Below are positions 1 through 64,000 of a DNA stretch of 64,000 nt, one piece after another. The stretch spans positions 186,001 to 250,000 of the forward strand of contig JAJFIQ010000028.1 in assembly GCA_021774785.1 (NCBI GenBank). The letters are read 5' to 3'. The notes under the pieces are model-generated. The model was given only the letters and a program-made list of their open reading frames with translations. It was not told the DNA's origin and searched no databases. How positions within the stretch are numbered: the stretch's first letter is position 1; each line of letters begins with the position of its first letter. Made by a program: the position numbers and the translations under genes. This stretch comes from Emcibacter sp. (GTDB lineage Bacteria; Pseudomonadota; Alphaproteobacteria; Sphingomonadales; Emcibacteraceae).

Positions 1-168
1 CCCATCATCGAAGTGGACCGGGATCGGCTAAGGTCAGTAAAAGTCTATCTGTCAGTCCATAGAGAAAACTTGCCAACCCCTAGCATAGATTTTTCCATCA
101 CTGCCACTGACCTTGACGGCACAAGCGTCAGCAATAATGCAACAACCTTCAAAGGGCCAAATAAATGA
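1..168 (+). CDS. ccoG: CcoG/FixG C-terminal fragment (cbb3 oxidase maturation ferredoxin)
   Basis: Only the last 55 codons lie in the window; the frame is open from base 1 to a TGA at 166-168. The translated tail (beginning PIIEVDRDRLRSVKVYLSVH) resembles the C-terminal Ig-like domain of CcoG/FixG, a membrane polyferredoxin that acts in copper supply to cytochrome cbb3 oxidase. The iron-sulfur domains would lie upstream. The stop overlaps the start of the next gene (ATGA, 165-168), and fixH, fixI and fixS follow in the family order, which supports the call. The identification leans on this context because the fragment itself carries no catalytic motif. Confidence 0.8.
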   Translation, partial: PIIEVDRDRLRSVKVYLSVHRENLPTPSIDFSITATDLDGTSVSNNATTFKGPNK

Positions 169-674
169 CCCCATCACCTCATAAGCCGAATAAAGAATTT
201 ACCGGTAAAAAAGCCCTGATGTGGATCGTTGGATTTTTCCTGATTATCTTCATCGTAAATGCCATTATGGCTACCATTGCTGTTGGCACTTGGGGTGGAC
301 TTGAAACCAATGATTCTTACCGGAAGGGTCTTTATTATAATGATGAAATTGCTGCTGCTGAAATCCAAAAAAGCTCCGGATGGAAAATAGCCCTCAGCCA
401 TAGCCCCAGCGGCCTGCAAAATGACAGGCTGGATGTTGAAATCAGCTGGCCGGAAGGTGACTTGCCGCCTGCGAAAGTAACCGCCATTATCAGCCGCGCA
501 GTAACTAATGCCTATGATCAGCAGATCATCCTTACCAAGTCCGGAAAGAATATATATACAGCCCCTCTAAACCTGCCGCAGGCCGGACAATGGAATATAA
601 ACATCCTTGTAAAAAGAGCCGATGGCCCCATATATCAACTCAGAGAAAAGATATTAGTAGAAGTTGAAAAATAG
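165..674 (+). CDS. fixH: FixH/CcoH family protein
   Basis: A 169-residue protein with one N-terminal membrane segment (about residues 17-42, MWIVGFFLIIFIVNAIM) followed by a periplasmic domain containing the FixH-type sequence ETNDSYRKGLYYN. FixH/CcoH is a small membrane protein needed for stable assembly of the cbb3-type cytochrome c oxidase. The start codon overlaps the upstream stop in ATGA, so translation is probably coupled. The gene ends 8 bases before fixI, and GAGGA in that gap serves as the fixI ribosome binding site. Length is usual for the family. Confidence 0.88.
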   Translation: MTPSPHKPNKEFTGKKALMWIVGFFLIIFIVNAIMATIAVGTWGGLETNDSYRKGLYYNDEIAAAEIQKSSGWKIALSHSPSGLQNDRLDVEISWPEGDLPPAKVTAIISRAVTNAYDQQIILTKSGKNIYTAPLNLPQAGQWNINILVKRADGPIYQLREKILVEVEK

Positions 675-682
675 AGGATATT

Positions 683-2893
683 ATGCCGGTTCATAAATCA
701 GAAAATACTTTTGATCACAAAAGTCCTGAATTAGAACATTTTCTGGTAGAAGGCCTGCATTGTCCATCCTGTATTCGGGAAATCGAAGGGGCACTACAAA
801 AGAACCCTATCATTAAAAATGCCCGCCTCAACCTGACGACCCAGAGACTTGCTGTTGAATGGTCCGGTGACAGTCCGGATGCCATTGCCAATAGTAATGA
901 GGTTATCGGAACCCTGAAAGATTTGGGCTTCAAGGGCTATCTGTTTAAAGATGACCCTTCTGCTGCCGAAGATGACAAAGAAGGCCGCTGGCTATTAATC
1001 TGTATGGGCATCGCTGGCTTTGCCATGATGAATATCATGTTGTTATCTGTCTCTGACTGGGCCGGAACTGACATGGGCGACAATACCCGTAGCTTTTTCC
1101 ACTGGATTTCCGCGCTGATAGCGCTGCCTGCCTCTGCTATCGCGGGATTGCCTTTTTATAAATCCGCATGGGGCGCACTTAAAGCCCGCAGTCTAAATAT
1201 GGATGTACCTATCTCCCTCGCGGTCATCTTGTCTTTACTGATGAGCATCATGCAGTCCCTGAACCACGGCGCAGACACCTATTATGACGCCGCCGTAATG
1301 CTGTTGTTTTTTCTATTGATAGGCCGTTTCCTTGATCGGAAAATGCGTAACCATGCCCGTGCCACAGCCCATAATTTGATGAGCTATCGCCCAAGCACAG
1401 CAACTGTCGTCAATCAGGATGGTGAAACCGAAAGTCGCACCATAGAGCTTCTTAACACTGATATGGTGGTACGGGTGGCACCGGGCGAACGCATCCCTGT
1501 GGACGGGGTAATCATACTAGGCACTTCAGAAGTGGATAGCAGTCTGGTCACTGGCGAAACTATTCCCGTTAAGTCTACCATTGAAGACAAGGTTTTTGCG
1601 GGAACCATGAATGTCAGTGGTGCCCTTGATATCAAGGTTACAGCACTCAGTGGCAAGACCCTTCTTGATGAGATCATCGGCCTGATGGAAACCGCTGAAC
1701 AGGGTCGGGCTAAATATGTCAGATTAGCCGATAAAGCAGCGCAAATTTATGCCCCTGCGGTACATCTTCTGGCATTGATAACTTTCTTGGGCTGGATGAT
1801 ATTCAGCACTGTTGGTTGGGAACAGTCCCTGATCACTGCCATAGCGGTATTGATCATTACCTGCCCCTGTGCCTTGGGGCTGGCGGTGCCGGTAGTGCAG
1901 ATTGTAGCCTCAAGCCGCCTGTTTAAAAACGGCATTTTGGTTAAGGCACCGGACGGGCTGGAACGGTTGGCGGAGATAGATACCATAGCCTTTGACAAGA
2001 CCGGAACCCTTACCCTCGGTCAGCCGGAAATCGCGAATGGTGATAATATAGAACCGGCTACTCTTGCGCTAGCAGCTAGCCTTGCAAAAACCTCTACCCA
2101 CCCCTTGTGCCGGGCATTGATCGTTGCCTGTCATGAACGTGATATTCCAACCATAGCAACCACTAGTCCGCTTCATGAAGAACCGGGCATGGGACTGAAA
2201 GCCACCATAGACGACAAAGAAGTTCGATTGGGAAACCGTGACTGGTGCCATGTATCTATGGATATTCAGAAGAATACCCGCTATAGTGAACTCTGGTTAA
2301 AAGTCGAAGGTAAGGAAGCCGTCTTCCTTGCCTTTCAGGATCGCATGCGTAAGGATGCCGCTCAAGTGGTCGCATGGTTCCAAAACAAGGGATTTGACAT
2401 CCTTCTGCTATCCGGTGACAGACCCGATGTGGTCGCGGACGTTGCGAACAAACTGGGTATTGCCGATTATCTGGGTGCTGCCAAGCCGCAGGATAAAATT
2501 GACCGGCTGGAAGAACTCAAAGCAGAAGGAAAGAAAATACTAATGGTGGGGGACGGGCTGAATGACGCTCCTGCGCTTAGCGCTTCCTACGTCTCTATCT
2601 CGCCCTCCACCGCTGCTGATGTCAGTCAGAATGCCGCCGACTTTATTTTTCAATCTCAGGATCTGGAATCGATAGTGCGCGCCTGGCAGGTATCACATAT
2701 CAGCCGAAAACTAGTCTTTACCAACTTTGCCTTGGCGGCAATCTATAATGTCATCGCGGTACCATTTGCCGCCGCCGGTTTTTTGACTCCCCTTATTGCC
2801 GCCATAGCCATGTCATCATCATCCATTCTGGTCACAGGCAACGCTCTCAGGCTAAACCTGGTAAAATTATTTTCCAGTCAGGACGAAAAATAA
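683..2893 (+). CDS. fixI: FixI/CcoI copper-translocating P1B-type ATPase
   Basis: A 736-residue P-type ATPase. It has an N-terminal heavy-metal domain with GLHCPSC near residue 25, about eight membrane segments, the TGE actuator motif, the metal channel motif T-CPC (Cys394-Pro-Cys396), the phosphorylation motif DKTGTLT (Asp438), a P1B-type HP dipeptide in the nucleotide domain and GDGLND (Asp624). The CPC motif and the position between fixH and fixS point to the CcoI subgroup, which exports copper to the periplasm for the CuB centre of cbb3 oxidase rather than for detoxification. All catalytic motifs look intact. The stop codon abuts the fixS start with no gap. Confidence 0.93.
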   Translation: MPVHKSENTFDHKSPELEHFLVEGLHCPSCIREIEGALQKNPIIKNARLNLTTQRLAVEWSGDSPDAIANSNEVIGTLKDLGFKGYLFKDDPSAAEDDKEGRWLLICMGIAGFAMMNIMLLSVSDWAGTDMGDNTRSFFHWISALIALPASAIAGLPFYKSAWGALKARSLNMDVPISLAVILSLLMSIMQSLNHGADTYYDAAVMLLFFLLIGRFLDRKMRNHARATAHNLMSYRPSTATVVNQDGETESRTIELLNTDMVVRVAPGERIPVDGVIILGTSEVDSSLVTGETIPVKSTIEDKVFAGTMNVSGALDIKVTALSGKTLLDEIIGLMETAEQGRAKYVRLADKAAQIYAPAVHLLALITFLGWMIFSTVGWEQSLITAIAVLIITCPCALGLAVPVVQIVASSRLFKNGILVKAPDGLERLAEIDTIAFDKTGTLTLGQPEIANGDNIEPATLALAASLAKTSTHPLCRALIVACHERDIPTIATTSPLHEEPGMGLKATIDDKEVRLGNRDWCHVSMDIQKNTRYSELWLKVEGKEAVFLAFQDRMRKDAAQVVAWFQNKGFDILLLSGDRPDVVADVANKLGIADYLGAAKPQDKIDRLEELKAEGKKILMVGDGLNDAPALSASYVSISPSTAADVSQNAADFIFQSQDLESIVRAWQVSHISRKLVFTNFALAAIYNVIAVPFAAAGFLTPLIAAIAMSSSSILVTGNALRLNLVKLFSSQDEK

Positions 2894-3079
2894 ATGGAAA
2901 ATCTGGTTTTTCTGATCCCACTGGCGTTATTCCTTGGCCTTCTGGGTCTTGGAGCATTCCTATGGTCCATGAAATCTGGCCAGTATGATGATCTGGAAGG
3001 CGCCTCTTATCGTGCCCTTTTCGAAGAAGATGAAATGGATAAAAAGAATAATCATGATAGAGAAGAAGTATCCTCCTAA
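2894..3079 (+). CDS. ccoS: CcoS/FixS cbb3-type oxidase assembly protein
   Basis: A 61-residue protein with one N-terminal membrane helix (VFLIPLALFLGLLGLGAFLW) followed by the family hallmark KSGQYDDLEG and an acidic cytoplasmic tail. CcoS is needed for cofactor insertion into the cbb3 oxidase catalytic subunit. It starts on the base after the fixI stop and is the last gene of the operon. The 257 bases that follow (3080-3336) are AT-rich and show no gene or clear terminator. Confidence 0.92.
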   Translation: MENLVFLIPLALFLGLLGLGAFLWSMKSGQYDDLEGASYRALFEEDEMDKKNNHDREEVSS

Positions 3080-3336
3080 TCAGAGAATATTTTAATGCTG
3101 CCTGCTAAAGAAGAATATTCACTCTTTTCTCGCCTTGTTTTTTTTGGCTCAGCATTTGCTCTATATTCAATAATTTTACAACAGCGGGAAAGTAAAGCTA
3201 TAGTTTTTTGTTGTTTAAAATTTTACCTCTTTAGCCGTTTTCCGGACTTGTTAAATTAGTGCCGTTTCCAAGTGTATGCTAGAGCTTCTTATAACAGAAT
3301 ACTCTCCATTTTTACGAAGCAAGTCCACTCCTGCCA

Positions 3337-4626
3337 TCACAAGTCTGGAAGAAAAATGGCTAGTATTCCCAATTTATGGGCCACATAGATAACGGCAAAT
3401 ACGGAGATATAGGCAAGACCCGCATAGCTCCATAACACCAGAATTCGACCGGGTTTATGACTATCCGGCATATCATCACTGGTCACAGCCCTGAAATTCA
3501 AATAAGCAATCAGGGGCGAAGTCAGGAAAGAGAAAATGGCACTAGCCCTAAGCAATGGCCCCATGCCCGGCCCGACAAATACCTTAATCAGAATGACTTC
3601 AATCACAATGAGCAACAGGATAACAGGATAATATTTCTGGGCGCTCGCAAAATGATCAGCTTTGCCATCACGGTCCCGCAAAATTACCACCGACTGGGTA
3701 ATACAGCGTGAAAAAGCATCAAAGGCCGTAATAAATGTACCATAAATGGCAGAGAAGGCGGCAATCCCCACCAGACTATAGGACCAGGCACCTATATGTG
3801 AGGAAAAAATACTGATCACCTGCTGTGCGAATTTAAGATTATTGTCACTCAGTTCCTGCCCTGAGCCATAGAGGGTAAAAGTGCCTATGATCAGAAAAGC
3901 AAAAGCCATCGCAATGGTAAAGCCATAACCTATCCTGAAGTCCAGCATTTGTTCATTTAAGCTTGGGTGATAACCGGAATTTTTTATCTTGGCAACCGAC
4001 CACACACTTTGAAAAATGGAGGCATACATAGGGATAGGCATATAGCCCATCAGTGAAATCATCATGGCAATGCCCGATGCCGTCCAGAGGGACTTGGGGG
4101 CAAAGTCAGGAAGAGCCTCTACCGGTCCCTTTAAAATTACCGCGACCAATGTCGCCACCACGGTTATGAACAACACAGATGCCAGAATTTTTATTCCTAT
4201 ATCCAGCAAGGTGAACCGTCCGATAACCAGCATCAGCCCCGTACCGATTAAAATATAATAGGCCAGCGATGTATCAAGCCCCAATACCGTCGTCAGCAAT
4301 CCATCCGTCACCGCAAGCAGAGCCGCAATGCCAAAACTGTTGATACAAAGTAATATGATTATCAGGAGTAAAGAGACTTTGGAATGGGCTTTATACGCCT
4401 CCAGAAGATTGCGTCCGGTCCCGTTGGCGTAGCGTCCCCCGGCTTCAAAAAAAGGATAGTTAAAAAATAGCGCACCAGTGATGATCAAAGCATAAATCAG
4501 CCCATATTCAGCACCAACTTTGGTTGAAAATACCAAATGTGACGTGCCGATTGCGGCACTGGCAAACAACAGTCCCGGACCGAAAGTTTTAAAGAAATTC
4601 TTTTTCGGGACATGTGATTGCGTCAT
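3337..4626 (-). CDS. Nramp-like (APC fold) membrane transporter lacking the metal motifs
   Basis: A 429-residue, very hydrophobic protein with about eleven membrane segments. The N-terminus (FGPGLLFASAAIGTSHLV) matches the Nramp family opening GPG, but the metal-binding DPGN of helix 1 is replaced by an AIGTSH stretch and the MPH of helix 6 by GYMPIPMYAS. It is therefore an Nramp-related protein that may not carry Mn or Fe. It overlaps the upstream MarR gene by ATGA (4623-4626), so the two form an operon diverging from a ThDP enzyme in an aromatic-catabolism island. Transport of an organic substrate is possible but is inference. Confidence 0.65.
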   Translation of the reverse strand: MTQSHVPKKNFFKTFGPGLLFASAAIGTSHLVFSTKVGAEYGLIYALIITGALFFNYPFFEAGGRYANGTGRNLLEAYKAHSKVSLLLIIILLCINSFGIAALLAVTDGLLTTVLGLDTSLAYYILIGTGLMLVIGRFTLLDIGIKILASVLFITVVATLVAVILKGPVEALPDFAPKSLWTASGIAMMISLMGYMPIPMYASIFQSVWSVAKIKNSGYHPSLNEQMLDFRIGYGFTIAMAFAFLIIGTFTLYGSGQELSDNNLKFAQQVISIFSSHIGAWSYSLVGIAAFSAIYGTFITAFDAFSRCITQSVVILRDRDGKADHFASAQKYYPVILLLIVIEVILIKVFVGPGMGPLLRASAIFSFLTSPLIAYLNFRAVTSDDMPDSHKPGRILVLWSYAGLAYISVFAVIYVAHKLGILAIFLPDL

Positions 4627-5141
4627 ATTTCCTCTTCCTGCATTAACGCCAATCTCTCAATATTGCGCAATGCCGCTAGAAATGCCTCTTTCTCTGATTC
4701 TGAGAAATCCGCGGTCAGCCTATTCTCCGATTGTTTAAGTTTTGGTGCAATAACACCAAGGGCCTCCTGGCCTTTTCGGGTAATATAAACCGCATGGGCA
4801 CGGGCATCTGTTTTGCTCTTCTGCCGCTCCACAAGGCCAATCTTTTCAAGGTGCGAGATTGTCGGCACAATCGTCGAACGGTCCAGACGGGCTAGTTCGG
4901 ATATGGCCGTCTGTGTATGCCCCGGATTTGCGGCGATTAACATCAATATACTGAACTGACCCGGTGCCAGTCCCTCATCTCCGAATATTTTAATCAAATT
5001 TTTGCGTACCGCCCCATAGGTTCGGCGCAATTGGTAACCCACGTGCGTATCCATTTCGACTATTAATCGACCTGTTTTTTCATCTTCTTTTGATGGCAAA
5101 TTTTTATCTGAATAACCCATTACATCTACCTTTCCAGTCAC
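4623..5141 (-). CDS. MarR family transcriptional regulator
   Basis: A 172-residue winged-helix regulator. The MarR core is clear: a dimerisation helix at the start, LAPGQFSILMLIAANPGHTQTAISELA, the recognition helix in DRSTIVPTISHLEKIGLVERQKSKTDARAHAVYITRKG, then a C-terminal helix. MarR proteins near aromatic pathways usually repress catabolic genes until a phenolic or CoA ligand binds. A second in-frame ATG at codon 8 could be the start. The gene diverges from the ThDP enzyme across a region with two 13-bp palindromes (5200-5234), the obvious operator. A related arrangement of paired palindromes lies upstream of the TonB receptor at 7106-9466. Confidence 0.88.
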   Translation of the reverse strand: MTGKVDVMGYSDKNLPSKEDEKTGRLIVEMDTHVGYQLRRTYGAVRKNLIKIFGDEGLAPGQFSILMLIAANPGHTQTAISELARLDRSTIVPTISHLEKIGLVERQKSKTDARAHAVYITRKGQEALGVIAPKLKQSENRLTADFSESEKEAFLAALRNIERLALMQEEEI

Positions 5142-5199
5142 TTAGGTCATAACACCAACAACGTTTAACCGGCATTATCGCTATTATTTACATAGAAGC

Positions 5200-5234
5200 A
5201 ACAAGTATTGTTGGAATACCAAACAATACTTGTT
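5200..5234. promoter_or_regulatory. Paired palindromic operator, MarR type
   Basis: Two 13-bp palindromes, AACAAGTATTGTT (5200-5212) and AACAATACTTGTT (5222-5234), are also inverted repeats of each other. Their centres are 22 bp apart, two helical turns, so two dimers would sit on one DNA face. They lie in the divergent gap between the MarR gene and the ThDP enzyme. MarR family operators commonly have this size and symmetry. Binding by the adjacent MarR is inferred. Confidence 0.6.
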
Positions 5235-5276
5235 ATAAAGACAATTAGCCTACAATAAATAAACTGGAAAATATAG

Positions 5277-7001
5277 ATGACTGACGTTAGGTCTACTGAT
5301 AACAAGACAATAACCGCTGGCGGTGCTATTTTCACAAGGTTAAAGGCGCTCGGTGTTGATTATGTTTTTGCCAATTCCGGTACTGATTTTCCACCAATTA
5401 TAGAAGGGCTGGCAGAAGCCGCAGCAAAAAATATCCCCCTGCCACAGGCCCTAGTAATGCCACATGAGAATGCTGCCGTCGGCATGGCACATGGTTATTA
5501 TCTGGCCACTGGACGGCCACAATGCGTCATGCTCCATACCAATGTGGGACTTTCCAATGGTGCAACGGCGGCGATAAATGCTGCCGGCGACCATGTGCCA
5601 ATGATTTTAATGTCAGGCCGCACCCCCACCATGGAAGGAGACAGATTTGGTGCCCGTACAGTCCCCATCGGCTGGGGACAGGAGATGCGGGATCAGACAG
5701 CTCTGGTTCGGGAAGTGAGTAAATGGGACTATGAGCTTAGATTTCCAGAACAGATTACGGAAGTTCTGGACCGGGCGAACGCCATCGCCTGCTCGACACC
5801 CAAGGGACCGGTTTACATATGCCTGCCCAGAGAAGTTCTTTGTGAAACCATTGATGCCTCTGACCTTGATGCCCCAGTCACAATGAACCCGGTTATCGCA
5901 GCACCGGATGCGTCCGCGCTTGCCGATGCCGCCCGGCTTCTTGCTAATGCCAAACGTCCCCTTATTATTGCGCAAAAAGGGTCCGGCAACACGCAAGAGA
6001 GTTTTGATGAATTTAGTCAATTTGTCTCCCGCTGGGCCCTGCCGGTAAATCAATATTGGCCCATACAAATGGCCCTGCCGATTGGTCATGAAATGGCCGT
6101 GGGAACGGCCCCTTCTTCGCTGGTTGAGGAAGCTGATGTTATTCTGGTGATCGATAGCTTGGCCCCTTGGTGGCCGGACAAATATAAGCCCCAGCGGGGT
6201 GCCAAAGTCATCCAGCTAGGTCCAAATCCGCTGTTCAGCAGAACGCCCATACGCAACTTCCGGGCGGATATATCACTGGTCGGGGAAACCGGTTCTGCCC
6301 TCGCTGCCCTCATCCATGCCATGGAAAAATATGGCAAGCCCACCGAAACAGAGATTGACCAGAGACGGAAAAAAATACAAAGCCTGTCAAACAGTATTCG
6401 TGGCGAATTACGGGCAAAGATAGCACTACAGTCTGACTTGAAACCAACCACAAAAGACTGGGTCGCCCAATGCCTGACCACTGCCATAGAAAATCATGAA
6501 GCTACGATATTTTCCGAACTTGGCGTCCATCTGGGTGCCTTTGAAGGATCACAGGCCGGAGGCTGGTTTCAAGAGCCCCAGTCCGGCGGCCTCGGCTGGT
6601 CCTTTCCCGCCGCTCTCGGCTATAAGCTGGCCCGGCCAGAGAAACTCGTAATCGCCACCATGGGGGATGGCTCATATATGTTTGCCAATCCGACAGTTTG
6701 CCATCAGATAGCAGAATCCCTTGACCTGCCCATCATTGTAATCATCCTGAATAATCAGGAATGGGGCGCGGTACGAAATTCTGTGGAGGCCCTATACCCG
6801 AAAGGTTATGCGGCAAAAACAAATCGGATGCCCCTGACAGCACTCAAGCCGACACCAGATTTCACTAAAACCGCCGAAGCAAGCCGAGCTTATGTTGAGA
6901 ACGTAGCCGATAGTGCTGCGGTCCCGGCAGCACTTGAAAGAGCCATTAAGGTAGCCATGAATGATAAAAGGCCCGTATTGCTGAATATCGCCATCAGCTA
7001 A
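5277..7001 (+). CDS. Thiamine diphosphate-dependent enzyme (acetolactate synthase / 2-oxoacid decarboxylase family)
   Basis: A 574-residue ThDP enzyme with the usual three domains. The N-terminal pyrimidine-binding domain carries the activating glutamate in MPHENAAVGMAHGY (Glu64, preceded by His63). The C-terminal pyrophosphate domain carries GDGSYMFANP (Asp464) through a downstream NNQEW. Relatives include acetolactate synthase, benzoylformate decarboxylase and oxalyl-CoA decarboxylase. The His-Glu pair recalls aryl 2-oxoacid decarboxylases, but the substrate cannot be read from sequence. It is divergent from a MarR-Nramp-like operon and tail-to-tail with a TonB receptor, so a role in breakdown of an aromatic or lignin-derived oxo acid is likely but inferred. 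Confidence 0.75.
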   Translation: MTDVRSTDNKTITAGGAIFTRLKALGVDYVFANSGTDFPPIIEGLAEAAAKNIPLPQALVMPHENAAVGMAHGYYLATGRPQCVMLHTNVGLSNGATAAINAAGDHVPMILMSGRTPTMEGDRFGARTVPIGWGQEMRDQTALVREVSKWDYELRFPEQITEVLDRANAIACSTPKGPVYICLPREVLCETIDASDLDAPVTMNPVIAAPDASALADAARLLANAKRPLIIAQKGSGNTQESFDEFSQFVSRWALPVNQYWPIQMALPIGHEMAVGTAPSSLVEEADVILVIDSLAPWWPDKYKPQRGAKVIQLGPNPLFSRTPIRNFRADISLVGETGSALAALIHAMEKYGKPTETEIDQRRKKIQSLSNSIRGELRAKIALQSDLKPTTKDWVAQCLTTAIENHEATIFSELGVHLGAFEGSQAGGWFQEPQSGGLGWSFPAALGYKLARPEKLVIATMGDGSYMFANPTVCHQIAESLDLPIIVIILNNQEWGAVRNSVEALYPKGYAAKTNRMPLTALKPTPDFTKTAEASRAYVENVADSAAVPAALERAIKVAMNDKRPVLLNIAIS

Positions 7002-7024
7002 TCATATTATAAGCAGATAATGAT

Positions 7025-7052
7025 CGGGCCGGTACAATTATGTACCGGCCCG
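7025..7052. terminator. Bidirectional terminator hairpin
   Basis: A perfect 11-bp stem (CGGGCCGGTAC / GTACCGGCCCG) with a 6-base loop AATTAT lies between two convergent genes, the ThDP enzyme ending at 7001 and the TonB receptor ending at 7106. It is followed by AATTT on the plus strand and ATCA on the other. Confidence 0.8.
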
Positions 7053-7105
7053 AATTTACACATCTAAATCACTCCGAAACGTTGGAGACGTCGGTGTTCT
7101 CTTTA

Positions 7106-9466
7106 TCAGAAATTGAATTCAGCCCGTACCGCAATGGAACGTGTCTCATCAATAAAGGCATAATGCGCGCCGCCTACAGCGTTGAAAGCAGTGGTCGGTT
7201 CACTCAATGACCGAACGATCTTATCCGTCAGATTTTTTCCCACCAAAGAAACTTTCCATTTTCCGTCAGGATCCATCAGGGTAATACTCGCATCTATTTT
7301 AGTATAACCATCCTCTTCTCCTATCGGATGATTGGTAACATCCAGGGACTGTTCATCCACGGTATAGACCTTGCCTTTAAGTGAGATATCCAGACTGTCA
7401 GAAATCGCTGTCCGATATTCGCCAGTAAAGACAATTGTGAAGTCCGGAGCAAAGGGTAATTGCTCACCAGCCAAATTCTGGAAATCGCCGCGGATATCAC
7501 CATTGGAATCAAGGGCGGTATTTGGCGCCCCCACATCCACATTACAACCCTGTGCCGCCGTCTGGCTCGGAATCTGATAACAGGCACCGAAGAATTCATC
7601 ATATCTGGCTTCACTATATGCGCCGGTTACGCCAAATGTAAGCTCATCAGTAGCAGCCCACAGCATGTCGAATTCCACACCGGTGGAATGCGCTTCGCCA
7701 TTCACAACGGCCTGACTGATGTTTACAGGGTCATTTGATGACAATTGCAGACCATCAATTTCCGTACGGAAGACGGTCCAGTTAAACCGAACTGTATTAT
7801 CAAGGAATTGATGCTTGCCACCAATTTCATAATTCATGGATTCTTCATTATCAAAGACAAAGTTTGCTCTGCCGGCATCATTGGCCACATTGCCGCGGAT
7901 ATTAAAACCACCACTTTTAAAACCTGTGGCCGCACTGATATAAAACATTGAATCATCACTAATATTATATTTTGCCGCAATGTTCCAGGACACGTTACTC
8001 TCATCCAATTTTCCGGCCAACGGCGTGACAAAACAGGATGTCAATCCACTTCCCCCACATTTTGCATCATTACGAACATCCGTACCAATATTATTCTGCC
8101 ATTGGTCTTTCAGACCTTCCCGGTCTTCAGTCGTCCAGCGCAACCCCCCCGTTAAATCAAAGACTTCAGAAATATGCCAGTCAACCTGTCCGAATAATGA
8201 AAAGCTATCCGTTTGCACATTGGCAACCTCATGACGGCGGCGACTCCCTGCTGCATCCGCATCAAAATCCTGGGTAAAGTCAAGTTCACTGGTAAAATAA
8301 TTTGCCCCAGCAATATAATCAAACGTCTCTCTACCACTGGACGCAATACGTAATTCTTGACTGAATTGTTCATATTCTTCGTTATTAAAAATAACCCGTG
8401 ACCCTCCGGCGGTCAGGTCAGAATCAAACAGATCAAACATGGTGTAATCACTATAGCCTGTAACAGAAGTCACAACCGCATTGCCAATATCCCAATTCAA
8501 CGTAAGTCCAACCAGATCTGACGTAAGGTCAAAGCCTTCTTCCAGAACACGGTCCTCACTGGAGCCCAGCAAGCTGCCATCTATGACGGCCAGACTGTTA
8601 TTGCGTCCATTAATTTCACAATCTTCGCCGGCAAATCTAGCGTTAGCCGCGACGCGCGCCGGGTCTAAACAGAAAATTTCCCGTGGCTTACCAACCTGAT
8701 GATAATCTGAATGCTGATAAAGAATTTCAGCGGTTACATTTTCTGTAACATCCCATTCCACCATCAAACGACCAGTAAAATCCTCTCGGCTACGTTGCGT
8801 TTGACCCGTTGGAGCATTCAGCATCCAGCCATCCATATCCTTATAATTGACGACGGCACGCGCCCGCACATTTTCAGACAGCTCCCCGGATAAAATACCC
8901 TGAACTTCATATCCCTCACTGGCTTCAAAATTATAGCCGCCGGACAGAATAATCTCCGTTTCCGCGCCCGGCTTGTTTGGGCTGACAACCAACGCCCCAA
9001 GGGATGTATTTTTACCAATAATAGCCCCCTGTGGACCTCTTAAAACCTCAACCTGTGCCACATCGATCAAGGCTGCCCTACCCAGACGACTTCTGGTGGT
9101 AAACAGACCATTAAAAACCTGGCCCACAGCCTGCTCCAGATGAGGGCCACTGCCCACGGAGCCTAGGCCACGCATGACTAGGACATCAGACGCACCAACA
9201 GATTGTGAATAAGAAAAATTGGGTACGGAAGTGGATAACGCCTGCAAATCAACAACGCCCTGTTCCTGAATGGACTCTCCGGCGTATGCCTGAACAGAAA
9301 CAGGAACATCCTGAAGACTTTCCTGCCTTTTTCGGCCCATTATGATGATTTCTTCAATGGCAGCGGAAGCTTCCACTTCGCTCTCTGCGGCAACCACATA
9401 AGACGGTATAATTCCACCGCTGACAGCGATAACAGAAGCCGTCATTAATAACATTGTCTTTTTCAT
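7106..9466 (-). CDS. TonB-dependent outer membrane receptor 1
   Basis: A 786-residue receptor. It has a signal peptide (MKKTMLLMTASVIAVSGGI, cleavage near residue 27), a TonB-box region (EEIIIMGRKRQESLQDVPVS), a plug domain (EVLRGPQGAIIGKNT), a long beta-barrel and a terminal FNF suited to BAM insertion. TonB receptors in aromatic-degrading alphaproteobacteria import lignin-derived aromatics and their oligomers as well as siderophores; the neighbourhood argues for the former. The usual plug segment GRNTxGGAINI reads GKNTSLGALVVSP here. A double palindrome upstream (9576-9620) probably controls it. Ligand unknown. Confidence 0.9.
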   Translation of the reverse strand: MKKTMLLMTASVIAVSGGIIPSYVVAAESEVEASAAIEEIIIMGRKRQESLQDVPVSVQAYAGESIQEQGVVDLQALSTSVPNFSYSQSVGASDVLVMRGLGSVGSGPHLEQAVGQVFNGLFTTRSRLGRAALIDVAQVEVLRGPQGAIIGKNTSLGALVVSPNKPGAETEIILSGGYNFEASEGYEVQGILSGELSENVRARAVVNYKDMDGWMLNAPTGQTQRSREDFTGRLMVEWDVTENVTAEILYQHSDYHQVGKPREIFCLDPARVAANARFAGEDCEINGRNNSLAVIDGSLLGSSEDRVLEEGFDLTSDLVGLTLNWDIGNAVVTSVTGYSDYTMFDLFDSDLTAGGSRVIFNNEEYEQFSQELRIASSGRETFDYIAGANYFTSELDFTQDFDADAAGSRRRHEVANVQTDSFSLFGQVDWHISEVFDLTGGLRWTTEDREGLKDQWQNNIGTDVRNDAKCGGSGLTSCFVTPLAGKLDESNVSWNIAAKYNISDDSMFYISAATGFKSGGFNIRGNVANDAGRANFVFDNEESMNYEIGGKHQFLDNTVRFNWTVFRTEIDGLQLSSNDPVNISQAVVNGEAHSTGVEFDMLWAATDELTFGVTGAYSEARYDEFFGACYQIPSQTAAQGCNVDVGAPNTALDSNGDIRGDFQNLAGEQLPFAPDFTIVFTGEYRTAISDSLDISLKGKVYTVDEQSLDVTNHPIGEEDGYTKIDASITLMDPDGKWKVSLVGKNLTDKIVRSLSEPTTAFNAVGGAHYAFIDETRSIAVRAEFNF

Positions 9467-9575
9467 AATATCAACTTTCCCTGTATTTATAATTTTTTAA
9501 CAAACAGACAGTTTTGTTAAATTTACCTGAGCTTATGCTCTTTTTATTTTACTTATTTCCCCTTTAATATACTAA

Positions 9576-9620
9576 ATACGTTGGTAATACCAACTATTTT
9601 TGTTGGCTATGCCAACGTAT
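9576..9620. promoter_or_regulatory. Double palindromic operator upstream of TonB receptor 1
   Basis: Two palindromes, GTTGGTAATACCAAC (9580-9594) and GTTGGCTATGCCAAC (9602-9616), have centres 22 bp apart. They are enclosed by an outer inverted repeat ATACGTTGG / CCAACGTAT (9576-9584 and 9612-9620). The centre spacing equals that of the operator at 5200-5234, which also contains a GTTGGAATACCAAAC-like core. Regulation by the same MarR protein is a reasonable inference. Confidence 0.6.
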
Positions 9621-9709
9621 TTTATAAAAATCAATAATGTTGCAAAATCGTCACATATTTTACGCCCTTATTTGGCCTGTTTATGAGTGTCAGGCACCTT
9701 GTATCTTTG

Positions 9710-11050
9710 TTATTTTTTATTGCTAAATAATGGCTGCAAAGGAAAAACAATTACTGCCCCCAAAAGCATTATCGCGCCATAAATTGTAAAATTAATAAGC
9801 TGGGGTAATTCCAGCGACATGAGTATACCGCCAAAATAGGGGCCCATGATGGCCCCAACCCGCCCGACACCAATGGTCCAGCCAATCCCTGTGGATTTCA
9901 TTTGCACAGGATAGGCCCGTGCAGCGGCCCCATAAAATGCCCCCACAGCACCCTGCACCGTAAAGCCCATGATAAAGGCAATAAGCAAAACAATAATTAG
10001 GTCACCCCGATAAACAGAAAAAATTATCATCATCACAAAAGCCATAACACAATAGCTCATGATAGACTTGATATAGCCCAGACGATTGGCGAGAAAACCC
10101 ACCACCAGCACACCTACGAAACCTCCGCCTGAGAACATTGCCCCGGCGATAATGGCCTTATCCGGTGCCAGACCTGAATCAATGGCAATCTTGGGTATCC
10201 AACTCAAAAGATAATACATGGTCATGAAAGTACAAATTAGCCCAGCCCACAAGCGCAGCGAAACAGTTCGGTACTGGGGGTTGAGCAAATCCGTGAAGCT
10301 GATCTTTCTATGTTGATCAAAGAAGGAATCAATACGGTCTGTAATGTGAGGATGCTTCATTCGTCCCATGACCTTGTTGATTCTTCGGGTCGCCGCCTCC
10401 CCACCATCACGGGCAAGGAAAAACAAGGATTCCGGTAGAAGAAAAAAACATATGGGCAACATCATAGCGGTCATACTACCAGCCACGATCATAGTGCCAC
10501 GCCAGCCAAACTCCGGCACTGCCCAGGAACTGGCCAGACCGGTAAGTAATGCCCCAAGGGGGTATCCGGCAGTGATCAGCATGATAACAATATTTCTAAT
10601 TCTCAAGGGTGTATATTCCGCCGTTATGGCGGTTACGCTGGCAAACATTCCGCCAATGCCAAACCCGGCAACGAGGCGTGTCAATATGAGCTGTAAGATC
10701 GATTGCGACATACTACCGGCAATTACGCCGACAGCAATCAAGGTAACACCAATGAGGATGATCCGGCGACGGCCAACCTTATCAGCATAAGACCCAAGAA
10801 TAAGCCCCCCAAACGCCATACCAATTAAACCTGCACTGAAAACTCCACCCATCTGAATTGACGAGACGTCCAGATCAGCCATAATACCAGCGGCAGAGTA
10901 TGATAGGATAACCACGTCCATGCCATCAAACATATTCAGAATAAAACACAGGGCGAAAATTACATACTGAAGACCGGAGAGCGGCATAAAATCCAACATT
11001 GTTGCAGGATTAATAGCCTGATTCCCTGTGGAAGCTTGGTCTTTATTCAT
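9710..11050 (-). CDS. MFS transporter, aromatic acid:H+ symporter (AAHS) family
   Basis: A 446-residue protein with twelve predicted membrane segments. The AAHS signature is present: FDGMDVVILSYSAAGIMADL in helix 1, with the Asp used for aromatic acid uptake in PcaK-type carriers, and SYADKVGRRRIILIG in loop 2-3. The family imports 4-hydroxybenzoate, protocatechuate, vanillate and similar acids across the inner membrane. It is the gene downstream of TonB receptor 2 on the same strand, separated by a strong terminator hairpin (11114-11138), so it may be expressed by read-through or from its own promoter. Exact substrate unknown. Confidence 0.85.
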   Translation of the reverse strand: MNKDQASTGNQAINPATMLDFMPLSGLQYVIFALCFILNMFDGMDVVILSYSAAGIMADLDVSSIQMGGVFSAGLIGMAFGGLILGSYADKVGRRRIILIGVTLIAVGVIAGSMSQSILQLILTRLVAGFGIGGMFASVTAITAEYTPLRIRNIVIMLITAGYPLGALLTGLASSWAVPEFGWRGTMIVAGSMTAMMLPICFFLLPESLFFLARDGGEAATRRINKVMGRMKHPHITDRIDSFFDQHRKISFTDLLNPQYRTVSLRLWAGLICTFMTMYYLLSWIPKIAIDSGLAPDKAIIAGAMFSGGGFVGVLVVGFLANRLGYIKSIMSYCVMAFVMMIIFSVYRGDLIIVLLIAFIMGFTVQGAVGAFYGAAARAYPVQMKSTGIGWTIGVGRVGAIMGPYFGGILMSLELPQLINFTIYGAIMLLGAVIVFPLQPLFSNKK

Positions 11051-11113
11051 TATTCGTTCCCGAATTTAATTGCTATTCTTTGTACTGAAAATTTTCCATA
11101 TGGAAAATAAAAG

Positions 11114-11138
11114 GGGAGTGCTTGCCTTAAGCACTCCC
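11114..11138 (-). terminator. Terminator after TonB receptor 2
   Basis: A perfect 10-bp stem (GGGAGTGCTT / AAGCACTCCC) with a 5-base loop. On the minus strand it is followed by CTTTTATTTT, a proper U-tract, so it works as an intrinsic terminator between the receptor (ends 11162) and the MFS gene (starts 11050). Confidence 0.8.
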
Positions 11139-11161
11139 TAAATTATTGTTATATCAAATTC

Positions 11162-13420
11162 TTAAAAACGCCTGGCGATCCTAAGACCCCACTGACGTGG
11201 AGGGTTATAGGTGATGAACTCTTGGCCCCCGCCGCCCGCCTCATCATTAAAGCCAATACCGCGCAGAATATTTCCTTCCTGAACTTCATCGGTCAGATTA
11301 GTGACGGAAGCTTCCACCGTCCATAAATCGTCCTCCGTAGTATAAAACAGACGGATATTAACGTTGCTATAGCTATCCGCATGATCAGAACCACCAAGGG
11401 CCAACGTATTATCCGCATTAAACGGCGTATAGAAAATATCATCGGTATAGGAATATTCAGCCCGCAAGCGGAAGGAACCAAGCCCATCAATGACCCAGTC
11501 TTTGTTAGCACCAATGTTGAATGTCCACTCCGGCGTACGGCTTAACTGATTACCGCCCAACTGCACACCTGACAATATCTGATCATCATATTCACTATCC
11601 ATATAGCCTGCCGAACCATCAATACCAAAATCTTCCGTTACCGCCAACTGGAAGTCGGCATCAATTCCCTTAACCGTGGCCCCTTCGGCGTTAAAAGCAG
11701 CCGGTCCGCCAAATTCAAATATCTGGAATTGTAAATCATCATAATTATTTTGAAAGATCGACATGTTCAGGCGCAACCGACCATCCAGAAGAGTTGACTT
11801 CATACCCAATTCAAAGGCATCAACAAATTCAGGGTCATAGGTCGCATTACGTCCGGCACTGGTAATTGCCACCTGATTAATGCCACCCGACTTATAACCC
11901 GTAGAGACCGATGCATAGAACATAACGTCATCGGTTGCATGCCAGTTAAGGACGGCCTTCCAAGTAAATTGATTATCATCAATGCTGACCTCATCTTCCA
12001 CACGCGGCGCGAACAGAATATTCGAATTAATGCCGTCTTTTTGGTCTTTAGTCCAGCGACCGCCCAATGTTATGTCGAATGTATCGGACATGGCATAAGT
12101 AATTTGACCAAAGGCAGCATAGGATTTAGCATTCACAGAGCCACCCAAGTCAGCACCGCAACAATCCTGAGCAACAAACTGAGCAAAAAAATCAAACCGA
12201 TCTTCAAAAAACTGAGAAGCCCTGGTGGCATCTTCTTCAAAATAATAGAGGCCAAAAATCCATTGTAGTGGGCTTTGGTTATCGGACATGATTTGCAGTT
12301 CTTGGGAAAACTGGCTTGAATCCTCTAACAAAACCAGTTCCACCAGATTGGCGGATGAACTGTCTGAATCCTGATGGGATTCAAAGCTAGTTTCCGCATA
12401 GGCGGTGACGGATTTTACCGCATAACCATCCATGTCCCAAGAAAAAGTACCCGATAACAGCAACATATCATGGTTGGCACTTTCAGGTGTATTCTTCGAT
12501 TCCTTGAAAGGCTCTAAATCATTGACCAAAGGATTGCCATTGCTATCCACAAACCAGTCACCGGGGCCGCGAAATCCCCCAGCAGGGCCTGCACCACCGA
12601 AGGGTGGTCCTGCCAATGTTGACGGGAAAGCTTCCCGCACTTCGGGTTGAGAACCAGCGCCACCAATTTTCACATATGATCCAGATAGCAATAGTGATGC
12701 ATTTTCAGAAAGATTCATTTTTAAATGACCCCTGAAACCATAGTTATCCGCATCATTGGCTTCGGTACCACCTTCAAAAGTATTTTCAGTATAACCGTCA
12801 CGGTCTTCGTTGAAGCCTGTAATACGCATACTCACCTTATCACTGATGGGCAGGTTGAGCATGGCTCTTACGCGAATCCAGTCATAGTTACCAACTGTAA
12901 CATCTACCAGACCTTCAAATTCGTCCGTCGGTTTGGCACTGATGAAGTTAATTGATCCTCCGGTTGCATTCCGGCCATACAATGTCCCCTGAGGGCCGCG
13001 CAAGACTTCAACACGCTCAAGATCAAATGCACTAAATACCGTAGCGACGGGACGGCCCAGATAAACTCCATCAAGATGAAGGGCAACCCCGGGATCACCA
13101 CCCGCCGTGGTATTTTCATGACCAATGCCTCGCATAGCGACAAAGGGCACCGGACCAAAGTTACCAAACTGCAAAGAAGGCGACATGAATGACAAATCAG
13201 AAACGCCGTCAAATCCAGAATCTTCCAAGCGGCGCTCCCCAAACGCACTAACAGCAATCGGTATATCCTGAAGACTTTCCGCCCTTTTTTGCGCCGTAAC
13301 AACAATTTCTTCCAGGGCAAATGGTGTGTCCTCATCCGCCGCTGTTGCCTGACCAACTGTGAGACATTGCCCCAGCGCCAAAACGCTAGCTAATGCCTTA
13401 TATTTAGATCCCAATAACAT
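11162..13420 (-). CDS. TonB-dependent outer membrane receptor 2
   Basis: A 752-residue receptor. Features are a signal peptide ending near AATADEDT (about residue 28), the TonB-box-like EEIVVTAQKRAESLQDIP, a plug with ERVEVLRGPQGTLYGRNATGGSINFISAKP, a beta-barrel and a C-terminal RRF. The sequence type is the FecA/FyuA-like group that is expanded in sphingomonads and relatives and often tied to aromatic or hydrophobic substrates. It stands next to an AAHS importer and ubiD, so outer-membrane import of an aromatic acid is plausible. Ligand not determinable. Confidence 0.9.
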   Translation of the reverse strand: MLLGSKYKALASVLALGQCLTVGQATAADEDTPFALEEIVVTAQKRAESLQDIPIAVSAFGERRLEDSGFDGVSDLSFMSPSLQFGNFGPVPFVAMRGIGHENTTAGGDPGVALHLDGVYLGRPVATVFSAFDLERVEVLRGPQGTLYGRNATGGSINFISAKPTDEFEGLVDVTVGNYDWIRVRAMLNLPISDKVSMRITGFNEDRDGYTENTFEGGTEANDADNYGFRGHLKMNLSENASLLLSGSYVKIGGAGSQPEVREAFPSTLAGPPFGGAGPAGGFRGPGDWFVDSNGNPLVNDLEPFKESKNTPESANHDMLLLSGTFSWDMDGYAVKSVTAYAETSFESHQDSDSSSANLVELVLLEDSSQFSQELQIMSDNQSPLQWIFGLYYFEEDATRASQFFEDRFDFFAQFVAQDCCGADLGGSVNAKSYAAFGQITYAMSDTFDITLGGRWTKDQKDGINSNILFAPRVEDEVSIDDNQFTWKAVLNWHATDDVMFYASVSTGYKSGGINQVAITSAGRNATYDPEFVDAFELGMKSTLLDGRLRLNMSIFQNNYDDLQFQIFEFGGPAAFNAEGATVKGIDADFQLAVTEDFGIDGSAGYMDSEYDDQILSGVQLGGNQLSRTPEWTFNIGANKDWVIDGLGSFRLRAEYSYTDDIFYTPFNADNTLALGGSDHADSYSNVNIRLFYTTEDDLWTVEASVTNLTDEVQEGNILRGIGFNDEAGGGGQEFITYNPPRQWGLRIARRF

Positions 13421-13611
13421 AATTTCCTCTCCTTTATTAGCCCTTTAAAGCCATAACATTCTCGTGCCTTGGCTACTGATAAAACTGATTAAACATAATT
13501 ATTCCAGATTACCAGTAACGCCCGCAACCTACTCTGTGTCCAATTCTATTCACTATAATACTCATGAGAAAAATACTCGGACGCCCCCTTGAATATTTTT
13601 CTTGTTCACAC

Positions 13612-15159
13612 TCACCCTCTGGCTTCGCTCATTGTTGTCTGCCATATTTCATCAATACGCGCCTCGACTTCCGGCTTTGGCAAAACCCGTTCCATAACCT
13701 TAAGGCCCAAAGGAATAGTACAATCCAGCCCCATGAAAGTACGGGTATTGATGGGCATTTCCGGCGTTCCATCATAAACACCCAGTTTTGCTGTTTTACC
13801 CATAATTCCCTGCGCCAGTGGATCAATGGCCATGCCAATCACATTTGGAATAATCAATAAATCACGATCAGCCATAAAACGGTGCGCCAAAGCCCAGTCA
13901 CGCTCATGGGGGTTATGAATATCAATATCACTGTCATAGACATAAATATGCTTAGCAAAACCACCCAGCGCCGTATAGGCACGCATCATTGCCATCTTAG
14001 GCTCGCCAACGCGCCTTTTATCCATAGCAATATGAACCGTAAATCCGCAACCAGCGGCGGGGTCAACAAACACATCTGTGATATTCGGCAGAACCTGTGA
14101 CAGGTCCTGATATACTTTTACCGAACGGAAAAAGGCGGCTATATTATTGGTTTCATTTAACGGACGACCAATGTGGACATGCTGATAAATCGGTTTTTTA
14201 CGCATGGTAATGGCAGTGACATCAAAAACAGGCCGACGGCGGGATTCATCATAAAAACCATTAAAAGAGGCGAAACGCCCCTGTTTTACCCAGTTAAAGG
14301 GTTTGAATATTCCTTCAATAATTATCTCGGCATCGGCTGGAACATCCACATCAATGGTTTCACATTTGACCATCTTCACTGCTTCATCCCGCAAGCCGCC
14401 CACAAAGGCAAAATCAGCATTCTTATGAGGCAGGGCAGAATTCGCCCCTGCCAGAATAAACTCAGGCCCCACTCCCATTACAAAAGCCATGGGAAATGGC
14501 TCAGCAGATTCCCGGTCCCAGGTTGATGACGGGTCATCAATTTTAGCATTCCAGCATTCTTCCATAGTCTTGGCATCCCCGGTTTGGCGGAAAATCCACA
14601 CGGAGCCTTGATTTTTTTCGGTGATTTCAAACCGGTGATAGGAAAGGTTTTGCGCTCCCTCCGCAGGCTTTGAACAAGCCGGCGCACACATAAAGCGGCC
14701 CTCCAGAAACGTCGATGTTTTGGTGCCGTCTTCAGGATTCATTCTTAAAATAGGCAATATAGACAGATCTACATCATCACCCGTCATGATCACTTGCTTG
14801 CAGGGGGCTTCTTCGTTATCAACTCGCACCGGTGGCAAGCCACCATTTTGCATGACCTCCTTCATACGCCGCACCGCGCCCGGTACCGCCCTCTTCACCG
14901 GCATATTAAACACATCTGCAATACGGCTGTAAGAGGCTCCTATGGTATTGGCAAAAACAGGAATGTCATAGCCTTTTGGATTCTCGAACAGAATGCTTTT
15001 TCCTGAGCCTTCATAATCACTCCTGGCGATAAAAGCCCCTATTTCATCAAGGGTATCAATTTCCGCACTTACCCTCAGTAACTTGCCTTCATCATCCAAT
15101 TTTTGAATAAAGTTGCGAAAACTGGTTTCAGTCACTCTTGTTCTCCTTAAAGATATCAT
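13612..15159 (-). CDS. UbiD-family prenyl-FMN-dependent (de)carboxylase
   Basis: A 515-residue UbiD-family protein. The family body is recognisable in RNFIQKLDDEGKLLRVSAEIDTLDEIGAF, in YHRFEITEKNQGSVWIF (prenyl-FMN site region) and in VPADAEIIIEGIF near the acidic active-site residues. UbiD enzymes use prenylated FMN to decarboxylate aromatic or unsaturated acids such as 4-hydroxybenzoate, vanillate or protocatechuate. The divergent TetR-ubiX pair (15326-16563) would supply the cofactor. One oddity: the common segment EGPxGExxGYY after the acidic loop reads QGRFASFNGFY, losing an acidic residue. It is therefore a divergent subgroup, and the reaction remains open. Confidence 0.87.
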   Translation of the reverse strand: MISLRRTRVTETSFRNFIQKLDDEGKLLRVSAEIDTLDEIGAFIARSDYEGSGKSILFENPKGYDIPVFANTIGASYSRIADVFNMPVKRAVPGAVRRMKEVMQNGGLPPVRVDNEEAPCKQVIMTGDDVDLSILPILRMNPEDGTKTSTFLEGRFMCAPACSKPAEGAQNLSYHRFEITEKNQGSVWIFRQTGDAKTMEECWNAKIDDPSSTWDRESAEPFPMAFVMGVGPEFILAGANSALPHKNADFAFVGGLRDEAVKMVKCETIDVDVPADAEIIIEGIFKPFNWVKQGRFASFNGFYDESRRRPVFDVTAITMRKKPIYQHVHIGRPLNETNNIAAFFRSVKVYQDLSQVLPNITDVFVDPAAGCGFTVHIAMDKRRVGEPKMAMMRAYTALGGFAKHIYVYDSDIDIHNPHERDWALAHRFMADRDLLIIPNVIGMAIDPLAQGIMGKTAKLGVYDGTPEMPINTRTFMGLDCTIPLGLKVMERVLPKPEVEARIDEIWQTTMSEARG

Positions 15160-15230
15160 TCATTTATTTTAGACGGATAATTATTTTTATTTCTACTGTT
15201 GCCAAAACCAAATGAGTAATGCTAAACAGA

Positions 15231-15255
15231 GCTGTACTGTAACGTACGGTACAGC
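15231..15255. promoter_or_regulatory. Palindromic operator between ubiD and tetR
   Basis: A 25-bp near-palindrome, GCTGTAC at 15231-15237 and GTACAGC at 15249-15255 with an inner GTA/TAC match. It sits in the 166-bp gap between the divergent ubiD and TetR-ubiX genes. Size and symmetry suit a TetR-family dimer pair that would control both directions; assignment to the adjacent TetR is inferred. Confidence 0.55.
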
Positions 15256-15325
15256 CTTAGGCAAGAAGCAGATGAACTGAGTTATTTTTTATAATAGCCA
15301 GACAAACTTTTCGAATAGCGAGCCC

Positions 15326-15976
15326 ATGAACCAAAGACGGCAAAAAGACATATTGAGCCACAATATCAAAGATGGGAGCATGCCCTCTCCCAAGAAAGCA
15401 GCCATTCTAGAAGCCGCAACCAAAATGTTTCTGGATCTGGGTTATGGTGCCACCAGTATGAATGCCTTGGTTGCAAAAATTGGCGGATCGAAAGCGACAA
15501 TTTATGCACATTTCGCCTCTAAACAAGCCCTGTTTGAAGCGGTCACTGAGCATGTTATGGAAAAAAACATGACGGCCATTCACAGCGACGAACTGAAAAA
15601 CACGGACTTGAAAAAGGGATTAATGCTGATCGGACAGAAGCTACTGGAACTGGTATCTTCTGACCATCATATCCGGTTATCCCGTCTGGTGATTGCAGAA
15701 ACCCCCAATTTTCCGGAAATCGGACGCGCTTATTATGACAGGGGACCCTCCATCGCAAATAAGGATATTTCCAATTTTTTGTATTCCGCCACACAGGGCG
15801 CAGAAAAGACCTTGCCGGACCCTGATAAAATGGCCAGCCATTTTTCCGCCATGCTGCTACATAAAATATTTCTGGAACGCCTTTGTGGTAATTGCAACGT
15901 TCCATCCGCCAAAAAAATTCGCGTCATTACAGAAGATGTTGTTCACGGCTTACTAAAAATATATAATCTGGAATAG
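15326..15976 (+). CDS. TetR family transcriptional regulator
   Basis: A 216-residue regulator with an N-terminal TetR helix-turn-helix: KKAAILEAATKMFLDLGYGATSMNALVAKIGGSKATIYAHFASKQALFEAV (about residues 23-73). The C-terminal ligand domain is of the AefR-like type (family level only). It precedes ubiX by 11 bases and diverges from ubiD, so it probably senses the UbiD substrate or product. A later ATG at 15380 has GGGAG only one base upstream, so the start at 15326 is kept. GNCNVP near the end gives two cysteines of unknown relevance. Confidence 0.86.
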   Translation: MNQRRQKDILSHNIKDGSMPSPKKAAILEAATKMFLDLGYGATSMNALVAKIGGSKATIYAHFASKQALFEAVTEHVMEKNMTAIHSDELKNTDLKKGLMLIGQKLLELVSSDHHIRLSRLVIAETPNFPEIGRAYYDRGPSIANKDISNFLYSATQGAEKTLPDPDKMASHFSAMLLHKIFLERLCGNCNVPSAKKIRVITEDVVHGLLKIYNLE

Positions 15977-15987
15977 GAGTGCGAAAA

Positions 15988-16563
15988 ATGAAACTGATCA
16001 TTGGAATAGCCGGTGCGAGCGGCGTAATCTATGGCATTCGTATGCTAGAAATTCTAAAGACCATCCCTGAAGTGAAAACCCATCTGATCATGAGCAAGAC
16101 GGGGCGCATGAATATCTCTCTTGAAACAGACTATACACCGCAGGATGTGGAGAATATGGCGGATGAGGTTTATAAAAATTCGAATGTCGGTGCGTCAATC
16201 GCCAGCGGCTCCTTTAAAATAGACGGCATGATTGTTACCGCCTGTGCCATGAAAACACTGTCAACAATTGTTCATTCCCATGCTGATGACCTGCTGACAC
16301 GGGCCGCTGATGTAACCCTCAAAGAACAACGCAGGTTAGTACTTATGCCCCGTGAAACCCCCCTGCATTTGGGCCACTGCAAATTGATGTATGAAGCGGC
16401 GCAGCTGGGGGCCATTATTGCCCCGCCAATGCCCGGATTTTATGGCCGGCCAAAAACAATTGATGATATTATAAACCATAATGTGGGCCGTGTTCTGGAT
16501 CTGTTTGATATTGATGCCAATATAGTCAAACGGTGGCAGGGAGCATCTGTGAAACAAGAATAA
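15988..16563 (+). CDS. ubiX: UbiX-family flavin prenyltransferase
   Basis: A 191-residue protein with the FMN/prenyl-binding motif GIAGASGVIYGIRMLEIL at the N-terminus, ACAMKTLSTIVHSHADDLLTRAADVTLKEQRRLVLMPRETPLHLGH in the middle and PPMPGFYGRPKTIDDI near the end, all typical of UbiX/Pad1. It makes prenylated FMN from FMN and dimethylallyl phosphate for UbiD enzymes. An upstream in-frame GTG (15979) overlaps the Shine-Dalgarno AGGAG, so the ATG at 15988 is chosen. Pairing with tetR and a divergent ubiD suggests a dedicated copy rather than the ubiquinone-pathway one. It ends 12 bases from the convergent ALDH gene. Confidence 0.92.
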   Translation: MKLIIGIAGASGVIYGIRMLEILKTIPEVKTHLIMSKTGRMNISLETDYTPQDVENMADEVYKNSNVGASIASGSFKIDGMIVTACAMKTLSTIVHSHADDLLTRAADVTLKEQRRLVLMPRETPLHLGHCKLMYEAAQLGAIIAPPMPGFYGRPKTIDDIINHNVGRVLDLFDIDANIVKRWQGASVKQE

Positions 16564-16574
16564 TTTTCTTAACC

Positions 16575-18023
16575 TTACACAGACGGCATAATAGTACAAA
16601 TATTTTTCAGTTCAGTATGAAACTCCATTGAATGAATACCACCTTCACGCCCGATACCTGACATGCCAACACCACCAAATGCGGTTCGAAGATCACGCAC
16701 CATCCAGCCATTGACCCAGCATACCCCCACATTAAGCGACTCTGCAATACGGTGGGCCTTGCCCTCGTCACCTGACCAGACACAAGCCGCCAGCCCATAA
16801 GAACTGTCATTGGCCATTATGATAGCTTCTTCCTCGCGCACAAAAGGCTGAATATGACAACAGGGGCCAAAAACCTCCTCATTCACCAGACGGGCGCTCT
16901 CAGGCAAACCAGTCCAGATGGTTGGCTGAACCCATGCTCCTCCAACAAATTCCTCATCCACTATGGGAATGCCGCCCCCGGTTACTACGGTGGCCCCTTC
17001 CTGTTCGGCCAGCCTGTAATAGGACAATATTTTTTTCTGGTGTGTTAACCCGACAGCGGGGCCAATGGTCATGGCCTCTGCAGCCTGCTTCAAGGCCGCA
17101 ACAAATTTATCAAAAATTGACTGCTCCACATAAATCCGCTCTGTGCCCAGACATATCTGCCCGCAATTAAAGAAACAAGATTTTGCGATTCCCTCAATCG
17201 CCGTCTCGAAATTACAATCCGCAAAAACAATACTGGGGTTTTTTCCACCCAGTTCAAGCGACACATCGCGGACACCGACGGCGCTGCTTTTCATAATCGC
17301 TTCCCCGGTTCTGGTCTCACCAGTAAAATTGATGGCATCCACACCGGGATGGGCAACAAGAAATCCCCCGGCAGAATTTTCGCCAAAGCCATGAACCACG
17401 TTAAAAACACCCTTCGGGAGGCCCACTTCATTCATCACCATGCCAAGCAAAGCTGCGGTGGAGGGGGTTTCTTCTGATGGCTTTAAAACCATGCTATTGC
17501 CCCATGCTAATGCGGGTGCGGCCTTCCATGTGGCCATGATCAATGGTAGATTCCACGGACAGATCGCCGCGATAACACCCTTGGGTTTCCGAAATTCACG
17601 GTTATGAGCCACGCCGCCATCCGGCAGTGGCGTTTCGATAATCTCGCTTTCCGCCACATCAGCAGCAATCTTTGAAAAAACACGAAATTGATCCGCCCCA
17701 CGCGGAATTTCCATATGAGCCACTTGGCCATAGGGCTTGCCGGTATCTGATATCTCGGCATCGATAAAATCCTGTTTATGGGCCATTATGCCATCTGCGA
17801 TACCATCCAGCAGATCAAGCCGTGCCGTTAACGACATCTGTCCCCATTCCCCGTCAAGGGCGATTCTGGCAGAAGCCACGGCCCGGTCCACATCGGCCGT
17901 ACTGGCTTCTGTTACGACCGCACTTATTGAACCGTCTGCCGGGTTAATCACATCAAAAAATTTGCCGGCTGTACCCTCGGTATATTCCCCGTTAATGAAA
18001 TTCAGAATTTTACGATTAGACAT
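16575..18023 (-). CDS. Aldehyde dehydrogenase, 2-hydroxymuconic-semialdehyde dehydrogenase (XylG/DmpC) type
   Basis: A 482-residue NAD(P)-dependent aldehyde dehydrogenase. Catalytic elements are ELGGKNP (general base Glu) and FFNCGQICLGTERI (nucleophile Cys). Several stretches match the DmpC/XylG/AmnC group rather than generic ALDHs: NFINGEY, DTGKP, VVHGFGENSAGGFL, DAINFTGETRTGEAIMK and CLGTERIYVE. That family oxidises the semialdehyde made by extradiol cleavage of catechols or aminophenols. The 4,5-protocatechuate pathway here already has LigC for its own semialdehyde, so this enzyme suggests a second ring-cleavage product. It follows the double-OsmC gene by 18 bases. Confidence 0.82.
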   Translation of the reverse strand: MSNRKILNFINGEYTEGTAGKFFDVINPADGSISAVVTEASTADVDRAVASARIALDGEWGQMSLTARLDLLDGIADGIMAHKQDFIDAEISDTGKPYGQVAHMEIPRGADQFRVFSKIAADVAESEIIETPLPDGGVAHNREFRKPKGVIAAICPWNLPLIMATWKAAPALAWGNSMVLKPSEETPSTAALLGMVMNEVGLPKGVFNVVHGFGENSAGGFLVAHPGVDAINFTGETRTGEAIMKSSAVGVRDVSLELGGKNPSIVFADCNFETAIEGIAKSCFFNCGQICLGTERIYVEQSIFDKFVAALKQAAEAMTIGPAVGLTHQKKILSYYRLAEQEGATVVTGGGIPIVDEEFVGGAWVQPTIWTGLPESARLVNEEVFGPCCHIQPFVREEEAIIMANDSSYGLAACVWSGDEGKAHRIAESLNVGVCWVNGWMVRDLRTAFGGVGMSGIGREGGIHSMEFHTELKNICTIMPSV

Positions 18024-18041
18024 CGTTTTCCCTTTGATTTT

Positions 18042-19259
18042 CTATGCCCGTTTTATCCGTACCTTGGCTTTCATATCTGTCCTGCAGAAAGCATGCAGGA
18101 AACAGGTTTGCTCACTCTGGTCCAGTACTTCACGGCCATAATCATCTCCCTCCTCTGTCTTCAGATAGACATGGGTTTCCACCGGGTCGGCTGTTCCGGC
18201 CTTGCCCGTACCGCCTGATGCCCCGCCAAGCGAGAAATGTATATCCTGAATGATACGGTAATCCTCAAGCGGCCGCTTGACCATTTTAGCATAACGTCCC
18301 AACTGTGTCATAAAACAAAACCCAATTCCCGCAGAGATATAACTTGCCGCATCGGGAGCCAGACCTTTACCGCCAAATTTAGGGTCTTCATCAGATAAAA
18401 ACTGAAACACCGAACCCAGCGGCGCTAACACGGTCAGGGTTATTACTTTAACGCCATCAGGCCTTATGTCGCAATGCGCCTGTAGATGAAGACCACGGTC
18501 TTGATTATTTTCTAGGCTGGTTCCAACACCACCCGCGACACCGAATTCTATTTTACTCTCCACAAGCTTTTCAATAATATCAGTTCCTGAAATATTATGC
18601 GATCCCCGCTCCAGGTTGGAATAATTATCCCCCGGATCAGGTAAAATATCACCTTCAAGCGGGGCGGCTTTTTGCACGTCAATCTGCTTGCCGTTAACAC
18701 TAAGACTGAAAAGGGATGTGAGGGAGCCGCGCATTAGGCCATTCAGGGGTGACGCGGCGATGGCATGCAAGGTTAAATCATTCAGTGTATCGTCATCCGC
18801 ATCGGTTTCGGCCTGCAGACAAAGCTTAATCGGCAACGCCCCCGCAAACATGGTACCTTTACCCATCACTCCTCGCATGGTGTAATAATTATCCTGACTG
18901 AGCCGGACATTTTCAAGCGTGATCCCCCGCGCCTTCGCAAGTGACAACAGTTCATTCATATAGGACGCGATCATCCCTGCCGTTAAAAAACACAAGGGAT
19001 AAGGTGCTACATCATGGGCATTGAGATAGGGGCCCTCATCGGATGACAAGCGCCAGGCCTTGCCTGTTGCCCCATTCACCACCACAGCTTCTTTTTGCAT
19101 AACGGACAAGGAACGCACCCAGGTACGGACAGATTGACCATTACGGTTTTCGCCCACCTCAAAACCAAGCTCATCCGCGTTTAAAACCTCAAAAAAGAGT
19201 GGCAAACCACTATCAATTAATACATTTGGCCCGGATTGTTTTACAGAAACCTTCGACAT
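18042..19259 (-). CDS. Tandem OsmC-like domain protein
   Basis: A 405-residue protein that appears to contain two OsmC-like domains in a row. Each has the alternating beta pattern and the central helix with a conserved cysteine: PYPLCFLTAGMIASYMNELL near residue 95 and GIGFCFMTQLGRYAKM near residue 318. Single OsmC/Ohr proteins are homodimeric thiol peroxidases of about 140 residues; here a pseudo-dimer seems fused. A third Cys pair lies in QTCFLHAFCR near the C-terminus. It heads an operon with the HMSD-like aldehyde dehydrogenase. Its catalytic role is unknown; thiol chemistry on a quinone, peroxide or thioester is possible. Confidence 0.6.
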   Translation of the reverse strand: MSKVSVKQSGPNVLIDSGLPLFFEVLNADELGFEVGENRNGQSVRTWVRSLSVMQKEAVVVNGATGKAWRLSSDEGPYLNAHDVAPYPLCFLTAGMIASYMNELLSLAKARGITLENVRLSQDNYYTMRGVMGKGTMFAGALPIKLCLQAETDADDDTLNDLTLHAIAASPLNGLMRGSLTSLFSLSVNGKQIDVQKAAPLEGDILPDPGDNYSNLERGSHNISGTDIIEKLVESKIEFGVAGGVGTSLENNQDRGLHLQAHCDIRPDGVKVITLTVLAPLGSVFQFLSDEDPKFGGKGLAPDAASYISAGIGFCFMTQLGRYAKMVKRPLEDYRIIQDIHFSLGGASGGTGKAGTADPVETHVYLKTEEGDDYGREVLDQSEQTCFLHAFCRTDMKAKVRIKRA

Positions 19260-19493
19260 TTTGCTTTCCTTCTCTGTCCCATTTATAAGGACGGTTATAT
19301 TCTATAAACAAAGACAGGTGGCATGAGAAAAATGAACAATACATGAGAAATTTACCCCAGGCAGAGTCATTAAATCTAATTACTTTTTGATTTTTTTAGT
19401 GATGGTAAATTCACGTTCTACCTTTTATATATTATAAAATGATTTTAAATAGATATGCGCGCCATGCGATACACATCATGATGAGGAAGCATA

Positions 19494-19811
19494 ATGATAA
19501 CGATCAATGTAACCACAAGAGACGGTGACACCAGCATTATTGAAGCGGACACCGGCCAATCCCTGATGGAGGCGTTACGTAACGAAGACATTGAAGGTAT
19601 CGATGCCTTTTGCGGGGGCAGTTGCGCCTGTGCCACCTGTCATGTTTATATGGACGATGGCTGGCTCTCCAAGCTCAAAGAACAAGAGGAAGATGAGTGT
19701 GACCTTCTGGATGATTCAGACGTTCAGCAGGGCAATTCGCGCCTGTCATGTCAAATACATCTCACCAATGCTCTCAACAACATCACAGTAACCATTCCCC
19801 CGGAAGAATAA
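19494..19811 (+). CDS. [2Fe-2S] ferredoxin, putidaredoxin type
   Basis: A 105-residue adrenodoxin/putidaredoxin-type ferredoxin. Cluster ligands are Cys40, Cys46 and Cys49 (C-x5-C-x2-C in FCGGSCACATCH) and Cys86 (RLSCQI); Cys44 is an extra cysteine inside the loop. The family carries electrons from an FAD reductase to class I cytochromes P450. Here the reductase gene lies tail-to-tail, 1 bp away, on the other strand and the only P450 of the window is at 24563, so a three-component P450 system is likely. Confidence 0.9.
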   Translation: MITINVTTRDGDTSIIEADTGQSLMEALRNEDIEGIDAFCGGSCACATCHVYMDDGWLSKLKEQEEDECDLLDDSDVQQGNSRLSCQIHLTNALNNITVTIPPEE

Positions 19812-19812
19812 T

Positions 19813-21033
19813 TTATTTTGGCAGGAATGCCTTTAAGGGCATATCAACATCCTCGCATTGTGATGGGCTTATTTTCGCATGAGCCGCCAGCAGTTTTCTC
19901 GCTGCCAGATGATCTGCGGGACGATTAACTGAATCAACTGCAATCAAAACCCCTTCCCGGAAATAGCATAGGGAGAATTTGTTATCAGTCATATCGCCCC
20001 GAATGACGTAACTGTCATGCCCCCGGGACAGTCCGGCCATTTGTAATTTCAAATCATACTGATCCGACCAGAACCACGGCACACTGTCATAAGGTTTGTT
20101 TTCACCCATAATTGATTTGCCAACCGTTATCGCCTGATCAACAGCATTCTGAACTGATTCCAGATGAACCGGTCCACCAACCCACAAATTTACGCCATGG
20201 GCGCAATCTCCGGCAGCAAAGACCGCCGGGGTCGCCGTACAGCCATATTCATCAACAACAATGCCCCGGTCCACGTCCAAACCTATGCCCTGGGCTAACT
20301 CACTATTGGGAATGACCCCGATACCGACGACAACCGCATCTGTATTACATTTACTGCCATCACTCAGGCAAACGGAATAGCAACCATCCTGTTGACGTTC
20401 CATACGCTCAACGGCGGTATTTATTATAATTTTAGTCCCTGAGGCGCGATGATAATCTGTAAAATATTCTGCCAAAACCGAGCCGACAACATTGGGCATA
20501 ATGGTTGGCATAGCTTCCACTACGGTTACAGTTTTTCCAAGACCCCGCAGGGTTGCCGCAACCTCAAGCCCGATAAAACCACCGCCAATCAACATGACAT
20601 CATCTGAATCGCGAACCGCCTTTGAAATTGCAATCACATCGTCGCTGGTACGTAAATATAACAGCCCGCCGACATCACAATCCGGTAGCTTGCGGACGCG
20701 CGCTCCTGTGGCAAATACCAAATTCTCAAATTCATAATGACGGCCATCGGCACATTGCAACTGTTTGTCATTCAGCGTAATCGACGTAGCCTCACAACCC
20801 TCAACAACCGTAATATTCCGGTCATCGTAATATTTGGCCGGGCGAAGCAACAGGCGTTCCTGTGCCATATCTCCAGCCAAAAATTTCTTGGATAATGGTG
20901 GACGCTGATAGGGCAGGGATTTTTCCGCACACAGTATGGTCACCGGATCATCATAACCGCCTTTACGAAGGGTATCCGCCACCTGAAAGCCGGCATTTCC
21001 ACCTCCGATAATAAGGGTTCCGCGTGAACTCAT
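19813..21033 (-). CDS. FAD-dependent ferredoxin reductase (putidaredoxin reductase type)
   Basis: A 406-residue flavoprotein. It has the FAD Rossmann motif GTLIIGGGNAGFQVADTLR at the start, an NAD-binding motif in MLIGGGFIGLEVAATLRGLGKTVTVVE and the second FAD motif VFAAGDCAHG. It transfers electrons from NADH to a [2Fe-2S] ferredoxin. The start at 21033 is chosen because it follows the upstream galD stop as TAGGATG with GGGAG just inside galD; an earlier in-frame ATG at 21048 contains that ribosome site. Coupling to galD puts P450 electron supply under the control of a ring-cleavage pathway gene. Confidence 0.88.
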   Translation of the reverse strand: MSSRGTLIIGGGNAGFQVADTLRKGGYDDPVTILCAEKSLPYQRPPLSKKFLAGDMAQERLLLRPAKYYDDRNITVVEGCEATSITLNDKQLQCADGRHYEFENLVFATGARVRKLPDCDVGGLLYLRTSDDVIAISKAVRDSDDVMLIGGGFIGLEVAATLRGLGKTVTVVEAMPTIMPNVVGSVLAEYFTDYHRASGTKIIINTAVERMERQQDGCYSVCLSDGSKCNTDAVVVGIGVIPNSELAQGIGLDVDRGIVVDEYGCTATPAVFAAGDCAHGVNLWVGGPVHLESVQNAVDQAITVGKSIMGENKPYDSVPWFWSDQYDLKLQMAGLSRGHDSYVIRGDMTDNKFSLCYFREGVLIAVDSVNRPADHLAARKLLAAHAKISPSQCEDVDMPLKAFLPK

Positions 21034-21034
21034 C

Positions 21035-22141
21035 CTATACACTCCCATTTTGGCTGCGTCCGGCCCACACAGAGGCGGGTATCATGACACTGCCCGTCAT
21101 CAGGGTACGCGCAGTTCTCAGCAACCCTATTTTCTTTATCACTGGTATCTCACCTTCAGTATTCAACGCCATAGTTACATCAAAATGGCCCGAAGGATGT
21201 TCAACGCTGACCGTCGGAGCCGTCCCAGATATAGTGGACGTAAAATCTTCACAGATAGAACCCGGTATGATACAGCCCGCCGCAACCGAAGCCGCGCCCA
21301 GCACACCAATGGCTTCATGGCAAACATGTGGAATGAAGGTGCGCGTGGAAATATTGCCACCTTTTTCAGCAGCAGATAGCAAGCTCATCTTTGGCACGAC
21401 CCAATCCGTGACATCGCCCAAATTCATCATTGGCCCCAGTTTTAACCGCAAGCCATTCAGACGTGACTTCAGGGCCTCATTTTGGTTCAACTCGGCTGGT
21501 GTTTCCTGTCCGCTCAGGCCAAAATCCGAAGCCCTTAGCAATACAACCGGCATGCCGCTGTCAATGCAGGTCACCTCAACACCGTCTACCCGGTCACGAA
21601 CATTACCCGTCGGCAACAATGCCCCGCAGGAAGATCCAGCCGCATCTGGAAAATCACAAATAATCGGCGAGCCAGTTCCGGGAACGCCATCAATTACCGC
21701 ATCCCCCTCATAGCTGACCTGTCCGCCCGGCGTGGCTATCAATAGTTCGCATATTTTGCCCGTATTGACCATATGGACACGAACAACAGTCATATCACCG
21801 TTGGCGGTCACCAGCCCTTTTTCAAGGGCAAAGGGTCCGACACCTGCTAATATATTGCCACAGGTGGGCGACAAGTCCACTCGGTCCTCGCCAACAACCG
21901 CCTGAACAAATAAATAATCTACATCCACTCCGGGCTGGTCTGACGAACTGATTATGGCGATTTTACTGGTCAGGGGATGTGCACCTCCCATCCCGTCTAT
22001 CTGGCGCGGGTCGCCGCCACCCATAGCGGCCAGAAGAACCCGGCTTCGCAAGCCCTCCTCTGTCGGCAGGTCGCTCCCCAGAAAGTAAAGTCCCTTTGAG
22101 CTTCCTCCTCTCATGAGTACGCATGGAATTGCCGTTTGCAT
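21035..22141 (-). CDS. galD: 4-oxalomesaconate tautomerase (GalD/LigU, PrpF superfamily)
   Basis: A 368-residue PrpF-superfamily isomerase. It opens with AIPCVLMRGGSSKGLYF, then MGGAHPLTSKIAI and LSPTCGNI. Lys60 and Cys94 fall in the positions known in LigU as Lys66 and Cys100, with a constant offset of six, so the active site seems intact. The enzyme interconverts the keto and enol or double-bond isomers of 4-oxalomesaconate between LigI and LigJ. Gallate-pathway GalD and Sphingobium LigU are the closest named types; the two cannot be told apart here. The gene is coupled to the ferredoxin reductase and lies about 23 kb from ligJ. Confidence 0.85.
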   Translation of the reverse strand: MQTAIPCVLMRGGSSKGLYFLGSDLPTEEGLRSRVLLAAMGGGDPRQIDGMGGAHPLTSKIAIISSSDQPGVDVDYLFVQAVVGEDRVDLSPTCGNILAGVGPFALEKGLVTANGDMTVVRVHMVNTGKICELLIATPGGQVSYEGDAVIDGVPGTGSPIICDFPDAAGSSCGALLPTGNVRDRVDGVEVTCIDSGMPVVLLRASDFGLSGQETPAELNQNEALKSRLNGLRLKLGPMMNLGDVTDWVVPKMSLLSAAEKGGNISTRTFIPHVCHEAIGVLGAASVAAGCIIPGSICEDFTSTISGTAPTVSVEHPSGHFDVTMALNTEGEIPVIKKIGLLRTARTLMTGSVMIPASVWAGRSQNGSV

Positions 22142-22304
22142 TATTTTATTCTGCCCTGTTATGTATGTAATATCATCCTAGATAAATTTTACGCATTTTC
22201 CCAGCCCGCACGCCAATTGCTTTTTTTTCCTAATCCATGATAAAATATTTAGCTCCGACTATTTCCTTGTTCCACCGTGCAATTGCATATATCTGAGAGA
22301 ATGA

Positions 22305-22328
22305 ACGGAGACAATTACGGAGACAATA
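22305..22328 (+). promoter_or_regulatory. Tandemly duplicated ribosome binding site
   Basis: The 12-bp unit ACGGAGACAAT followed by T or A occurs twice in a row (22305-22316 and 22317-22328), directly before the ATG at 22329. Both copies carry GGAG; the second is 6 bases from the start codon. Confidence 0.6.
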
Positions 22329-22997
22329 ATGGCGTACTCGAAGCTTATTCAAATCATGGCTCAGGACGGTTTTGAGTTTGACCTGATTTCTCAGACACCA
22401 AAAGTCCCAAAACCTGCTGCGGTAATTATACTTCAGGAAATATTTGGTCTGACCGACCATATTCACAGCCTAGTGTCCCAGTTTGCCGATGCCGGATACC
22501 ATACTTTCGCCCCGGCCTTATTCGACCGGGTAAAAAAGGGAACCATTCTTCCTTATGACCAAATAGAAACTGGACGGGAAATAATGTTAAAATCAAGCCG
22601 TGAACATATGCTGCTTGATATTGCCGCCACCTGCCATATGGCAAGGGAATATGGCAAAGTTGCCGTTATCGGCTATTGTTGGGGCGGCTTGGTGGCCTAT
22701 CAGGCTGCTGGGCATATGACAATGGATTGCATGGTAAGCTTTTACGGCGGGCGTATTTCACAACAGCTTCATCCCACCCCGCGATGCCCCTCACAATTTC
22801 ATTTCGGGGATGCTGATTCAATGATCCCCCTACCAGAAGTGGAAAAAATCAAAACTACCAACCCCGGACAGGAGTTTTATATTTATCCGGCCGGACACGC
22901 ATTTAACTGTAATGACCGCCCCAGTTACAATGCCGCCGCTGCAAATCTTTCCCATGACAGAACTTTGTCATTCCTCCAACAGCATCTAGCCAATTAA
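22329..22997 (+). CDS. Dienelactone hydrolase family protein
   Basis: A 222-residue alpha/beta hydrolase of the dienelactone hydrolase family. The catalytic triad is visible: Cys in VIGYCWGGLVAYQA, Asp in HFGDADSMIP and His in YPAGHAFNC. The N-terminal VIILQEIFGLTDHIHSL carries the conserved glutamate that positions the cysteine. The family hydrolyses dienelactones and other cyclic esters made in aromatic degradation. In this island it might open a lactone from ring cleavage of a methoxylated catechol, but the substrate is not evident. It diverges from galD. Confidence 0.87.
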   Translation: MAYSKLIQIMAQDGFEFDLISQTPKVPKPAAVIILQEIFGLTDHIHSLVSQFADAGYHTFAPALFDRVKKGTILPYDQIETGREIMLKSSREHMLLDIAATCHMAREYGKVAVIGYCWGGLVAYQAAGHMTMDCMVSFYGGRISQQLHPTPRCPSQFHFGDADSMIPLPEVEKIKTTNPGQEFYIYPAGHAFNCNDRPSYNAAAANLSHDRTLSFLQQHLAN

Positions 22998-23201
22998 TTC
23001 TAAAATTAATTGAATGATATAATTTTTCTCATGTTGAAATTCTTATTTCTTATTATAAATATTGCTTAGTATATAATATTTTTGTCTAAATTAAGGAATA
23101 AAATTCAAAATATCCGAAATAAAACTAAATTTTAATGTTATATTTTCTCATAATGATGTGCCTTAGAAGATTTTAAGCTCAACACCGGAATATAGTTACC
23201 T

Positions 23202-24473
23202 ATGCAAAACTCGGCTAATTTTGATATCCGCATCATCAGTCTGCGACACCTTAAAGCGATTGTTCGTGTGGCCGAAGTTCAGAATATCACTCGGGCTGCG
23301 GCGACCCTGAGCCGTTCACAAACCGCCATAACCAAATCGATCAGTGAAATAGAGGCCCATGTGGGGGTAAAATTATTTGACCGTACCTCAAAGGGTGTTA
23401 CACCGACTACTCAGGGGAATATTCTGGTACGGCGTACCAGATCTGCTATGGCGGCCCTTCAGGTGGCCGCCAATGTCTTTCTTCAGATAAAAGATGGCAA
23501 TGCCAATGTTATCACTAATCCTGTTTTTTCTATGGACATCAGTAGCAAACGCCTAATGGCATTGGTTGCCCTGACAGAACACCGCGACGTCAATAAAGCA
23601 TCCGCCGCCATTCAGGTAACGCGCGCCGCCATTTATAATTCCATAAGGGAAATTGAATCTCTTCTGGATATTAAACTGTTCCTGCGGCTTCCGGGAAATA
23701 TGGTTCCTGAGAATTTTACGCTCATACTTGTCCGGCAGATTAAATTGGCTTTTTCTGAAATTCATCGGGGGCTGGAAGAGCTTGAAAACCTTAACGGTGG
23801 CCCAGTAAAGGGGAAAATAGTCATAGGGTCACTACCACTGGCGCGGACAATGCTGTTGCCCCGCGCCATCAATCACATACTCAAGGACCACCCGGGATTG
23901 AATATTCAGACCCGGGAAGGCCCCTATGATGTGCTGGAATCAGGTTTGCGCAGTGGCGACATTGATATGATCATCGGAGCCCTACGTCATTTTGACGATA
24001 CATCAGATTTAAAAACAGAACCTCTTTTCGAGGAACGGCTAATAATTGTTGCCCGCAAAGATCACCCTTTAACAAAAAGAAAAACTCTTGCCATTAAGGA
24101 TGTGCTGGATCACGAATGGGTACTGCCTCCCAAAAACACACCGGCACGCAAGGTTTTTGATAATACCATACATAAAAAATCACTAAAAAACCCCGACCTT
24201 TTCATTGAGACAAGTTCGCTGGCTACATTGCGCGGACTTCTGCTCGGTAGTGATCGGATCGCTCTTATTTCGGAACATCAGCTTTTTTATGAAATTCAAT
24301 TTGGCATGCTTTCAGTACTGCCCATAGAACTAGCCGGCACCTATCGGCCAATTGGCATCACCATGCGAACCAACACAACACCCTCTCCGGGGGCCAGTTT
24401 GTTTTATGGTAGCCTGCGCAACGTTGCAGAAGATGTACAGCCCAAAGCCGCCACGATCGACACCGGTATATAA
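23202..24473 (+). CDS. LysR-type regulator with two N-terminal winged-helix domains
   Basis: A 423-residue regulator, about 120 longer than a normal LysR protein. Residues 12-70 form a standard HTH (LKAIVRVAEVQNITRAAATLSRSQTAITKSISEIEAHVGVKLFDR in outline). Residues 113-165 form a second, similar HTH (KASAAIQVTRAAIYNSIREIESLLDIKLF). The effector-binding domain follows from about residue 203 (GKIVIGSLPLARTMLLPRAI). Sphingobium LigR, a LysR protein, controls the 4,5-cleavage genes, so this protein may regulate the adjacent P450-ligAB operon or the pathway. The duplicated DNA-binding domain is the unusual point. Confidence 0.85.
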   Translation: MQNSANFDIRIISLRHLKAIVRVAEVQNITRAAATLSRSQTAITKSISEIEAHVGVKLFDRTSKGVTPTTQGNILVRRTRSAMAALQVAANVFLQIKDGNANVITNPVFSMDISSKRLMALVALTEHRDVNKASAAIQVTRAAIYNSIREIESLLDIKLFLRLPGNMVPENFTLILVRQIKLAFSEIHRGLEELENLNGGPVKGKIVIGSLPLARTMLLPRAINHILKDHPGLNIQTREGPYDVLESGLRSGDIDMIIGALRHFDDTSDLKTEPLFEERLIIVARKDHPLTKRKTLAIKDVLDHEWVLPPKNTPARKVFDNTIHKKSLKNPDLFIETSSLATLRGLLLGSDRIALISEHQLFYEIQFGMLSVLPIELAGTYRPIGITMRTNTTPSPGASLFYGSLRNVAEDVQPKAATIDTGI

Positions 24474-24498
24474 TTCTTCACGGAATCAGAACAAAATC

Positions 24499-24519
24499 TT
24501 ATTGGCGATGGTCGAATAA
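24499..24519. promoter_or_regulatory. Candidate LysR box upstream of P450
   Basis: TTATT (24499-24503), an 11-base spacer and AATAA (24515-24519) form an inverted repeat that fits the T-N11-A pattern of LysR operators. It lies between the tandem-HTH regulator and the P450 gene. The arms are short and AT-rich, so chance occurrence is possible. Confidence 0.35.
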
Positions 24520-24562
24520 TTGCCCGTAATATGACACAGATGAACATAGTTTGGAAATTTTT

Positions 24563-25732
24563 ATGAACAGTGATTTTACCTTCGATCCCCATTCACAAGA
24601 GATCGATATAAACCCCTTCCCCTTATACAAACGGCTTCGGGACGACTTTCCCTGCTATTGGAGTGAGGCGGGCCAATGTTGGGTTTTGTCACGTTTTGAC
24701 GATATTGTTGCCGCCGGACGGGACTGGCAGCATTTTTCGTCGGCCCATGGCAATATGCTTGATGACCTGAAGGGGCGTACTGGTGTTACCCTCGGCACAA
24801 CGGACCCTCCCCGGCATGACCAGATGCGGGCGCTTGTTCAATTTGCTTTTTCCAAGAAAAACAATCAACCGCTTATCGAGTCCACCCGTGCCGGCGCGAA
24901 CCAATTGATAGACCAGTTCTATGATACCGGGAAATTTGACTTTATCGCACAATATTCCAGCCCGCTGACCATTGCCATTCTATCCAATCTTCTGGGTATT
25001 CCCGCATCAGACAGCGATATGGTGCGAAAACGTGTCATCCTTATTTTACAGACCGATCCGCTAACCCGGAAAAAATCGCCCAAGTCCATAGAGGCCTTTG
25101 AATGGCTAAAGGAATATACAGCATCCCAACTCATGGACCGGATCAAAAACCCGGGCAATGACCTGTTCACGCTTATTCAAGAAGTGGAGATCGATGGCGA
25201 CAAGTTGCGGCCTGAGGAAATGCTGATGACATCGCTGACCCTGATTATGGCCGGACTGGAGTCCGGATCAAGCTTTATGACAATGTTTGCCCTGAACCTG
25301 CATGATCACCCCGATGCCCGCAAAGCTCTGGTAAATGATGCCGCATTGATCCCCAAAGCCATGGAGGAAAGTCTACGCTTTAATACATCTGCCCAGCGGT
25401 TCCGGCGCACTATTGCCGAGGATATCGACTTGCATGGCCAAACCATGCGGACCGGTGATAAGGTTCTTCTATGCTATGGGTCCGGCAACCGCGATGAACG
25501 TCAATTTGATACAGCGGACAGTTATGATATTACCCGGAAAATTAAAATGCATCTGGGTTTTGGTCACGGCAAACATTTATGTATAGGCATTCCCGTTGCC
25601 CGTATCCTGATTGTCACGGCTATGGAAACTCTGCTCACCCGGATACCCGATTTTCATCAGCGCAGCCAGAAATTGGACTGGTTGCCATCAACAACATTTC
25701 GCAGCCCAATGATCTATGACCTTGAATTTTAA
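24563..25732 (+). CDS. Cytochrome P450, bacterial class I (candidate aromatic O-demethylase)
   Basis: A 389-residue soluble P450. Motifs are the heme-thiolate loop FGHGKHLCIG (Cys340), the K-helix EESLRF (ExxR) and an I-helix LIMAGLESGSSF in which the usual acid-alcohol pair Asp-Thr is Glu233-Ser234. The start at 24563 has GGAA upstream; an in-frame TTG at 24551 is rejected. It is followed after 29 bases by ligAB1 and preceded by a LysR gene; ferredoxin and reductase genes lie 3.5-5 kb upstream. P450s of the CYP199A and CYP255A groups O-demethylate methoxybenzoates and guaiacol, and a similar role is inferred. Hydroxylation of another aromatic is an alternative. Confidence 0.88.
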   Translation: MNSDFTFDPHSQEIDINPFPLYKRLRDDFPCYWSEAGQCWVLSRFDDIVAAGRDWQHFSSAHGNMLDDLKGRTGVTLGTTDPPRHDQMRALVQFAFSKKNNQPLIESTRAGANQLIDQFYDTGKFDFIAQYSSPLTIAILSNLLGIPASDSDMVRKRVILILQTDPLTRKKSPKSIEAFEWLKEYTASQLMDRIKNPGNDLFTLIQEVEIDGDKLRPEEMLMTSLTLIMAGLESGSSFMTMFALNLHDHPDARKALVNDAALIPKAMEESLRFNTSAQRFRRTIAEDIDLHGQTMRTGDKVLLCYGSGNRDERQFDTADSYDITRKIKMHLGFGHGKHLCIGIPVARILIVTAMETLLTRIPDFHQRSQKLDWLPSTTFRSPMIYDLEF

Positions 25733-25761
25733 GTCTGCGGCCTTAATCAAAGAGAAACAAC

Positions 25762-26145
25762 ATGACCAAAGATTATGATGACATACCCGGCACTTATATT
25801 TTTGATGGTGCTCATTCCAGAAAGGGCTACTACCTCAATATGTTCTGTATGTCACTGAACAAGGCAGAAAACCGTGACCTTTTCAGGGTTGATCCTATGG
25901 GCTACCTGGACAGATTTCCTTTAACGCCTACGCAGCGTCAGGCCGTAATCGACCGCGACTGGCTTGCCATGTTACGTCTGGGGGGAAATATCTATTATAC
26001 CTTCAAAATTGCCATCTTTGATGGCCTCAGCATGCAAAATGTCGGTGGCAAAATGTCCGGCATTACCGAAGAAGAATTCAAACAGATGATGATCAATGGC
26101 GGTCGCCCCATAGAAGGCAACCGTTACACTCAGGAGAAAAATTGA
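25762..26145 (+). CDS. ligA: Extradiol dioxygenase small subunit, LigA type (copy 1)
   Basis: A 127-residue LigA-family subunit with the typical pattern GTYIFDGAHSRKGYYLNMFCMSL, a central DRDWLAMLRLGGNIYYTFKIA and the conserved GLSMQNVGGKMSGIT. In protocatechuate 4,5-dioxygenase LigA caps the active site of LigB and shapes substrate choice. Its stop overlaps the ligB1 start by one base (TGATG), so the pair is translationally coupled. It lies behind the P450 gene and is clearly different from the second LigA at 29126, suggesting a different catechol substrate. Confidence 0.9.
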   Translation: MTKDYDDIPGTYIFDGAHSRKGYYLNMFCMSLNKAENRDLFRVDPMGYLDRFPLTPTQRQAVIDRDWLAMLRLGGNIYYTFKIAIFDGLSMQNVGGKMSGITEEEFKQMMINGGRPIEGNRYTQEKN

Positions 26146-26984
26146 TGGCTAAAATTATTGCGGGTGTCGGTACATCCCACGTCCCGGCGATAGGCGCGGC
26201 TGTGGATCACGATAAAACCGAAACCCCCTATTGGAAGCCCTTGTTCGATGGCTACAAGAAAGCTCGTGAGTGGATGACAGAAACAAAGCCTGATGTTGTC
26301 ATTCTGGTTTATAATGACCATGCGTCAGCCTTTTCACTAGATTTAATACCCACATTCGCCATTGGCGTCGCACCAGAATTCCAACCGGCTGACGAAGGCT
26401 ATGGCCCCAGAAAAGTCCCTGTCGTTGAAGGCCACCCAGAGCTTGCATGGCATATCACAGAAAACCTTATTCTGGATGAGTTTGACATCACCATTGCCAA
26501 TAATATGCCCGTTGACCACGGCCTGAGCGTCCCGCTCTCAATCATGTGTGACAAACCTGCCAAATGGCCCTGCAAGGTCATTCCCCTTTGTGTCAATGTT
26601 ATCCAGTATCCCCAACCCACGGGTAATCGGTGCTATAGTCTGGGCAAGGCAATTAAAAAGGCTGTTGAAAGTTTTGATGAAGACATCACAATTGCCATTT
26701 TTGGCACCGGCGGCATGTCACATCAGCTACAGGGGGAACGGGCCGGACTGATCAATGAAGATTTTGATAAAAAATTTCTGGATGACCTGACACAAGACCC
26801 TGTGGGCCTGACCAAAATATCCCATACCGAATATATTCGGGAATCCGGCTCTGAAGGCATCGAAATGGTTATGTGGCTGGTTATGCGCGGCGCTTTAGAT
26901 GATAATGCCCATGAGGTTTACCGTCATTATCATGTGCCCGCTTCAAACTCGGGTGCCGGATTGATTATTTTGGAGAATGATTAA
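26145..26984 (+). CDS. ligB: Extradiol dioxygenase catalytic subunit, LigB type (copy 1)
   Basis: A 279-residue class III extradiol dioxygenase. Fe(II) ligands known in LigB are present: His12 in GVGTSHVPAIG, His59 in VYNDHASAF, and a glutamate in the ESGSEGIEMVMW segment. The catalytic base corresponds to His in GTGGMSHQLQGERAG. A TTG three bases earlier is not needed, as the ATG overlaps the ligA stop. LigAB cleaves protocatechuate, gallate or 3-O-methylgallate. Given the P450 partner, copy 1 may act on the demethylated product of that enzyme; this is inference. A terminator hairpin follows. Confidence 0.9.
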   Translation: MAKIIAGVGTSHVPAIGAAVDHDKTETPYWKPLFDGYKKAREWMTETKPDVVILVYNDHASAFSLDLIPTFAIGVAPEFQPADEGYGPRKVPVVEGHPELAWHITENLILDEFDITIANNMPVDHGLSVPLSIMCDKPAKWPCKVIPLCVNVIQYPQPTGNRCYSLGKAIKKAVESFDEDITIAIFGTGGMSHQLQGERAGLINEDFDKKFLDDLTQDPVGLTKISHTEYIRESGSEGIEMVMWLVMRGALDDNAHEVYRHYHVPASNSGAGLIILEND

Positions 26985-26986
26985 GG

Positions 26987-27023
26987 TCAGGATCTATTAT
27001 TTCATGAAATTAATAGATCCTGA
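26987..27023. terminator. Bidirectional terminator between ligB1 and pobA
   Basis: A 13-bp perfect stem, TCAGGATCTATTA (26987-26999) and TAATAGATCCTGA (27011-27023), with an 11-base loop, lies between the convergent ends of ligB1 (26984) and pobA (27026). Confidence 0.7.
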
Positions 27024-27025
27024 TC

Positions 27026-28213
<1,188 letters not shown>

Positions 28214-28281
28214 TTAATTTATCCCAATACAAGTGGTAAAAAATTCTTCATATTTCATATTTTTCTTTAATATTTCACATT

Positions 28282-29124
28282 TTAAAGGCTGTTTTCCAAC
28301 AACAATGTACCAGCTCCCGTATTTGAAATGGGAATGTGATAATTTCGGTGCAGTTGTTTTACCTGATCCACAAGTGTGCCGCGCATGCCGAGCCACATGT
28401 TAAATTCAACCCCCTGTGAGCCAGCTAACTCAGTCATATCCCTTATGGAATAGTTGAGCAGTTCTTCAGGCTGATTAACTATTTTATCCAAGCACATTAA
28501 ATCAAATTCTTTATTAATATGGCCTGCCCTGCGTCCATCCAGCTGATGCGAAAGGCCGCCGGTACCAAAAACAACAACTTTTAAATCTTTCTGATAAGAT
28601 TTGACCGCCTTGCCAATGGCACGTCCCAAATTAAAACAGCGCTTCGGGGATGGCATCGGATGTTGCTCACAATTGATCACAACGGGAATGACCTGCATAT
28701 GACCATAACTATTTTCAGGCCACATCAACTGCAATGGCACTGTCAGCCCGTGGTCAATACCAAGTTCCTGACAGATCGTAATATCAAATTCATCCTCAAC
28801 CAATTCATTGCAGATATGCCAGGACATATCTTCATTTCCTATCACAGGTGGTATCGTATCAATTCCCCATCCTTCGTCATAGCTGTTATATTGTGCCGCA
28901 GCCCCAATGGCAAAAGTCGGTTTCTTATCCAGAAAAAATTCTAGACCATGGTCGTTATAAAAAATAATTGCCACATCAGGTTTCTCCCGCGCCAGCCAGT
29001 CATGAATGGGGGCGTATCCATCAAAAAAGCTCTTCCAGTAAGGTGTCTGCTGTAATTTCCTGGCAATAGCCATTCCAATCGCGGGGATATGGGATGATCC
29101 AATACCGCCAATAATATTCGCCAT
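28282..29124 (-). CDS. ligB: Protocatechuate 4,5-dioxygenase catalytic subunit, LigB (copy 2)
   Basis: A 280-residue class III extradiol dioxygenase with His12 in GIGSSHIPAIG, His59 in FYNDHGLEF, the catalytic His in GTGGLSHQLDGRRAG and a C-terminal glutamate in ELAGSQGVEFNMW. It starts one base after the ligA2 stop. Placement between a vanillin-dehydrogenase-like ALDH and pobA, both of which lead to protocatechuate, makes this the best candidate for the true protocatechuate 4,5-dioxygenase. It is a clear paralogue of copy 1, from which it differs in many loop residues. Confidence 0.92.
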   Translation of the reverse strand: MANIIGGIGSSHIPAIGMAIARKLQQTPYWKSFFDGYAPIHDWLAREKPDVAIIFYNDHGLEFFLDKKPTFAIGAAAQYNSYDEGWGIDTIPPVIGNEDMSWHICNELVEDEFDITICQELGIDHGLTVPLQLMWPENSYGHMQVIPVVINCEQHPMPSPKRCFNLGRAIGKAVKSYQKDLKVVVFGTGGLSHQLDGRRAGHINKEFDLMCLDKIVNQPEELLNYSIRDMTELAGSQGVEFNMWLGMRGTLVDQVKQLHRNYHIPISNTGAGTLLLENSL

Positions 29125-29125
29125 T

Positions 29126-29479
29126 TTACTGTCCTGCCGTTACAAGTTTTTCTTTGAACTCTTCCAATGTTACCCCCGTTTGCAAGGCTCCTATGTCCTG
29201 CATATTCAATCCTAAGCAACCGGCGAATTTAGCCAGAAAGTAAATATTTCCGCCTTGTTCCAATAATCCGTTAATGTCGCGGTCTTCAATGGCTTTCTTC
29301 TGCCCTTTGGTGAGGCAGAATTTATCACAGTAAGCCATTTCATCTCGCGCAAACTCATCACGGGCAGATTGTGCATTAAGTGAATAACACATTTTATTCA
29401 GCCCATAACCCACTCGCGCCATGTGGCCATCAAACATAATAGTACCCGGAATGGGGGTTTTATTGTCAAGATATGACAT
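29126..29479 (-). CDS. ligA: Protocatechuate 4,5-dioxygenase small subunit, LigA (copy 2)
   Basis: A 117-residue LigA subunit with PIPGTIMFDGHMARVGYGLNKMC and EDRDINGLLEQGGNIYFLAKFAG, followed by NMQDIGALQTGVTLEEF. The sequence AAGGAGATGAAGATG shows that the second ATG (29479) has the proper 6-base spacing from AAGGAG; the first ATG directly abuts it. It is coupled with ligB2 and follows the ALDH by 10 bases. Confidence 0.92.
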   Translation of the reverse strand: MSYLDNKTPIPGTIMFDGHMARVGYGLNKMCYSLNAQSARDEFARDEMAYCDKFCLTKGQKKAIEDRDINGLLEQGGNIYFLAKFAGCLGLNMQDIGALQTGVTLEEFKEKLVTAGQ

Positions 29480-29489
29480 CTTCATCTCC

Positions 29490-30929
29490 TTAAAATGGGA
29501 AGTGACCTCTGTCCGTCTGAACAGTGATCCATTTAAGTTCCGTCATTTCCTCGATGGAATAACGTCCGCCCTCCTTGCCCATGCCGCTGTTTTTAACACC
29601 GCCAAAGGGAATAATCGCTTCATCGCGTATGCTTGGGCCATTCACATGCACCATTCCGGCTTCAATGTTTTCGGTGAAGAAATTTGCCAGCTTCAGATCA
29701 TTGGTAAATATAGCCGACGACAGTCCATATGGCGTATCATTGGCCAGATCAAGCGCATGATTTGCATCTTCTGCCTTGACGATAACCGCCACTGGGCCAA
29801 AGCATTCTTCATGGAATATTTTCATTTTTGCTGTGACATCCGCGATCACTGTCGGCTCAAAAACATGACCATCCCACTTGCCACCGGTCATAAGTCTCGC
29901 CCCTTGTGAGATCGCATCCTCTATCAGATCCCCGATCATGTCGCATTGCGAACGACGGATAAGCGGGCCAATCACGGTGTCTTTTCCTTCAAGGGAGCCC
30001 ACTTTCAGGGTCGATGCTTTTGCCGTGAAGCTGTCACAAAATTCATCGTATAATTCTTTCTCAACAATGATACGCGAGCCGGCCATGCAAACCTGTCCCT
30101 GATGAATAAAAGCACTGAAAGCAGCGGCTTGTATAGCATGATCCAGATCAGCATCCTTCAGCACAATGAAAGGGTTCTTACCACCCAGTTCCAGCGTTAT
30201 TTTTTTTAAGTTCGCCGCACATGTTTCGGCAATCTGCTTGCCAACACGTGTTGACCCGGTGAAACTCACCATTTTAACGGCAGGGTGACCGATCAAGGCG
30301 TCGCCCAATTCTGTCCCTTCCCCCGGAATAACACTGAGTACGCCAGCTGGCACGCCCGCCTCGTGAAATATTTCCGCCAATAGAAGGCCACTGAGCGGCG
30401 TTACCTCAGAAGGTTTCAATATGATGGCATTACCGGCGGCTAGGGAAAATGCCAGTTTTTTACCGCCCAGCAAAATAGGAAAGTTAAACGGTGAAATACC
30501 CACCACAACCCCCAAAGGGCGACGGATGCTATAAGAAAACACACCGGGAATATCTGAGGCATAAGTCGTTCCGCTGATCCGGCGGCATTCCCCGGCGGCG
30601 CCGCGTACTATATTTTCAAAAAAACCAACCTCAAACATCGCCTTGCCAAAGGTAGACCCCGCTTCATGTTGCAGGATATCTACGATATCATCCCGCCGCC
30701 GGAAAATGATATCCGCAGCCCTGAGAAGAATAGCCTCCCGTTCGGAAGGCGAGCTTTTCCCCCATGCCTTCGCCGCCGCTTGAGCCGCTTCCACAGCCTT
30801 TCGGGCATCTGCTTGCCCACCAAGGTCTACAGTACCATAGGGCTTGCCATTGACCAGACTGACGATTTCCATTTTTCTGCCCGATTCAGCTGCCAGCCAC
30901 TCACCTGCTATAAAAAGTTTCTTATTCAT
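29490..30929 (-). CDS. Aldehyde dehydrogenase, vanillin / aromatic aldehyde type
   Basis: A 479-residue NAD(P)-dependent aldehyde dehydrogenase. Active-site elements are SFTGSTRVGK, ELGGKNPFIVLKDADLDHA (Glu base) and FSAFIHQGQVCMAG (Cys nucleophile). The subgroup with GVVVGISPFNFPILLGGKKLAFSLAAGNA and EEMTELKWIT resembles vanillin, salicylaldehyde and benzaldehyde dehydrogenases. In an operon with a coniferyl-alcohol-dehydrogenase-like SDR, ligAB and pobA, oxidation of vanillin or p-hydroxybenzaldehyde to the acid is the likely job (compare LigV/Vdh). Coniferyl aldehyde oxidation is an alternative. Confidence 0.85.
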   Translation of the reverse strand: MNKKLFIAGEWLAAESGRKMEIVSLVNGKPYGTVDLGGQADARKAVEAAQAAAKAWGKSSPSEREAILLRAADIIFRRRDDIVDILQHEAGSTFGKAMFEVGFFENIVRGAAGECRRISGTTYASDIPGVFSYSIRRPLGVVVGISPFNFPILLGGKKLAFSLAAGNAIILKPSEVTPLSGLLLAEIFHEAGVPAGVLSVIPGEGTELGDALIGHPAVKMVSFTGSTRVGKQIAETCAANLKKITLELGGKNPFIVLKDADLDHAIQAAAFSAFIHQGQVCMAGSRIIVEKELYDEFCDSFTAKASTLKVGSLEGKDTVIGPLIRRSQCDMIGDLIEDAISQGARLMTGGKWDGHVFEPTVIADVTAKMKIFHEECFGPVAVIVKAEDANHALDLANDTPYGLSSAIFTNDLKLANFFTENIEAGMVHVNGPSIRDEAIIPFGGVKNSGMGKEGGRYSIEEMTELKWITVQTDRGHFPF

Positions 30930-30953
30930 ATTTCCACCTTCAGGATTAAATAT

Positions 30954-31733
30954 TCATTCTGCAAAACCATGTCGACCAGCAAGGGCTGCCGCCAATGCCC
31001 CGCCATCTGCCGGTATATTAGCCCCTGTAATCCAGCGACTATCCTCACTGCATAAAAAAGCCACCACCGGGGCAATTTCATCGACAAAACCCGCTCGGTT
31101 TTTCTTAAGGTCATCTTCGGCTCGGCTTCCCAGTGTTTCAAGGAAGTTTTTCAGGATAGGCGTCTCAACCGGCCCAGGGCTGATGCAGTTCACCCGGATA
31201 CCCCTGGTTTTGAGCTTAATCGCACTTTGCATGGTCCAGACCCTTAACACTTCCTTCGAAAAGAAATATGCCCTTGGCCCCTCAATAGCGTTGCTGCGAC
31301 AAAATAACGCTAAGTCATCTAAAAGTGTCATCGCCATAAAAGCCTTAATGGCAGGCATGCTGTTCTGCCAGTCAAAACCGGCTAAGGATGCCATATTCAC
31401 GATTGAAGCATTATCAGAAAATTTTGGTAGCAGCCGGTCAGTTAATAATTTAAGGCCGAGAAAATTTATCTTCAGCGTCGTCACCTCACCTGCGGTAGGT
31501 GGCACACCGGCAATATTGCACAAAGCGTCAATGGGTTCGTCAATTTCCGATGCCGTTTGAATGATCGAGTCGACATCTGAAAGATCGACGGAAATATATT
31601 TGTAATATTCGGCATCAGGTTTCTTTACATCCAACGCGATAATTTTTGTCCCTTTTGCGGCAAGCAGACGGGCGGATGCGGCACCAATACCGGATGCCGC
31701 CCCGGTTACAACAATGGTTTTTTCTGAAAACAT
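30954..31733 (-). CDS. SDR oxidoreductase, coniferyl-alcohol dehydrogenase / 3-alpha-HSD-like
   Basis: A 259-residue short-chain dehydrogenase. It has the NAD motif VVTGAASGIGAASA, a serine in NMASLAG, and a Tyr-x3-Lys in AYFFSKEVLRVW. Several stretches closely recall Pseudomonas CalA (coniferyl alcohol dehydrogenase) and Comamonas 3-alpha-hydroxysteroid dehydrogenase: IDALCNIAGVPPTA, NFLGLKLLTDRLLPK, NCISPGPVETPILKNFL and FLCSEDSRWITGANIP. The ATG at 31733 is preferred to an in-frame TTG at 31748 because AAAGG lies between them. Lignin-derived aryl alcohols are the likely substrates given the operon. Confidence 0.8.
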   Translation of the reverse strand: MFSEKTIVVTGAASGIGAASARLLAAKGTKIIALDVKKPDAEYYKYISVDLSDVDSIIQTASEIDEPIDALCNIAGVPPTAGEVTTLKINFLGLKLLTDRLLPKFSDNASIVNMASLAGFDWQNSMPAIKAFMAMTLLDDLALFCRSNAIEGPRAYFFSKEVLRVWTMQSAIKLKTRGIRVNCISPGPVETPILKNFLETLGSRAEDDLKKNRAGFVDEIAPVVAFLCSEDSRWITGANIPADGGALAAALAGRHGFAE

Positions 31734-31758
31734 TTTTTCGCCTTTCAAGAAATTTCAA

Positions 31759-33090
31759 TCAAGGAGCGACAGATGTCAGCGATTTTTTCTGTTTTCTTGC
31801 CACCATATGACTAATGATCAGGGTCACAGCTGCCGCCATCGACCCTATGGCCATAACCATAGCAACACCACCCCGGTCCAGTCCCGAGACCAGAAGATAC
31901 CCTGCAATTATCGGCCCGATAGCGGCCCCCGCACGCCCCACACCAATGACAAATCCCGTGCCTGTGGCCCGCAAGCGGGTTGGGAAAGCTTTAGCCGTAA
32001 GGGCATAAAGACCCACCACACCACCAAACATGCAAAAACCCAACAGAAAAGCAACGGCTTTTAACATTTCGATCTCGGGCGTGACCTGACCAAACAATAT
32101 GACAAAACTGCCGGTAGCAATCATCAGAATAACGGTAAGCCGGCGAAGGCCATAAACGATTGAGACCCAACCCAACAGGCTACCCCCGACAATACCGCCA
32201 ATACTGACCCAGACCGAGACCGATGTCCCGACAGCCCTGTCAAAGCCCAGGGCGGTAACGATTGAGGGTACCCAGCCCATAACATAATAGAATGTCATAA
32301 TATGCATAAAATAACTGGTAGTCAGGGTAAGGGTATGGCGCATAATATCTGCGTCAAACAAATCTCTTATCCTTGACCGCGACGTTGATATATTCGGGAT
32401 AACTATATGTCTTGCCGTTGAATGACCCATGCGTTTTAAAATTTTATTTACTTTATCCAACCCGGCAGCCCCTTTGCTGTGGCACAGAAATTCAATAGAT
32501 TCAGGCAGAAACAACAGAACCACCGGAAAAACCGCCAACGTCACTATTCCTCCGAAAATAAAGACCGATTGCCAGTCATAGGTCCCCAGTAGCAACACAG
32601 CCGCCGACCCTCCCAAGACGCCCCCAATAGGATAACCGATCGTCATCAGGCTGACGCAAAGATCCCGCCGCTTGTCATTGGAAAATTCCGCCGCCATGGC
32701 ATTGATTGAGGCAAGCATAACCCCTATCCCCAATCCGGTAATAAACCTGTAAAAAGATAAGGCCTCTATTCCCGTCGCGGTGGCAGATAACAGCATACCG
32801 CTTCCCATGACCAACAGACAGCATAAAATAATCATTCTACGGCCAAATCTATCGGCCATTGGTGCCAGAAAGATAGAGCCAATACCCATGCCAATCAATC
32901 CGGATGAAATGATGATACCAATGACATCAGGCCCCAAGCTCCATGCGCGGGCAATACCCGGAGCAGCAAAGGTTACGGCCAACACATCAAAACCATCTAG
33001 AGCATTCAGAAAAATGCAGATCACAACCGCTAGAACCTGAAGTCTACTCATTGGTTCACGATTAATTATATCACGGGGATCATTCTGCAT
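31759..33090 (-). CDS. MFS transporter, AAHS family (second copy)
   Basis: A 443-residue twelve-helix transporter with the AAHS signature LDGFDVLAVTFAAPGIARAW in helix 1 and MADRFGRRMIIL in the 2-3 loop, and RATGTGFVIGVGRAGAAIGP in the second half. It heads the operon MFS-SDR-ALDH-ligA-ligB-pobA and probably imports vanillate, 4-hydroxybenzoate or protocatechuate. It resembles the transporter at 9710 but is a separate paralogue. The upstream gap contains the terminator of TonB receptor 3 and presumably the operon promoter. Confidence 0.87.
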   Translation of the reverse strand: MQNDPRDIINREPMSRLQVLAVVICIFLNALDGFDVLAVTFAAPGIARAWSLGPDVIGIIISSGLIGMGIGSIFLAPMADRFGRRMIILCCLLVMGSGMLLSATATGIEALSFYRFITGLGIGVMLASINAMAAEFSNDKRRDLCVSLMTIGYPIGGVLGGSAAVLLLGTYDWQSVFIFGGIVTLAVFPVVLLFLPESIEFLCHSKGAAGLDKVNKILKRMGHSTARHIVIPNISTSRSRIRDLFDADIMRHTLTLTTSYFMHIMTFYYVMGWVPSIVTALGFDRAVGTSVSVWVSIGGIVGGSLLGWVSIVYGLRRLTVILMIATGSFVILFGQVTPEIEMLKAVAFLLGFCMFGGVVGLYALTAKAFPTRLRATGTGFVIGVGRAGAAIGPIIAGYLLVSGLDRGGVAMVMAIGSMAAAVTLIISHMVARKQKKSLTSVAP

Positions 33091-33134
33091 ATTTCAGATT
33101 TCCTATTCTCATAATATGTTAGTTATATATAAAA

Positions 33135-33180
33135 GAGAGCAAGTGCTTTCCAAGTTACTACATTTATAGCACATGCTCTC
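33135..33180 (-). terminator. Terminator after TonB receptor 3
   Basis: A 13-bp stem with one mismatch (GAGAGCAAGTGCT at 33135-33147, AGCACATGCTCTC at 33168-33180) and a 20-base loop. On the minus strand it is followed by TTTTATATA. It separates the receptor gene from the MFS operon. Confidence 0.6.
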
Positions 33181-33202
33181 TCCTGTAAGTTACATCAATT
33201 TC

Positions 33203-35505
33203 CTAAAAATCATATGAGAAAGAAGCAAACCATTCTCTTGTACGCGCAAATGCAATTTCGGCATAACCAGACCCCGTGCCGAGGGACGAATTACCGGCTA
33301 TGGGGTAAATATTATCCGTCAGGTTATTGACACCAACAGTGAATTTCCATTGTTCGCTATCCGGCACAATAATAACTGATGCATTGATTACTGTGCGTCC
33401 ACCTATTTGCGATACTTCTTCAGTATTAAGGGCATCAAAGAATGTCGTACTTTGATAATTCAGGTCAACGCGCGGGGTAAATGAAAGGTTGCTGCCCACT
33501 GGTGTCAACTCGTAACCAAAACCAATATTGCCTTGCCATTCCGGAGCAAAGGGAAGACTATTACCTGCTTCAACGCCAGTTACAGCCCCTAAGAAGGTAA
33601 CAACTTCATCAATAGTCGCATCCAAGTAACCAATACCCGCATCAATAACCAAATTATCGGTTGGTACCCATGTCATCTCCAATTCAAACCCATCATTGGA
33701 AGCCTTACCCGCATTGAGAATAAAAGGGGCAACACCAAAGCGATAAACCAATTGGAGGTCATTATAATCGGTCGAGAATATAGCCCCATTTAAACGAAGC
33801 GTATTATCAGCCAGATCCATTTTAAAACCAATTTCATAGTTCTTAGCTGTTTCTTCCGCGAAAGAATGAATTTGATCCAGCTGCGCTAATTGTTCAGGGG
33901 TTTCATTAAAGTTCGCATTGAAATGGCTGTTCCAGCCGCCACTTTTGAAACCTTCCGAATAACTTGCATAGGTCATAATATCATCAGTCCACCGGTAACT
34001 GGCGTTAACTGATATATTAAAAGCCGTGAAATCGCGTTCATATTTTTTAAGATCAATATATTTATCATCAGGATTAGCAAAGGAAAATTGATCCGGTGTA
34101 GAGGCTTTTGTTTCTGAAGTATAACGCGCACCAGCGGTGATTGAGAAATCATTGGTGATATCATAAGTAAATTGACCGAATGCTGCCCAGTTATTATTTT
34201 CGGTGATATTATTATCACTATCCAATACGCCCGCAGGCGCAGGCGGTGGTGATAATAAAATAGTCACAATATCATCTATTTTCTCATCATAATAATAGAG
34301 GCCCGCTACTGCATTGAAATTATCATCTGTATATATTGCCTGAAATTCTTGGCTAAATTGCCTTCCATCACTGACATAATTAGTATGTAGAATTGGGAAA
34401 GGGGTATTATCCGCATCCCGCGCCCCCGACCAATCAATATTGCGGTAAGATGTAACAGATTTCAAACTCAGGTTTTCGCTAGCACTATAGTTGATATGCA
34501 ATGACGTACCCCAGTTTTCAAGCAAGCTTTCCAACGGAGCCGTTCCATTATTCGCAAATGGCCCTTCGTTCCAAAAGTCATTGGCACAACGGTCATCATC
34601 AATCAAGGGGACATCCTGGCCTAAATTTGTCATACCGGGACAACCTGCGGCAAGGCTAACTGTTTTTTGAAATATGGCACTTTCATTGCTGGCTGCAAAT
34701 ACTAGAGGAGAACCATTTTCATCGGCATTGGTGTAATCAAACTGTATTTTGATTTCTAGGTCCTCAGAAGGGTTAAAAACAATTTTCCCTGTAGCGGTAT
34801 AAGTATTGGTATCACCTAGATCAATGCCGTCAGATACGCGCGTGACATACCCATCTTGTACGCGGGAACCAAAAGTAAACCGCGTATTTACTTTTTCGGA
34901 AAGGGGAATGTCAACGGCGAGTGAGAATTCTCTGAGATTATCCGTTCCTGCACCGGCTTTAAATGTTCCGCCAAATTCCTCGCCGGGGTCTTGGGTATTA
35001 ATTAAAATGGCGCCACCAATCGTGTTGCGGCCAAACAATGTACCTTGTGGCCCACGAAGAACCTGAATTCCCGCAATATCCCGAAAATCCATAGTACCGC
35101 CAACGGACTGCCCCATATAAACATCATCAATATAAATACCAACACCGGGGTCAACTGTTGATGTGGGATCAGTTTGGCCTATGCCACGGATAAAAACCTG
35201 TGATGAGGAATTATTACCTGCTAATGGAGCATTGTTGCTGAATTGCAGATTAGGAATAACGTTATCCAAATCATCTGTGCTGAAAATTTGGCGCCTTTCA
35301 AGCGTTTCTCCGCTGAATGCCGCCATTGAGATAGGGGTTTGCTGAAGGTTCTCTTCGACCTTACGTGCGGTAACCGTAACCTCCTCAATACAGAGCGCTG
35401 TACATCACTTTCTACTGCGTAAGATATCGCAGGAGATAAAGTCACAATACCACAAATTGCGGTTGAAACCGCTAAAGTTTTTAAAAGCTGTTTTTCTGTA
35501 ATCAT
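33203..35505 (-). pseudogene. TonB-dependent receptor 3, frameshifted behind the signal peptide
   Basis: The signal peptide (MITEKQLLKTLAVSTAICGI..., start 35505) is in one frame and the rest of the receptor in another. The plug begins C-I-E-E-V-T-V-T-A-R-K at about 35392 and continues through EVTVTARKVEENLQQTPISMAAFSG, IQVLRGPQGTLFGRNTIGGAI and a complete barrel ending FSYDF. A single-base deletion between about 35392 and 35404 explains the break: one extra base restores a continuous protein of about 768 residues. No other stop is present in 707 codons, so the lesion is recent, phase-variable or a sequence error. The body alone (ATG at 35326) lacks an export signal. Aromatic uptake role inferred from context. 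Confidence 0.82.
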
Positions 35506-35635
35506 TTATTTTCCCTATAATTTTAATTTATAAATAAGAAATGTGCGATAGCACCCTATAGGGAGTTATCTCACCCTCGACTTTAATGGAAGTGTTATCA
35601 CTTCTCTATATTTTTGCCTTTCAATGACGACTAAA

Positions 35636-36499
35636 TTACACACGAAACTTGTCAACGAACTCAATAGAGTTTGCAAATGATGCAAAAGTAAAAAAATGCA
35701 CACCCCAAATATTTAAAGAGGGCTCAGAGGCCTGAGCCATCGCAATCTCTGTTAGAATTCTCTCAGGGGTTTCCCCGGCTGCCAGATTTTTTGCCAATGT
35801 CTTGCGTTCCTTCAGAGCGCGCATCGATGCGCCAACACCACAAATCATCGCATATTTCAATAATGTAGTTTTTTTGGCGGGGCCAGCAACACCTACCCGA
35901 ATTCGGTTTTTAACACCCCGCGCGCGTAATTTCCGAATATGATCAAGGACAGGCTTTGCTTCAAAACAAACCTGACTGATAAGAATAGTTTCCAAACCGG
36001 ATTTTTCAGCAGCAGACCGTTTTTCGTTTAACGCCACATCGAGAATATCATCAGTAATTCGTGGATGACCTTCCGGATATGTTCCGACGGCAATTTTTGA
36101 AATACCATGCTTTTCAAGAAGACCCGTATTAATAATTTGAAGGCTGTCATGGAAATACCCCGCCGCATCCCCCCGATCCCCTGCAAGGATCAACGCCCGG
36201 TCAACGCCCGCTTCATGGGCCAGCCGGCCCAGTAAAGTATCTAGTGCAGCCTCATCTTCTATATTACGCGCAACAATATGCGGGACGGGAACCAGCCCCG
36301 CATCTTTTAGCTGCGCCGCCGCTGCAACAAGACGATCGGCCGTATCTGAAGGAAGCGATGCAATATAGACACGGGATCCGGGATCCATCATACGGGCCGC
36401 AGCATCAAGAGACTTTCTGTCCGGCGCAGTTACTTCAGCAGAGTAATCCTGAAGCAACCTAGACATTTCAGCATTATTATTTTGAGTAAAATTGTTCAT
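35636..36499 (-). CDS. metF: Methylenetetrahydrofolate reductase, MetF type
   Basis: A 287-residue MetF-family TIM-barrel flavoenzyme with SAEVTAPDRKSLDAAARMM, PHIVARNIEDEAALDTLL, RALILAGDRGDAAGYFHDS, KIAVGTYPEGHPRI and TILISQVCFEAKPVLDHI, each matching the folate and FAD sites. The start at 36499 lies 10 bases after the upstream stop; longer versions (36541 or 36556) would overlap the upstream gene and are less likely. In this context it probably runs in reverse, oxidising the 5-methyl-THF made by the LigM-like demethylase to 5,10-methylene-THF, as in Sphingobium ligM-metF. Confidence 0.9.
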   Translation of the reverse strand: MNNFTQNNNAEMSRLLQDYSAEVTAPDRKSLDAAARMMDPGSRVYIASLPSDTADRLVAAAAQLKDAGLVPVPHIVARNIEDEAALDTLLGRLAHEAGVDRALILAGDRGDAAGYFHDSLQIINTGLLEKHGISKIAVGTYPEGHPRITDDILDVALNEKRSAAEKSGLETILISQVCFEAKPVLDHIRKLRARGVKNRIRVGVAGPAKKTTLLKYAMICGVGASMRALKERKTLAKNLAAGETPERILTEIAMAQASEPSLNIWGVHFFTFASFANSIEFVDKFRV

Positions 36500-36509
36500 T
36501 TTAAGCGGA

Positions 36510-37919
<1,410 letters not shown>

Positions 37920-37930
37920 TTATTTGCTAT

Positions 37931-38014
37931 ATTGCATGCAATTATATTGATAATTAACGTATTTAATACCAAATCAGACTAAATAATGCAATATAAAGTT
38001 ATATTGCATGCAAT
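37931..38014. promoter_or_regulatory. Two VanR-like ATTGCATGCAAT operators
   Basis: The perfect 12-bp palindrome ATTGCATGCAAT occurs at 37931-37942 and again at 38003-38014, centres 72 bp apart, in the divergent gap between ligM and purU. A further half-copy, ATGCAATAT at 37986-37994, faces the second site. The motif differs only in its centre from the Caulobacter VanR operator ATTGGATCCAAT. A GntR/FCD regulator, the VanR family, is encoded at 38980-39729, so it is the likely ligand. Confidence 0.7.
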
Positions 38015-38122
38015 TATTTTTTTTGCTAATTAACTATCGGCCAATTAAAGAGTTTATCTCTTTCAAACCAGACAAGTCGAAATATGGGCGATCATGTAAC
38101 CAGAACAAATAGGAATATAAAA

Positions 38123-38983
38123 ATGAATACATCTTATATATTGACTCTATCATGCAATGACCAACCTGGCATAGTGGCCGATGTCTCGGGATTTTTATCC
38201 AAAAGCGGCGCAAATATTTTAGAAGCCCAACAGTTTAATGATATGGGTACCTGTCAGTTTTTCATGCGGGTTGTTTTTAATTTTCCACAAGAGACAATAA
38301 ATATTACAAAATTACAGGACGGTTTCTACGTTCTTGAAAATAAATATAATATGAATTGCAATATCCGACCCTTAAAAGACAAAAAGCGTGTCATCATACT
38401 CGTTTCTAAATTTGATCATTGCCTTGGTGATTTGCTTTATAGAATGCGTATAGGTGAATTAAATATAGATGTCGTGGGCATAATCTCCAACCACCCCAAG
38501 GAAGTACTTAACCTTACAACGATTGGTGATATCCCTTACCATTATTTTCCAATCACCAAGGAAAGCAAAAAGCAGCAAGAATCATACATAAAGACTGTTA
38601 TCGAAAATACAAAAGCTGACCTAGTTATTCTTGCCAGATATATGCAGATATTATCTAATGATCTATCAAGCTATCTGGAAGGGCGTTGCGTCAATATACA
38701 TCATAGTTTTCTGCCTGGATTCAAGGGCGCAAAACCTTATCATCAAGCCCATGAACGCGGTGTAAAAATCATAGGTGCTACGGCTCATTATGTCACTATT
38801 GACCTTGATGAGGGGCCAATCATAGCACAAAATATAGAGCATATCAGCCACCAAGACACGCCGGAGGATCTCGTGCGAAAAGGGCGTGACGTGGAACGCC
38901 GAACACTATCTCGCGCTATTCATTACATTATAGAAGACAGGGTATTGCTTAATGGTTCAAAAACCATCGTATTTCACGATTAA
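38123..38983 (+). CDS. purU: Formyltetrahydrofolate deformylase
   Basis: A 286-residue PurU. The N-terminal ACT domain starts TSYILTLSCNDQPGIVADVSG. The C-terminal formyltransferase-fold domain has the catalytic Asn-x-His in CVNIHHSFLPGFKGA and the Asp in TAHYVTIDLDEGPIIAQ. The start at 38123 has AGGA eight bases upstream; an upstream ATG at 38084 lacks a site. PurU hydrolyses 10-formyl-THF to formate and THF. Divergent from ligM-metF, it would release methoxyl carbon as formate and recycle THF, a role played by LigH (formate-THF ligase) in Sphingobium. It overlaps the convergent GntR gene at the stop codons. Confidence 0.92.
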   Translation: MNTSYILTLSCNDQPGIVADVSGFLSKSGANILEAQQFNDMGTCQFFMRVVFNFPQETINITKLQDGFYVLENKYNMNCNIRPLKDKKRVIILVSKFDHCLGDLLYRMRIGELNIDVVGIISNHPKEVLNLTTIGDIPYHYFPITKESKKQQESYIKTVIENTKADLVILARYMQILSNDLSSYLEGRCVNIHHSFLPGFKGAKPYHQAHERGVKIIGATAHYVTIDLDEGPIIAQNIEHISHQDTPEDLVRKGRDVERRTLSRAIHYIIEDRVLLNGSKTIVFHD

Positions 38984-39729
38984 ACTTTAGCATCTTCATC
39001 GTGCCTAACCAATTCTGAACCCGGAAATTCCCTAAAATAAGAATCTTGCTCCATGGCAATTTTTAGGTTTGAAGCTGCCAGTCGAGCATGTTCCTGACCG
39101 AGTGAAAATGCCCTTGCATTGTCACGGCTTATAATTGCCTCAATAATGGCATTATGTTGATGCTGTGCATGAAAGAGAATATCATACATTAAATCATCCT
39201 GCCCCTGCATCGTAATAAAGGCATTAGGTGACGCGAAGGGTAGTGCGGTAATTTGAGATAAGTTTCTCTCCAGCAACGGGCATTTCGCCAGCCTTAGCAA
39301 TTCATTATGAAATTGCTCATTCAGCTCAATATATTTCTCAAATAGCTCTCCTTCAATATTTCGCTGCCTAACCAACGTTTCAATTGCCTGATAAATTGCA
39401 ATCAAAGGTGCCACTTCATCAGGATCATTCAGCCGTTCAGCAGCCATACGAGCGGCGGTTCCCTCCAACGTACCGCGTATATCTATTGCATCAAAAATAT
39501 CTGAAACAGAAAAATCATTAACAACAAATCCGCCACTTGGTAATTGTTTGAGCAGGCCTTCATAAGCAAGCTGTCCCAGTGCCAGCCTAATTGGTGTTCG
39601 CGAAATTCCCATCATGTCCACCAAAGAAAGTTCGGAAATTCTTTGGCCTGGCTTGAAAAACCCGGAGATGACAAGTTCCCGCAACTGTAGTACTGCGCGC
39701 AATTGCTGTCGTGATCTTGGCATATCCAT
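38980..39729 (-). CDS. GntR family regulator with FCD domain (VanR/FadR type)
   Basis: A 249-residue regulator. The winged helix is LRELVISGFFKPGQRISELSLVDMMGISRTPIRLALGQLAYEGLLKQLPSGGFVVND, followed by a helical FCD ligand domain with RGTLEGTAARMAAERL, NEQFHNELLRLA and HNAIIEAIISRDNARAFSLGQEHARLA, which supply the usual metal-binding His residues. VanR of this family represses vanillate demethylase genes. The ATTGCATGCAAT pair before ligM and purU is the likely target. Its stop codon overlaps that of purU on the opposite strand. Confidence 0.87.
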   Translation of the reverse strand: MDMPRSRQQLRAVLQLRELVISGFFKPGQRISELSLVDMMGISRTPIRLALGQLAYEGLLKQLPSGGFVVNDFSVSDIFDAIDIRGTLEGTAARMAAERLNDPDEVAPLIAIYQAIETLVRQRNIEGELFEKYIELNEQFHNELLRLAKCPLLERNLSQITALPFASPNAFITMQGQDDLMYDILFHAQHQHNAIIEAIISRDNARAFSLGQEHARLAASNLKIAMEQDSYFREFPGSELVRHDEDAKV

Positions 39730-39895
39730 AAATTAAAGCCCTCCTATGTGAAACAACGATACAGATTATAGACAGATACACTCTGATTACAAAGGGATTC
39801 ACTTTCCACATTCCGGAACTTTTAATATAATTACCTAACTATGACCTATATCAATGACCTTGCCGGACGAGCCAATACAGTTGATGAGAGGTACC

Positions 39896-41611
39896 ATGGC
39901 TCAAATCCACGCTATGGTATTTGAGTATACTCAATTTGAGGGCGTCTCCATGGTTAAGTCTGATAGAAAATCAATCGACAGTTTCGTGCAAAATCATATG
40001 CCGGCCCCTCATATGTGGCCAAAATTTATCAATACAAACCTAGAGACAAAGAATAAGCCCTTTAACTGCGCCGCAGAACTTCTGGATAATGCGATCACCG
40101 AGGGGTACGGCGACAAGGTGGCCCTCTATTCTCCAAAGAGCAGTTGGACCTACCAAGAACTGCTCAACAAAGCCAATCAGATTGCCCATATCTTAAAGGA
40201 CGATCTTGGATTGGTAGCGGGCAACCGGGTTCTTTTGCGCAGTACTAATAATCCCATGCTAATTGCCTGCTGGCTAGCCGTTATCAAAGCCGGTGGAATT
40301 GTCATTACCACTATCGCCATGTTACGGGCAAAAGAAATCATTACCTGTGCCAGCCAAAGCAGGGCAAGTCTGGCTTTATGTGATTATAGACTGAAAGACG
40401 ACATGGAATCGGCCGCCAGTGAATTATCTAATATGTCACATATATTATATTTCAATGGGCCGGGGGAACTGGAAGCCCGAATGAAGACGAAACCCACCAG
40501 CTTTGATAATCATCCGGCCCACCAGTCCGATATTGCCATGATTGGGTTTACCTCTGGCACCACGGGGCTGCCCAAGGCAGCCCTGCATTCCCATCACGCC
40601 ATTATCGCAGTCTGTCAGGCTTTCTCCCAACAGGTTCTTAAGCCGACACCGCAGGATATATTCTCAGGCACGCCGCCGCTGGGTTTTGTCTATGGGTTAG
40701 GCGGTTTATTACTTTTTCCGCTCTACGTCCGGGCGGCCACGGTTCTTCTGGAAGATGTGTCCACAGAAAGTTTGATCACCGCAATTGACAAATTCGGGGT
40801 CAGTATATTTTTTACGGCTCCTACGGCCTATAAAGCCCTGCTTCAAAATTTCGATGCCCAGAAATTATCGTCACTTAAAAAATGTATGTCTGCGGGGGAA
40901 GCCCTCCCCGATTATGTCACCCGCGCGTGGCTCGATAAGACAGGCATTCGCCTGATTGATGGCATTGGGTCAACGGAAATGTTAAATAATTTCATCTGCA
41001 TACAGCACCCCGATGACCCTATCGGCTCTCTGGGCAAAGCCGTTCCGGGATATGAAGCGAGAATTGTTAACAAACAGGGTGATCCTGTTCCGGTCGGCGA
41101 AGTCGGCTTTCTTGCCGTACGCGGCCCCGTGGGCTGCCGCTATCTTGACGATGAAAGACAGACCAAATACGTCATAAACGGCTGGAATATTACCGGCGAT
41201 ACCGCCAGAATAGATAAGGATGGTTATTTCTGGTATCAGGCCCGTAATGACGGCATGATTATTTCATCCGGCTATAATATCGCCAGCCCCGAAGTGGAAA
41301 AAACAGTCAGTCAGCATCCTGCTGTGGCCGACTGTGCCGTGATTGGAATTCCAGACCCCGTCCGGGGAGAAATTGTCAGGGCATATATTGTGCTGAAGAA
41401 GGGATATAAACCCGACACAAGGCTAATTAAAAATATCCAGAATTTTACAAAGAAACATTCTGCACCCTATAAATACCCGCGCTCTATTGCCTTTATAGAT
41501 GTTTTGCCGCGCACACCATCGGGGAAGATACAACATTTCATGCTAAGCAAAATAGCTGAAAAAGAAGCTGGTCAGGGCGGTCTAGGTATTTCTGTCAGTG
41601 GTAATTTATGA
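39896..41611 (+). CDS. Acyl-CoA ligase, benzoate / 2-aminobenzoate-CoA ligase group
   Basis: A 571-residue ANL-superfamily AMP-binding enzyme. Motifs are the P-loop-like FTSGTTGLPKAALHSHHA, GIGSTEML, the hinge region GDTARIDKDGYFWYQARNDGMIISSGYNI and PRTPSGKIQ with the catalytic Lys. The N-terminal DSFVQNHMPAPHMWPKF is typical of the benzoate- and aminobenzoate-CoA ligases. The ATG at 39896 has GAGAGG upstream; 39854 and 39950 are other possible starts. It would activate an aromatic or phenylpropenoic acid with ATP and CoA. A hydroxycinnamate role is conceivable, but no enoyl-CoA hydratase/lyase gene is nearby. Confidence 0.83.
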   Translation: MAQIHAMVFEYTQFEGVSMVKSDRKSIDSFVQNHMPAPHMWPKFINTNLETKNKPFNCAAELLDNAITEGYGDKVALYSPKSSWTYQELLNKANQIAHILKDDLGLVAGNRVLLRSTNNPMLIACWLAVIKAGGIVITTIAMLRAKEIITCASQSRASLALCDYRLKDDMESAASELSNMSHILYFNGPGELEARMKTKPTSFDNHPAHQSDIAMIGFTSGTTGLPKAALHSHHAIIAVCQAFSQQVLKPTPQDIFSGTPPLGFVYGLGGLLLFPLYVRAATVLLEDVSTESLITAIDKFGVSIFFTAPTAYKALLQNFDAQKLSSLKKCMSAGEALPDYVTRAWLDKTGIRLIDGIGSTEMLNNFICIQHPDDPIGSLGKAVPGYEARIVNKQGDPVPVGEVGFLAVRGPVGCRYLDDERQTKYVINGWNITGDTARIDKDGYFWYQARNDGMIISSGYNIASPEVEKTVSQHPAVADCAVIGIPDPVRGEIVRAYIVLKKGYKPDTRLIKNIQNFTKKHSAPYKYPRSIAFIDVLPRTPSGKIQHFMLSKIAEKEAGQGGLGISVSGNL

Positions 41612-41617
41612 AGCCGG

Positions 41618-41851
41618 TTAAACATTTTCCTTGGCACTTTCCAGAACACTGCCCCGGGCAGAATAAGTGGAGACACAAAAGGGAACAATGAATGTCAATA
41701 TTCCCTTTATCCACGCGACCGCACCCCCATAAAAAATTATTTCACCCTGGTTAATGACATTAAGAATACTGCCTACAACCAGCATCACGAATAGGGAACG
41801 CCGCAGGCGGCGACCCGTCAGAGCAAGCCGGAGCGCTTCTGTACCCGTCAT
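41618..41851 (-). CDS. NrtS-like small membrane protein
   Basis: A 77-residue protein with two membrane helices and the motif LNVINQGEIIFYGG followed by TFIVPFCVSTYSA. This pattern is that of NrtS, small proteins linked to nitrate/nitrite transport. Its ATG overlaps the ligC stop as ATGA (41848-41851), so it is the last gene of the lig operon. A nitrate role makes little sense in this setting, and I can only suggest that it moves a small anion or organic acid. It ends 6 bases from the convergent CoA ligase. Confidence 0.65.
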   Translation of the reverse strand: MTGTEALRLALTGRRLRRSLFVMLVVGSILNVINQGEIIFYGGAVAWIKGILTFIVPFCVSTYSARGSVLESAKENV

Positions 41852-42792
41852 AATAAACCACATTCAAGATCATGGAGTGTTTCATAACAGGCCAATACAT
41901 TGCCAACACTGGAACGCGGTTCCCTGCCCTCGCGGATAGCCGCGATGAAATCACGGTCCTGCAGTTCGATACCGTTCATGGAAACATCCACTTGTGATAC
42001 GTCAATAACCTCCTGCTTGCCGGTCACAAGATCATCATAGCTGACGATATAAGTGCCATTATCACAGATATAACGGAATGTGGTGCCAAGGGGGCCGTCA
42101 TTATTGAACGACAGTGACAATGTGCATATTTTGCCCTGTTCGGTTTTGAGCTGAATCGACATATCCATGGCAATACCAAGCTCGCTGTGTTTTGGCCCTT
42201 GCAGAGCATTGGCAACAACCACCTTTTCCCCTGTTTGATATTGAAACAGATCAACAGTATGGGCCGCATGATGCCATAAAAGATGATCGGTCCATGACCG
42301 TGGCTCGCCCTTGGCATTGATATTCTTGCGGCGGAAGAAATATGTCTGCACATCCATTTGTTGTAATGATATTTCCCCCGCCCTAATTTTCTGGTGCAGC
42401 CACTGGTGCGAGGGATTAAACCGCCGGGTATGGCCCACCATACACACAAGGCCGGTTTGCTTTTGCAGGTCATTTACCGCCTGTGCGTCCGCCCAGGTAT
42501 CCGCTAATGGGATTTCCACCTGAACATGTTTGCCAGCCGTCATGCATTGTATCGCCTGCGCCGCGTGCATATGAGTGGGCGTGCATAAAATTGCCGCCTC
42601 AACCCCCTCCATCCCAAGGGCCTCATCAAGGTCCGTTGTCGCATGTGGCACCCCATATTCATCGGCAACTATTCTGGCCTTAGACAGATCATCGCCGACA
42701 ATGGCAACAACTTCGACACCATCTATTTTTTTTAATCCATCCAAGTGTTTCAGCCCAAAAGCTCCGGGACCGGCGAGTATAATTTTCATCAT
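41848..42792 (-). CDS. ligC: 4-carboxy-2-hydroxymuconate-6-semialdehyde dehydrogenase
   Basis: A 314-residue Gfo/Idh/MocA-fold oxidoreductase of the length of LigC. It has the NAD(P) motif ILAGPGAFGLKHLDGL, the EIPLADTWADAQA segment that corresponds to the EKP motif of the family, and MVGHTRRFNPSHQWLH. LigC oxidises the cyclic hemiacetal of the protocatechuate 4,5-cleavage product to 2-pyrone-4,6-dicarboxylate. The position next to ligI and ligJ supports the assignment. The start overlaps the ligI stop (ATGA). Confidence 0.92.
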   Translation of the reverse strand: MMKIILAGPGAFGLKHLDGLKKIDGVEVVAIVGDDLSKARIVADEYGVPHATTDLDEALGMEGVEAAILCTPTHMHAAQAIQCMTAGKHVQVEIPLADTWADAQAVNDLQKQTGLVCMVGHTRRFNPSHQWLHQKIRAGEISLQQMDVQTYFFRRKNINAKGEPRSWTDHLLWHHAAHTVDLFQYQTGEKVVVANALQGPKHSELGIAMDMSIQLKTEQGKICTLSLSFNNDGPLGTTFRYICDNGTYIVSYDDLVTGKQEVIDVSQVDVSMNGIELQDRDFIAAIREGREPRSSVGNVLACYETLHDLECGLL

Positions 42793-43679
42793 TTTTTCCA
42801 GTATAGTTTCATGGGGTTATCCACCAACAATTTTTGCCGCAACTCATTTGTTGGTGCAATATGTGGAATAATATCAACCAAATGTCCATCATCAGCCATA
42901 TGGGATTTTAAATTCGGATGCGGCCAATCGGTTCCCCATAATACTCTGTCGGGGAAACTTTCAACCACTTTACGGGCAAAGGGTATCACATCGCTGTAAT
43001 GGGGCGGACCTTCCCCGGATAGGCGCTCCGGGCAGGATACTTTGGACCAGAAATTCTCATTTTCTGCCATCAGCTTCAGAAAAAGTTCGAACTCTGGTCC
43101 ATCCACGGGCGAAAACACATCAGGCCTGCCCATATGATCCACCACCACGATTGTAGGCAGGCTGGTAAAAAAATCATATAATTCCGGTAGATCCTGTGCC
43201 TCGAAATAAATTACAATATGCCAGCCAAGCTTTTTAATACGGTGGGCGATTTCCACCAGAGGTTCTTTGGGCAAGGCATCGACCAGACGCTTGACAAAAT
43301 TAAACCGTACACCCCGAACCCCCGCATCATCCAAAGCCTGTAATTCCGCGTCCGTTACCTGCGGCTTAACCGTTGCGACGCCCCGTGCCATGCCCTCCGC
43401 TGACTTTAGTGCATCAACTAATGCGCTATTATCAGCCCCATGACAGGTGGCCTGAACCAGAACATTGCGGCTGAAACCCAAATGATCCCTGAGTGCCCAA
43501 AGCTGATCTTTTGAGGCATCACAGGGGGTATATTTCCGTTCTGGCGCAAAAGGGAAAATATCCCCCGGGCCAAATACATGACAATGGGCGTCCACCGCCC
43601 CTACAGGCGGAATATAGCCGGGTATTGACGGTGCCGGGTGCCAATCAAGCCAGCCTGGCGTTTTTTCAAAACGGCTCAC
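42789..43679 (-). CDS. ligI: 2-pyrone-4,6-dicarboxylate hydrolase
   Basis: A 296-residue amidohydrolase-superfamily protein of the LigI type. It has PPVGAVDAHCHVFGPGDIFPFAPERKY (His-x-His replaced as in the family), NVLVQATCHGADNSALVDAL, GVRGVRFNFVKRLVDALP, VDHMGRPDV and LWGTDWPHPN with the active-site Asp. It opens the pyrone lactone to 4-oxalomesaconate without a metal ion. It overlaps ligJ upstream and ligC downstream by 4 bases each, giving a tight translational chain. Confidence 0.94.
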   Translation of the reverse strand: MSRFEKTPGWLDWHPAPSIPGYIPPVGAVDAHCHVFGPGDIFPFAPERKYTPCDASKDQLWALRDHLGFSRNVLVQATCHGADNSALVDALKSAEGMARGVATVKPQVTDAELQALDDAGVRGVRFNFVKRLVDALPKEPLVEIAHRIKKLGWHIVIYFEAQDLPELYDFFTSLPTIVVVDHMGRPDVFSPVDGPEFELFLKLMAENENFWSKVSCPERLSGEGPPHYSDVIPFARKVVESFPDRVLWGTDWPHPNLKSHMADDGHLVDIIPHIAPTNELRQKLLVDNPMKLYWKK

Positions 43680-44701
43680 TGACCTCTGGCTTTCAGTATT
43701 TTATCAAGGCGCGGATAGACCCGACGGGCATTACCTTCATAAACTTTATAAACATCCTCATCTGACAGATTCAGGTTATCCACATAGCGCTTTGTATCAT
43801 CAAAATTCTGGCCGGTTTCCGGATCAATGCCGCGCACGGCCCCAACCATTTCAGAGCCGAACAGAATATTATCAATATCAATAACATCAAACAGCAGGTC
43901 AATACCCGGCTGATGATAAACACAGGTGTCAAAGAAAATATTTTTCATCACATGAGTATCCAGCAATGGCTTTTTCAGCATATCTGCAAGACCCCTGTAT
44001 CTGCCCCAATGATAGGGCACCGCACCGCCACCATGGGGGATGATGAAACGCAAATCCGGGAAATCCTTGAATAAGTCCCCCTGCAAAAACTGCATAAAAG
44101 CATTGGTGTCGGCGGCTATATAATAAGAGCCTGTTGCATGAAATGCCGGATTACAGGAGCCAGAGACATGAATCATCGCCGGCACATCAAGTTCTACCAT
44201 TTTTTCGTAAAAAGGGTACCAGTATTTATCGGTCAAAGGGGGAGAGTTCCAATGACCGCCAGAGGGATCAGGGTTCAGATTGCAGCCGACAAAACCCAGT
44301 TCATTGACACAACGACTTAACTCTTCAATGGAATTAGTCAGCGTGCCCCCCGGTGTTTGTGGCAGCTGGCAAACCCCGATGAAGGTATCCTGATAAAGAT
44401 CGGTTACACGGCCAATGAGATTATTGCAGGCGACCGACCAAGCTTGTGAGGTTTCTGCATCCCCCACATGGGGTTCCATGCGCGAAGCTCGCGGTGAAAA
44501 AATGGTCATATCCGCCCCGCGCTCCCTGATTAACTTCAGCTGGTTAGCCTCAATACCCTCTCGGATTTCATCATCACTGATATGGGGCGCATCCGGTGCG
44601 GGCAGGCCAGGGTTGCCAAGGCGCGCAACCTGTGCATCACGGTAATCAAGATGCGCTTGTGGTACGATGGTTTGATGCCCATGACAGTCAATAATTTTCA
44701 T
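43676..44701 (-). CDS. ligJ: 4-oxalomesaconate hydratase
   Basis: A 341-residue amidohydrolase-superfamily hydratase, the usual LigJ length. Motifs are IDCHGHQTIVPQAH (metal ligands), ADMTIFSPRASRMEPHVGD, FVGCNLNPDPSGGHWNSPPL, FIIPHGGGAVPYHWGR and LFGSEMVGAVRGIDPETG. LigJ hydrates 4-oxalomesaconate to 4-carboxy-4-hydroxy-2-oxoadipate. The gene follows a DUF1932 reductase by 17 bases and overlaps ligI. Confidence 0.94.
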   Translation of the reverse strand: MKIIDCHGHQTIVPQAHLDYRDAQVARLGNPGLPAPDAPHISDDEIREGIEANQLKLIRERGADMTIFSPRASRMEPHVGDAETSQAWSVACNNLIGRVTDLYQDTFIGVCQLPQTPGGTLTNSIEELSRCVNELGFVGCNLNPDPSGGHWNSPPLTDKYWYPFYEKMVELDVPAMIHVSGSCNPAFHATGSYYIAADTNAFMQFLQGDLFKDFPDLRFIIPHGGGAVPYHWGRYRGLADMLKKPLLDTHVMKNIFFDTCVYHQPGIDLLFDVIDIDNILFGSEMVGAVRGIDPETGQNFDDTKRYVDNLNLSDEDVYKVYEGNARRVYPRLDKILKARGQ

Positions 44702-44718
44702 AACCCAGTATCCTCTCC

Positions 44719-45588
44719 TCAGATGTTTTTTATCAACGCATTAAGCATTGCTCTCATATCCGTTGAAGCAATTTCATTGGCGCGTGTGCCCAGATAATCC
44801 TGACTCTTGGCGCAGGCAGCACTCATTAACGGGTCAAGGCCCACATCAGCAACCGTATTGGCCACTTCACGCATTTCTTCTGCCCGCCGTCCACCATGCT
44901 TTATACAGCGGGAAATCATATAGGGTGCAAGCGTTTCCCAGTCTAGGCCCGGAAATAGGTCATCAAGGGACATCAACACCATGTCATCCACGTCATATTG
45001 TCGTGCCGTAAGCAGAGATTCACTCAGCAAGGTCTCCATCCCCTTAACAATAATACTGCGGCACATTTTAGCAGCCGATGCCTTGCCATAATCACCTGAA
45101 AAAACCGATGATCCGACCAGGCCAATATCCTGAGCCAAAATGTAAAATTCCGAAGCATGCGGCCCACCCAGCAAAATTGGTGTCGCAAGACGTTTTGGGG
45201 CGATGGGCGACATAACCGCCCCTTCCACATAATAACCGCCCGCAGTATTTATAATTTCTGCGGCCTCTTTCTTCACATTGGGAGAGGCCGAATTTATATC
45301 CAGATAGAAAGTTCCTGGTTTAAGTCCTGCGACAACATTCTTCGCCGCTTCAACTGTCTGGGCGGCGGTTACCGCAGAAAATATGATATCAGCGCCCTTG
45401 GCCGCATCATGACCATTGTTACCAGCATCCACCGCACAACACGCCAGTGCCCGCGAAGGCAGACTATCCTTATCCGTGAATTTGGTATCCCATGCTGTGA
45501 CCTTGGCAATATTAGCATTCAAAAGGTCAATAGAAAAACATTGGCCTACCTCGCCAAAACCAATAAGGCATATATGCTTTATACTCAT
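44719..45588 (-). CDS. NAD(P)-binding 6-phosphogluconate-dehydrogenase-like protein (DUF1932 type)
   Basis: A 289-residue beta-hydroxyacid-dehydrogenase-like protein. The N-terminal NAD(P) fold is clear in ICLIGFGEVGQCFSIDLLNANIAKVTAWD; the middle has LKPGTFYLDINSASPNVKKEAA, the catalytic-type lysine lies near ASAAKMCRSIIVKGME, and the end is a DUF1932-like helical domain. Such genes sit beside ligK, ligU and ligJ in several 4,5-cleavage clusters, but the reaction is not settled. Start 45588 is used because GGAG lies between it and an earlier ATG at 45600. It lies 36 bases after ligK. Confidence 0.78.
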   Translation of the reverse strand: MSIKHICLIGFGEVGQCFSIDLLNANIAKVTAWDTKFTDKDSLPSRALACCAVDAGNNGHDAAKGADIIFSAVTAAQTVEAAKNVVAGLKPGTFYLDINSASPNVKKEAAEIINTAGGYYVEGAVMSPIAPKRLATPILLGGPHASEFYILAQDIGLVGSSVFSGDYGKASAAKMCRSIIVKGMETLLSESLLTARQYDVDDMVLMSLDDLFPGLDWETLAPYMISRCIKHGGRRAEEMREVANTVADVGLDPLMSAACAKSQDYLGTRANEIASTDMRAMLNALIKNI

Positions 45589-45624
45589 ATGCCACTCCAT
45601 ATTCTAATGGCCGTTCCCCTCACT

Positions 45625-46320
45625 CTAGTCCAAATCAGCCTGATCAATATATTTCAAACCGCGTTCCGCAAGCCGTGGACGCATATTATAAATATCAAGG
45701 CCAAGCTCCCCCGCAGCAAAACGGGCGCGGGTTTTGGCTTCTTTTTCCTCACGCTCAATGGATTTTTGCAGCACAGCCTCAGCATCATATCGAGCAACAA
45801 CCACAACACCATCATCATCAGCAACAATAAGGTCACCCGGATTAACTTGTGCCCCTGCACATACGATGGGGATATTAACGCTACCCAGCGTCTCCTTAAC
45901 CGTACCCTGAGCAAATACGCATTTCGACCAGACGGGAAAATTCATTTCTGTCAGATCCTTCACATCCCGCACACCAGCATCAATCACCAATCCTCTAACA
46001 CCACGGGCCTGCAGGGATGTTGCCAGTAAATCACCAAAATAGCCCGCATCTGAATAAGAGGTTGGTGAAAGCACGAGTATGTCGCCTTCCTGACATTGTT
46101 CAACCGCTACATGAATCATCCAGTTATCGCAGGGTGCCGCGCTGACAGTTACGGCTGTACCCGCTATATATGCTCCCGAATAAATAGGGTTGATGTTCGC
46201 TGCCAGAAGACCTGTACGCCCCTGCGCCTCATGCACAGTAGCGACCCCGTACCGACCATCCGAATAGCTTTGCACAATTGACTTCTCTACACGTTTAATA
46301 TTTTGCACAACAAGATTCAT
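45625..46320 (-). CDS. ligK: 4-carboxy-4-hydroxy-2-oxoadipate aldolase (LigK/GalC, RraA fold)
   Basis: A 231-residue class II pyruvate aldolase of the HMG/CHA type. It opens [39 protein letters not shown] and holds [31 protein letters not shown], where Arg and Asp of AGVRD are the substrate and metal residues. The frame extends 51 codons further upstream, but ATG 46320 has AAGGAA ahead and matches family N-termini. LigK splits 4-carboxy-4-hydroxy-2-oxoadipate to pyruvate and oxaloacetate. It is the first gene of the lig operon. Confidence 0.93.
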
Positions 46321-46434
46321 ACCACTATTCCTTAACCGAAAAGTAACAACGCAACCAGCACCATCAACCAAAATTACGTTGTTATATGTTATGTATAGAA
46401 GGTGGCGTTTAAATATGCCATTAACAAAAAAGCC

Positions 46435-46450
46435 AAATGTAATTACATTT
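46435..46450. promoter_or_regulatory. Perfect 16-bp palindrome upstream of ligK
   Basis: AAATGTAATTACATTT is fully symmetric and lies 115 bases before the ligK start, in a gap (46321-46731) with no complete gene. It is a good candidate operator for the ligKJIC operon. No adjacent regulator gene identifies the binder. Confidence 0.45.
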
Positions 46451-46662
46451 AATGACTCCCCCGAGCTTATCATATTTATTTTGTCATAGTCTATGTTGTC
46501 CCATGATGTTAACTTCGGTGATATTGGGCATATGGGTTATCTTACAGGCAAAATCTAAAAATATATTCATCGCTAGTCTTGGTAAAGAATTTCGGAGGGC
46601 CCAAACTAGAATTCTCAAAATATAACAAGAGGATTTACAGGCTTCATTTTCAGGAATGATAG

Positions 46663-46728
46663 TTTCTGGTTCACTGTTACGATCAAGAAGCCTACATAAT
46701 TACTGATAAGGGCCGTTACCTTCAATGA
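46663..46728 (+). pseudogene. Possible remnant of a winged-helix regulator C-terminus
   Basis: Between stops this frame reads FLVHCYDQEAYIITDKGRYLQ and ends at TGA 46726. YIITDKGRYL is the wing and helix signature of MarR/PadR/HxlR-type regulators. No start and no upstream domain remain, so if real it is a vestige of a lost regulator ahead of the lig operon. At only 21 codons, chance is possible. Confidence 0.25.
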
Positions 46729-46731
46729 AAT

Positions 46732-48240
46732 TTAATTGGCAACGGCTTGAATTAAGCCATGACCGTAAGTGGTATCAAAGCCTTTTGCCCCAAGGTCTTT
46801 AGCAATTTTTTCTAAGATTTTAACAATATTATCATTATCATGAGAGTCATTCACAAAGGCCAAATCCGCTAATATGGCACTGACAAATGGGGCCGCTATG
46901 GAGGTTCCAGACCTTGCCTGATAACCTCCTCCCGCATGGGCCGCTGGAATATTCACACCGGGAGCCGAAAAGGCTACATGCCGTCCCCGGTTAGCGCGCC
47001 AATAAACATTATGCTCTTTATCAACAGCCGTTACTGCCACAACGCCAGAATATGCCGCCGGATAAAGTAATGATGCCGTAGGCCCCGCATTGCCAACAGC
47101 GGCCACAATCATGATCCCCTTGGCCAGTACTTTCTTGATAGCAATTTCAAGAAGGGGGTTCGACGGGCCACTTAAGCTCATATTTATGACCTGAACTTTT
47201 TGCTGCACCATCCAGTCCAAGGCATAAATCAGACTCTCGGTCGTGGCAGCAACTTTAGTCTCGCTCTGCATGAAAAATACACTCGCCGCATAAAGTTTGG
47301 CACCAATGGCTACCCCTTTATAAATATCCGGTTCATTACCCACCAAAATGGAGGCCACGGCTGTGCCATGTGCTTTGGGGCGCGTTTTATCATAGGGGAC
47401 GAAATCTTCGATCAGGATCACTTCATTCTGTAAAGACGCATGAGATTGGTCAACCAAGGTATCAATTAAACCAAGACTTATTTCCCCTGAATGAGATGTG
47501 TTTATCTTCAGGTTTGCTGAAATATCCGCTATTGAATACGGAATATCCTCATTATCTATACTTCGGGATTCGGGCACAAAAAGATGATTTAAGCCAATAC
47601 CGCCGTCCTCTACCATGCTCTCCATTTCGGAAGCCGATTCTGACAGTATTGTATCCTTGGAGGTGGCCACCCGAATTAAAACCATATCCAGACCCTTCAG
47701 ATATTTTCGCTCTTTAATCTGGTATTTATTTTCTGCTATTTTCAAATCGGCATCCTTTGTTGCCAGTATAAGCAACTCGTCACCGATGGCTTCAAACCCA
47801 TTATCATCATAAATATCCTGATGTTTTCGAAGCTGGCGACTGATTGCAATTTCCCTTGCTTGACGCGATTTTTTATTGACAATCTGGGATGCGTTTTCTT
47901 TTAATTTCTGCTCACGGCGTAAACTACGCTCTGCTGCCCTTTCTGCGGCCTTTTTTGTGGCTTTCATTTCTACTTTCATTTCTGCGCGTTTTGCCGCGCG
48001 CCTTAACGCACGTTCCGCCATACGCTCCGTCATATTATCTGAAATTCTGTCAATTTTTCGGACTTGGGTCTGTGAAACGAGTGATATGCCAAAGCTGCTA
48101 TAGCTAATAGCGGGAAGTATCATTGAACCCTGCTGTGCCTGAGCATCATCCATTCGTATATTCACGGCAAGGACGAACAGGAGACAGAAGACAGCACCCC
48201 TCCTTAACAGAACTGAAAATGAAGTAATGAGGTTTTTCAT
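46732..48240 (-). CDS. Subtilisin-like S8 serine peptidase with basic helical N-terminal region
   Basis: A 502-residue secreted protease. A signal peptide (residues 1-36, ending near DAQAQ) is followed by a strongly basic Ala/Arg/Lys/Glu-rich stretch at about 65-140 (ERALRRAAKRAEMKVEMKA and on), then a linker and the S8 domain with Asp260 (GLIDTLVD), His291 (AHGTAVAS), Asn384 (AVGNAG) and Ser447 (SGTSIAAP), so the triad is complete. The helical region could bind the Glu/Ala-rich repeat proteins nearby. A putative ECF promoter (48312-48341) on the minus strand drives it, linking it to the divergent sigma factor. Confidence 0.9.
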   Translation of the reverse strand: MKNLITSFSVLLRRGAVFCLLFVLAVNIRMDDAQAQQGSMILPAISYSSFGISLVSQTQVRKIDRISDNMTERMAERALRRAAKRAEMKVEMKATKKAAERAAERSLRREQKLKENASQIVNKKSRQAREIAISRQLRKHQDIYDDNGFEAIGDELLILATKDADLKIAENKYQIKERKYLKGLDMVLIRVATSKDTILSESASEMESMVEDGGIGLNHLFVPESRSIDNEDIPYSIADISANLKINTSHSGEISLGLIDTLVDQSHASLQNEVILIEDFVPYDKTRPKAHGTAVASILVGNEPDIYKGVAIGAKLYAASVFFMQSETKVAATTESLIYALDWMVQQKVQVINMSLSGPSNPLLEIAIKKVLAKGIMIVAAVGNAGPTASLLYPAAYSGVVAVTAVDKEHNVYWRANRGRHVAFSAPGVNIPAAHAGGGYQARSGTSIAAPFVSAILADLAFVNDSHDNDNIVKILEKIAKDLGAKGFDTTYGHGLIQAVAN

Positions 48241-48311
48241 TTATTTTTTCGCATGATTTGGCATAATGATTATTTCTTTTCACATATAAAAATTAAAAAC
48301 GTCTAATCTAT

Positions 48312-48341
48312 AGTAACGCTAGAAAATTGTTTTTTATTCCC
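48312..48341 (-). promoter_or_regulatory. Putative ECF promoter for the S8 peptidase
   Basis: On the minus strand it reads GGGAATAAA, 14 bases, CGTTACT. Element sequence and spacing match the two other candidates (48449-48478 and 49834-49863), with only the last two bases of the -10 differing. It lies about 72 bases upstream of the peptidase start. Confidence 0.6.
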
Positions 48342-48448
48342 AAAAATAAAAGAATTACTTATTTTAAGATAATACTGACCATTCATGAATGTCACATTAA
48401 GAAAAATATACCAGCTTTTCACACTTTATTTATTTATTTAATAAAATT

Positions 48449-48478
48449 GGGAATAAAGTCATACTGTGAAACGTTAAG
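48449..48478 (+). promoter_or_regulatory. Putative ECF promoter for the sigma/anti-sigma operon
   Basis: GGGAATAAA (48449-48457), 14 bases, CGTTAAG (48472-48478), identical in both elements and in spacing to the site before the repeat protein. Only eight bases separate the -10 from the ATG at 48487, so the transcript would be nearly leaderless, and AAGGA overlaps the -10. Confidence 0.6.
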
Positions 48479-48486
48479 GATACTGA

Positions 48487-49035
48487 ATGAAGACTGAAGC
48501 CGAACAATGGCGTGACGACATAATAGCTTTACTGCCCCGACTTAGGCGGTTTTCTTTTTCACTCACAGGCTCTGCCGCTGATGCGGATGACCTGCTGCAG
48601 AATACCATTGAAAAAGCGTTGTCAAGATACGACCAGTTCGAGCAGGGTACAGACCTTGATAAATGGATGTTTAGAATGTGCAAAAACCTTTGGATAGACG
48701 AATGGCGGTCACGAAAAGTCCGTGGACATAGCGTAGACCCCATGGATTATCAAAATGAACAATGGATAGACGGTGAAGATATTGCCATTAACAAACTGGG
48801 CATGTCAGAAGTCAAAACCGCCATGAATAAATTGCAAGATGAGCAGCGCGTCATTATTTTCCTTATAACCGTCGAAGGCTATTCCTATAAAGAAGCCTCA
48901 ATCTTTCTGGATATCCCCATTGGAACTGTTATGAGCCGCCTTGCACGGGCGCGTAAAGCTCTGGAACTAGTGCTTAGTCCACCCATCAGCCCGGATGACA
49001 TTGCAAACGGGAATAGGCAAAGGAGTCCGCTATGA
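48487..49035 (+). CDS. ECF-type RNA polymerase sigma factor
   Basis: A 182-residue group IV sigma factor. Sigma2 is seen in LPRLRRFSFSLTGSAADADDLLQNTIEKALSRYDQF and MFRMCKNLWIDEWRSRK. Sigma4 is seen in LQDEQRVIIFLITVEGYSYKEASIFLDIPIGTVMSRLARARKAL with its helix-turn-helix. It overlaps the next gene by ATGA (49032-49035). Putative target promoters of the form GGGAATAAA-N14-CGTTA precede it, the divergent protease and the first repeat protein, suggesting autoregulation of an envelope response. Confidence 0.93.
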   Translation: MKTEAEQWRDDIIALLPRLRRFSFSLTGSAADADDLLQNTIEKALSRYDQFEQGTDLDKWMFRMCKNLWIDEWRSRKVRGHSVDPMDYQNEQWIDGEDIAINKLGMSEVKTAMNKLQDEQRVIIFLITVEGYSYKEASIFLDIPIGTVMSRLARARKALELVLSPPISPDDIANGNRQRSPL

Positions 49036-49817
49036 TTATTACCGATGAAATACTGAATGCATATCTTGATGGTGAATTAACCGTTGAGGAAATAGCGGAA
49101 GTTGCCACGCAAATTGAAAAATCTCCTGAGTTGATCAAACGCGTCGAGACTATGCGCCAGTATGACAAAACAATTGTCAGAACTTATCACGCCATTGATA
49201 CAAAACCTATGCCCGACAGCATCATGGCCATGCTTGAAAATTTTCCGGAAAACCAGAAAACCGTCCTGCCTTTCAAAAAGAAGCCAACCGCACCCATAAG
49301 GTCACCAAAATGGCAAATGGCTATGGCGGCTAGTATTGCACTATTCATCGGGTTTGGAGCCGGACAAACGCTTATGGCACCGTCTTCAGAGACAGCCACT
49401 TCTGCTGAGAATATTATGGTTCAGCAAAATTCCGGTATCATCGGGCCGGACAACATCCTTTTCTCCGCCCTTGAAAATCACCCAAGCGCAACCCCTTTTA
49501 CCATACTTGCCGGCAATGATACCACGGTCATACCCGCTATGACCTTTCGTACAGCCGATAATGGTTATTGCCGTGAATATAGTGTCATAAGTCAGAAATC
49601 ATCCACACAGAATGTGGCTTGCCGTGTTGAAAACACATGGCTCCTCAAACTATCTGTTGGAACAGCAGGCCAATCGCCATCAGAAAACGGACTGTACCAA
49701 ACCGCAAGCCATCTGTACAATCCTGCCATCAATTCTATCATTCAGAATCTGATCGTTGGGGACGCCTTAAGCGCCGATGACGAAGCACAAGTCATGAAAC
49801 AGAACTGGCATCAATAA
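49032..49817 (+). CDS. Transmembrane anti-sigma factor
   Basis: A 261-residue protein translationally coupled to the sigma gene. The N-terminal cytoplasmic domain has the anti-sigma pattern DEILNAYLDGELTVEEIAEVATQIEKSPELIKRVE, without the zinc HxxxCxxC motif. One membrane helix (MAMAASIALFIGFGAGQTLM, about residues 96-116) is followed by a periplasmic domain with two cysteines (NGYCREYS, NVACRVEN) that may form a disulfide. It would hold the sigma factor inactive at the membrane until an envelope signal releases it. Confidence 0.85.
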   Translation: MIITDEILNAYLDGELTVEEIAEVATQIEKSPELIKRVETMRQYDKTIVRTYHAIDTKPMPDSIMAMLENFPENQKTVLPFKKKPTAPIRSPKWQMAMAASIALFIGFGAGQTLMAPSSETATSAENIMVQQNSGIIGPDNILFSALENHPSATPFTILAGNDTTVIPAMTFRTADNGYCREYSVISQKSSTQNVACRVENTWLLKLSVGTAGQSPSENGLYQTASHLYNPAINSIIQNLIVGDALSADDEAQVMKQNWHQ

Positions 49818-49833
49818 TAATTTTTCTTTTCTC

Positions 49834-49863
49834 GGGAATAAAATAAGCGGGTCATCCGTTAAG
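49834..49863 (+). promoter_or_regulatory. Putative ECF promoter for the Ala/Glu/Arg-repeat protein
   Basis: GGGAATAAA (49834-49842), 14 bases, CGTTAAG (49857-49863), about 75 bases before the ATG at 49939. It is identical in elements and spacing to the site at 48449-48478. Confidence 0.62.
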
Positions 49864-49938
49864 CATTAAAAGGACGAAAATAACATTTCTCCTTTTTTAC
49901 AAACCGCTTCTAGTAACAGAGAAAAGAAAGATATAGTT

Positions 49939-50442
49939 ATGAAAATATTATCCCACACAGCAATTTATGTTGCGAGCTTTTTATGCGCCGCAAATATCAG
50001 TACATATTCTATGGCCGATGACAACGTGTCATCTGCTCTCACTGATGAACAGATCGCCGCCCGCGATGCTGCCAGAGAAGAGCATAGAGAAGCCCATGAA
50101 ACAGCCAGAGAAGATAATCAGGCTGCGCGTGAAGCTGCCAGAGAAGAATATCGCACCGCCCGTGAAGTGGCGAGAGAAGAACATCGTGCCGCCCATGAAG
50201 AAGCACGCGAAGCTGGTGAAGTTATAGATGAAGCGGCCCGTGAAGCACACCGGGAAGCTCATGAAGCGGCCCGCGAAGCAAATCAGGAAGCACGCGAGGC
50301 AGCCCGTGAAGCAAGCCAAGAAACCCGTGAAGCTGCCCGTGAAGCACACCGGGAAGCCCATGAAGTTGTTAGAGAAGCCCGCATAGAAGCGCGTGAAGCA
50401 GCCAGAGATGCCGTCAATGATGCGACTGATGACGGCGAATAA
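49939..50442 (+). CDS. Exported Ala/Glu/Arg-rich repeat protein 1
   Basis: A 167-residue protein with a signal peptide (MKILSHTAIYVASFLCAANI, cleavage near MADD) followed by a low-complexity helix of REAxREAxE units: AREEHREAHETAREDNQ, AAREAHREAHEAAREANQ and so on over about 110 residues, interrupted once by GEVIDEA. It has no Cys in the mature part and no known domain. The charge pattern predicts a long single alpha-helix or coiled coil in the periplasm. A putative ECF promoter precedes it. Function is unknown; a spacer, an envelope stress buffer or a protease substrate are possibilities. Confidence 0.75.
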   Translation: MKILSHTAIYVASFLCAANISTYSMADDNVSSALTDEQIAARDAAREEHREAHETAREDNQAAREAAREEYRTAREVAREEHRAAHEEAREAGEVIDEAAREAHREAHEAAREANQEAREAAREASQETREAAREAHREAHEVVREARIEAREAARDAVNDATDDGE

Positions 50443-50461
50443 AATATAACCCCGCTCTGGG

Positions 50462-50480
50462 CAGCCCTAATATAGGGCTG
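50462..50480. terminator. Hairpin after repeat protein 1
   Basis: A perfect 8-bp stem CAGCCCTA / TAGGGCTG with a 3-base loop, 20 bases after the stop of the repeat protein. No clear U-tract follows, so termination strength is uncertain. Confidence 0.55.
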
Positions 50481-50493
50481 TCTCGCTACGGGC

Positions 50494-50820
50494 GAAATAT
50501 GACACTCCCCACATCAGCTTTAAATCGGATAGACGCTTCAACCTTTCCATTGAGATGACAAGCCACTGGATCTTTCTTTTGAATATAGTGCATTTATTTC
50601 AGGTGCTGATGGATCGCCATGGGAAAGACAAAATCAATGGGTTCTTGGGGCGGCATATTTTCTGAAAGATAGTGTAAAACTGTTTGCCGAAGGCATATTG
50701 GTTCAAGGCTACACACCCTTAAATTTCATCAGTGGCGGCAACTTGTTACCCGGCACAACTCACAGCGATCAAAATGTTCGCAATACAGGTGTTGTAATGG
50801 GTATAAATGTGGCATTCTAA
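50494..50820 (+). pseudogene. Outer membrane beta-barrel protein remnant
   Basis: There is no start codon, but two frames give continuous barrel-like sequence. The first reads KYDTPHISFKSDRRFNLSIE (to about 50553). The second, shifted by one base, reads DDKPLDLSFEYSAFISGADG, continues through NQWVLGAAYFLKDSVKLFAEGILVQGY and ends with GVVMGINVAF and a stop at 50818-50820. Alternating aromatic strands and the C-terminal Phe are typical of porin-like proteins. It is interpreted as a decayed 3' end of an outer membrane protein gene, about 108 codons long, with one frameshift. Confidence 0.6.
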
Positions 50821-50880
50821 CTAGCCTGACTGGAAAATATAAAGGCTCTCTGTTCAAGGGGGCCTTTATTATTTTTAGGA

Positions 50881-52785
50881 TTACGGCACGGGGTCCTCAG
50901 CAGCAGCATCTTCTGCAGCTTCCTGTGCGGCCCGTTCAGCTTCCTCCTGTGCTGCCTGCTCAGCTTCCTCCTGTGCGGCCCGTTCAGCTTCCTCCTGTGC
51001 GGCCCGTTCAGCTTCTTCCTGTGCGGCCCGTTCAGCTTCCTCCTGTGCGGCCCGTTCAGCTTCCTCCTGTGCTGCCTGCTCAGCTTCCTCCTGTGCTGCC
51101 TGCTCAGCTTCCTCCTGTGCTGCCTGCTCAGCTTCCTCCTGTGCGGCCCGTTCAGCTTCCTCCTGTGCTGCCTGCTCAGCTTCCTCCTGTGCGGCCCGTT
51201 CAGCTTCTTCCTGTGCTGTCTGCTCAGCTTCCTCCTGTGCTGCCTGCTCAGCTTCATCCTGTGCCGCATCCTCTGCTTCATCCTGTGCCGCGTCCTCTGC
51301 TTCTTCCTGTGCGGCCTGCTCAGCTTCCTCCTGTGCGGCCTGCTCAGCTTCCTCCTGTGCCGCATCCTCAGCTTCATCCTGTGCCGCATCCTCAGCTTCA
51401 TCCTGTGCCGCATCCTCAGCTTCATCCTGTGCCGCATCTTCAGCTTCATCCTGGGCCGCATCCTCAGCTTCCTCCTGTGCCGCATCCTCAGCTTCATCCT
51501 GTGCCGCATCCTCAGCTTCATCCTGGGCCGCATCTTCAGCATCTTTTACGGCGTCTTGTGCCGCCCGCTCAGCTTCCTTAGTGGCTTCCTGCGCCGCTTT
51601 TTCGGCTTCTTCAACAGCGTCCTGTGCGGCTCTCTCTGCTTCGCGGGTGGTACCCTCTTCTGCTTCTTCAGCCGCCTTAGCCCCATCCTCTGCCGCATCC
51701 TCAGCTTCACGGGCCGCATTTCCTGCATTTTCAACCGTGTCTTCTGATTTATCTAACTCTTTTATAATGGTGCCAAGAGGCAATATATCCGTGATCAGAT
51801 TATCCGATTGTAACGGTTCATTTTGGCCCGGTTTTTCAGAGGTGGTCATGCCGATAGTTTTCACATCTATCTTTGACATATCACCGGAACTATCGAGTAA
51901 TCCGGTTACGATAACCCGATTTTTCTGAGGCTGGTCACTATCCCTACCGGAAACATCACCGGTCTCCTGCAAGGCTACACCACTGACATGTGACTTACCG
52001 TTTTCATCAGTTGTGTATATGCCCTGTACAGATATGGCAGCCACGGATTTTGGAAATGGTAGAGCGGGCTGAACTTCAATAGCGGCGACTTTAAAACTGC
52101 CGTCGACAAATTGACCATCCACAATGATAATATTGCCTTTTTCATAGGTCACATCTTTGGAATCTATACGTAATGCGCCGACGGAGAAACCACTATCATC
52201 AGGGTCTGAGACTATGCCACGTACATGCTGTGGAGAATCTTTGGCAACGGACACTAGGCGTGTCGCGAAAATAATGCCATTTTCATCCCGAAAACCACTA
52301 ACTGCGAGAACCATATCGTTTTTCTGAAGATCGTCCATGGGTAATGCCATAACCGTATCCGGAGAAAGACGCACGCTTTGCCCTAAAACCGTCAACTCTA
52401 CCTCACCGCTAGCATTTATTTTGGCCTGTACAGGGCCGACGACTTCTTCAATAATACGGATAGATCGGGCCTCTATCCGGCCAGAAATATCATCAGTAAC
52501 CACAGCTACGACCTGACCAAGGGCAAGATCGCCTGTTGTCTTATCTCCGGCCCTTTTAGAGACGAGCATATCATCAGGGTAATGAATCTCCACATCATTC
52601 ACCCAAATGCTACCGAACTTATCAATACGACCAAATATTCCCGTACCGCCTATACCGCCCGGTTGGACAGTGATACCGGTCCCGCCAATACCACCCGGCA
52701 TCCGCCCAAGGGCAAACAGCAGGGCAGCTATAAAAAGTATAGTCCCCGCTATTATACGTAGGTCCATAGTCCAAATACGGTTCAT
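50881..52785 (-). CDS. DUF5666-type protein with C-terminal Ala/Glu/Gln octapeptide repeats
   Basis: A 634-residue protein. It has one N-terminal membrane or signal helix (about residues 9-27) and a duplicated GGIGGTG motif (GGIGGTGITVQPGGIGGTGI). A beta-rich region with several DUF5666-like units follows to about residue 330 (IWVNDVEIHYPDD, VGPVQAKINASGEVELTVLGQSVRL). A helical Ala/Glu region comes next, and then 26 tandem octads AE[DQR]AAQ[DE]E before the end AEDPVP. It overlaps the DUF6502 gene by 4 bases. The tail should form a very long acidic helix in the periplasm; function unknown. DUF5666 and DUF6502 genes are, to my knowledge, often neighbours. Confidence 0.75.
   Translation of the reverse strand: MNRIWTMDLRIIAGTILFIAALLFALGRMPGGIGGTGITVQPGGIGGTGIFGRIDKFGSIWVNDVEIHYPDDMLVSKRAGDKTTGDLALGQVVAVVTDDISGRIEARSIRIIEEVVGPVQAKINASGEVELTVLGQSVRLSPDTVMALPMDDLQKNDMVLAVSGFRDENGIIFATRLVSVAKDSPQHVRGIVSDPDDSGFSVGALRIDSKDVTYEKGNIIIVDGQFVDGSFKVAAIEVQPALPFPKSVAAISVQGIYTTDENGKSHVSGVALQETGDVSGRDSDQPQKNRVIVTGLLDSSGDMSKIDVKTIGMTTSEKPGQNEPLQSDNLITDILPLGTIIKELDKSEDTVENAGNAAREAEDAAEDGAKAAEEAEEGTTREAERAAQDAVEEAEKAAQEATKEAERAAQDAVKDAEDAAQDEAEDAAQDEAEDAAQEEAEDAAQDEAEDAAQDEAEDAAQDEAEDAAQDEAEDAAQEEAEQAAQEEAEQAAQEEAEDAAQDEAEDAAQDEAEQAAQEEAEQTAQEEAERAAQEEAEQAAQEEAERAAQEEAEQAAQEEAEQAAQEEAEQAAQEEAERAAQEEAERAAQEEAERAAQEEAERAAQEEAEQAAQEEAERAAQEAAEDAAAEDPVP
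50917..51540 (-). repeat. 24-bp in-frame tandem repeat, about 26 copies
   Basis: A minisatellite inside the DUF5666 gene. The unit, read on the plus strand, is close to CTCAGCTTCCTCCTGTGC plus six bases (GGCCCG, TGCCTG or CGCATC). It encodes AExAAQxE. Variants are zoned: the D form near 51245-51540, the Q and R forms near 50917-51245. The multiple-of-three period keeps all frames open, which produces long artefact reading frames on both strands here. Confidence 0.9.
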
Positions 52786-53636
52786 GGCTTTCGCTCACTA
52801 TCATCTTCAGCATAGAAATAAATACCAAAAGTTACACGCTTTGTACCTTCCAAAGGTTTATTTTCTGCTTCAAGTAATTGCTGGGCTTCCCGGTTAAGGT
52901 TAAGCAACACATCCATGCCTTCTTTTTCCGCCCGCTTTTCAAGAAGTTTCACAGCGTCAGCACTCAAGCCATAATGATATACAGACCGTTCCAGAAAAGG
53001 CTTGTTAACACCCGCTATATTATTCCCGGCAGCGGCAAGATGATCATGTATATTCCGACCAAAATGAACCAGAAGTTCTTCCATATCCTCTCTTGGGATG
53101 AAAGCAGATTGTTTCAATATTACTGTATCATAAGGACCAAGGCTCAAAACCTGTCGCTTAACAAGGTCGTCCAGGACAGCCCGTGGCCGGATGTCTTTAC
53201 TAATTGAGCTGACCAAAGCTTCAAAGGATGGGGTTTTGTCTTTAGTTTTAAATCTGGCGAGGACGGCAGGATCACCATGCTCATCCAAATATTCAGATGA
53301 GCCGCGCCATTTCGCAATGATTTGTGCGCCTAGAGAATTCGCAGCATGGGGAAGGTCATCTTCGCCGGCCTGTTCACGGAATTTCTTGATATCCTTACGG
53401 TGTACGCCAGTGACGAGTGAAATTCGGCTGTCGGTTGGTCTTTTATCAGGAACCAAACGGAAGTCTTTGTCAACGGTATCAACAAAAGCATGTTTAAGCA
53501 TTTCTGAAACCATGGGGAAGGTTACGCCGTGGGTAATGAGGGTTTTGACGATTGGCCTCAGGATACGGCGGATAGCCTTCAGAAAGAAATCTGAAGGCTG
53601 TCCTGAGTTTGTAGCTTTTTTTGCGTCATTTTTCAT
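52782..53636 (-). CDS. DUF6502 family protein
   Basis: A 284-residue soluble protein with no signal peptide. The N-terminal half resembles DUF6502: FLKAIRRILRPIVKTLITHGVTFPMVSEMLKHAFVDTVDKDF and RISLVTGVHRKDIKKFRE, which has the look of a helix-turn-helix. The C-terminal half has LLEKRAEKEGMDVLLNLNREAQQLLEAE and ends RVTFGIYFYAEDD. It heads a two-gene operon with the DUF5666 repeat protein (ATGA overlap). A regulatory role is plausible but not shown. Confidence 0.7.
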   Translation of the reverse strand: MKNDAKKATNSGQPSDFFLKAIRRILRPIVKTLITHGVTFPMVSEMLKHAFVDTVDKDFRLVPDKRPTDSRISLVTGVHRKDIKKFREQAGEDDLPHAANSLGAQIIAKWRGSSEYLDEHGDPAVLARFKTKDKTPSFEALVSSISKDIRPRAVLDDLVKRQVLSLGPYDTVILKQSAFIPREDMEELLVHFGRNIHDHLAAAGNNIAGVNKPFLERSVYHYGLSADAVKLLEKRAEKEGMDVLLNLNREAQQLLEAENKPLEGTKRVTFGIYFYAEDDSERKP

Positions 53637-53699
53637 TACGTCTCAAGGTTTATATTAATGAACCTGAAATTCTCCGAACCTGTATCGTCAATTGTTATC

Positions 53700-54638
53700 T
53701 TAAAATTCAAAACCGATCTCAAATGATACGAGGCTTTCCTTATAATCAGCTGAGGGCAGATTAGATGAGGCATCGGTATAGCGATATTTAAGACTGGCCG
53801 TAAAACTATCCCAAAATGGAATTTCAATCATGCTCTCAATACTGACACGCTCATCATCCCGTGCTACGCCCAATGATGGTGTTATGCCGTCATAATTGCG
53901 TTTTACGTAACGGCCACCGATGCGAAAGCGGGCATCCCTGTCGCCCCAGGGGAATTTTACCTGATACCGTACCTTGGCATCATGACCATTATAATCGAAA
54001 TGATCCGCGTTGGCATCAAGGCTATCATACCGATAGCTGAACATAAGATATGTTTTAGATTTATTCGTGAAGTAAAATGCAGTGCCCCCAAGACTATGGG
54101 TTTGGGCATCACGATCATTGCTCGTTTCCAGATTTTTATCCGTATAGGAATAATCGGCACGAATATAAAGGGCCGGCGTCGCAAAGAATGCCACGTAAGG
54201 TGCTGCTTTATGGATTTGCAGAAAGCTTTCACCGCCAAGACTTGTATTAATATATAAATAGCTCACACCAAGATCAAAACCATCAAATTTATGTTTAGCC
54301 AGGGCTGTCAGCACATGAGACTGAAGATCAAAATTAGTGGCATCTTCATGTAGACTCTGTGAAAAGCTGTAACCCACGTCAAAGGATGTCGCTTCATCGG
54401 CTTCAAATTCATAGTTGGCAGAAAAATCTATCAGGCCAGCGACATCGCCCTCACCCGTTTCAACGTCCACTTCCTGAACGGTGATATTACTGTCATATTC
54501 AATACCTGTACTCGCTTCGATGCTCCAGGGTTTGTTATCTGCTGCCAGTACTGACAGGGGATACATTGTTAGAAGAAATGCTATACTACTGCCCAGTGTT
54601 AAAGGCCGTGTAGATTGAAGAATAGTTTTTATGGTCAT
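53700..54638 (-). CDS. Outer membrane beta-barrel protein, SLAM-C/DUF560-like
   Basis: A 312-residue protein with a signal peptide (ending near VLAADNK, residue 34) and a barrel made of alternating strands: STGIEYDSNITVQEVD, YLMFSYRYDSLDAN, RFRIGGRYVKRNYDG, SLKYRYTDASSN, ending SFEIGFEF. The first strands resemble the surface lipoprotein assembly modifier barrel. It lies among the repeat-protein genes and may serve as their outer membrane partner, though nothing in the sequence proves this. Confidence 0.7.
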   Translation of the reverse strand: MTIKTILQSTRPLTLGSSIAFLLTMYPLSVLAADNKPWSIEASTGIEYDSNITVQEVDVETGEGDVAGLIDFSANYEFEADEATSFDVGYSFSQSLHEDATNFDLQSHVLTALAKHKFDGFDLGVSYLYINTSLGGESFLQIHKAAPYVAFFATPALYIRADYSYTDKNLETSNDRDAQTHSLGGTAFYFTNKSKTYLMFSYRYDSLDANADHFDYNGHDAKVRYQVKFPWGDRDARFRIGGRYVKRNYDGITPSLGVARDDERVSIESMIEIPFWDSFTASLKYRYTDASSNLPSADYKESLVSFEIGFEF

Positions 54639-54785
54639 TGGTAGTAGTTCCCTCTGATGTTTTTATACGATGAGCTTGACGAGGTAATAATACTGATCCC
54701 GTCAAGCTTTTAAATCAAATTTATTGTCGTTACTTTCATTTATAGAAAACCATCCTGTAATTAAGGCTAGGTGGTATTCAATAGA

Positions 54786-55196
54786 TCAAGTGTTATCATC
54801 TACTGAATCTGATGCTTCATCATTAGCCTCTTCCTCAGCAGCTTCACGGGCAGCATCTTCAGCTTCCTCAGCAGCTTCACGGGTGGCATCTTCAGCTTCC
54901 TCAGCAGCTTCACGGGCAACATGCTCAGCTTCGGTTTCCGTGCCACTGCGGTGAGTTTCTTCTTCTGCTTCATCTTCAGCAGCTTCACGGGCAGCATGCT
55001 CAGCTTCGGTTTCCGTGCCGTCTCTATGATTTTCCGTTTCATTCTCAACTTCATCAGATATCGTTTCTGGATCATCACTACTTATTACAAATCTATTATC
55101 TTGGGCGAAGTCGCTATCGGCAAAAACAATGGCACATGGATAGGTCAGTGCAATAGCCGTACTGAGTAACAGTGTTTTCAAAGTTGCTTTGGTCAT
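54786..55196 (-). CDS. Exported Ala/Glu-rich repeat protein 2
   Basis: A 136-residue protein. The ATG at 55196 has AAAGGG six bases upstream and begins a signal peptide (TKATLKTLLLSTAIALTYPCAIVFADS). The mature part has two copies of HRxGTETEAEHxAREAAE and then AREAAEEAEDATREAAEEAEDA repeats. The end is acidic (SDSVDDNT). It shares the Ala/Glu/Arg helix style and similar DNA units with the proteins at 49939 and 50881, so the three look like one diverging family. Function unknown. The 370-bp gap before folA holds palindromes at 55326-55342 and 55363-55376 but no gene. Confidence 0.72.
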   Translation of the reverse strand: MTKATLKTLLLSTAIALTYPCAIVFADSDFAQDNRFVISSDDPETISDEVENETENHRDGTETEAEHAAREAAEDEAEEETHRSGTETEAEHVAREAAEEAEDATREAAEEAEDAAREAAEEEANDEASDSVDDNT

Positions 55197-55325
55197 CGTG
55201 GTCCCTTTCATTATAATTTTTACTCTGTGGCAGTCTTCATGAACACGCCGTTGAGTTCTCCGGTAGTCTAGTGACCAATCCCGAGCATTATGTAAACGGA
55301 AGTGGTAAATGAAAAATTAATATAT

Positions 55326-55376
55326 GTGGGAAAATTTCCCACGTCAATCCAAAATCAAGAGAAACAAAGCTTTGTT
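55326..55376. promoter_or_regulatory. Two perfect palindromes upstream of repeat protein 2
   Basis: GTGGGAAAATTTCCCAC (55326-55342) and AACAAAGCTTTGTT (55363-55376) are perfect palindromes 37 bp apart, about 130-180 bases before the start of the minus-strand repeat protein. They could be operators or a folA-side terminator. Confidence 0.35.
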
Positions 55377-55580
55377 AACCATATTTAAAAGGGCGTTACT
55401 TCGCCTGACCCGCAGAAAACATCAAAAAGGGGATAAAAAACAGTATATTTTTTATGCTTATGGTTAACGTAATGGAACCATATTCAGACGTTTTAGAACG
55501 ACAATTTTTGCGAATCACCCATAAATAAGCCAAATCCAGTGCGGCCACTATGATTCGAACGAGATTTAATGTTTAAGAAA

Positions 55581-56087
55581 TTATACCCGATCAAGAACAA
55601 TCAGGCTGTAATCATGACTGTCATTTTCCCCTGCGGTAAATCTTTCCACAGATGCTTCAAGCCAGTCATCACTATTGAGTGAAGGGAAAATAGTATCGCC
55701 CGCAACATCCCCATGAACCCTCGTCAGATACAGGCGATCAGCCTCAGGCAGACAAAGATTATATATCTGGGCACCACCAATAACCATCACCTCATCCACT
55801 TTTTTGACCAAGGCCATATTCATGCCAACTTCCAGAGCCATCTCAAGGCTTAGGGCTGTAATAACCCCCTCGGATGCAAAAGTCGTATCACTGGTAATGA
55901 CAATATTGACCCTTCCCGGCAAGGGGCGGCCTATGGATTGAAAGGTCTTGCGGCCCATGATGATGGGCTTACCCATAGTCTTTTCTTTAAAATATTTAAG
56001 GTCAGAGGATATTTTCCACGGCAAATCATTATCTTTGCCGATAACTCCATTTTCTGCTACCGCAACAATAAGGCTCAATTTGACCAT
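55581..56087 (-). CDS. folA: Dihydrofolate reductase
   Basis: A 168-residue DHFR with LSLIVAVAENGVIGKDNDLPWKISSDLKYFKEKTMGKPIIMGRKTFQSIGRPLPGRVNIVIT and the NADPH-side EVMVIGGAQIYNLCLPEADRLYLTRV; the acidic catalytic residue is the Asp in SSDLKYF. It reduces dihydrofolate to THF. It overlaps the thyA stop by one base (TGATG), giving the classic thyA-folA operon. An upstream in-frame ATG at 56123 lies inside thyA and is rejected. Its THF also feeds the LigM-like demethylation described upstream. Confidence 0.95.
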   Translation of the reverse strand: MVKLSLIVAVAENGVIGKDNDLPWKISSDLKYFKEKTMGKPIIMGRKTFQSIGRPLPGRVNIVITSDTTFASEGVITALSLEMALEVGMNMALVKKVDEVMVIGGAQIYNLCLPEADRLYLTRVHGDVAGDTIFPSLNSDDWLEASVERFTAGENDSHDYSLIVLDRV

Positions 56088-56881
56088 CACACCGCGACCT
56101 TTCCGGCAATATGCGGATGACATTCATAACCGACCAATTCAAAATCTTCGAACGTGAAATCGAATATATCTTTGACTTTCGAGTTGAGCTTCATGGTCGG
56201 CAGGGCCATGGGCTCCCGGCCAAGCTGTAAATCCACCTGTTCCATATGATTGCTATAGAGGTGGGCATCACCAAAGGTATGGATAAACTCCCCGACCTCC
56301 AGCCCGCATACCTGCGCCAGCATCTGGGTAAGAAGCGCATAGGAGGTAATATTAAACGGCACGCCCAGAAAAATATCGGCACTGCGTTGATAAAGCTGAC
56401 AACTGAGCTTGCCTTCGGCCACATAAAACTGAAACAGACAATGGCAGGGCGGCAGGGCCATATGATCCACATCGGCCACATTCCATGCGCTGACAATAAG
56501 CCGGCGGCTGTCAGGATTATTTTTAATCATATCAACCAGACCTGAAATCTGATCCACTATTTGCCCGTTAGGGGTGGGCCAGGACCGCCATTGATGACCA
56601 TATACAGGACCCAGGTCACCCGCCTCATCGGCCCATTCATCCCAGATACGTACCCCATTATCCTGTAAATATTTAATGTTGGTGTCTCCGGCAAGAAACC
56701 ATAGTAATTCATGAACAATGGATCTTAAGTGAAGTTTCTTCGTGGTTACCATGGGAAAACCCTGCGCCAGATCAAAGCGCATCTGATAGCCAAAAATACT
56801 TGCCGTGCCCGTACCGGTTCGGTCGCCCTTTATCGTACCATGACCCTTAACGTACCTCATTAAATCCAGATATTGCTTCAT
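56087..56881 (-). CDS. thyA: Thymidylate synthase
   Basis: A 264-residue classical ThyA, the normal length. Motifs are [50 protein letters not shown], the nucleophile in [33 protein letters not shown] and [13 protein letters not shown]. It converts dUMP and 5,10-methylene-THF to dTMP and dihydrofolate, which folA then reduces. Confidence 0.97.
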
Positions 56882-56977
56882 AATGTCCCATTGTGTTAAT
56901 TTTTGATATTTATCTCACCTTATATAATTATTTTACCTAAGCTATTCAATTATTAATCTGACTGCACTATATATAGG

Positions 56978-57280
56978 GTGTCGGGCAACCGACTACGGCA
57001 ATAAACTGATGTATGGAATAGACGTTGCGGACCCGGGGGCGGTACCCGGCGCCTCCACCAATCACCTTTAAGAATTGGTGTAAGGGGGCGAAATAGGATC
57101 GACGTGCGTAATAAAGATATAACTTTTGCTCAGCATGATTCCGCTGTAAAGGGTCAAATTTTGTAAATGCAAACGATAATAACGAAGCATTTGCTGTAGC
57201 AGCCTAACAGCTAGTTACGCGGGGTCCGAAGGGCACCTAGCAACAGAAGCCCTTCACTTTTCATGATGATCAAAAAACCA
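56978..57280 (+). ncRNA. ssrA: Permuted two-piece tmRNA
   Basis: The gene is circularly permuted as in alphaproteobacteria. The acceptor piece comes first and ends CGCCTCC-ACCA at 57060, with a T-arm CCGGG-GGCGGTA-CCCGG just before. A short intervening hairpin (57062-57082) is followed by the 5' piece GGGGGCG (57084-57090), which pairs with CGCCTCC (one G-U), and then the conserved GGATCGACGTGCGTAA. The tag frame runs 57169-57207 and reads ANDNNEAFAVAA then stop. It rescues stalled ribosomes. The outer ends are approximate. Confidence 0.92.
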
Positions 57281-57359
57281 CTTTTTATCCTAGATCAAGA
57301 ATTACCTCTCTGATATAGGGTAGGTTCGTTCAGTAGCAATAATAATTCTAGTTAATTTC

Positions 57360-57791
57360 ATGTACGGCAAACAAAATTTAAACTTTCTGTCATTAATTGT
57401 GTCCCGTCTTGGTCACAGATTAGGCCAGTTTGTATTATTTGTTTTACTCATGAACTTCATGTCCACGGCGGCTCTGTCTGCGAGCAGTATGGGTATGAAA
57501 GATGATTTTCAGGCAGATACTGGTAGTTTTGTAATCTGCACGCCTCAGGGACTGAAACGAATTTCCCTTGATGAGAATGGCAATCCCGTCGATGACGATA
57601 AAGGCCGGTTGGAACATTGTGTCTATTGCCTTCCCTTTCAAAAGGTCGCTTTAGGGTCATCAAATTTTGAGTATAACTTTGCTGTCGCCAATCTTATTTC
57701 CTTAAAACCCAGATACAGGCACTCTATTTCCGTTACCCCTGATGTGCCACTGAATACCGCCTGCCCACCCCGTGCTCCCCCCTATATATAA
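57360..57791 (+). CDS. DUF2946-like small exported protein, copper-associated
   Basis: A 143-residue protein with an N-terminal membrane or signal helix (about residues 22-42), a cysteine motif FVICTPQGL, a later HCVYCLPFQ and a C-terminal PRAPPYI. The pattern of CTP, HCxYC and a terminal RAPP is that of DUF2946-type proteins encoded next to copper-related TonB receptors. It precedes such a receptor by about 80 bases. The Cys/His pairs suggest metal binding in the periplasm. Confidence 0.65.
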   Translation: MYGKQNLNFLSLIVSRLGHRLGQFVLFVLLMNFMSTAALSASSMGMKDDFQADTGSFVICTPQGLKRISLDENGNPVDDDKGRLEHCVYCLPFQKVALGSSNFEYNFAVANLISLKPRYRHSISVTPDVPLNTACPPRAPPYI

Positions 57792-57873
57792 TCGCAAACA
57801 CTTTTGATAAGAAATAATACGACCCATCCGGGTTCGTAAGCTTTTATATATTTAGATTATTTAGGGAAGAGAA

Positions 57874-60018
57874 ATGTCCAAGCGGAATTTACTCAAGAAG
57901 CACCTCTTTTTAGGTGTCAGTACTTCTATTATCGGCATGAACCAACATGTCATGGCCCAAACCGTAATTATCAAACCACAGAATAATATGGATGAAATTG
58001 TCGTTACAGGTACTCTGGTACAAAAGCCGGCATTATCCACAAGTGTCCCAAAGGATGCCGATGGAAAACCTACTGCCGATGCGGGAGATTACCTGCGCAA
58101 TATTCCCGGTGTCACCAGTGGCCGCATGAGCGGACATGCGCTTGAGCCTGTTATTCGCGGCCAAAGCAGAAGCCAGCTTAATATCATCAATGATGGTGCT
58201 TTCCTCGAAGGGGCTGGCCCAAACCGAATGGATACACCTGCGGCTTTTGCTGATATTGATACGGCTGATGTAGTGATTGTGCATCGCGGCTATCAATCAG
58301 TACAACATGGTCCCGGCGGCACGGGAGGAACGGTCATTGTTGAGCATAATGCCCCATCCTTTGAAAAGGGTCAGAATATCAAAGGTCGCCTTGACGGTGC
58401 TTACGAGAGCAATGGTAATATTTGGAGCATGGCTGGCAATGTCTCAGCCCGTTCTGATAAATTTTACATACGGTTAAATGGTCATTTCAAGGATGCCGGA
58501 AATTATGAGGACGGCCATGGTAATGAAGTCCTTACTTCTTTTAAAGTTTTTGGCGGCAGTGCAGAGGTTGGCTATAGCTATGACAATACTTTAGTCAATT
58601 TTGGCATAGCCCATGAAGAAACTCGTGACACATTTTTCCCCGGTAGTGCTATGGATTCCCCTGACGGTAACGCCACAATTATTCGTGGAAACTTACGCCA
58701 TAACTTTAATAATAATTCCGTTTTAAAGACTTTGGATGTTAATATTTACCGGTCACATGCCTTTCACCTAATGGATAATTTCTCCCTTAGGGAACGCATG
58801 ATGATGTTCCGGCAGGCCGAATTAGAAGCCACGACAACGGGCGGAAAAATTTCCGCCGGCCTTGAAGTGGAGAACGTAAACATTAGCATCGGCATAGACA
58901 TTAAAAATATCAACCATGATGGTCTGCGCCATGGCCATGATATGGACCGTACCAACATGGAGCCCATACAGTCCACTCTGATCCCGGATGCAACCATCAA
59001 TAATATCGGCTTCTTTGCCGAGGCGACAATGCCCCTTTCAGATAATATACAGATTAAAACTGGTTTTCGTTATGACAATGCAAAATCGTCTGCTGACAAT
59101 GGGGATATGCAAAATAACCTTCTTATGATGGATATGATGCCCATGTCGCCCAATATGCTTTATAATATGTATTACGGGGTTATGGCCACCGAACAGACGG
59201 ACAATAATCTGGGTGGGCTACTTCGTGCTGAATATGACATCAGTGATGATGCCGCCTTTTATATCGGTATCAGCCGCAGCAACAGAAGTGCCAATTCCGT
59301 TGAAAGATATATGGCAAGCTTAATGGGTGATATGGTCATGCCGTCCGGCATGATTATGAATATGAGCTGGGTTGGTAATCCCACCTTAAGCGCTGAAAAA
59401 CACACACAAATTGATATGGGGGTCGGGGTCAGAAAAACTGACTGGAATATATTATTTTCTGCATATTATGATGACATTAATGAATATATATTCCGTGACC
59501 GGGCCCATGGACAAGACACTATACTGCTGACCAATAATGCCCTTATATTCCGAAATATTGATGCCCGGATTTGGGGCTTCGAAGTTGAAGCCAGCGCCAA
59601 TATCACCCGTGAATTAAATATTTTTGGTAATATTTCCTATACCAATGGTCAGAATCAGGACTTGGATATTCCACTCTATCAAATACCGCCATTAAGTTAT
59701 GACCTGACCGTCACTTATGAGAAAGATTACTGGTCCGTGGGGGGGCACCTGCGCGGTGCCTTCAATCAAAATCGCATTGATGATAACCCCATGACAGGCA
59801 GTGGCCGGGATGCAGGCGAAACCTCTGGATACGACATAATCGATATATTTACATCCGCAAAAATTATGGAAAACACCAAGATTCGATTTGGGGTCTCTAA
59901 CTTATTTGATACATTTTATGCTAACCACTTAAATCGGGAAAGCCTTAATGATGCAACGACCGTAAGGGTAAATGAACCGGGTAGATCTTTCTATTTCCGT
60001 ATTCAGTCAGAACTCTAA
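57874..60018 (+). CDS. TonB-dependent receptor, copper receptor type (OprC/NosA-like), Met-rich
   Basis: A 714-residue receptor with a signal peptide (through HVMAQT) and TonB box MDEIVVTGTLV. Its plug segment RNIPGVTSGRMSGHALEPVIRGQ, GAGPNRMDTPAAFADIDTADVVIVHRGYQSVQHGPGGTGG is typical of the TonB copper receptor group. The barrel holds methionine clusters such as RERMMMFRQ, NLLMMDMMPMSPNMLYNMYY and MGDMVMPSGMIMNMSW, which are likely Cu(I) sites. Together with the DUF2946-like protein it may supply copper, for which the cbb3 oxidase is one consumer. A terminator hairpin follows. Confidence 0.85.
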   Translation: MSKRNLLKKHLFLGVSTSIIGMNQHVMAQTVIIKPQNNMDEIVVTGTLVQKPALSTSVPKDADGKPTADAGDYLRNIPGVTSGRMSGHALEPVIRGQSRSQLNIINDGAFLEGAGPNRMDTPAAFADIDTADVVIVHRGYQSVQHGPGGTGGTVIVEHNAPSFEKGQNIKGRLDGAYESNGNIWSMAGNVSARSDKFYIRLNGHFKDAGNYEDGHGNEVLTSFKVFGGSAEVGYSYDNTLVNFGIAHEETRDTFFPGSAMDSPDGNATIIRGNLRHNFNNNSVLKTLDVNIYRSHAFHLMDNFSLRERMMMFRQAELEATTTGGKISAGLEVENVNISIGIDIKNINHDGLRHGHDMDRTNMEPIQSTLIPDATINNIGFFAEATMPLSDNIQIKTGFRYDNAKSSADNGDMQNNLLMMDMMPMSPNMLYNMYYGVMATEQTDNNLGGLLRAEYDISDDAAFYIGISRSNRSANSVERYMASLMGDMVMPSGMIMNMSWVGNPTLSAEKHTQIDMGVGVRKTDWNILFSAYYDDINEYIFRDRAHGQDTILLTNNALIFRNIDARIWGFEVEASANITRELNIFGNISYTNGQNQDLDIPLYQIPPLSYDLTVTYEKDYWSVGGHLRGAFNQNRIDDNPMTGSGRDAGETSGYDIIDIFTSAKIMENTKIRFGVSNLFDTFYANHLNRESLNDATTVRVNEPGRSFYFRIQSEL

Positions 60019-60027
60019 CCTTTGAAA

Positions 60028-60069
60028 AGGGGGCGCTAGTGCCAATATAAAAATAGTCTAGCCCCCCCT
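60028..60069 (+). terminator. Terminator after copper receptor
   Basis: AGGGGGCGCTAG (60028-60039) pairs with CTAGCCCCCCCT (60058-60069) with one C-C mismatch. The loop is 18 bases. No strong U-tract follows. Confidence 0.5.
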
Positions 60070-60138
60070 GATGTTACCCGCTATACTTTATTCACCATAG
60101 ATTCGATGTATATAGTAGCTTAAATAGATAATGGAACA

Positions 60139-60609
60139 ATGACAGATACCGTAATTCAATATGACACCATGGTCCAAATGGCTCTTCTTTCAGTCGTTAG
60201 AGACGTATTGCAAAATACCGCTGATGAGGGGCTACCGGGCGACCATCATTTTTACATTACCTTTAGCACTAACCATCCAAAGACCAGCATTCCCAGTTAC
60301 CTGAAAGAACGCTATCCGGAAGAAATGACCATTGTCGTTCAAAATCAATTCTCAAACCTTGTGGTGGATGAATCTCATTTTGAAATTTCTCTGAGCTTTA
60401 ACAGCAAGCTGGAACATCTATATATTCCCTTTCTGTCGCTGGAGGGGTTTTTTGATCCAAGCGTTGATTTTGGCCTTCATTTTCACGCTACAGAGGTTGA
60501 TAATGATAATCTGGAAGAACTTCCCGCCATTGTCGAAGCCGCTGATGATCAACAAGATGATGAAAATGTGGATAATGTGGTAACGCTGGATACTTTCAGA
60601 AAAAAATAA
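60139..60609 (+). CDS. sspB: SspB-family ClpXP adaptor
   Basis: A 156-residue protein of the alphaproteobacterial SspB type: QMALLSVVRDVLQNTADEGLPGDHHFYITFSTNHPKTSIPSYLKERYPEEMTIVVQNQFSNLVVDESHFEISLSFN, a substrate-binding fold, then an acidic linker and a short C-terminal motif (VVTLDTFRKK) that docks on ClpX. SspB captures ssrA-tagged proteins for ClpXP. The ssrA gene itself lies 2.9 kb upstream in this window, so tag and adaptor are near-neighbours. Confidence 0.92.
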   Translation: MTDTVIQYDTMVQMALLSVVRDVLQNTADEGLPGDHHFYITFSTNHPKTSIPSYLKERYPEEMTIVVQNQFSNLVVDESHFEISLSFNSKLEHLYIPFLSLEGFFDPSVDFGLHFHATEVDNDNLEELPAIVEAADDQQDDENVDNVVTLDTFRKK

Positions 60610-60646
60610 GCTTAATATTATCTTTTCTCTATTGCTAGAATAAAAA

Positions 60647-60670
60647 CAGGACCTGCTTTCGCAAGTCCTG
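60647..60670 (+). terminator. Terminator after sspB
   Basis: CAGGAC (60647-60652) and GTCCTG (60665-60670) form the outer stem, with a partly paired 12-base interior, 38 bases after the sspB stop. It is followed by CTTATATATATTATATTTTG. The rest of the gap to 61042 is AT-rich with no gene seen. Confidence 0.5.
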
Positions 60671-61042
60671 CTTATATATATTATATTTTGTTGCATATCA
60701 TCAGATGAAATTACAACTTATTATATCCTAATTGTTATTTTTATAACAATCTGCCTAACTGCCTTAGCGTGCCGCCTTAGTTAATAATAGTTATTAAACT
60801 CAATAAAAACAACAGCCTTGTAAGATTATTATAGTATAATTGAACCAATATGTACATATGAGATTGCAACCACAAGCATATTGCTGCCCTAAGACACTGT
60901 TATAAAATACAACTTTTCAAATAGTAATTTTTTAAACTGCAATAACGAACAAAAAAACATGATAAATCATAGGTGAACGAAAATACCTTGGCCTTTACGG
61001 TCAAAACCGTTACTAACTAAAATATGGATATAACCAATTCGG

Positions 61043-62662
61043 ATGAATAAAATGACCGAGATTAATTACACTGACATGTTCCCTTTGGCAGGAGAAGAAA
61101 CCCCCTACCGGAAAATTACGTCAAATTATGTTTCCACCATGGAAGTGGATGGTAAAACTATCCTGAAAGTGGACCCCGAAGGGCTACGTTTGCTGGCAAA
61201 AGAGGCCATGCGTGATATTGCCCATCTTCTGCGTCCTGCTCACCTGCAACAGCTGTCAAATATCCTGAAAGACAAGCAAGCCTCGGACAATGACAGGTTT
61301 GTTGCCACCGAACTTTTGAAGAATGCCAACATTGCTGCGGGTATGGTGCTGCCCGGTTGTCAGGATACCGGAACTGCCATTGTGGTAGCCAAGAAAGGCC
61401 AGTACGTATGGACAGAGGGCGATGATGGCAAATCCCTTTCTCAAGGCGTTGTCGATACCTATACCGGCACAAACCTACGCTATTCACAGCTCGCCCCCAT
61501 AAGCATGTTTGAGGAGGTCAATACCAAAAACAATGCTCCTGCACAGATAGAATTATATGCCACAGAAGGCAATGAATATCATTTCCTCTTTATGGCCAAA
61601 GGCGGCGGCAGCGCCAATAAAACTTTCCTGTTCCAGCAAACCCCCGCGATTATGCGCGAAGACAAGCTACTTGAATTTCTGGATGACAGTTTGAAGACAT
61701 TGGGAACCTCTGCCTGTCCACCCTACCATCTTGCTGTGGTTATCGGTGGCCTCAGCGCCGAAATGAACCTTAAAACCGTCAAGCTGGCCAGCGCCCATTA
61801 TCTAGACAGCCTACCCACAGAAGGCAATGATTATGGTCATGCCATCCGCGTACCGGATTTAGAAGAAAAAATACACAAAATGACCCAGAATTTTGGCATC
61901 GGTGCACAATTTGGCGGGAAATATTTCTGTCATGATGTGCGGGTCGTCCGCCTGCCCCGTCATGGAGCCTCTGTCCCCGTCGGTTTTGGGGTATCCTGTT
62001 CCGCAGACCGTCAGGCAAAGGCCAAGATAACCGCAGATGGCATATTCATTGAGGAACTTGAACGCAATCCGGCAAAATATCTACCCGACATTAACGATGA
62101 TGATCTCCATGAGGCTGTGGTAGAAATTGACTTGAACCGACCAATGGATCAGGTTCGTGCCGAACTGAGCCAATATCCCATCAAAACACGCCTGTCCCTC
62201 ACAGGAACCATCATTGTCGCCCGCGACCTCGCCCATGCCGCTATCCTGAAAAACATGGAAGATGGCAAACCCATACCTGATTATATGAAAGACCATATTG
62301 TTTATTATGCTGGTCCGGCAAAGACACCGGATGGTTATGCCTCCGGTTCCTTCGGGCCGACAACGGCCGGACGTATGGATAGCTATGTTGAGACATTCCA
62401 GGCCCACGGCGGTAGCCTGATCATGTTAGCCAAAGGCAACCGCAGCAAACAGGTATCCAGTTCCTGTCATCAACATCGTGGCTTCTACCTGGGTTCCATT
62501 GGCGGTCCAGCGGCAATCCTTGCCCAGAATAACATCACAAAGGTTGAAGTGCTTGATTTCGAAGATTTCGGAATGGAAGCTGTCTGGAAAATAGACGTCA
62601 AAGACTTCCCGGCCTTTATTGTAGTGGATGACAAGGGTAACGACTTTTTCCAGAATCTATAG
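61043..62662 (+). CDS. fumA: Class I fumarate hydratase (4Fe-4S)
   Basis: A 539-residue class I fumarase. The cluster cysteines are seen in [24 protein letters not shown] and [14 protein letters not shown]. Other hallmarks are [33 protein letters not shown] and the C-terminal beta-domain [35 protein letters not shown]. It hydrates fumarate to malate in the TCA cycle, oxygen-sensitive because of the labile cluster. A start three codons later (61052) is also possible. Confidence 0.94.
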
Positions 62663-62673
62663 GAAAGTACAAT

Positions 62674-62901
62674 ATGTCCGGTAATGAAAATGCTTTGAAA
62701 AAACATTCAGTTGTCATTGCCGGACATCAAACCAGCATCACGTTGGAAAATATATTCTGGTGCCACTTAAAGAAAATAGCACAGGCTCAGGGCGTTAGCC
62801 TAAGTATGTTAATCGCAGAAATTGATGCTCAGCGAGAGGCAAATCTTAGCAGCGCCATTCGGGTCTTTGTGCTGAAGAACCACATTAACCATCAGGGTTA
62901 A
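62674..62901 (+). CDS. Ribbon-helix-helix domain protein
   Basis: A 75-residue protein of the RHH_4 type: KHSVVIAGHQTSITLENIFWCHLKKIAQAQGVSLSMLIAEIDAQREANLSSAIRVFVLKNH. The first strand (HSVVIAGHQTSITL) would form the ribbon and the two helices follow. It starts 11 bases after the fumarase stop, so they are cotranscribed. Its tail overlaps the convergent AsmA gene by 17 bases. Role unknown, likely DNA binding. Confidence 0.82.
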   Translation: MSGNENALKKHSVVIAGHQTSITLENIFWCHLKKIAQAQGVSLSMLIAEIDAQREANLSSAIRVFVLKNHINHQG

Positions 62902-64000
62902 TATCCTCTTTCTTTTCGGGTTTTTTCTCAAACAGTTTTTGTAACAGGCGTTTGCCAAAGTCTTCTTCTGGCTGCTGTTGTTCCACAGGAGTTGGCTGTT
63001 GTTGTTCCGTAGGGGGCGGCGGGGGCTGGTTTTCACTTTCCGCTGGCGCGGCAACTGCAGCCGGGTCTTTTTCATTTGGTTGCTGCCCGAAAATTCCTTC
63101 AAGTCCCCCTTCACCACCAACTAGCTTCTGCAACATATTGGAGGCTATTTTTGCCCCGACATATTTTTTCAAGCGGTCAGTTTTATAAACAACGTCGGGC
63201 TTACTGACATCACCTGTGATGACAACCCCTATTGGTGGGGCATCTTGATGTTCGTTTAAAGACAGGCTGCCGTTGGAACGCATATCCCATTTCACCAGAT
63301 CAATATCCATCTTAACATTTGACTTAGCCCCATCCAGCTCAATATCAAATGGGCTGAATTGTAACTTGCCATCTTTGGCGACAATGTTGCTGACCCCGCC
63401 TTTATAAGATGTTTCACCACCGGAAAGTGTCGTTGCAAGCAAATCAAGAAAGGCCCCGTTGGTGTTCATATCAGACAGCTTGCTGCTGAGGGCGGGAATG
63501 TCAATGCCAGTGATCAGACCGGGGCTGGCCGTAATCATGCCATCACCAAACAAGGAAGAAATCATATCATACTGGCTGAGGCCTTCACCGGTAAATTTAC
63601 CGGACATATCAAAAAAGCCCGTGACCGGTTTAATGCCAGCCGAAGATATAGTCGCTTGGGAAAGAGAAGCCTTTTTCATAGCAATCGTCATTTCCATCTT
63701 GGGCTTACCCACACCGCCAAAAATACCCGCCATCGCAACGTCGCCACCAAACAGGCGGCCGTTAAAATCATTAACTGAAATAACCCCATCTTTCAGGATC
63801 ATTCCAAAAGTCGGATTTTCAAAAACATATGCATTATAGCGTAAGCTGGCGGCCGATACCTGTGCCTGCCCGTCATATGCAGACAACAATGACAGGTCCA
63901 TAGCCGACCGCGCCCATTGACCATAGGCATCATTGGTCTTTTTAACATTTTGTTTGAGGAAATCATGTAATGGAATTTCGCCTGCCTTCAGGTTAATATC
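62885..64000 (-). CDS. AsmA family protein, C-terminal part (runs off the window)
   Basis: The frame is open to the window edge, so about 371 C-terminal residues are seen. The beta-rich AsmA C-terminal region is recognisable: DGVISVNDFNGRLFGGDVAMAGIFGG, PVTGFFDMSGKFTGEGLSQYDMISSLFGDGMI and PFDIELDGAKSNVKMDIDLVKWDMRSNGSLSL. A Pro/Gln-rich linker (QPPPPPTEQQQPTPVEQQQPEEDFG) precedes a basic tail. AsmA proteins bridge the periplasm and are implicated in lipid transport and outer membrane assembly. Confidence 0.85.
   Translation of the reverse strand, partial: DINLKAGEIPLHDFLKQNVKKTNDAYGQWARSAMDLSLLSAYDGQAQVSAASLRYNAYVFENPTFGMILKDGVISVNDFNGRLFGGDVAMAGIFGGVGKPKMEMTIAMKKASLSQATISSAGIKPVTGFFDMSGKFTGEGLSQYDMISSLFGDGMITASPGLITGIDIPALSSKLSDMNTNGAFLDLLATTLSGGETSYKGGVSNIVAKDGKLQFSPFDIELDGAKSNVKMDIDLVKWDMRSNGSLSLNEHQDAPPIGVVITGDVSKPDVVYKTDRLKKYVGAKIASNMLQKLVGGEGGLEGIFGQQPNEKDPAAVAAPAESENQPPPPPTEQQQPTPVEQQQPEEDFGKRLLQKLFEKKPEKKEDINPDG

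Follow-up and report, generated by a model that had tools for sequence, protein, structure and literature searches.

A candidate subtilase-linked ECF sigma factor unit and an adjoining repeat/barrel module in an Emcibacter genome

Within a 64,000-nucleotide stretch of an Emcibacter genome (contig JAJFIQ010000028.1 of assembly GCA_021774785.1; hereafter the window), the genes for an S8 subtilase, an ECF sigma factor with a candidate anti-sigma factor, and an exported Ala/Glu/Arg repeat protein appear to be tied together by a common promoter signature. Judged by signature and gene linkage, the region around these genes is two modules: module A, which comprises the S8, ECF, anti-sigma and 49939 repeat genes, and module B, which comprises the 54786 repeat gene, an outer-membrane barrel gene and the genes for a DUF6502 and a DUF5666 protein. 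As a tentative reading, short of probable, we propose that 46732-50442 may be a self-contained envelope-stress unit in which the protease would work with, and most likely on, the anti-sigma factor, while the repeat protein would act as the effector. What had been a loose gene neighbourhood thereby becomes open to test as a unit: it has a named promoter, three transcripts predicted as its targets, and an arrangement seen repeatedly among Proteobacteria.

Genes, promoter signature and spread of module A

The S8 gene (46732..48240, minus strand; PF00082, 6.2e-36) encodes a putative signal peptide, a repeat/helix arm, a subtilisin-type prodomain and a catalytic domain with an intact triad. All 22 sequences aligned, among them that of the window, have the triad residues D260, H291 and S447 and the oxyanion asparagine N384. 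A structure model predicts, at low confidence (pLDDT blocks of 52-69), a helix at residues 71-141, followed by a prodomain with a beta-alpha-beta-beta-alpha-beta order (residues 150-223) and then the subtilisin domain; the best solved match of the model in Foldseek is unprocessed pro-subtilisin E. The basic helix that an earlier note on this DNA had ascribed to the subtilase is borne out by a net charge of +0.17 per residue over residues 63-140. The ECF gene (48487..49035, plus strand) encodes Sigma70_r2 and r4_2 domains (PF04542 and PF08281, both above cut-off) and is overlapped by the gene for the candidate anti-sigma factor (49032..49817, plus strand). The product of the latter has a hydrophobic stretch, assigned by eye, and a C-terminal part with two cysteines that are invariant in an alignment of 10 sequences; zf-HC2 is matched at E<=1 by eight of 10 members, the window's weak zf-HC2 and anti-sigma matches all lying under the cut-off. 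The fourth gene of the module (49939..50442, plus strand) encodes an exported Ala/Glu/Arg repeat protein with an 11-residue period. Signal peptides and the transmembrane stretch of the anti-sigma factor were called from hydrophobic stretches rather than by a dedicated predictor.

An ECF-type promoter signature, GGGAATAA-N15-CGTT, is found as an exact match before the S8 gene (48315..48341, minus strand), before the ECF/anti-sigma operon (48449..48475, plus strand) and before the 49939 repeat gene (49834..49860, plus strand). No other exact copy exists in the 3.5-Mb genome, and all three lie within 1.5 kb at the genes of module A. The spacing and the CGTT box agree with the form of an ECF promoter and, as the signature is placed before the ECF factor's own operon, it is probably the promoter recognized by this factor. 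There is no sign of a larger regulon in this genome: sites with up to one mismatch are at background genome-wide (15 versus 21 for the reversed pattern).

The signature extends to relatives. Across 11 chosen genomes the pattern GGAATAA-N15-CGTT has 43 exact sites, of which 26 fall within the S8 locus and 17 outside it; the reversed control pattern has 15 in all, about as many as the 17 outside the S8 loci. The full triple is present in eight of the 11; G045 has one exact site in its locus, and G042 and G037 have none. With pattern widths that varied slightly between searches, the signature precedes 14 of 16 repeat genes in S8/ECF loci versus 0 of 11 repeat genes elsewhere, the shuffled expectation being <=0.03 each where computed. 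The 14 are those of the window, L040, L042 (two genes), L043, L046, L047, L049, L060, L071, L074, L209, L212 and L214; the repeat genes of L051 and L093 have no signature upstream, and those of L215, L217 and L218, as well as that of L048, which is cut by a contig end, stand outside the count. The weakest of the 14 assignments is L060, whose gene encodes a larger exported protein carrying an acidic stretch. At L071, from Catenovulum agarivorans, the signature precedes the S8 gene, the ECF gene and a repeat gene with an adjacent barrel gene, although this repeat/barrel pair lies ∼6-7 kb from the S8 gene. A looser form of the signature was sought in 60 divergent intergenic stretches of the named loci, nine of which have zero length with the longest ORFs overlapping; it points towards S8 in 11 and towards ECF in 15, with ∼1 expected from shuffles. 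The signature is thus not seen in the majority of distant members.

The linkage of the genes themselves reaches further. The S8/ECF pair is widespread in Proteobacteria: among the best 80 of at least 391 named loci, 77 have an ECF gene and 69 an anti-sigma gene at no more than 4 kb from the S8 gene. The S8 and ECF genes diverge in 58 of these loci, run in the same direction in 17 and are otherwise arranged in two. Among those that run in the same direction, many score lower for ECF and may belong to another type. Two loci, L044 and L045, begin at contig ends, where any ECF neighbour would be out of view. In 387 genomes of the class, the S8 profile is matched at E<=1e-30 in 52, and all 16 matches spanning the anti-sigma profile (from position <=4 to >=253, compared by hand) have an S8 match no more than ∼1.1 kb away; most of the shorter anti-sigma matches, which cover the N-terminal part, have none nearby. 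The earlier note had proposed looking for S8 peptidases beside REA-repeat genes in other genomes, and such loci do occur: a charged repeat gene is present in eight of 14 S8 loci of relatives, three of the remaining six ending too early at a contig edge and three having no such gene. Many S8/ECF loci are without the repeat/barrel pair described below, and the repeat protein would thus be dispensable for the core switch.

Module B and the repeat/barrel pair

Next to module A lie, all on the minus strand, the genes of a DUF5666 protein with an 8-residue Ala/Glu repeat tail (50881..52785; PF18914, 1.6e-07), a DUF6502 protein (52782..53636; PF20112, 1.2e-19), a SlipAM/BBP2-like outer-membrane barrel predicted from Pfam, a structure model and fold matches (53700..54638), and an exported Ala/Glu repeat protein recognized from its sequence and tandem repeat (54786..55211). 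Every gene named in the earlier note was found where the note had placed it. Its three repeat proteins (49939, 50881 and 54786) are present, the second being the DUF5666 protein itself, and what it called a small barrel is indeed a barrel, though with 14 strands in the model it is not a small one. Both REA genes (49939 and 54786) are built of 33-bp tandem units and the DUF5666 gene contains 25.5 copies of a 24-bp unit, in each case far over chance; no Pfam family is matched by either REA protein, and in both the repeats reach near the C-terminus.

The proposal that all these genes make up one module did not hold. No signature precedes the DUF5666, DUF6502, barrel and 54786 genes, which make up a separate cassette in both G024 and G027; the two modules occupy different contigs in G027. 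The DUF6502 family occurs in four of 60 relatives (the window's genome counted) and in 20 of the 387 class genomes, and DUF5666 adjoins it in 17 of 19 class loci examined, as well as in L054-L056; at the other two class loci, L233 and L239, DUF5666 was not found. The barrel family is absent from all 19 class DUF6502 loci and from L056. In the papers searched, DUF5666 is named in four and DUF6502 in none.

Sequence comparison indicates that a repeat gene with a barrel gene is a shared building block in its own right. The barrel family has 24 occurrences in 22 of 80 relatives. Nine of the 24 were used to build its profile and were excluded from the count that follows: each of the other 15 shares its locus with an exported, charged gene of low complexity, which was called by a scripted low-complexity rule in 14 cases and, at L217, read from a frame truncated by the contig end. 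The repeat gene adjoins the barrel gene in 13 of the 15; in the other two, L212 and L214, the barrel gene adjoins the S8 gene with its repeats, and a separate repeat gene lies 4-5 kb off. On control DNA the low-complexity rule called one gene in 20 stretches (382 kb); near real repeat genes it also flags wrong-frame ORFs, for example at L049 and L209. The L054 repeat gene lies over the entropy cut (2.97 versus 2.9) and was found by phmmer instead. The pair occurs in three settings: with S8/ECF, with DUF6502/DUF5666 (the window, L054 and L055), or alone. The window's module A does not include a barrel gene; adjoining it is module B, with a related repeat/barrel pair. A lost barrel gene behind 49939 was considered and rejected: the frame at 50554-50820 ends in a manner resembling barrel strands, yet no Pfam family matched it, and tblastn against the loci collected gave matches in the window's own genome only.

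Matching of the protease arm and the repeat protein

The arm of the protease and the neighbouring repeat protein are often alike in kind within a locus. The pairs (arm/repeat protein) include AEEAAEQ/AEEAEEAAR in L046, EDDIEDDV/DDEIDDE in L048, EDDVEDEVEDR/DDVDDDVR in L209 and AAQAADS/DSASEAANDAA in L093. In nine of 13 loci, omitting L040, L042 and L043 as congeners of the window and L051 as a congener of L209, the compositional similarity is 0.691 versus 0.558 when permuted, with seven of 20,000 permutations as good (an initial run gave five of 20,000); the arm was delimited by a fixed sequence-motif rule, not by domain borders. Since L212 is a congener of L214, the comparison was also made with one locus per genus (eight loci), giving 0.724 versus 0.560 and one permutation in 20,000 as good. 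In the same permutation, four control pairings (arm/anti-sigma, arm/barrel, repeat protein/barrel and catalytic domain/repeat protein) were null. The tendency of arm and repeat protein to change together across relatives hints at a cell-envelope system, and contact between the two is suggested because their compositions match. Matched, fast-changing low-complexity repeats in two proteins of one locus are unusual, and they would offer a natural test of function kept while repeat sequence drifts.

An alternative, which we regard as possible, is that the matching is nonspecific and reflects a lineage's habit of making low-complexity exported proteins, driven by salinity, codon usage or repeat expansion, with no contact at all between arm and repeat protein. 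Repeat expansion is plainly under way in these genes. Some selection also enters the composition test because loci were retained on sight of a repeat gene, and the match in the window is itself weak (0.58). In G027 each module is closer to its own partner (0.80 versus 0.58 and 0.78 versus 0.64), while the window's DUF5666 protein is matched as well by the other module's repeat protein as by its own (0.69 and 0.67); compared in this way within genomes, the data favour module-specific matching in G027, not clearly in the window. The null control pairings argue against a general habit, as does the DNA: the words shared between the genes run to no more than 8-20 bases, and in just two of nine rows does the longest come from the arm's own locus. 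The same observation led to the rejection of gene conversion as the source of the matching.

Possible mechanism and comparison with known systems

In the unit that we tentatively propose, a membrane anti-sigma factor would hold the sigma factor until an envelope signal frees it, the sensor being perhaps the cysteine-containing exported part of the anti-sigma factor. The subtilase would be made as an exported zymogen, with repeat arm, prodomain and catalytic domain in that order, and would work with, and most likely cut, the anti-sigma factor, leading to positive feedback; this action is suggested by the linkage of the genes. The repeat protein would serve as an envelope effector, joined in many relatives by the 14-strand barrel, with which it may cooperate given that the two genes are adjacent.

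Somewhat doubtful, in our judgement, is a simpler scheme in which the protease is an effector and nothing more: the sigma factor would direct synthesis of a DegP-like clean-up protease, general proteases would cut the anti-sigma factor, and the repeat protein would be a second, independent effector. The S8 gene itself carries the signature, as a target would, and htrA/degP is a target in the Escherichia coli RpoE system (PMC8103513). The near-constant link of S8 to this ECF and anti-sigma family, however, is tighter than a mere target needs.

The barrel raises the comparison with type 11 secretion (T11SS; Slam/DUF560), and thus the possibility that it is a translocation pore of this kind and the repeat protein a cargo put on the surface under stress, a reading we consider unlikely. 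SlipAM is matched by seven of nine barrels, the best at 2.4e-9 and the window's at 27.3 bits against a cut-off of 22. Other barrel families match these barrels too. The model (312 residues, mean pLDDT 89) has 14 strands, the number given for T11SS pores (PMC8406197); the repeat gene is constantly in the barrel's neighbourhood; and Pls, a helical-repeat (EEARKA) protein, is described as a demonstrated T11SS cargo (PMC12282271), such that a SlipAM-like 14-strand barrel beside a charged helical-repeat gene resembles that arrangement. T11SS pores have an N-terminal periplasmic TPR part, as in NilB, and a median length of 481 residues, and their cargo carries a C-terminal eight-strand barrel (PMC12282271 and PMC8406197). 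By contrast, the barrel protein here is without a TPR part, its first strand starting at residue 38, and the repeat proteins are without a C-terminal barrel. The genes here are, furthermore, linked to ECF/S8 or DUF6502/DUF5666, and module A of the window lacks an adjoining barrel gene. The best fold matches of the barrel are the pores CymA (Z 22.0) and OmpG (20.6), with PgaA at 15.8; no Slam entry is among the fold matches listed, which excludes nothing, and sequence relatives in the PDB number zero at E<=0.01.

Returning to the envelope-stress unit, the matching repeats in arm and repeat protein suggest a like-with-like meeting and, therefore, a means of placing the protease. In its fullest form, which we think distinctly unlikely, the charged arm of the subtilase, specific to each lineage, and the co-regulated repeat protein would find each other through like-with-like repeats that drift in sequence yet stay matched, and so dock the anti-sigma-cutting protease at an outer-membrane barrel, making the locus a subtilase-gated ECF switch with a docking code based on repeats. 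The earlier note's suggestion that complementary charge binds the repeat protein to the basic region of the protease, or that the repeat protein is its substrate, is very improbable: the contrast behind it exists in the window (net charge per residue +0.14 for the arm and -0.13 for the repeat protein), yet across relatives more positive arms go with more positive repeat proteins (rho +0.85, n=9; +0.90, n=13), both charges being negative in 10 of 13 loci, opposite in the window and L040, and +0.13 versus ∼0 in L042.

A literature search of titles and abstracts found no description of this gene set, although the ECF group may be known from the ECF reclassification. Should the subtilase act on the anti-sigma factor, a protease family would, to our knowledge, be added to the known routes of sigma release.

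The protease shares its prodomain fold and catalytic triad with subtilisin-type zymogens such as pro-subtilisin E, from which it differs in the arm of ∼100 to nearly 700 residues ahead of the prodomain (13 loci) and in its near-constant linkage to an ECF pair. In its gene linkage, the predicted unit, with its candidate anti-sigma factor, resembles RpoE-RseA-DegS, which combines an ECF factor, a membrane anti-sigma factor, a periplasmic serine protease and envelope targets (PMC8103513). It departs from that system in that a subtilase (S8) takes the place of the HtrA/PDZ protease, there is no sign of a large regulon in the 11 genomes searched, the protease gene is divergent from the sigma gene and, by its signature, probably under the same sigma factor, and a repeat protein is among the predicted targets.

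Genes on either side of the two modules

At 42789-46473 in the window, minus-strand ORFs resembling an amidohydrolase and a dehydrogenase run up to a LigK-type 4-carboxy-4-hydroxy-2-oxoadipate aldolase, which scored above its NCBIfam cut-off. These ORFs suggest that a protocatechuate 4,5-cleavage pathway adjoins the S8 subtilase gene. On the plus strand, a DUF2946 protein precedes a TonB-dependent receptor (57360-60018), possibly a metal uptake pair.

The open stretch at 50554-50820

Between the exported Ala/Glu/Arg repeat gene at 49939 and the DUF5666 gene lies a plus-strand open stretch of 88 codons (50554-50820) that is possibly a gene remnant. Its C-terminus, GVVMGINVAF followed by a stop, resembles the end of an outer-membrane barrel. 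A Pfam search of the stretch matched no family, and among the compared loci only the window's own genome gave a match.

Repeat proteins and S8/ECF sets in other genomes

At a barrel-only locus (L219), the repeat protein encoded at 7993-9501 displayed a sub-threshold apolipoprotein-like match (1.6e-06), in line with amphipathic helices. At L224 an exported, low-complexity charged ORF (8067-8618) adjoins the DUF6502/DUF5666 pair, and the locus lacks a barrel of the family to which the window's 14-strand barrel belongs.

In a Novosphingobium locus (L095, 9587-14266) S8/ECF/anti-sigma sets occur twice within 7 kb. Directly behind the S8 gene of the triad, loci of further lineages (L058, L059, L083 and L085) carry other exported neighbours, a DNGRVE.. 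protein with a weak DUF3108-like match and, in some, a Porin_4 protein, as if each lineage had hung its own envelope genes on a common S8/ECF switch.
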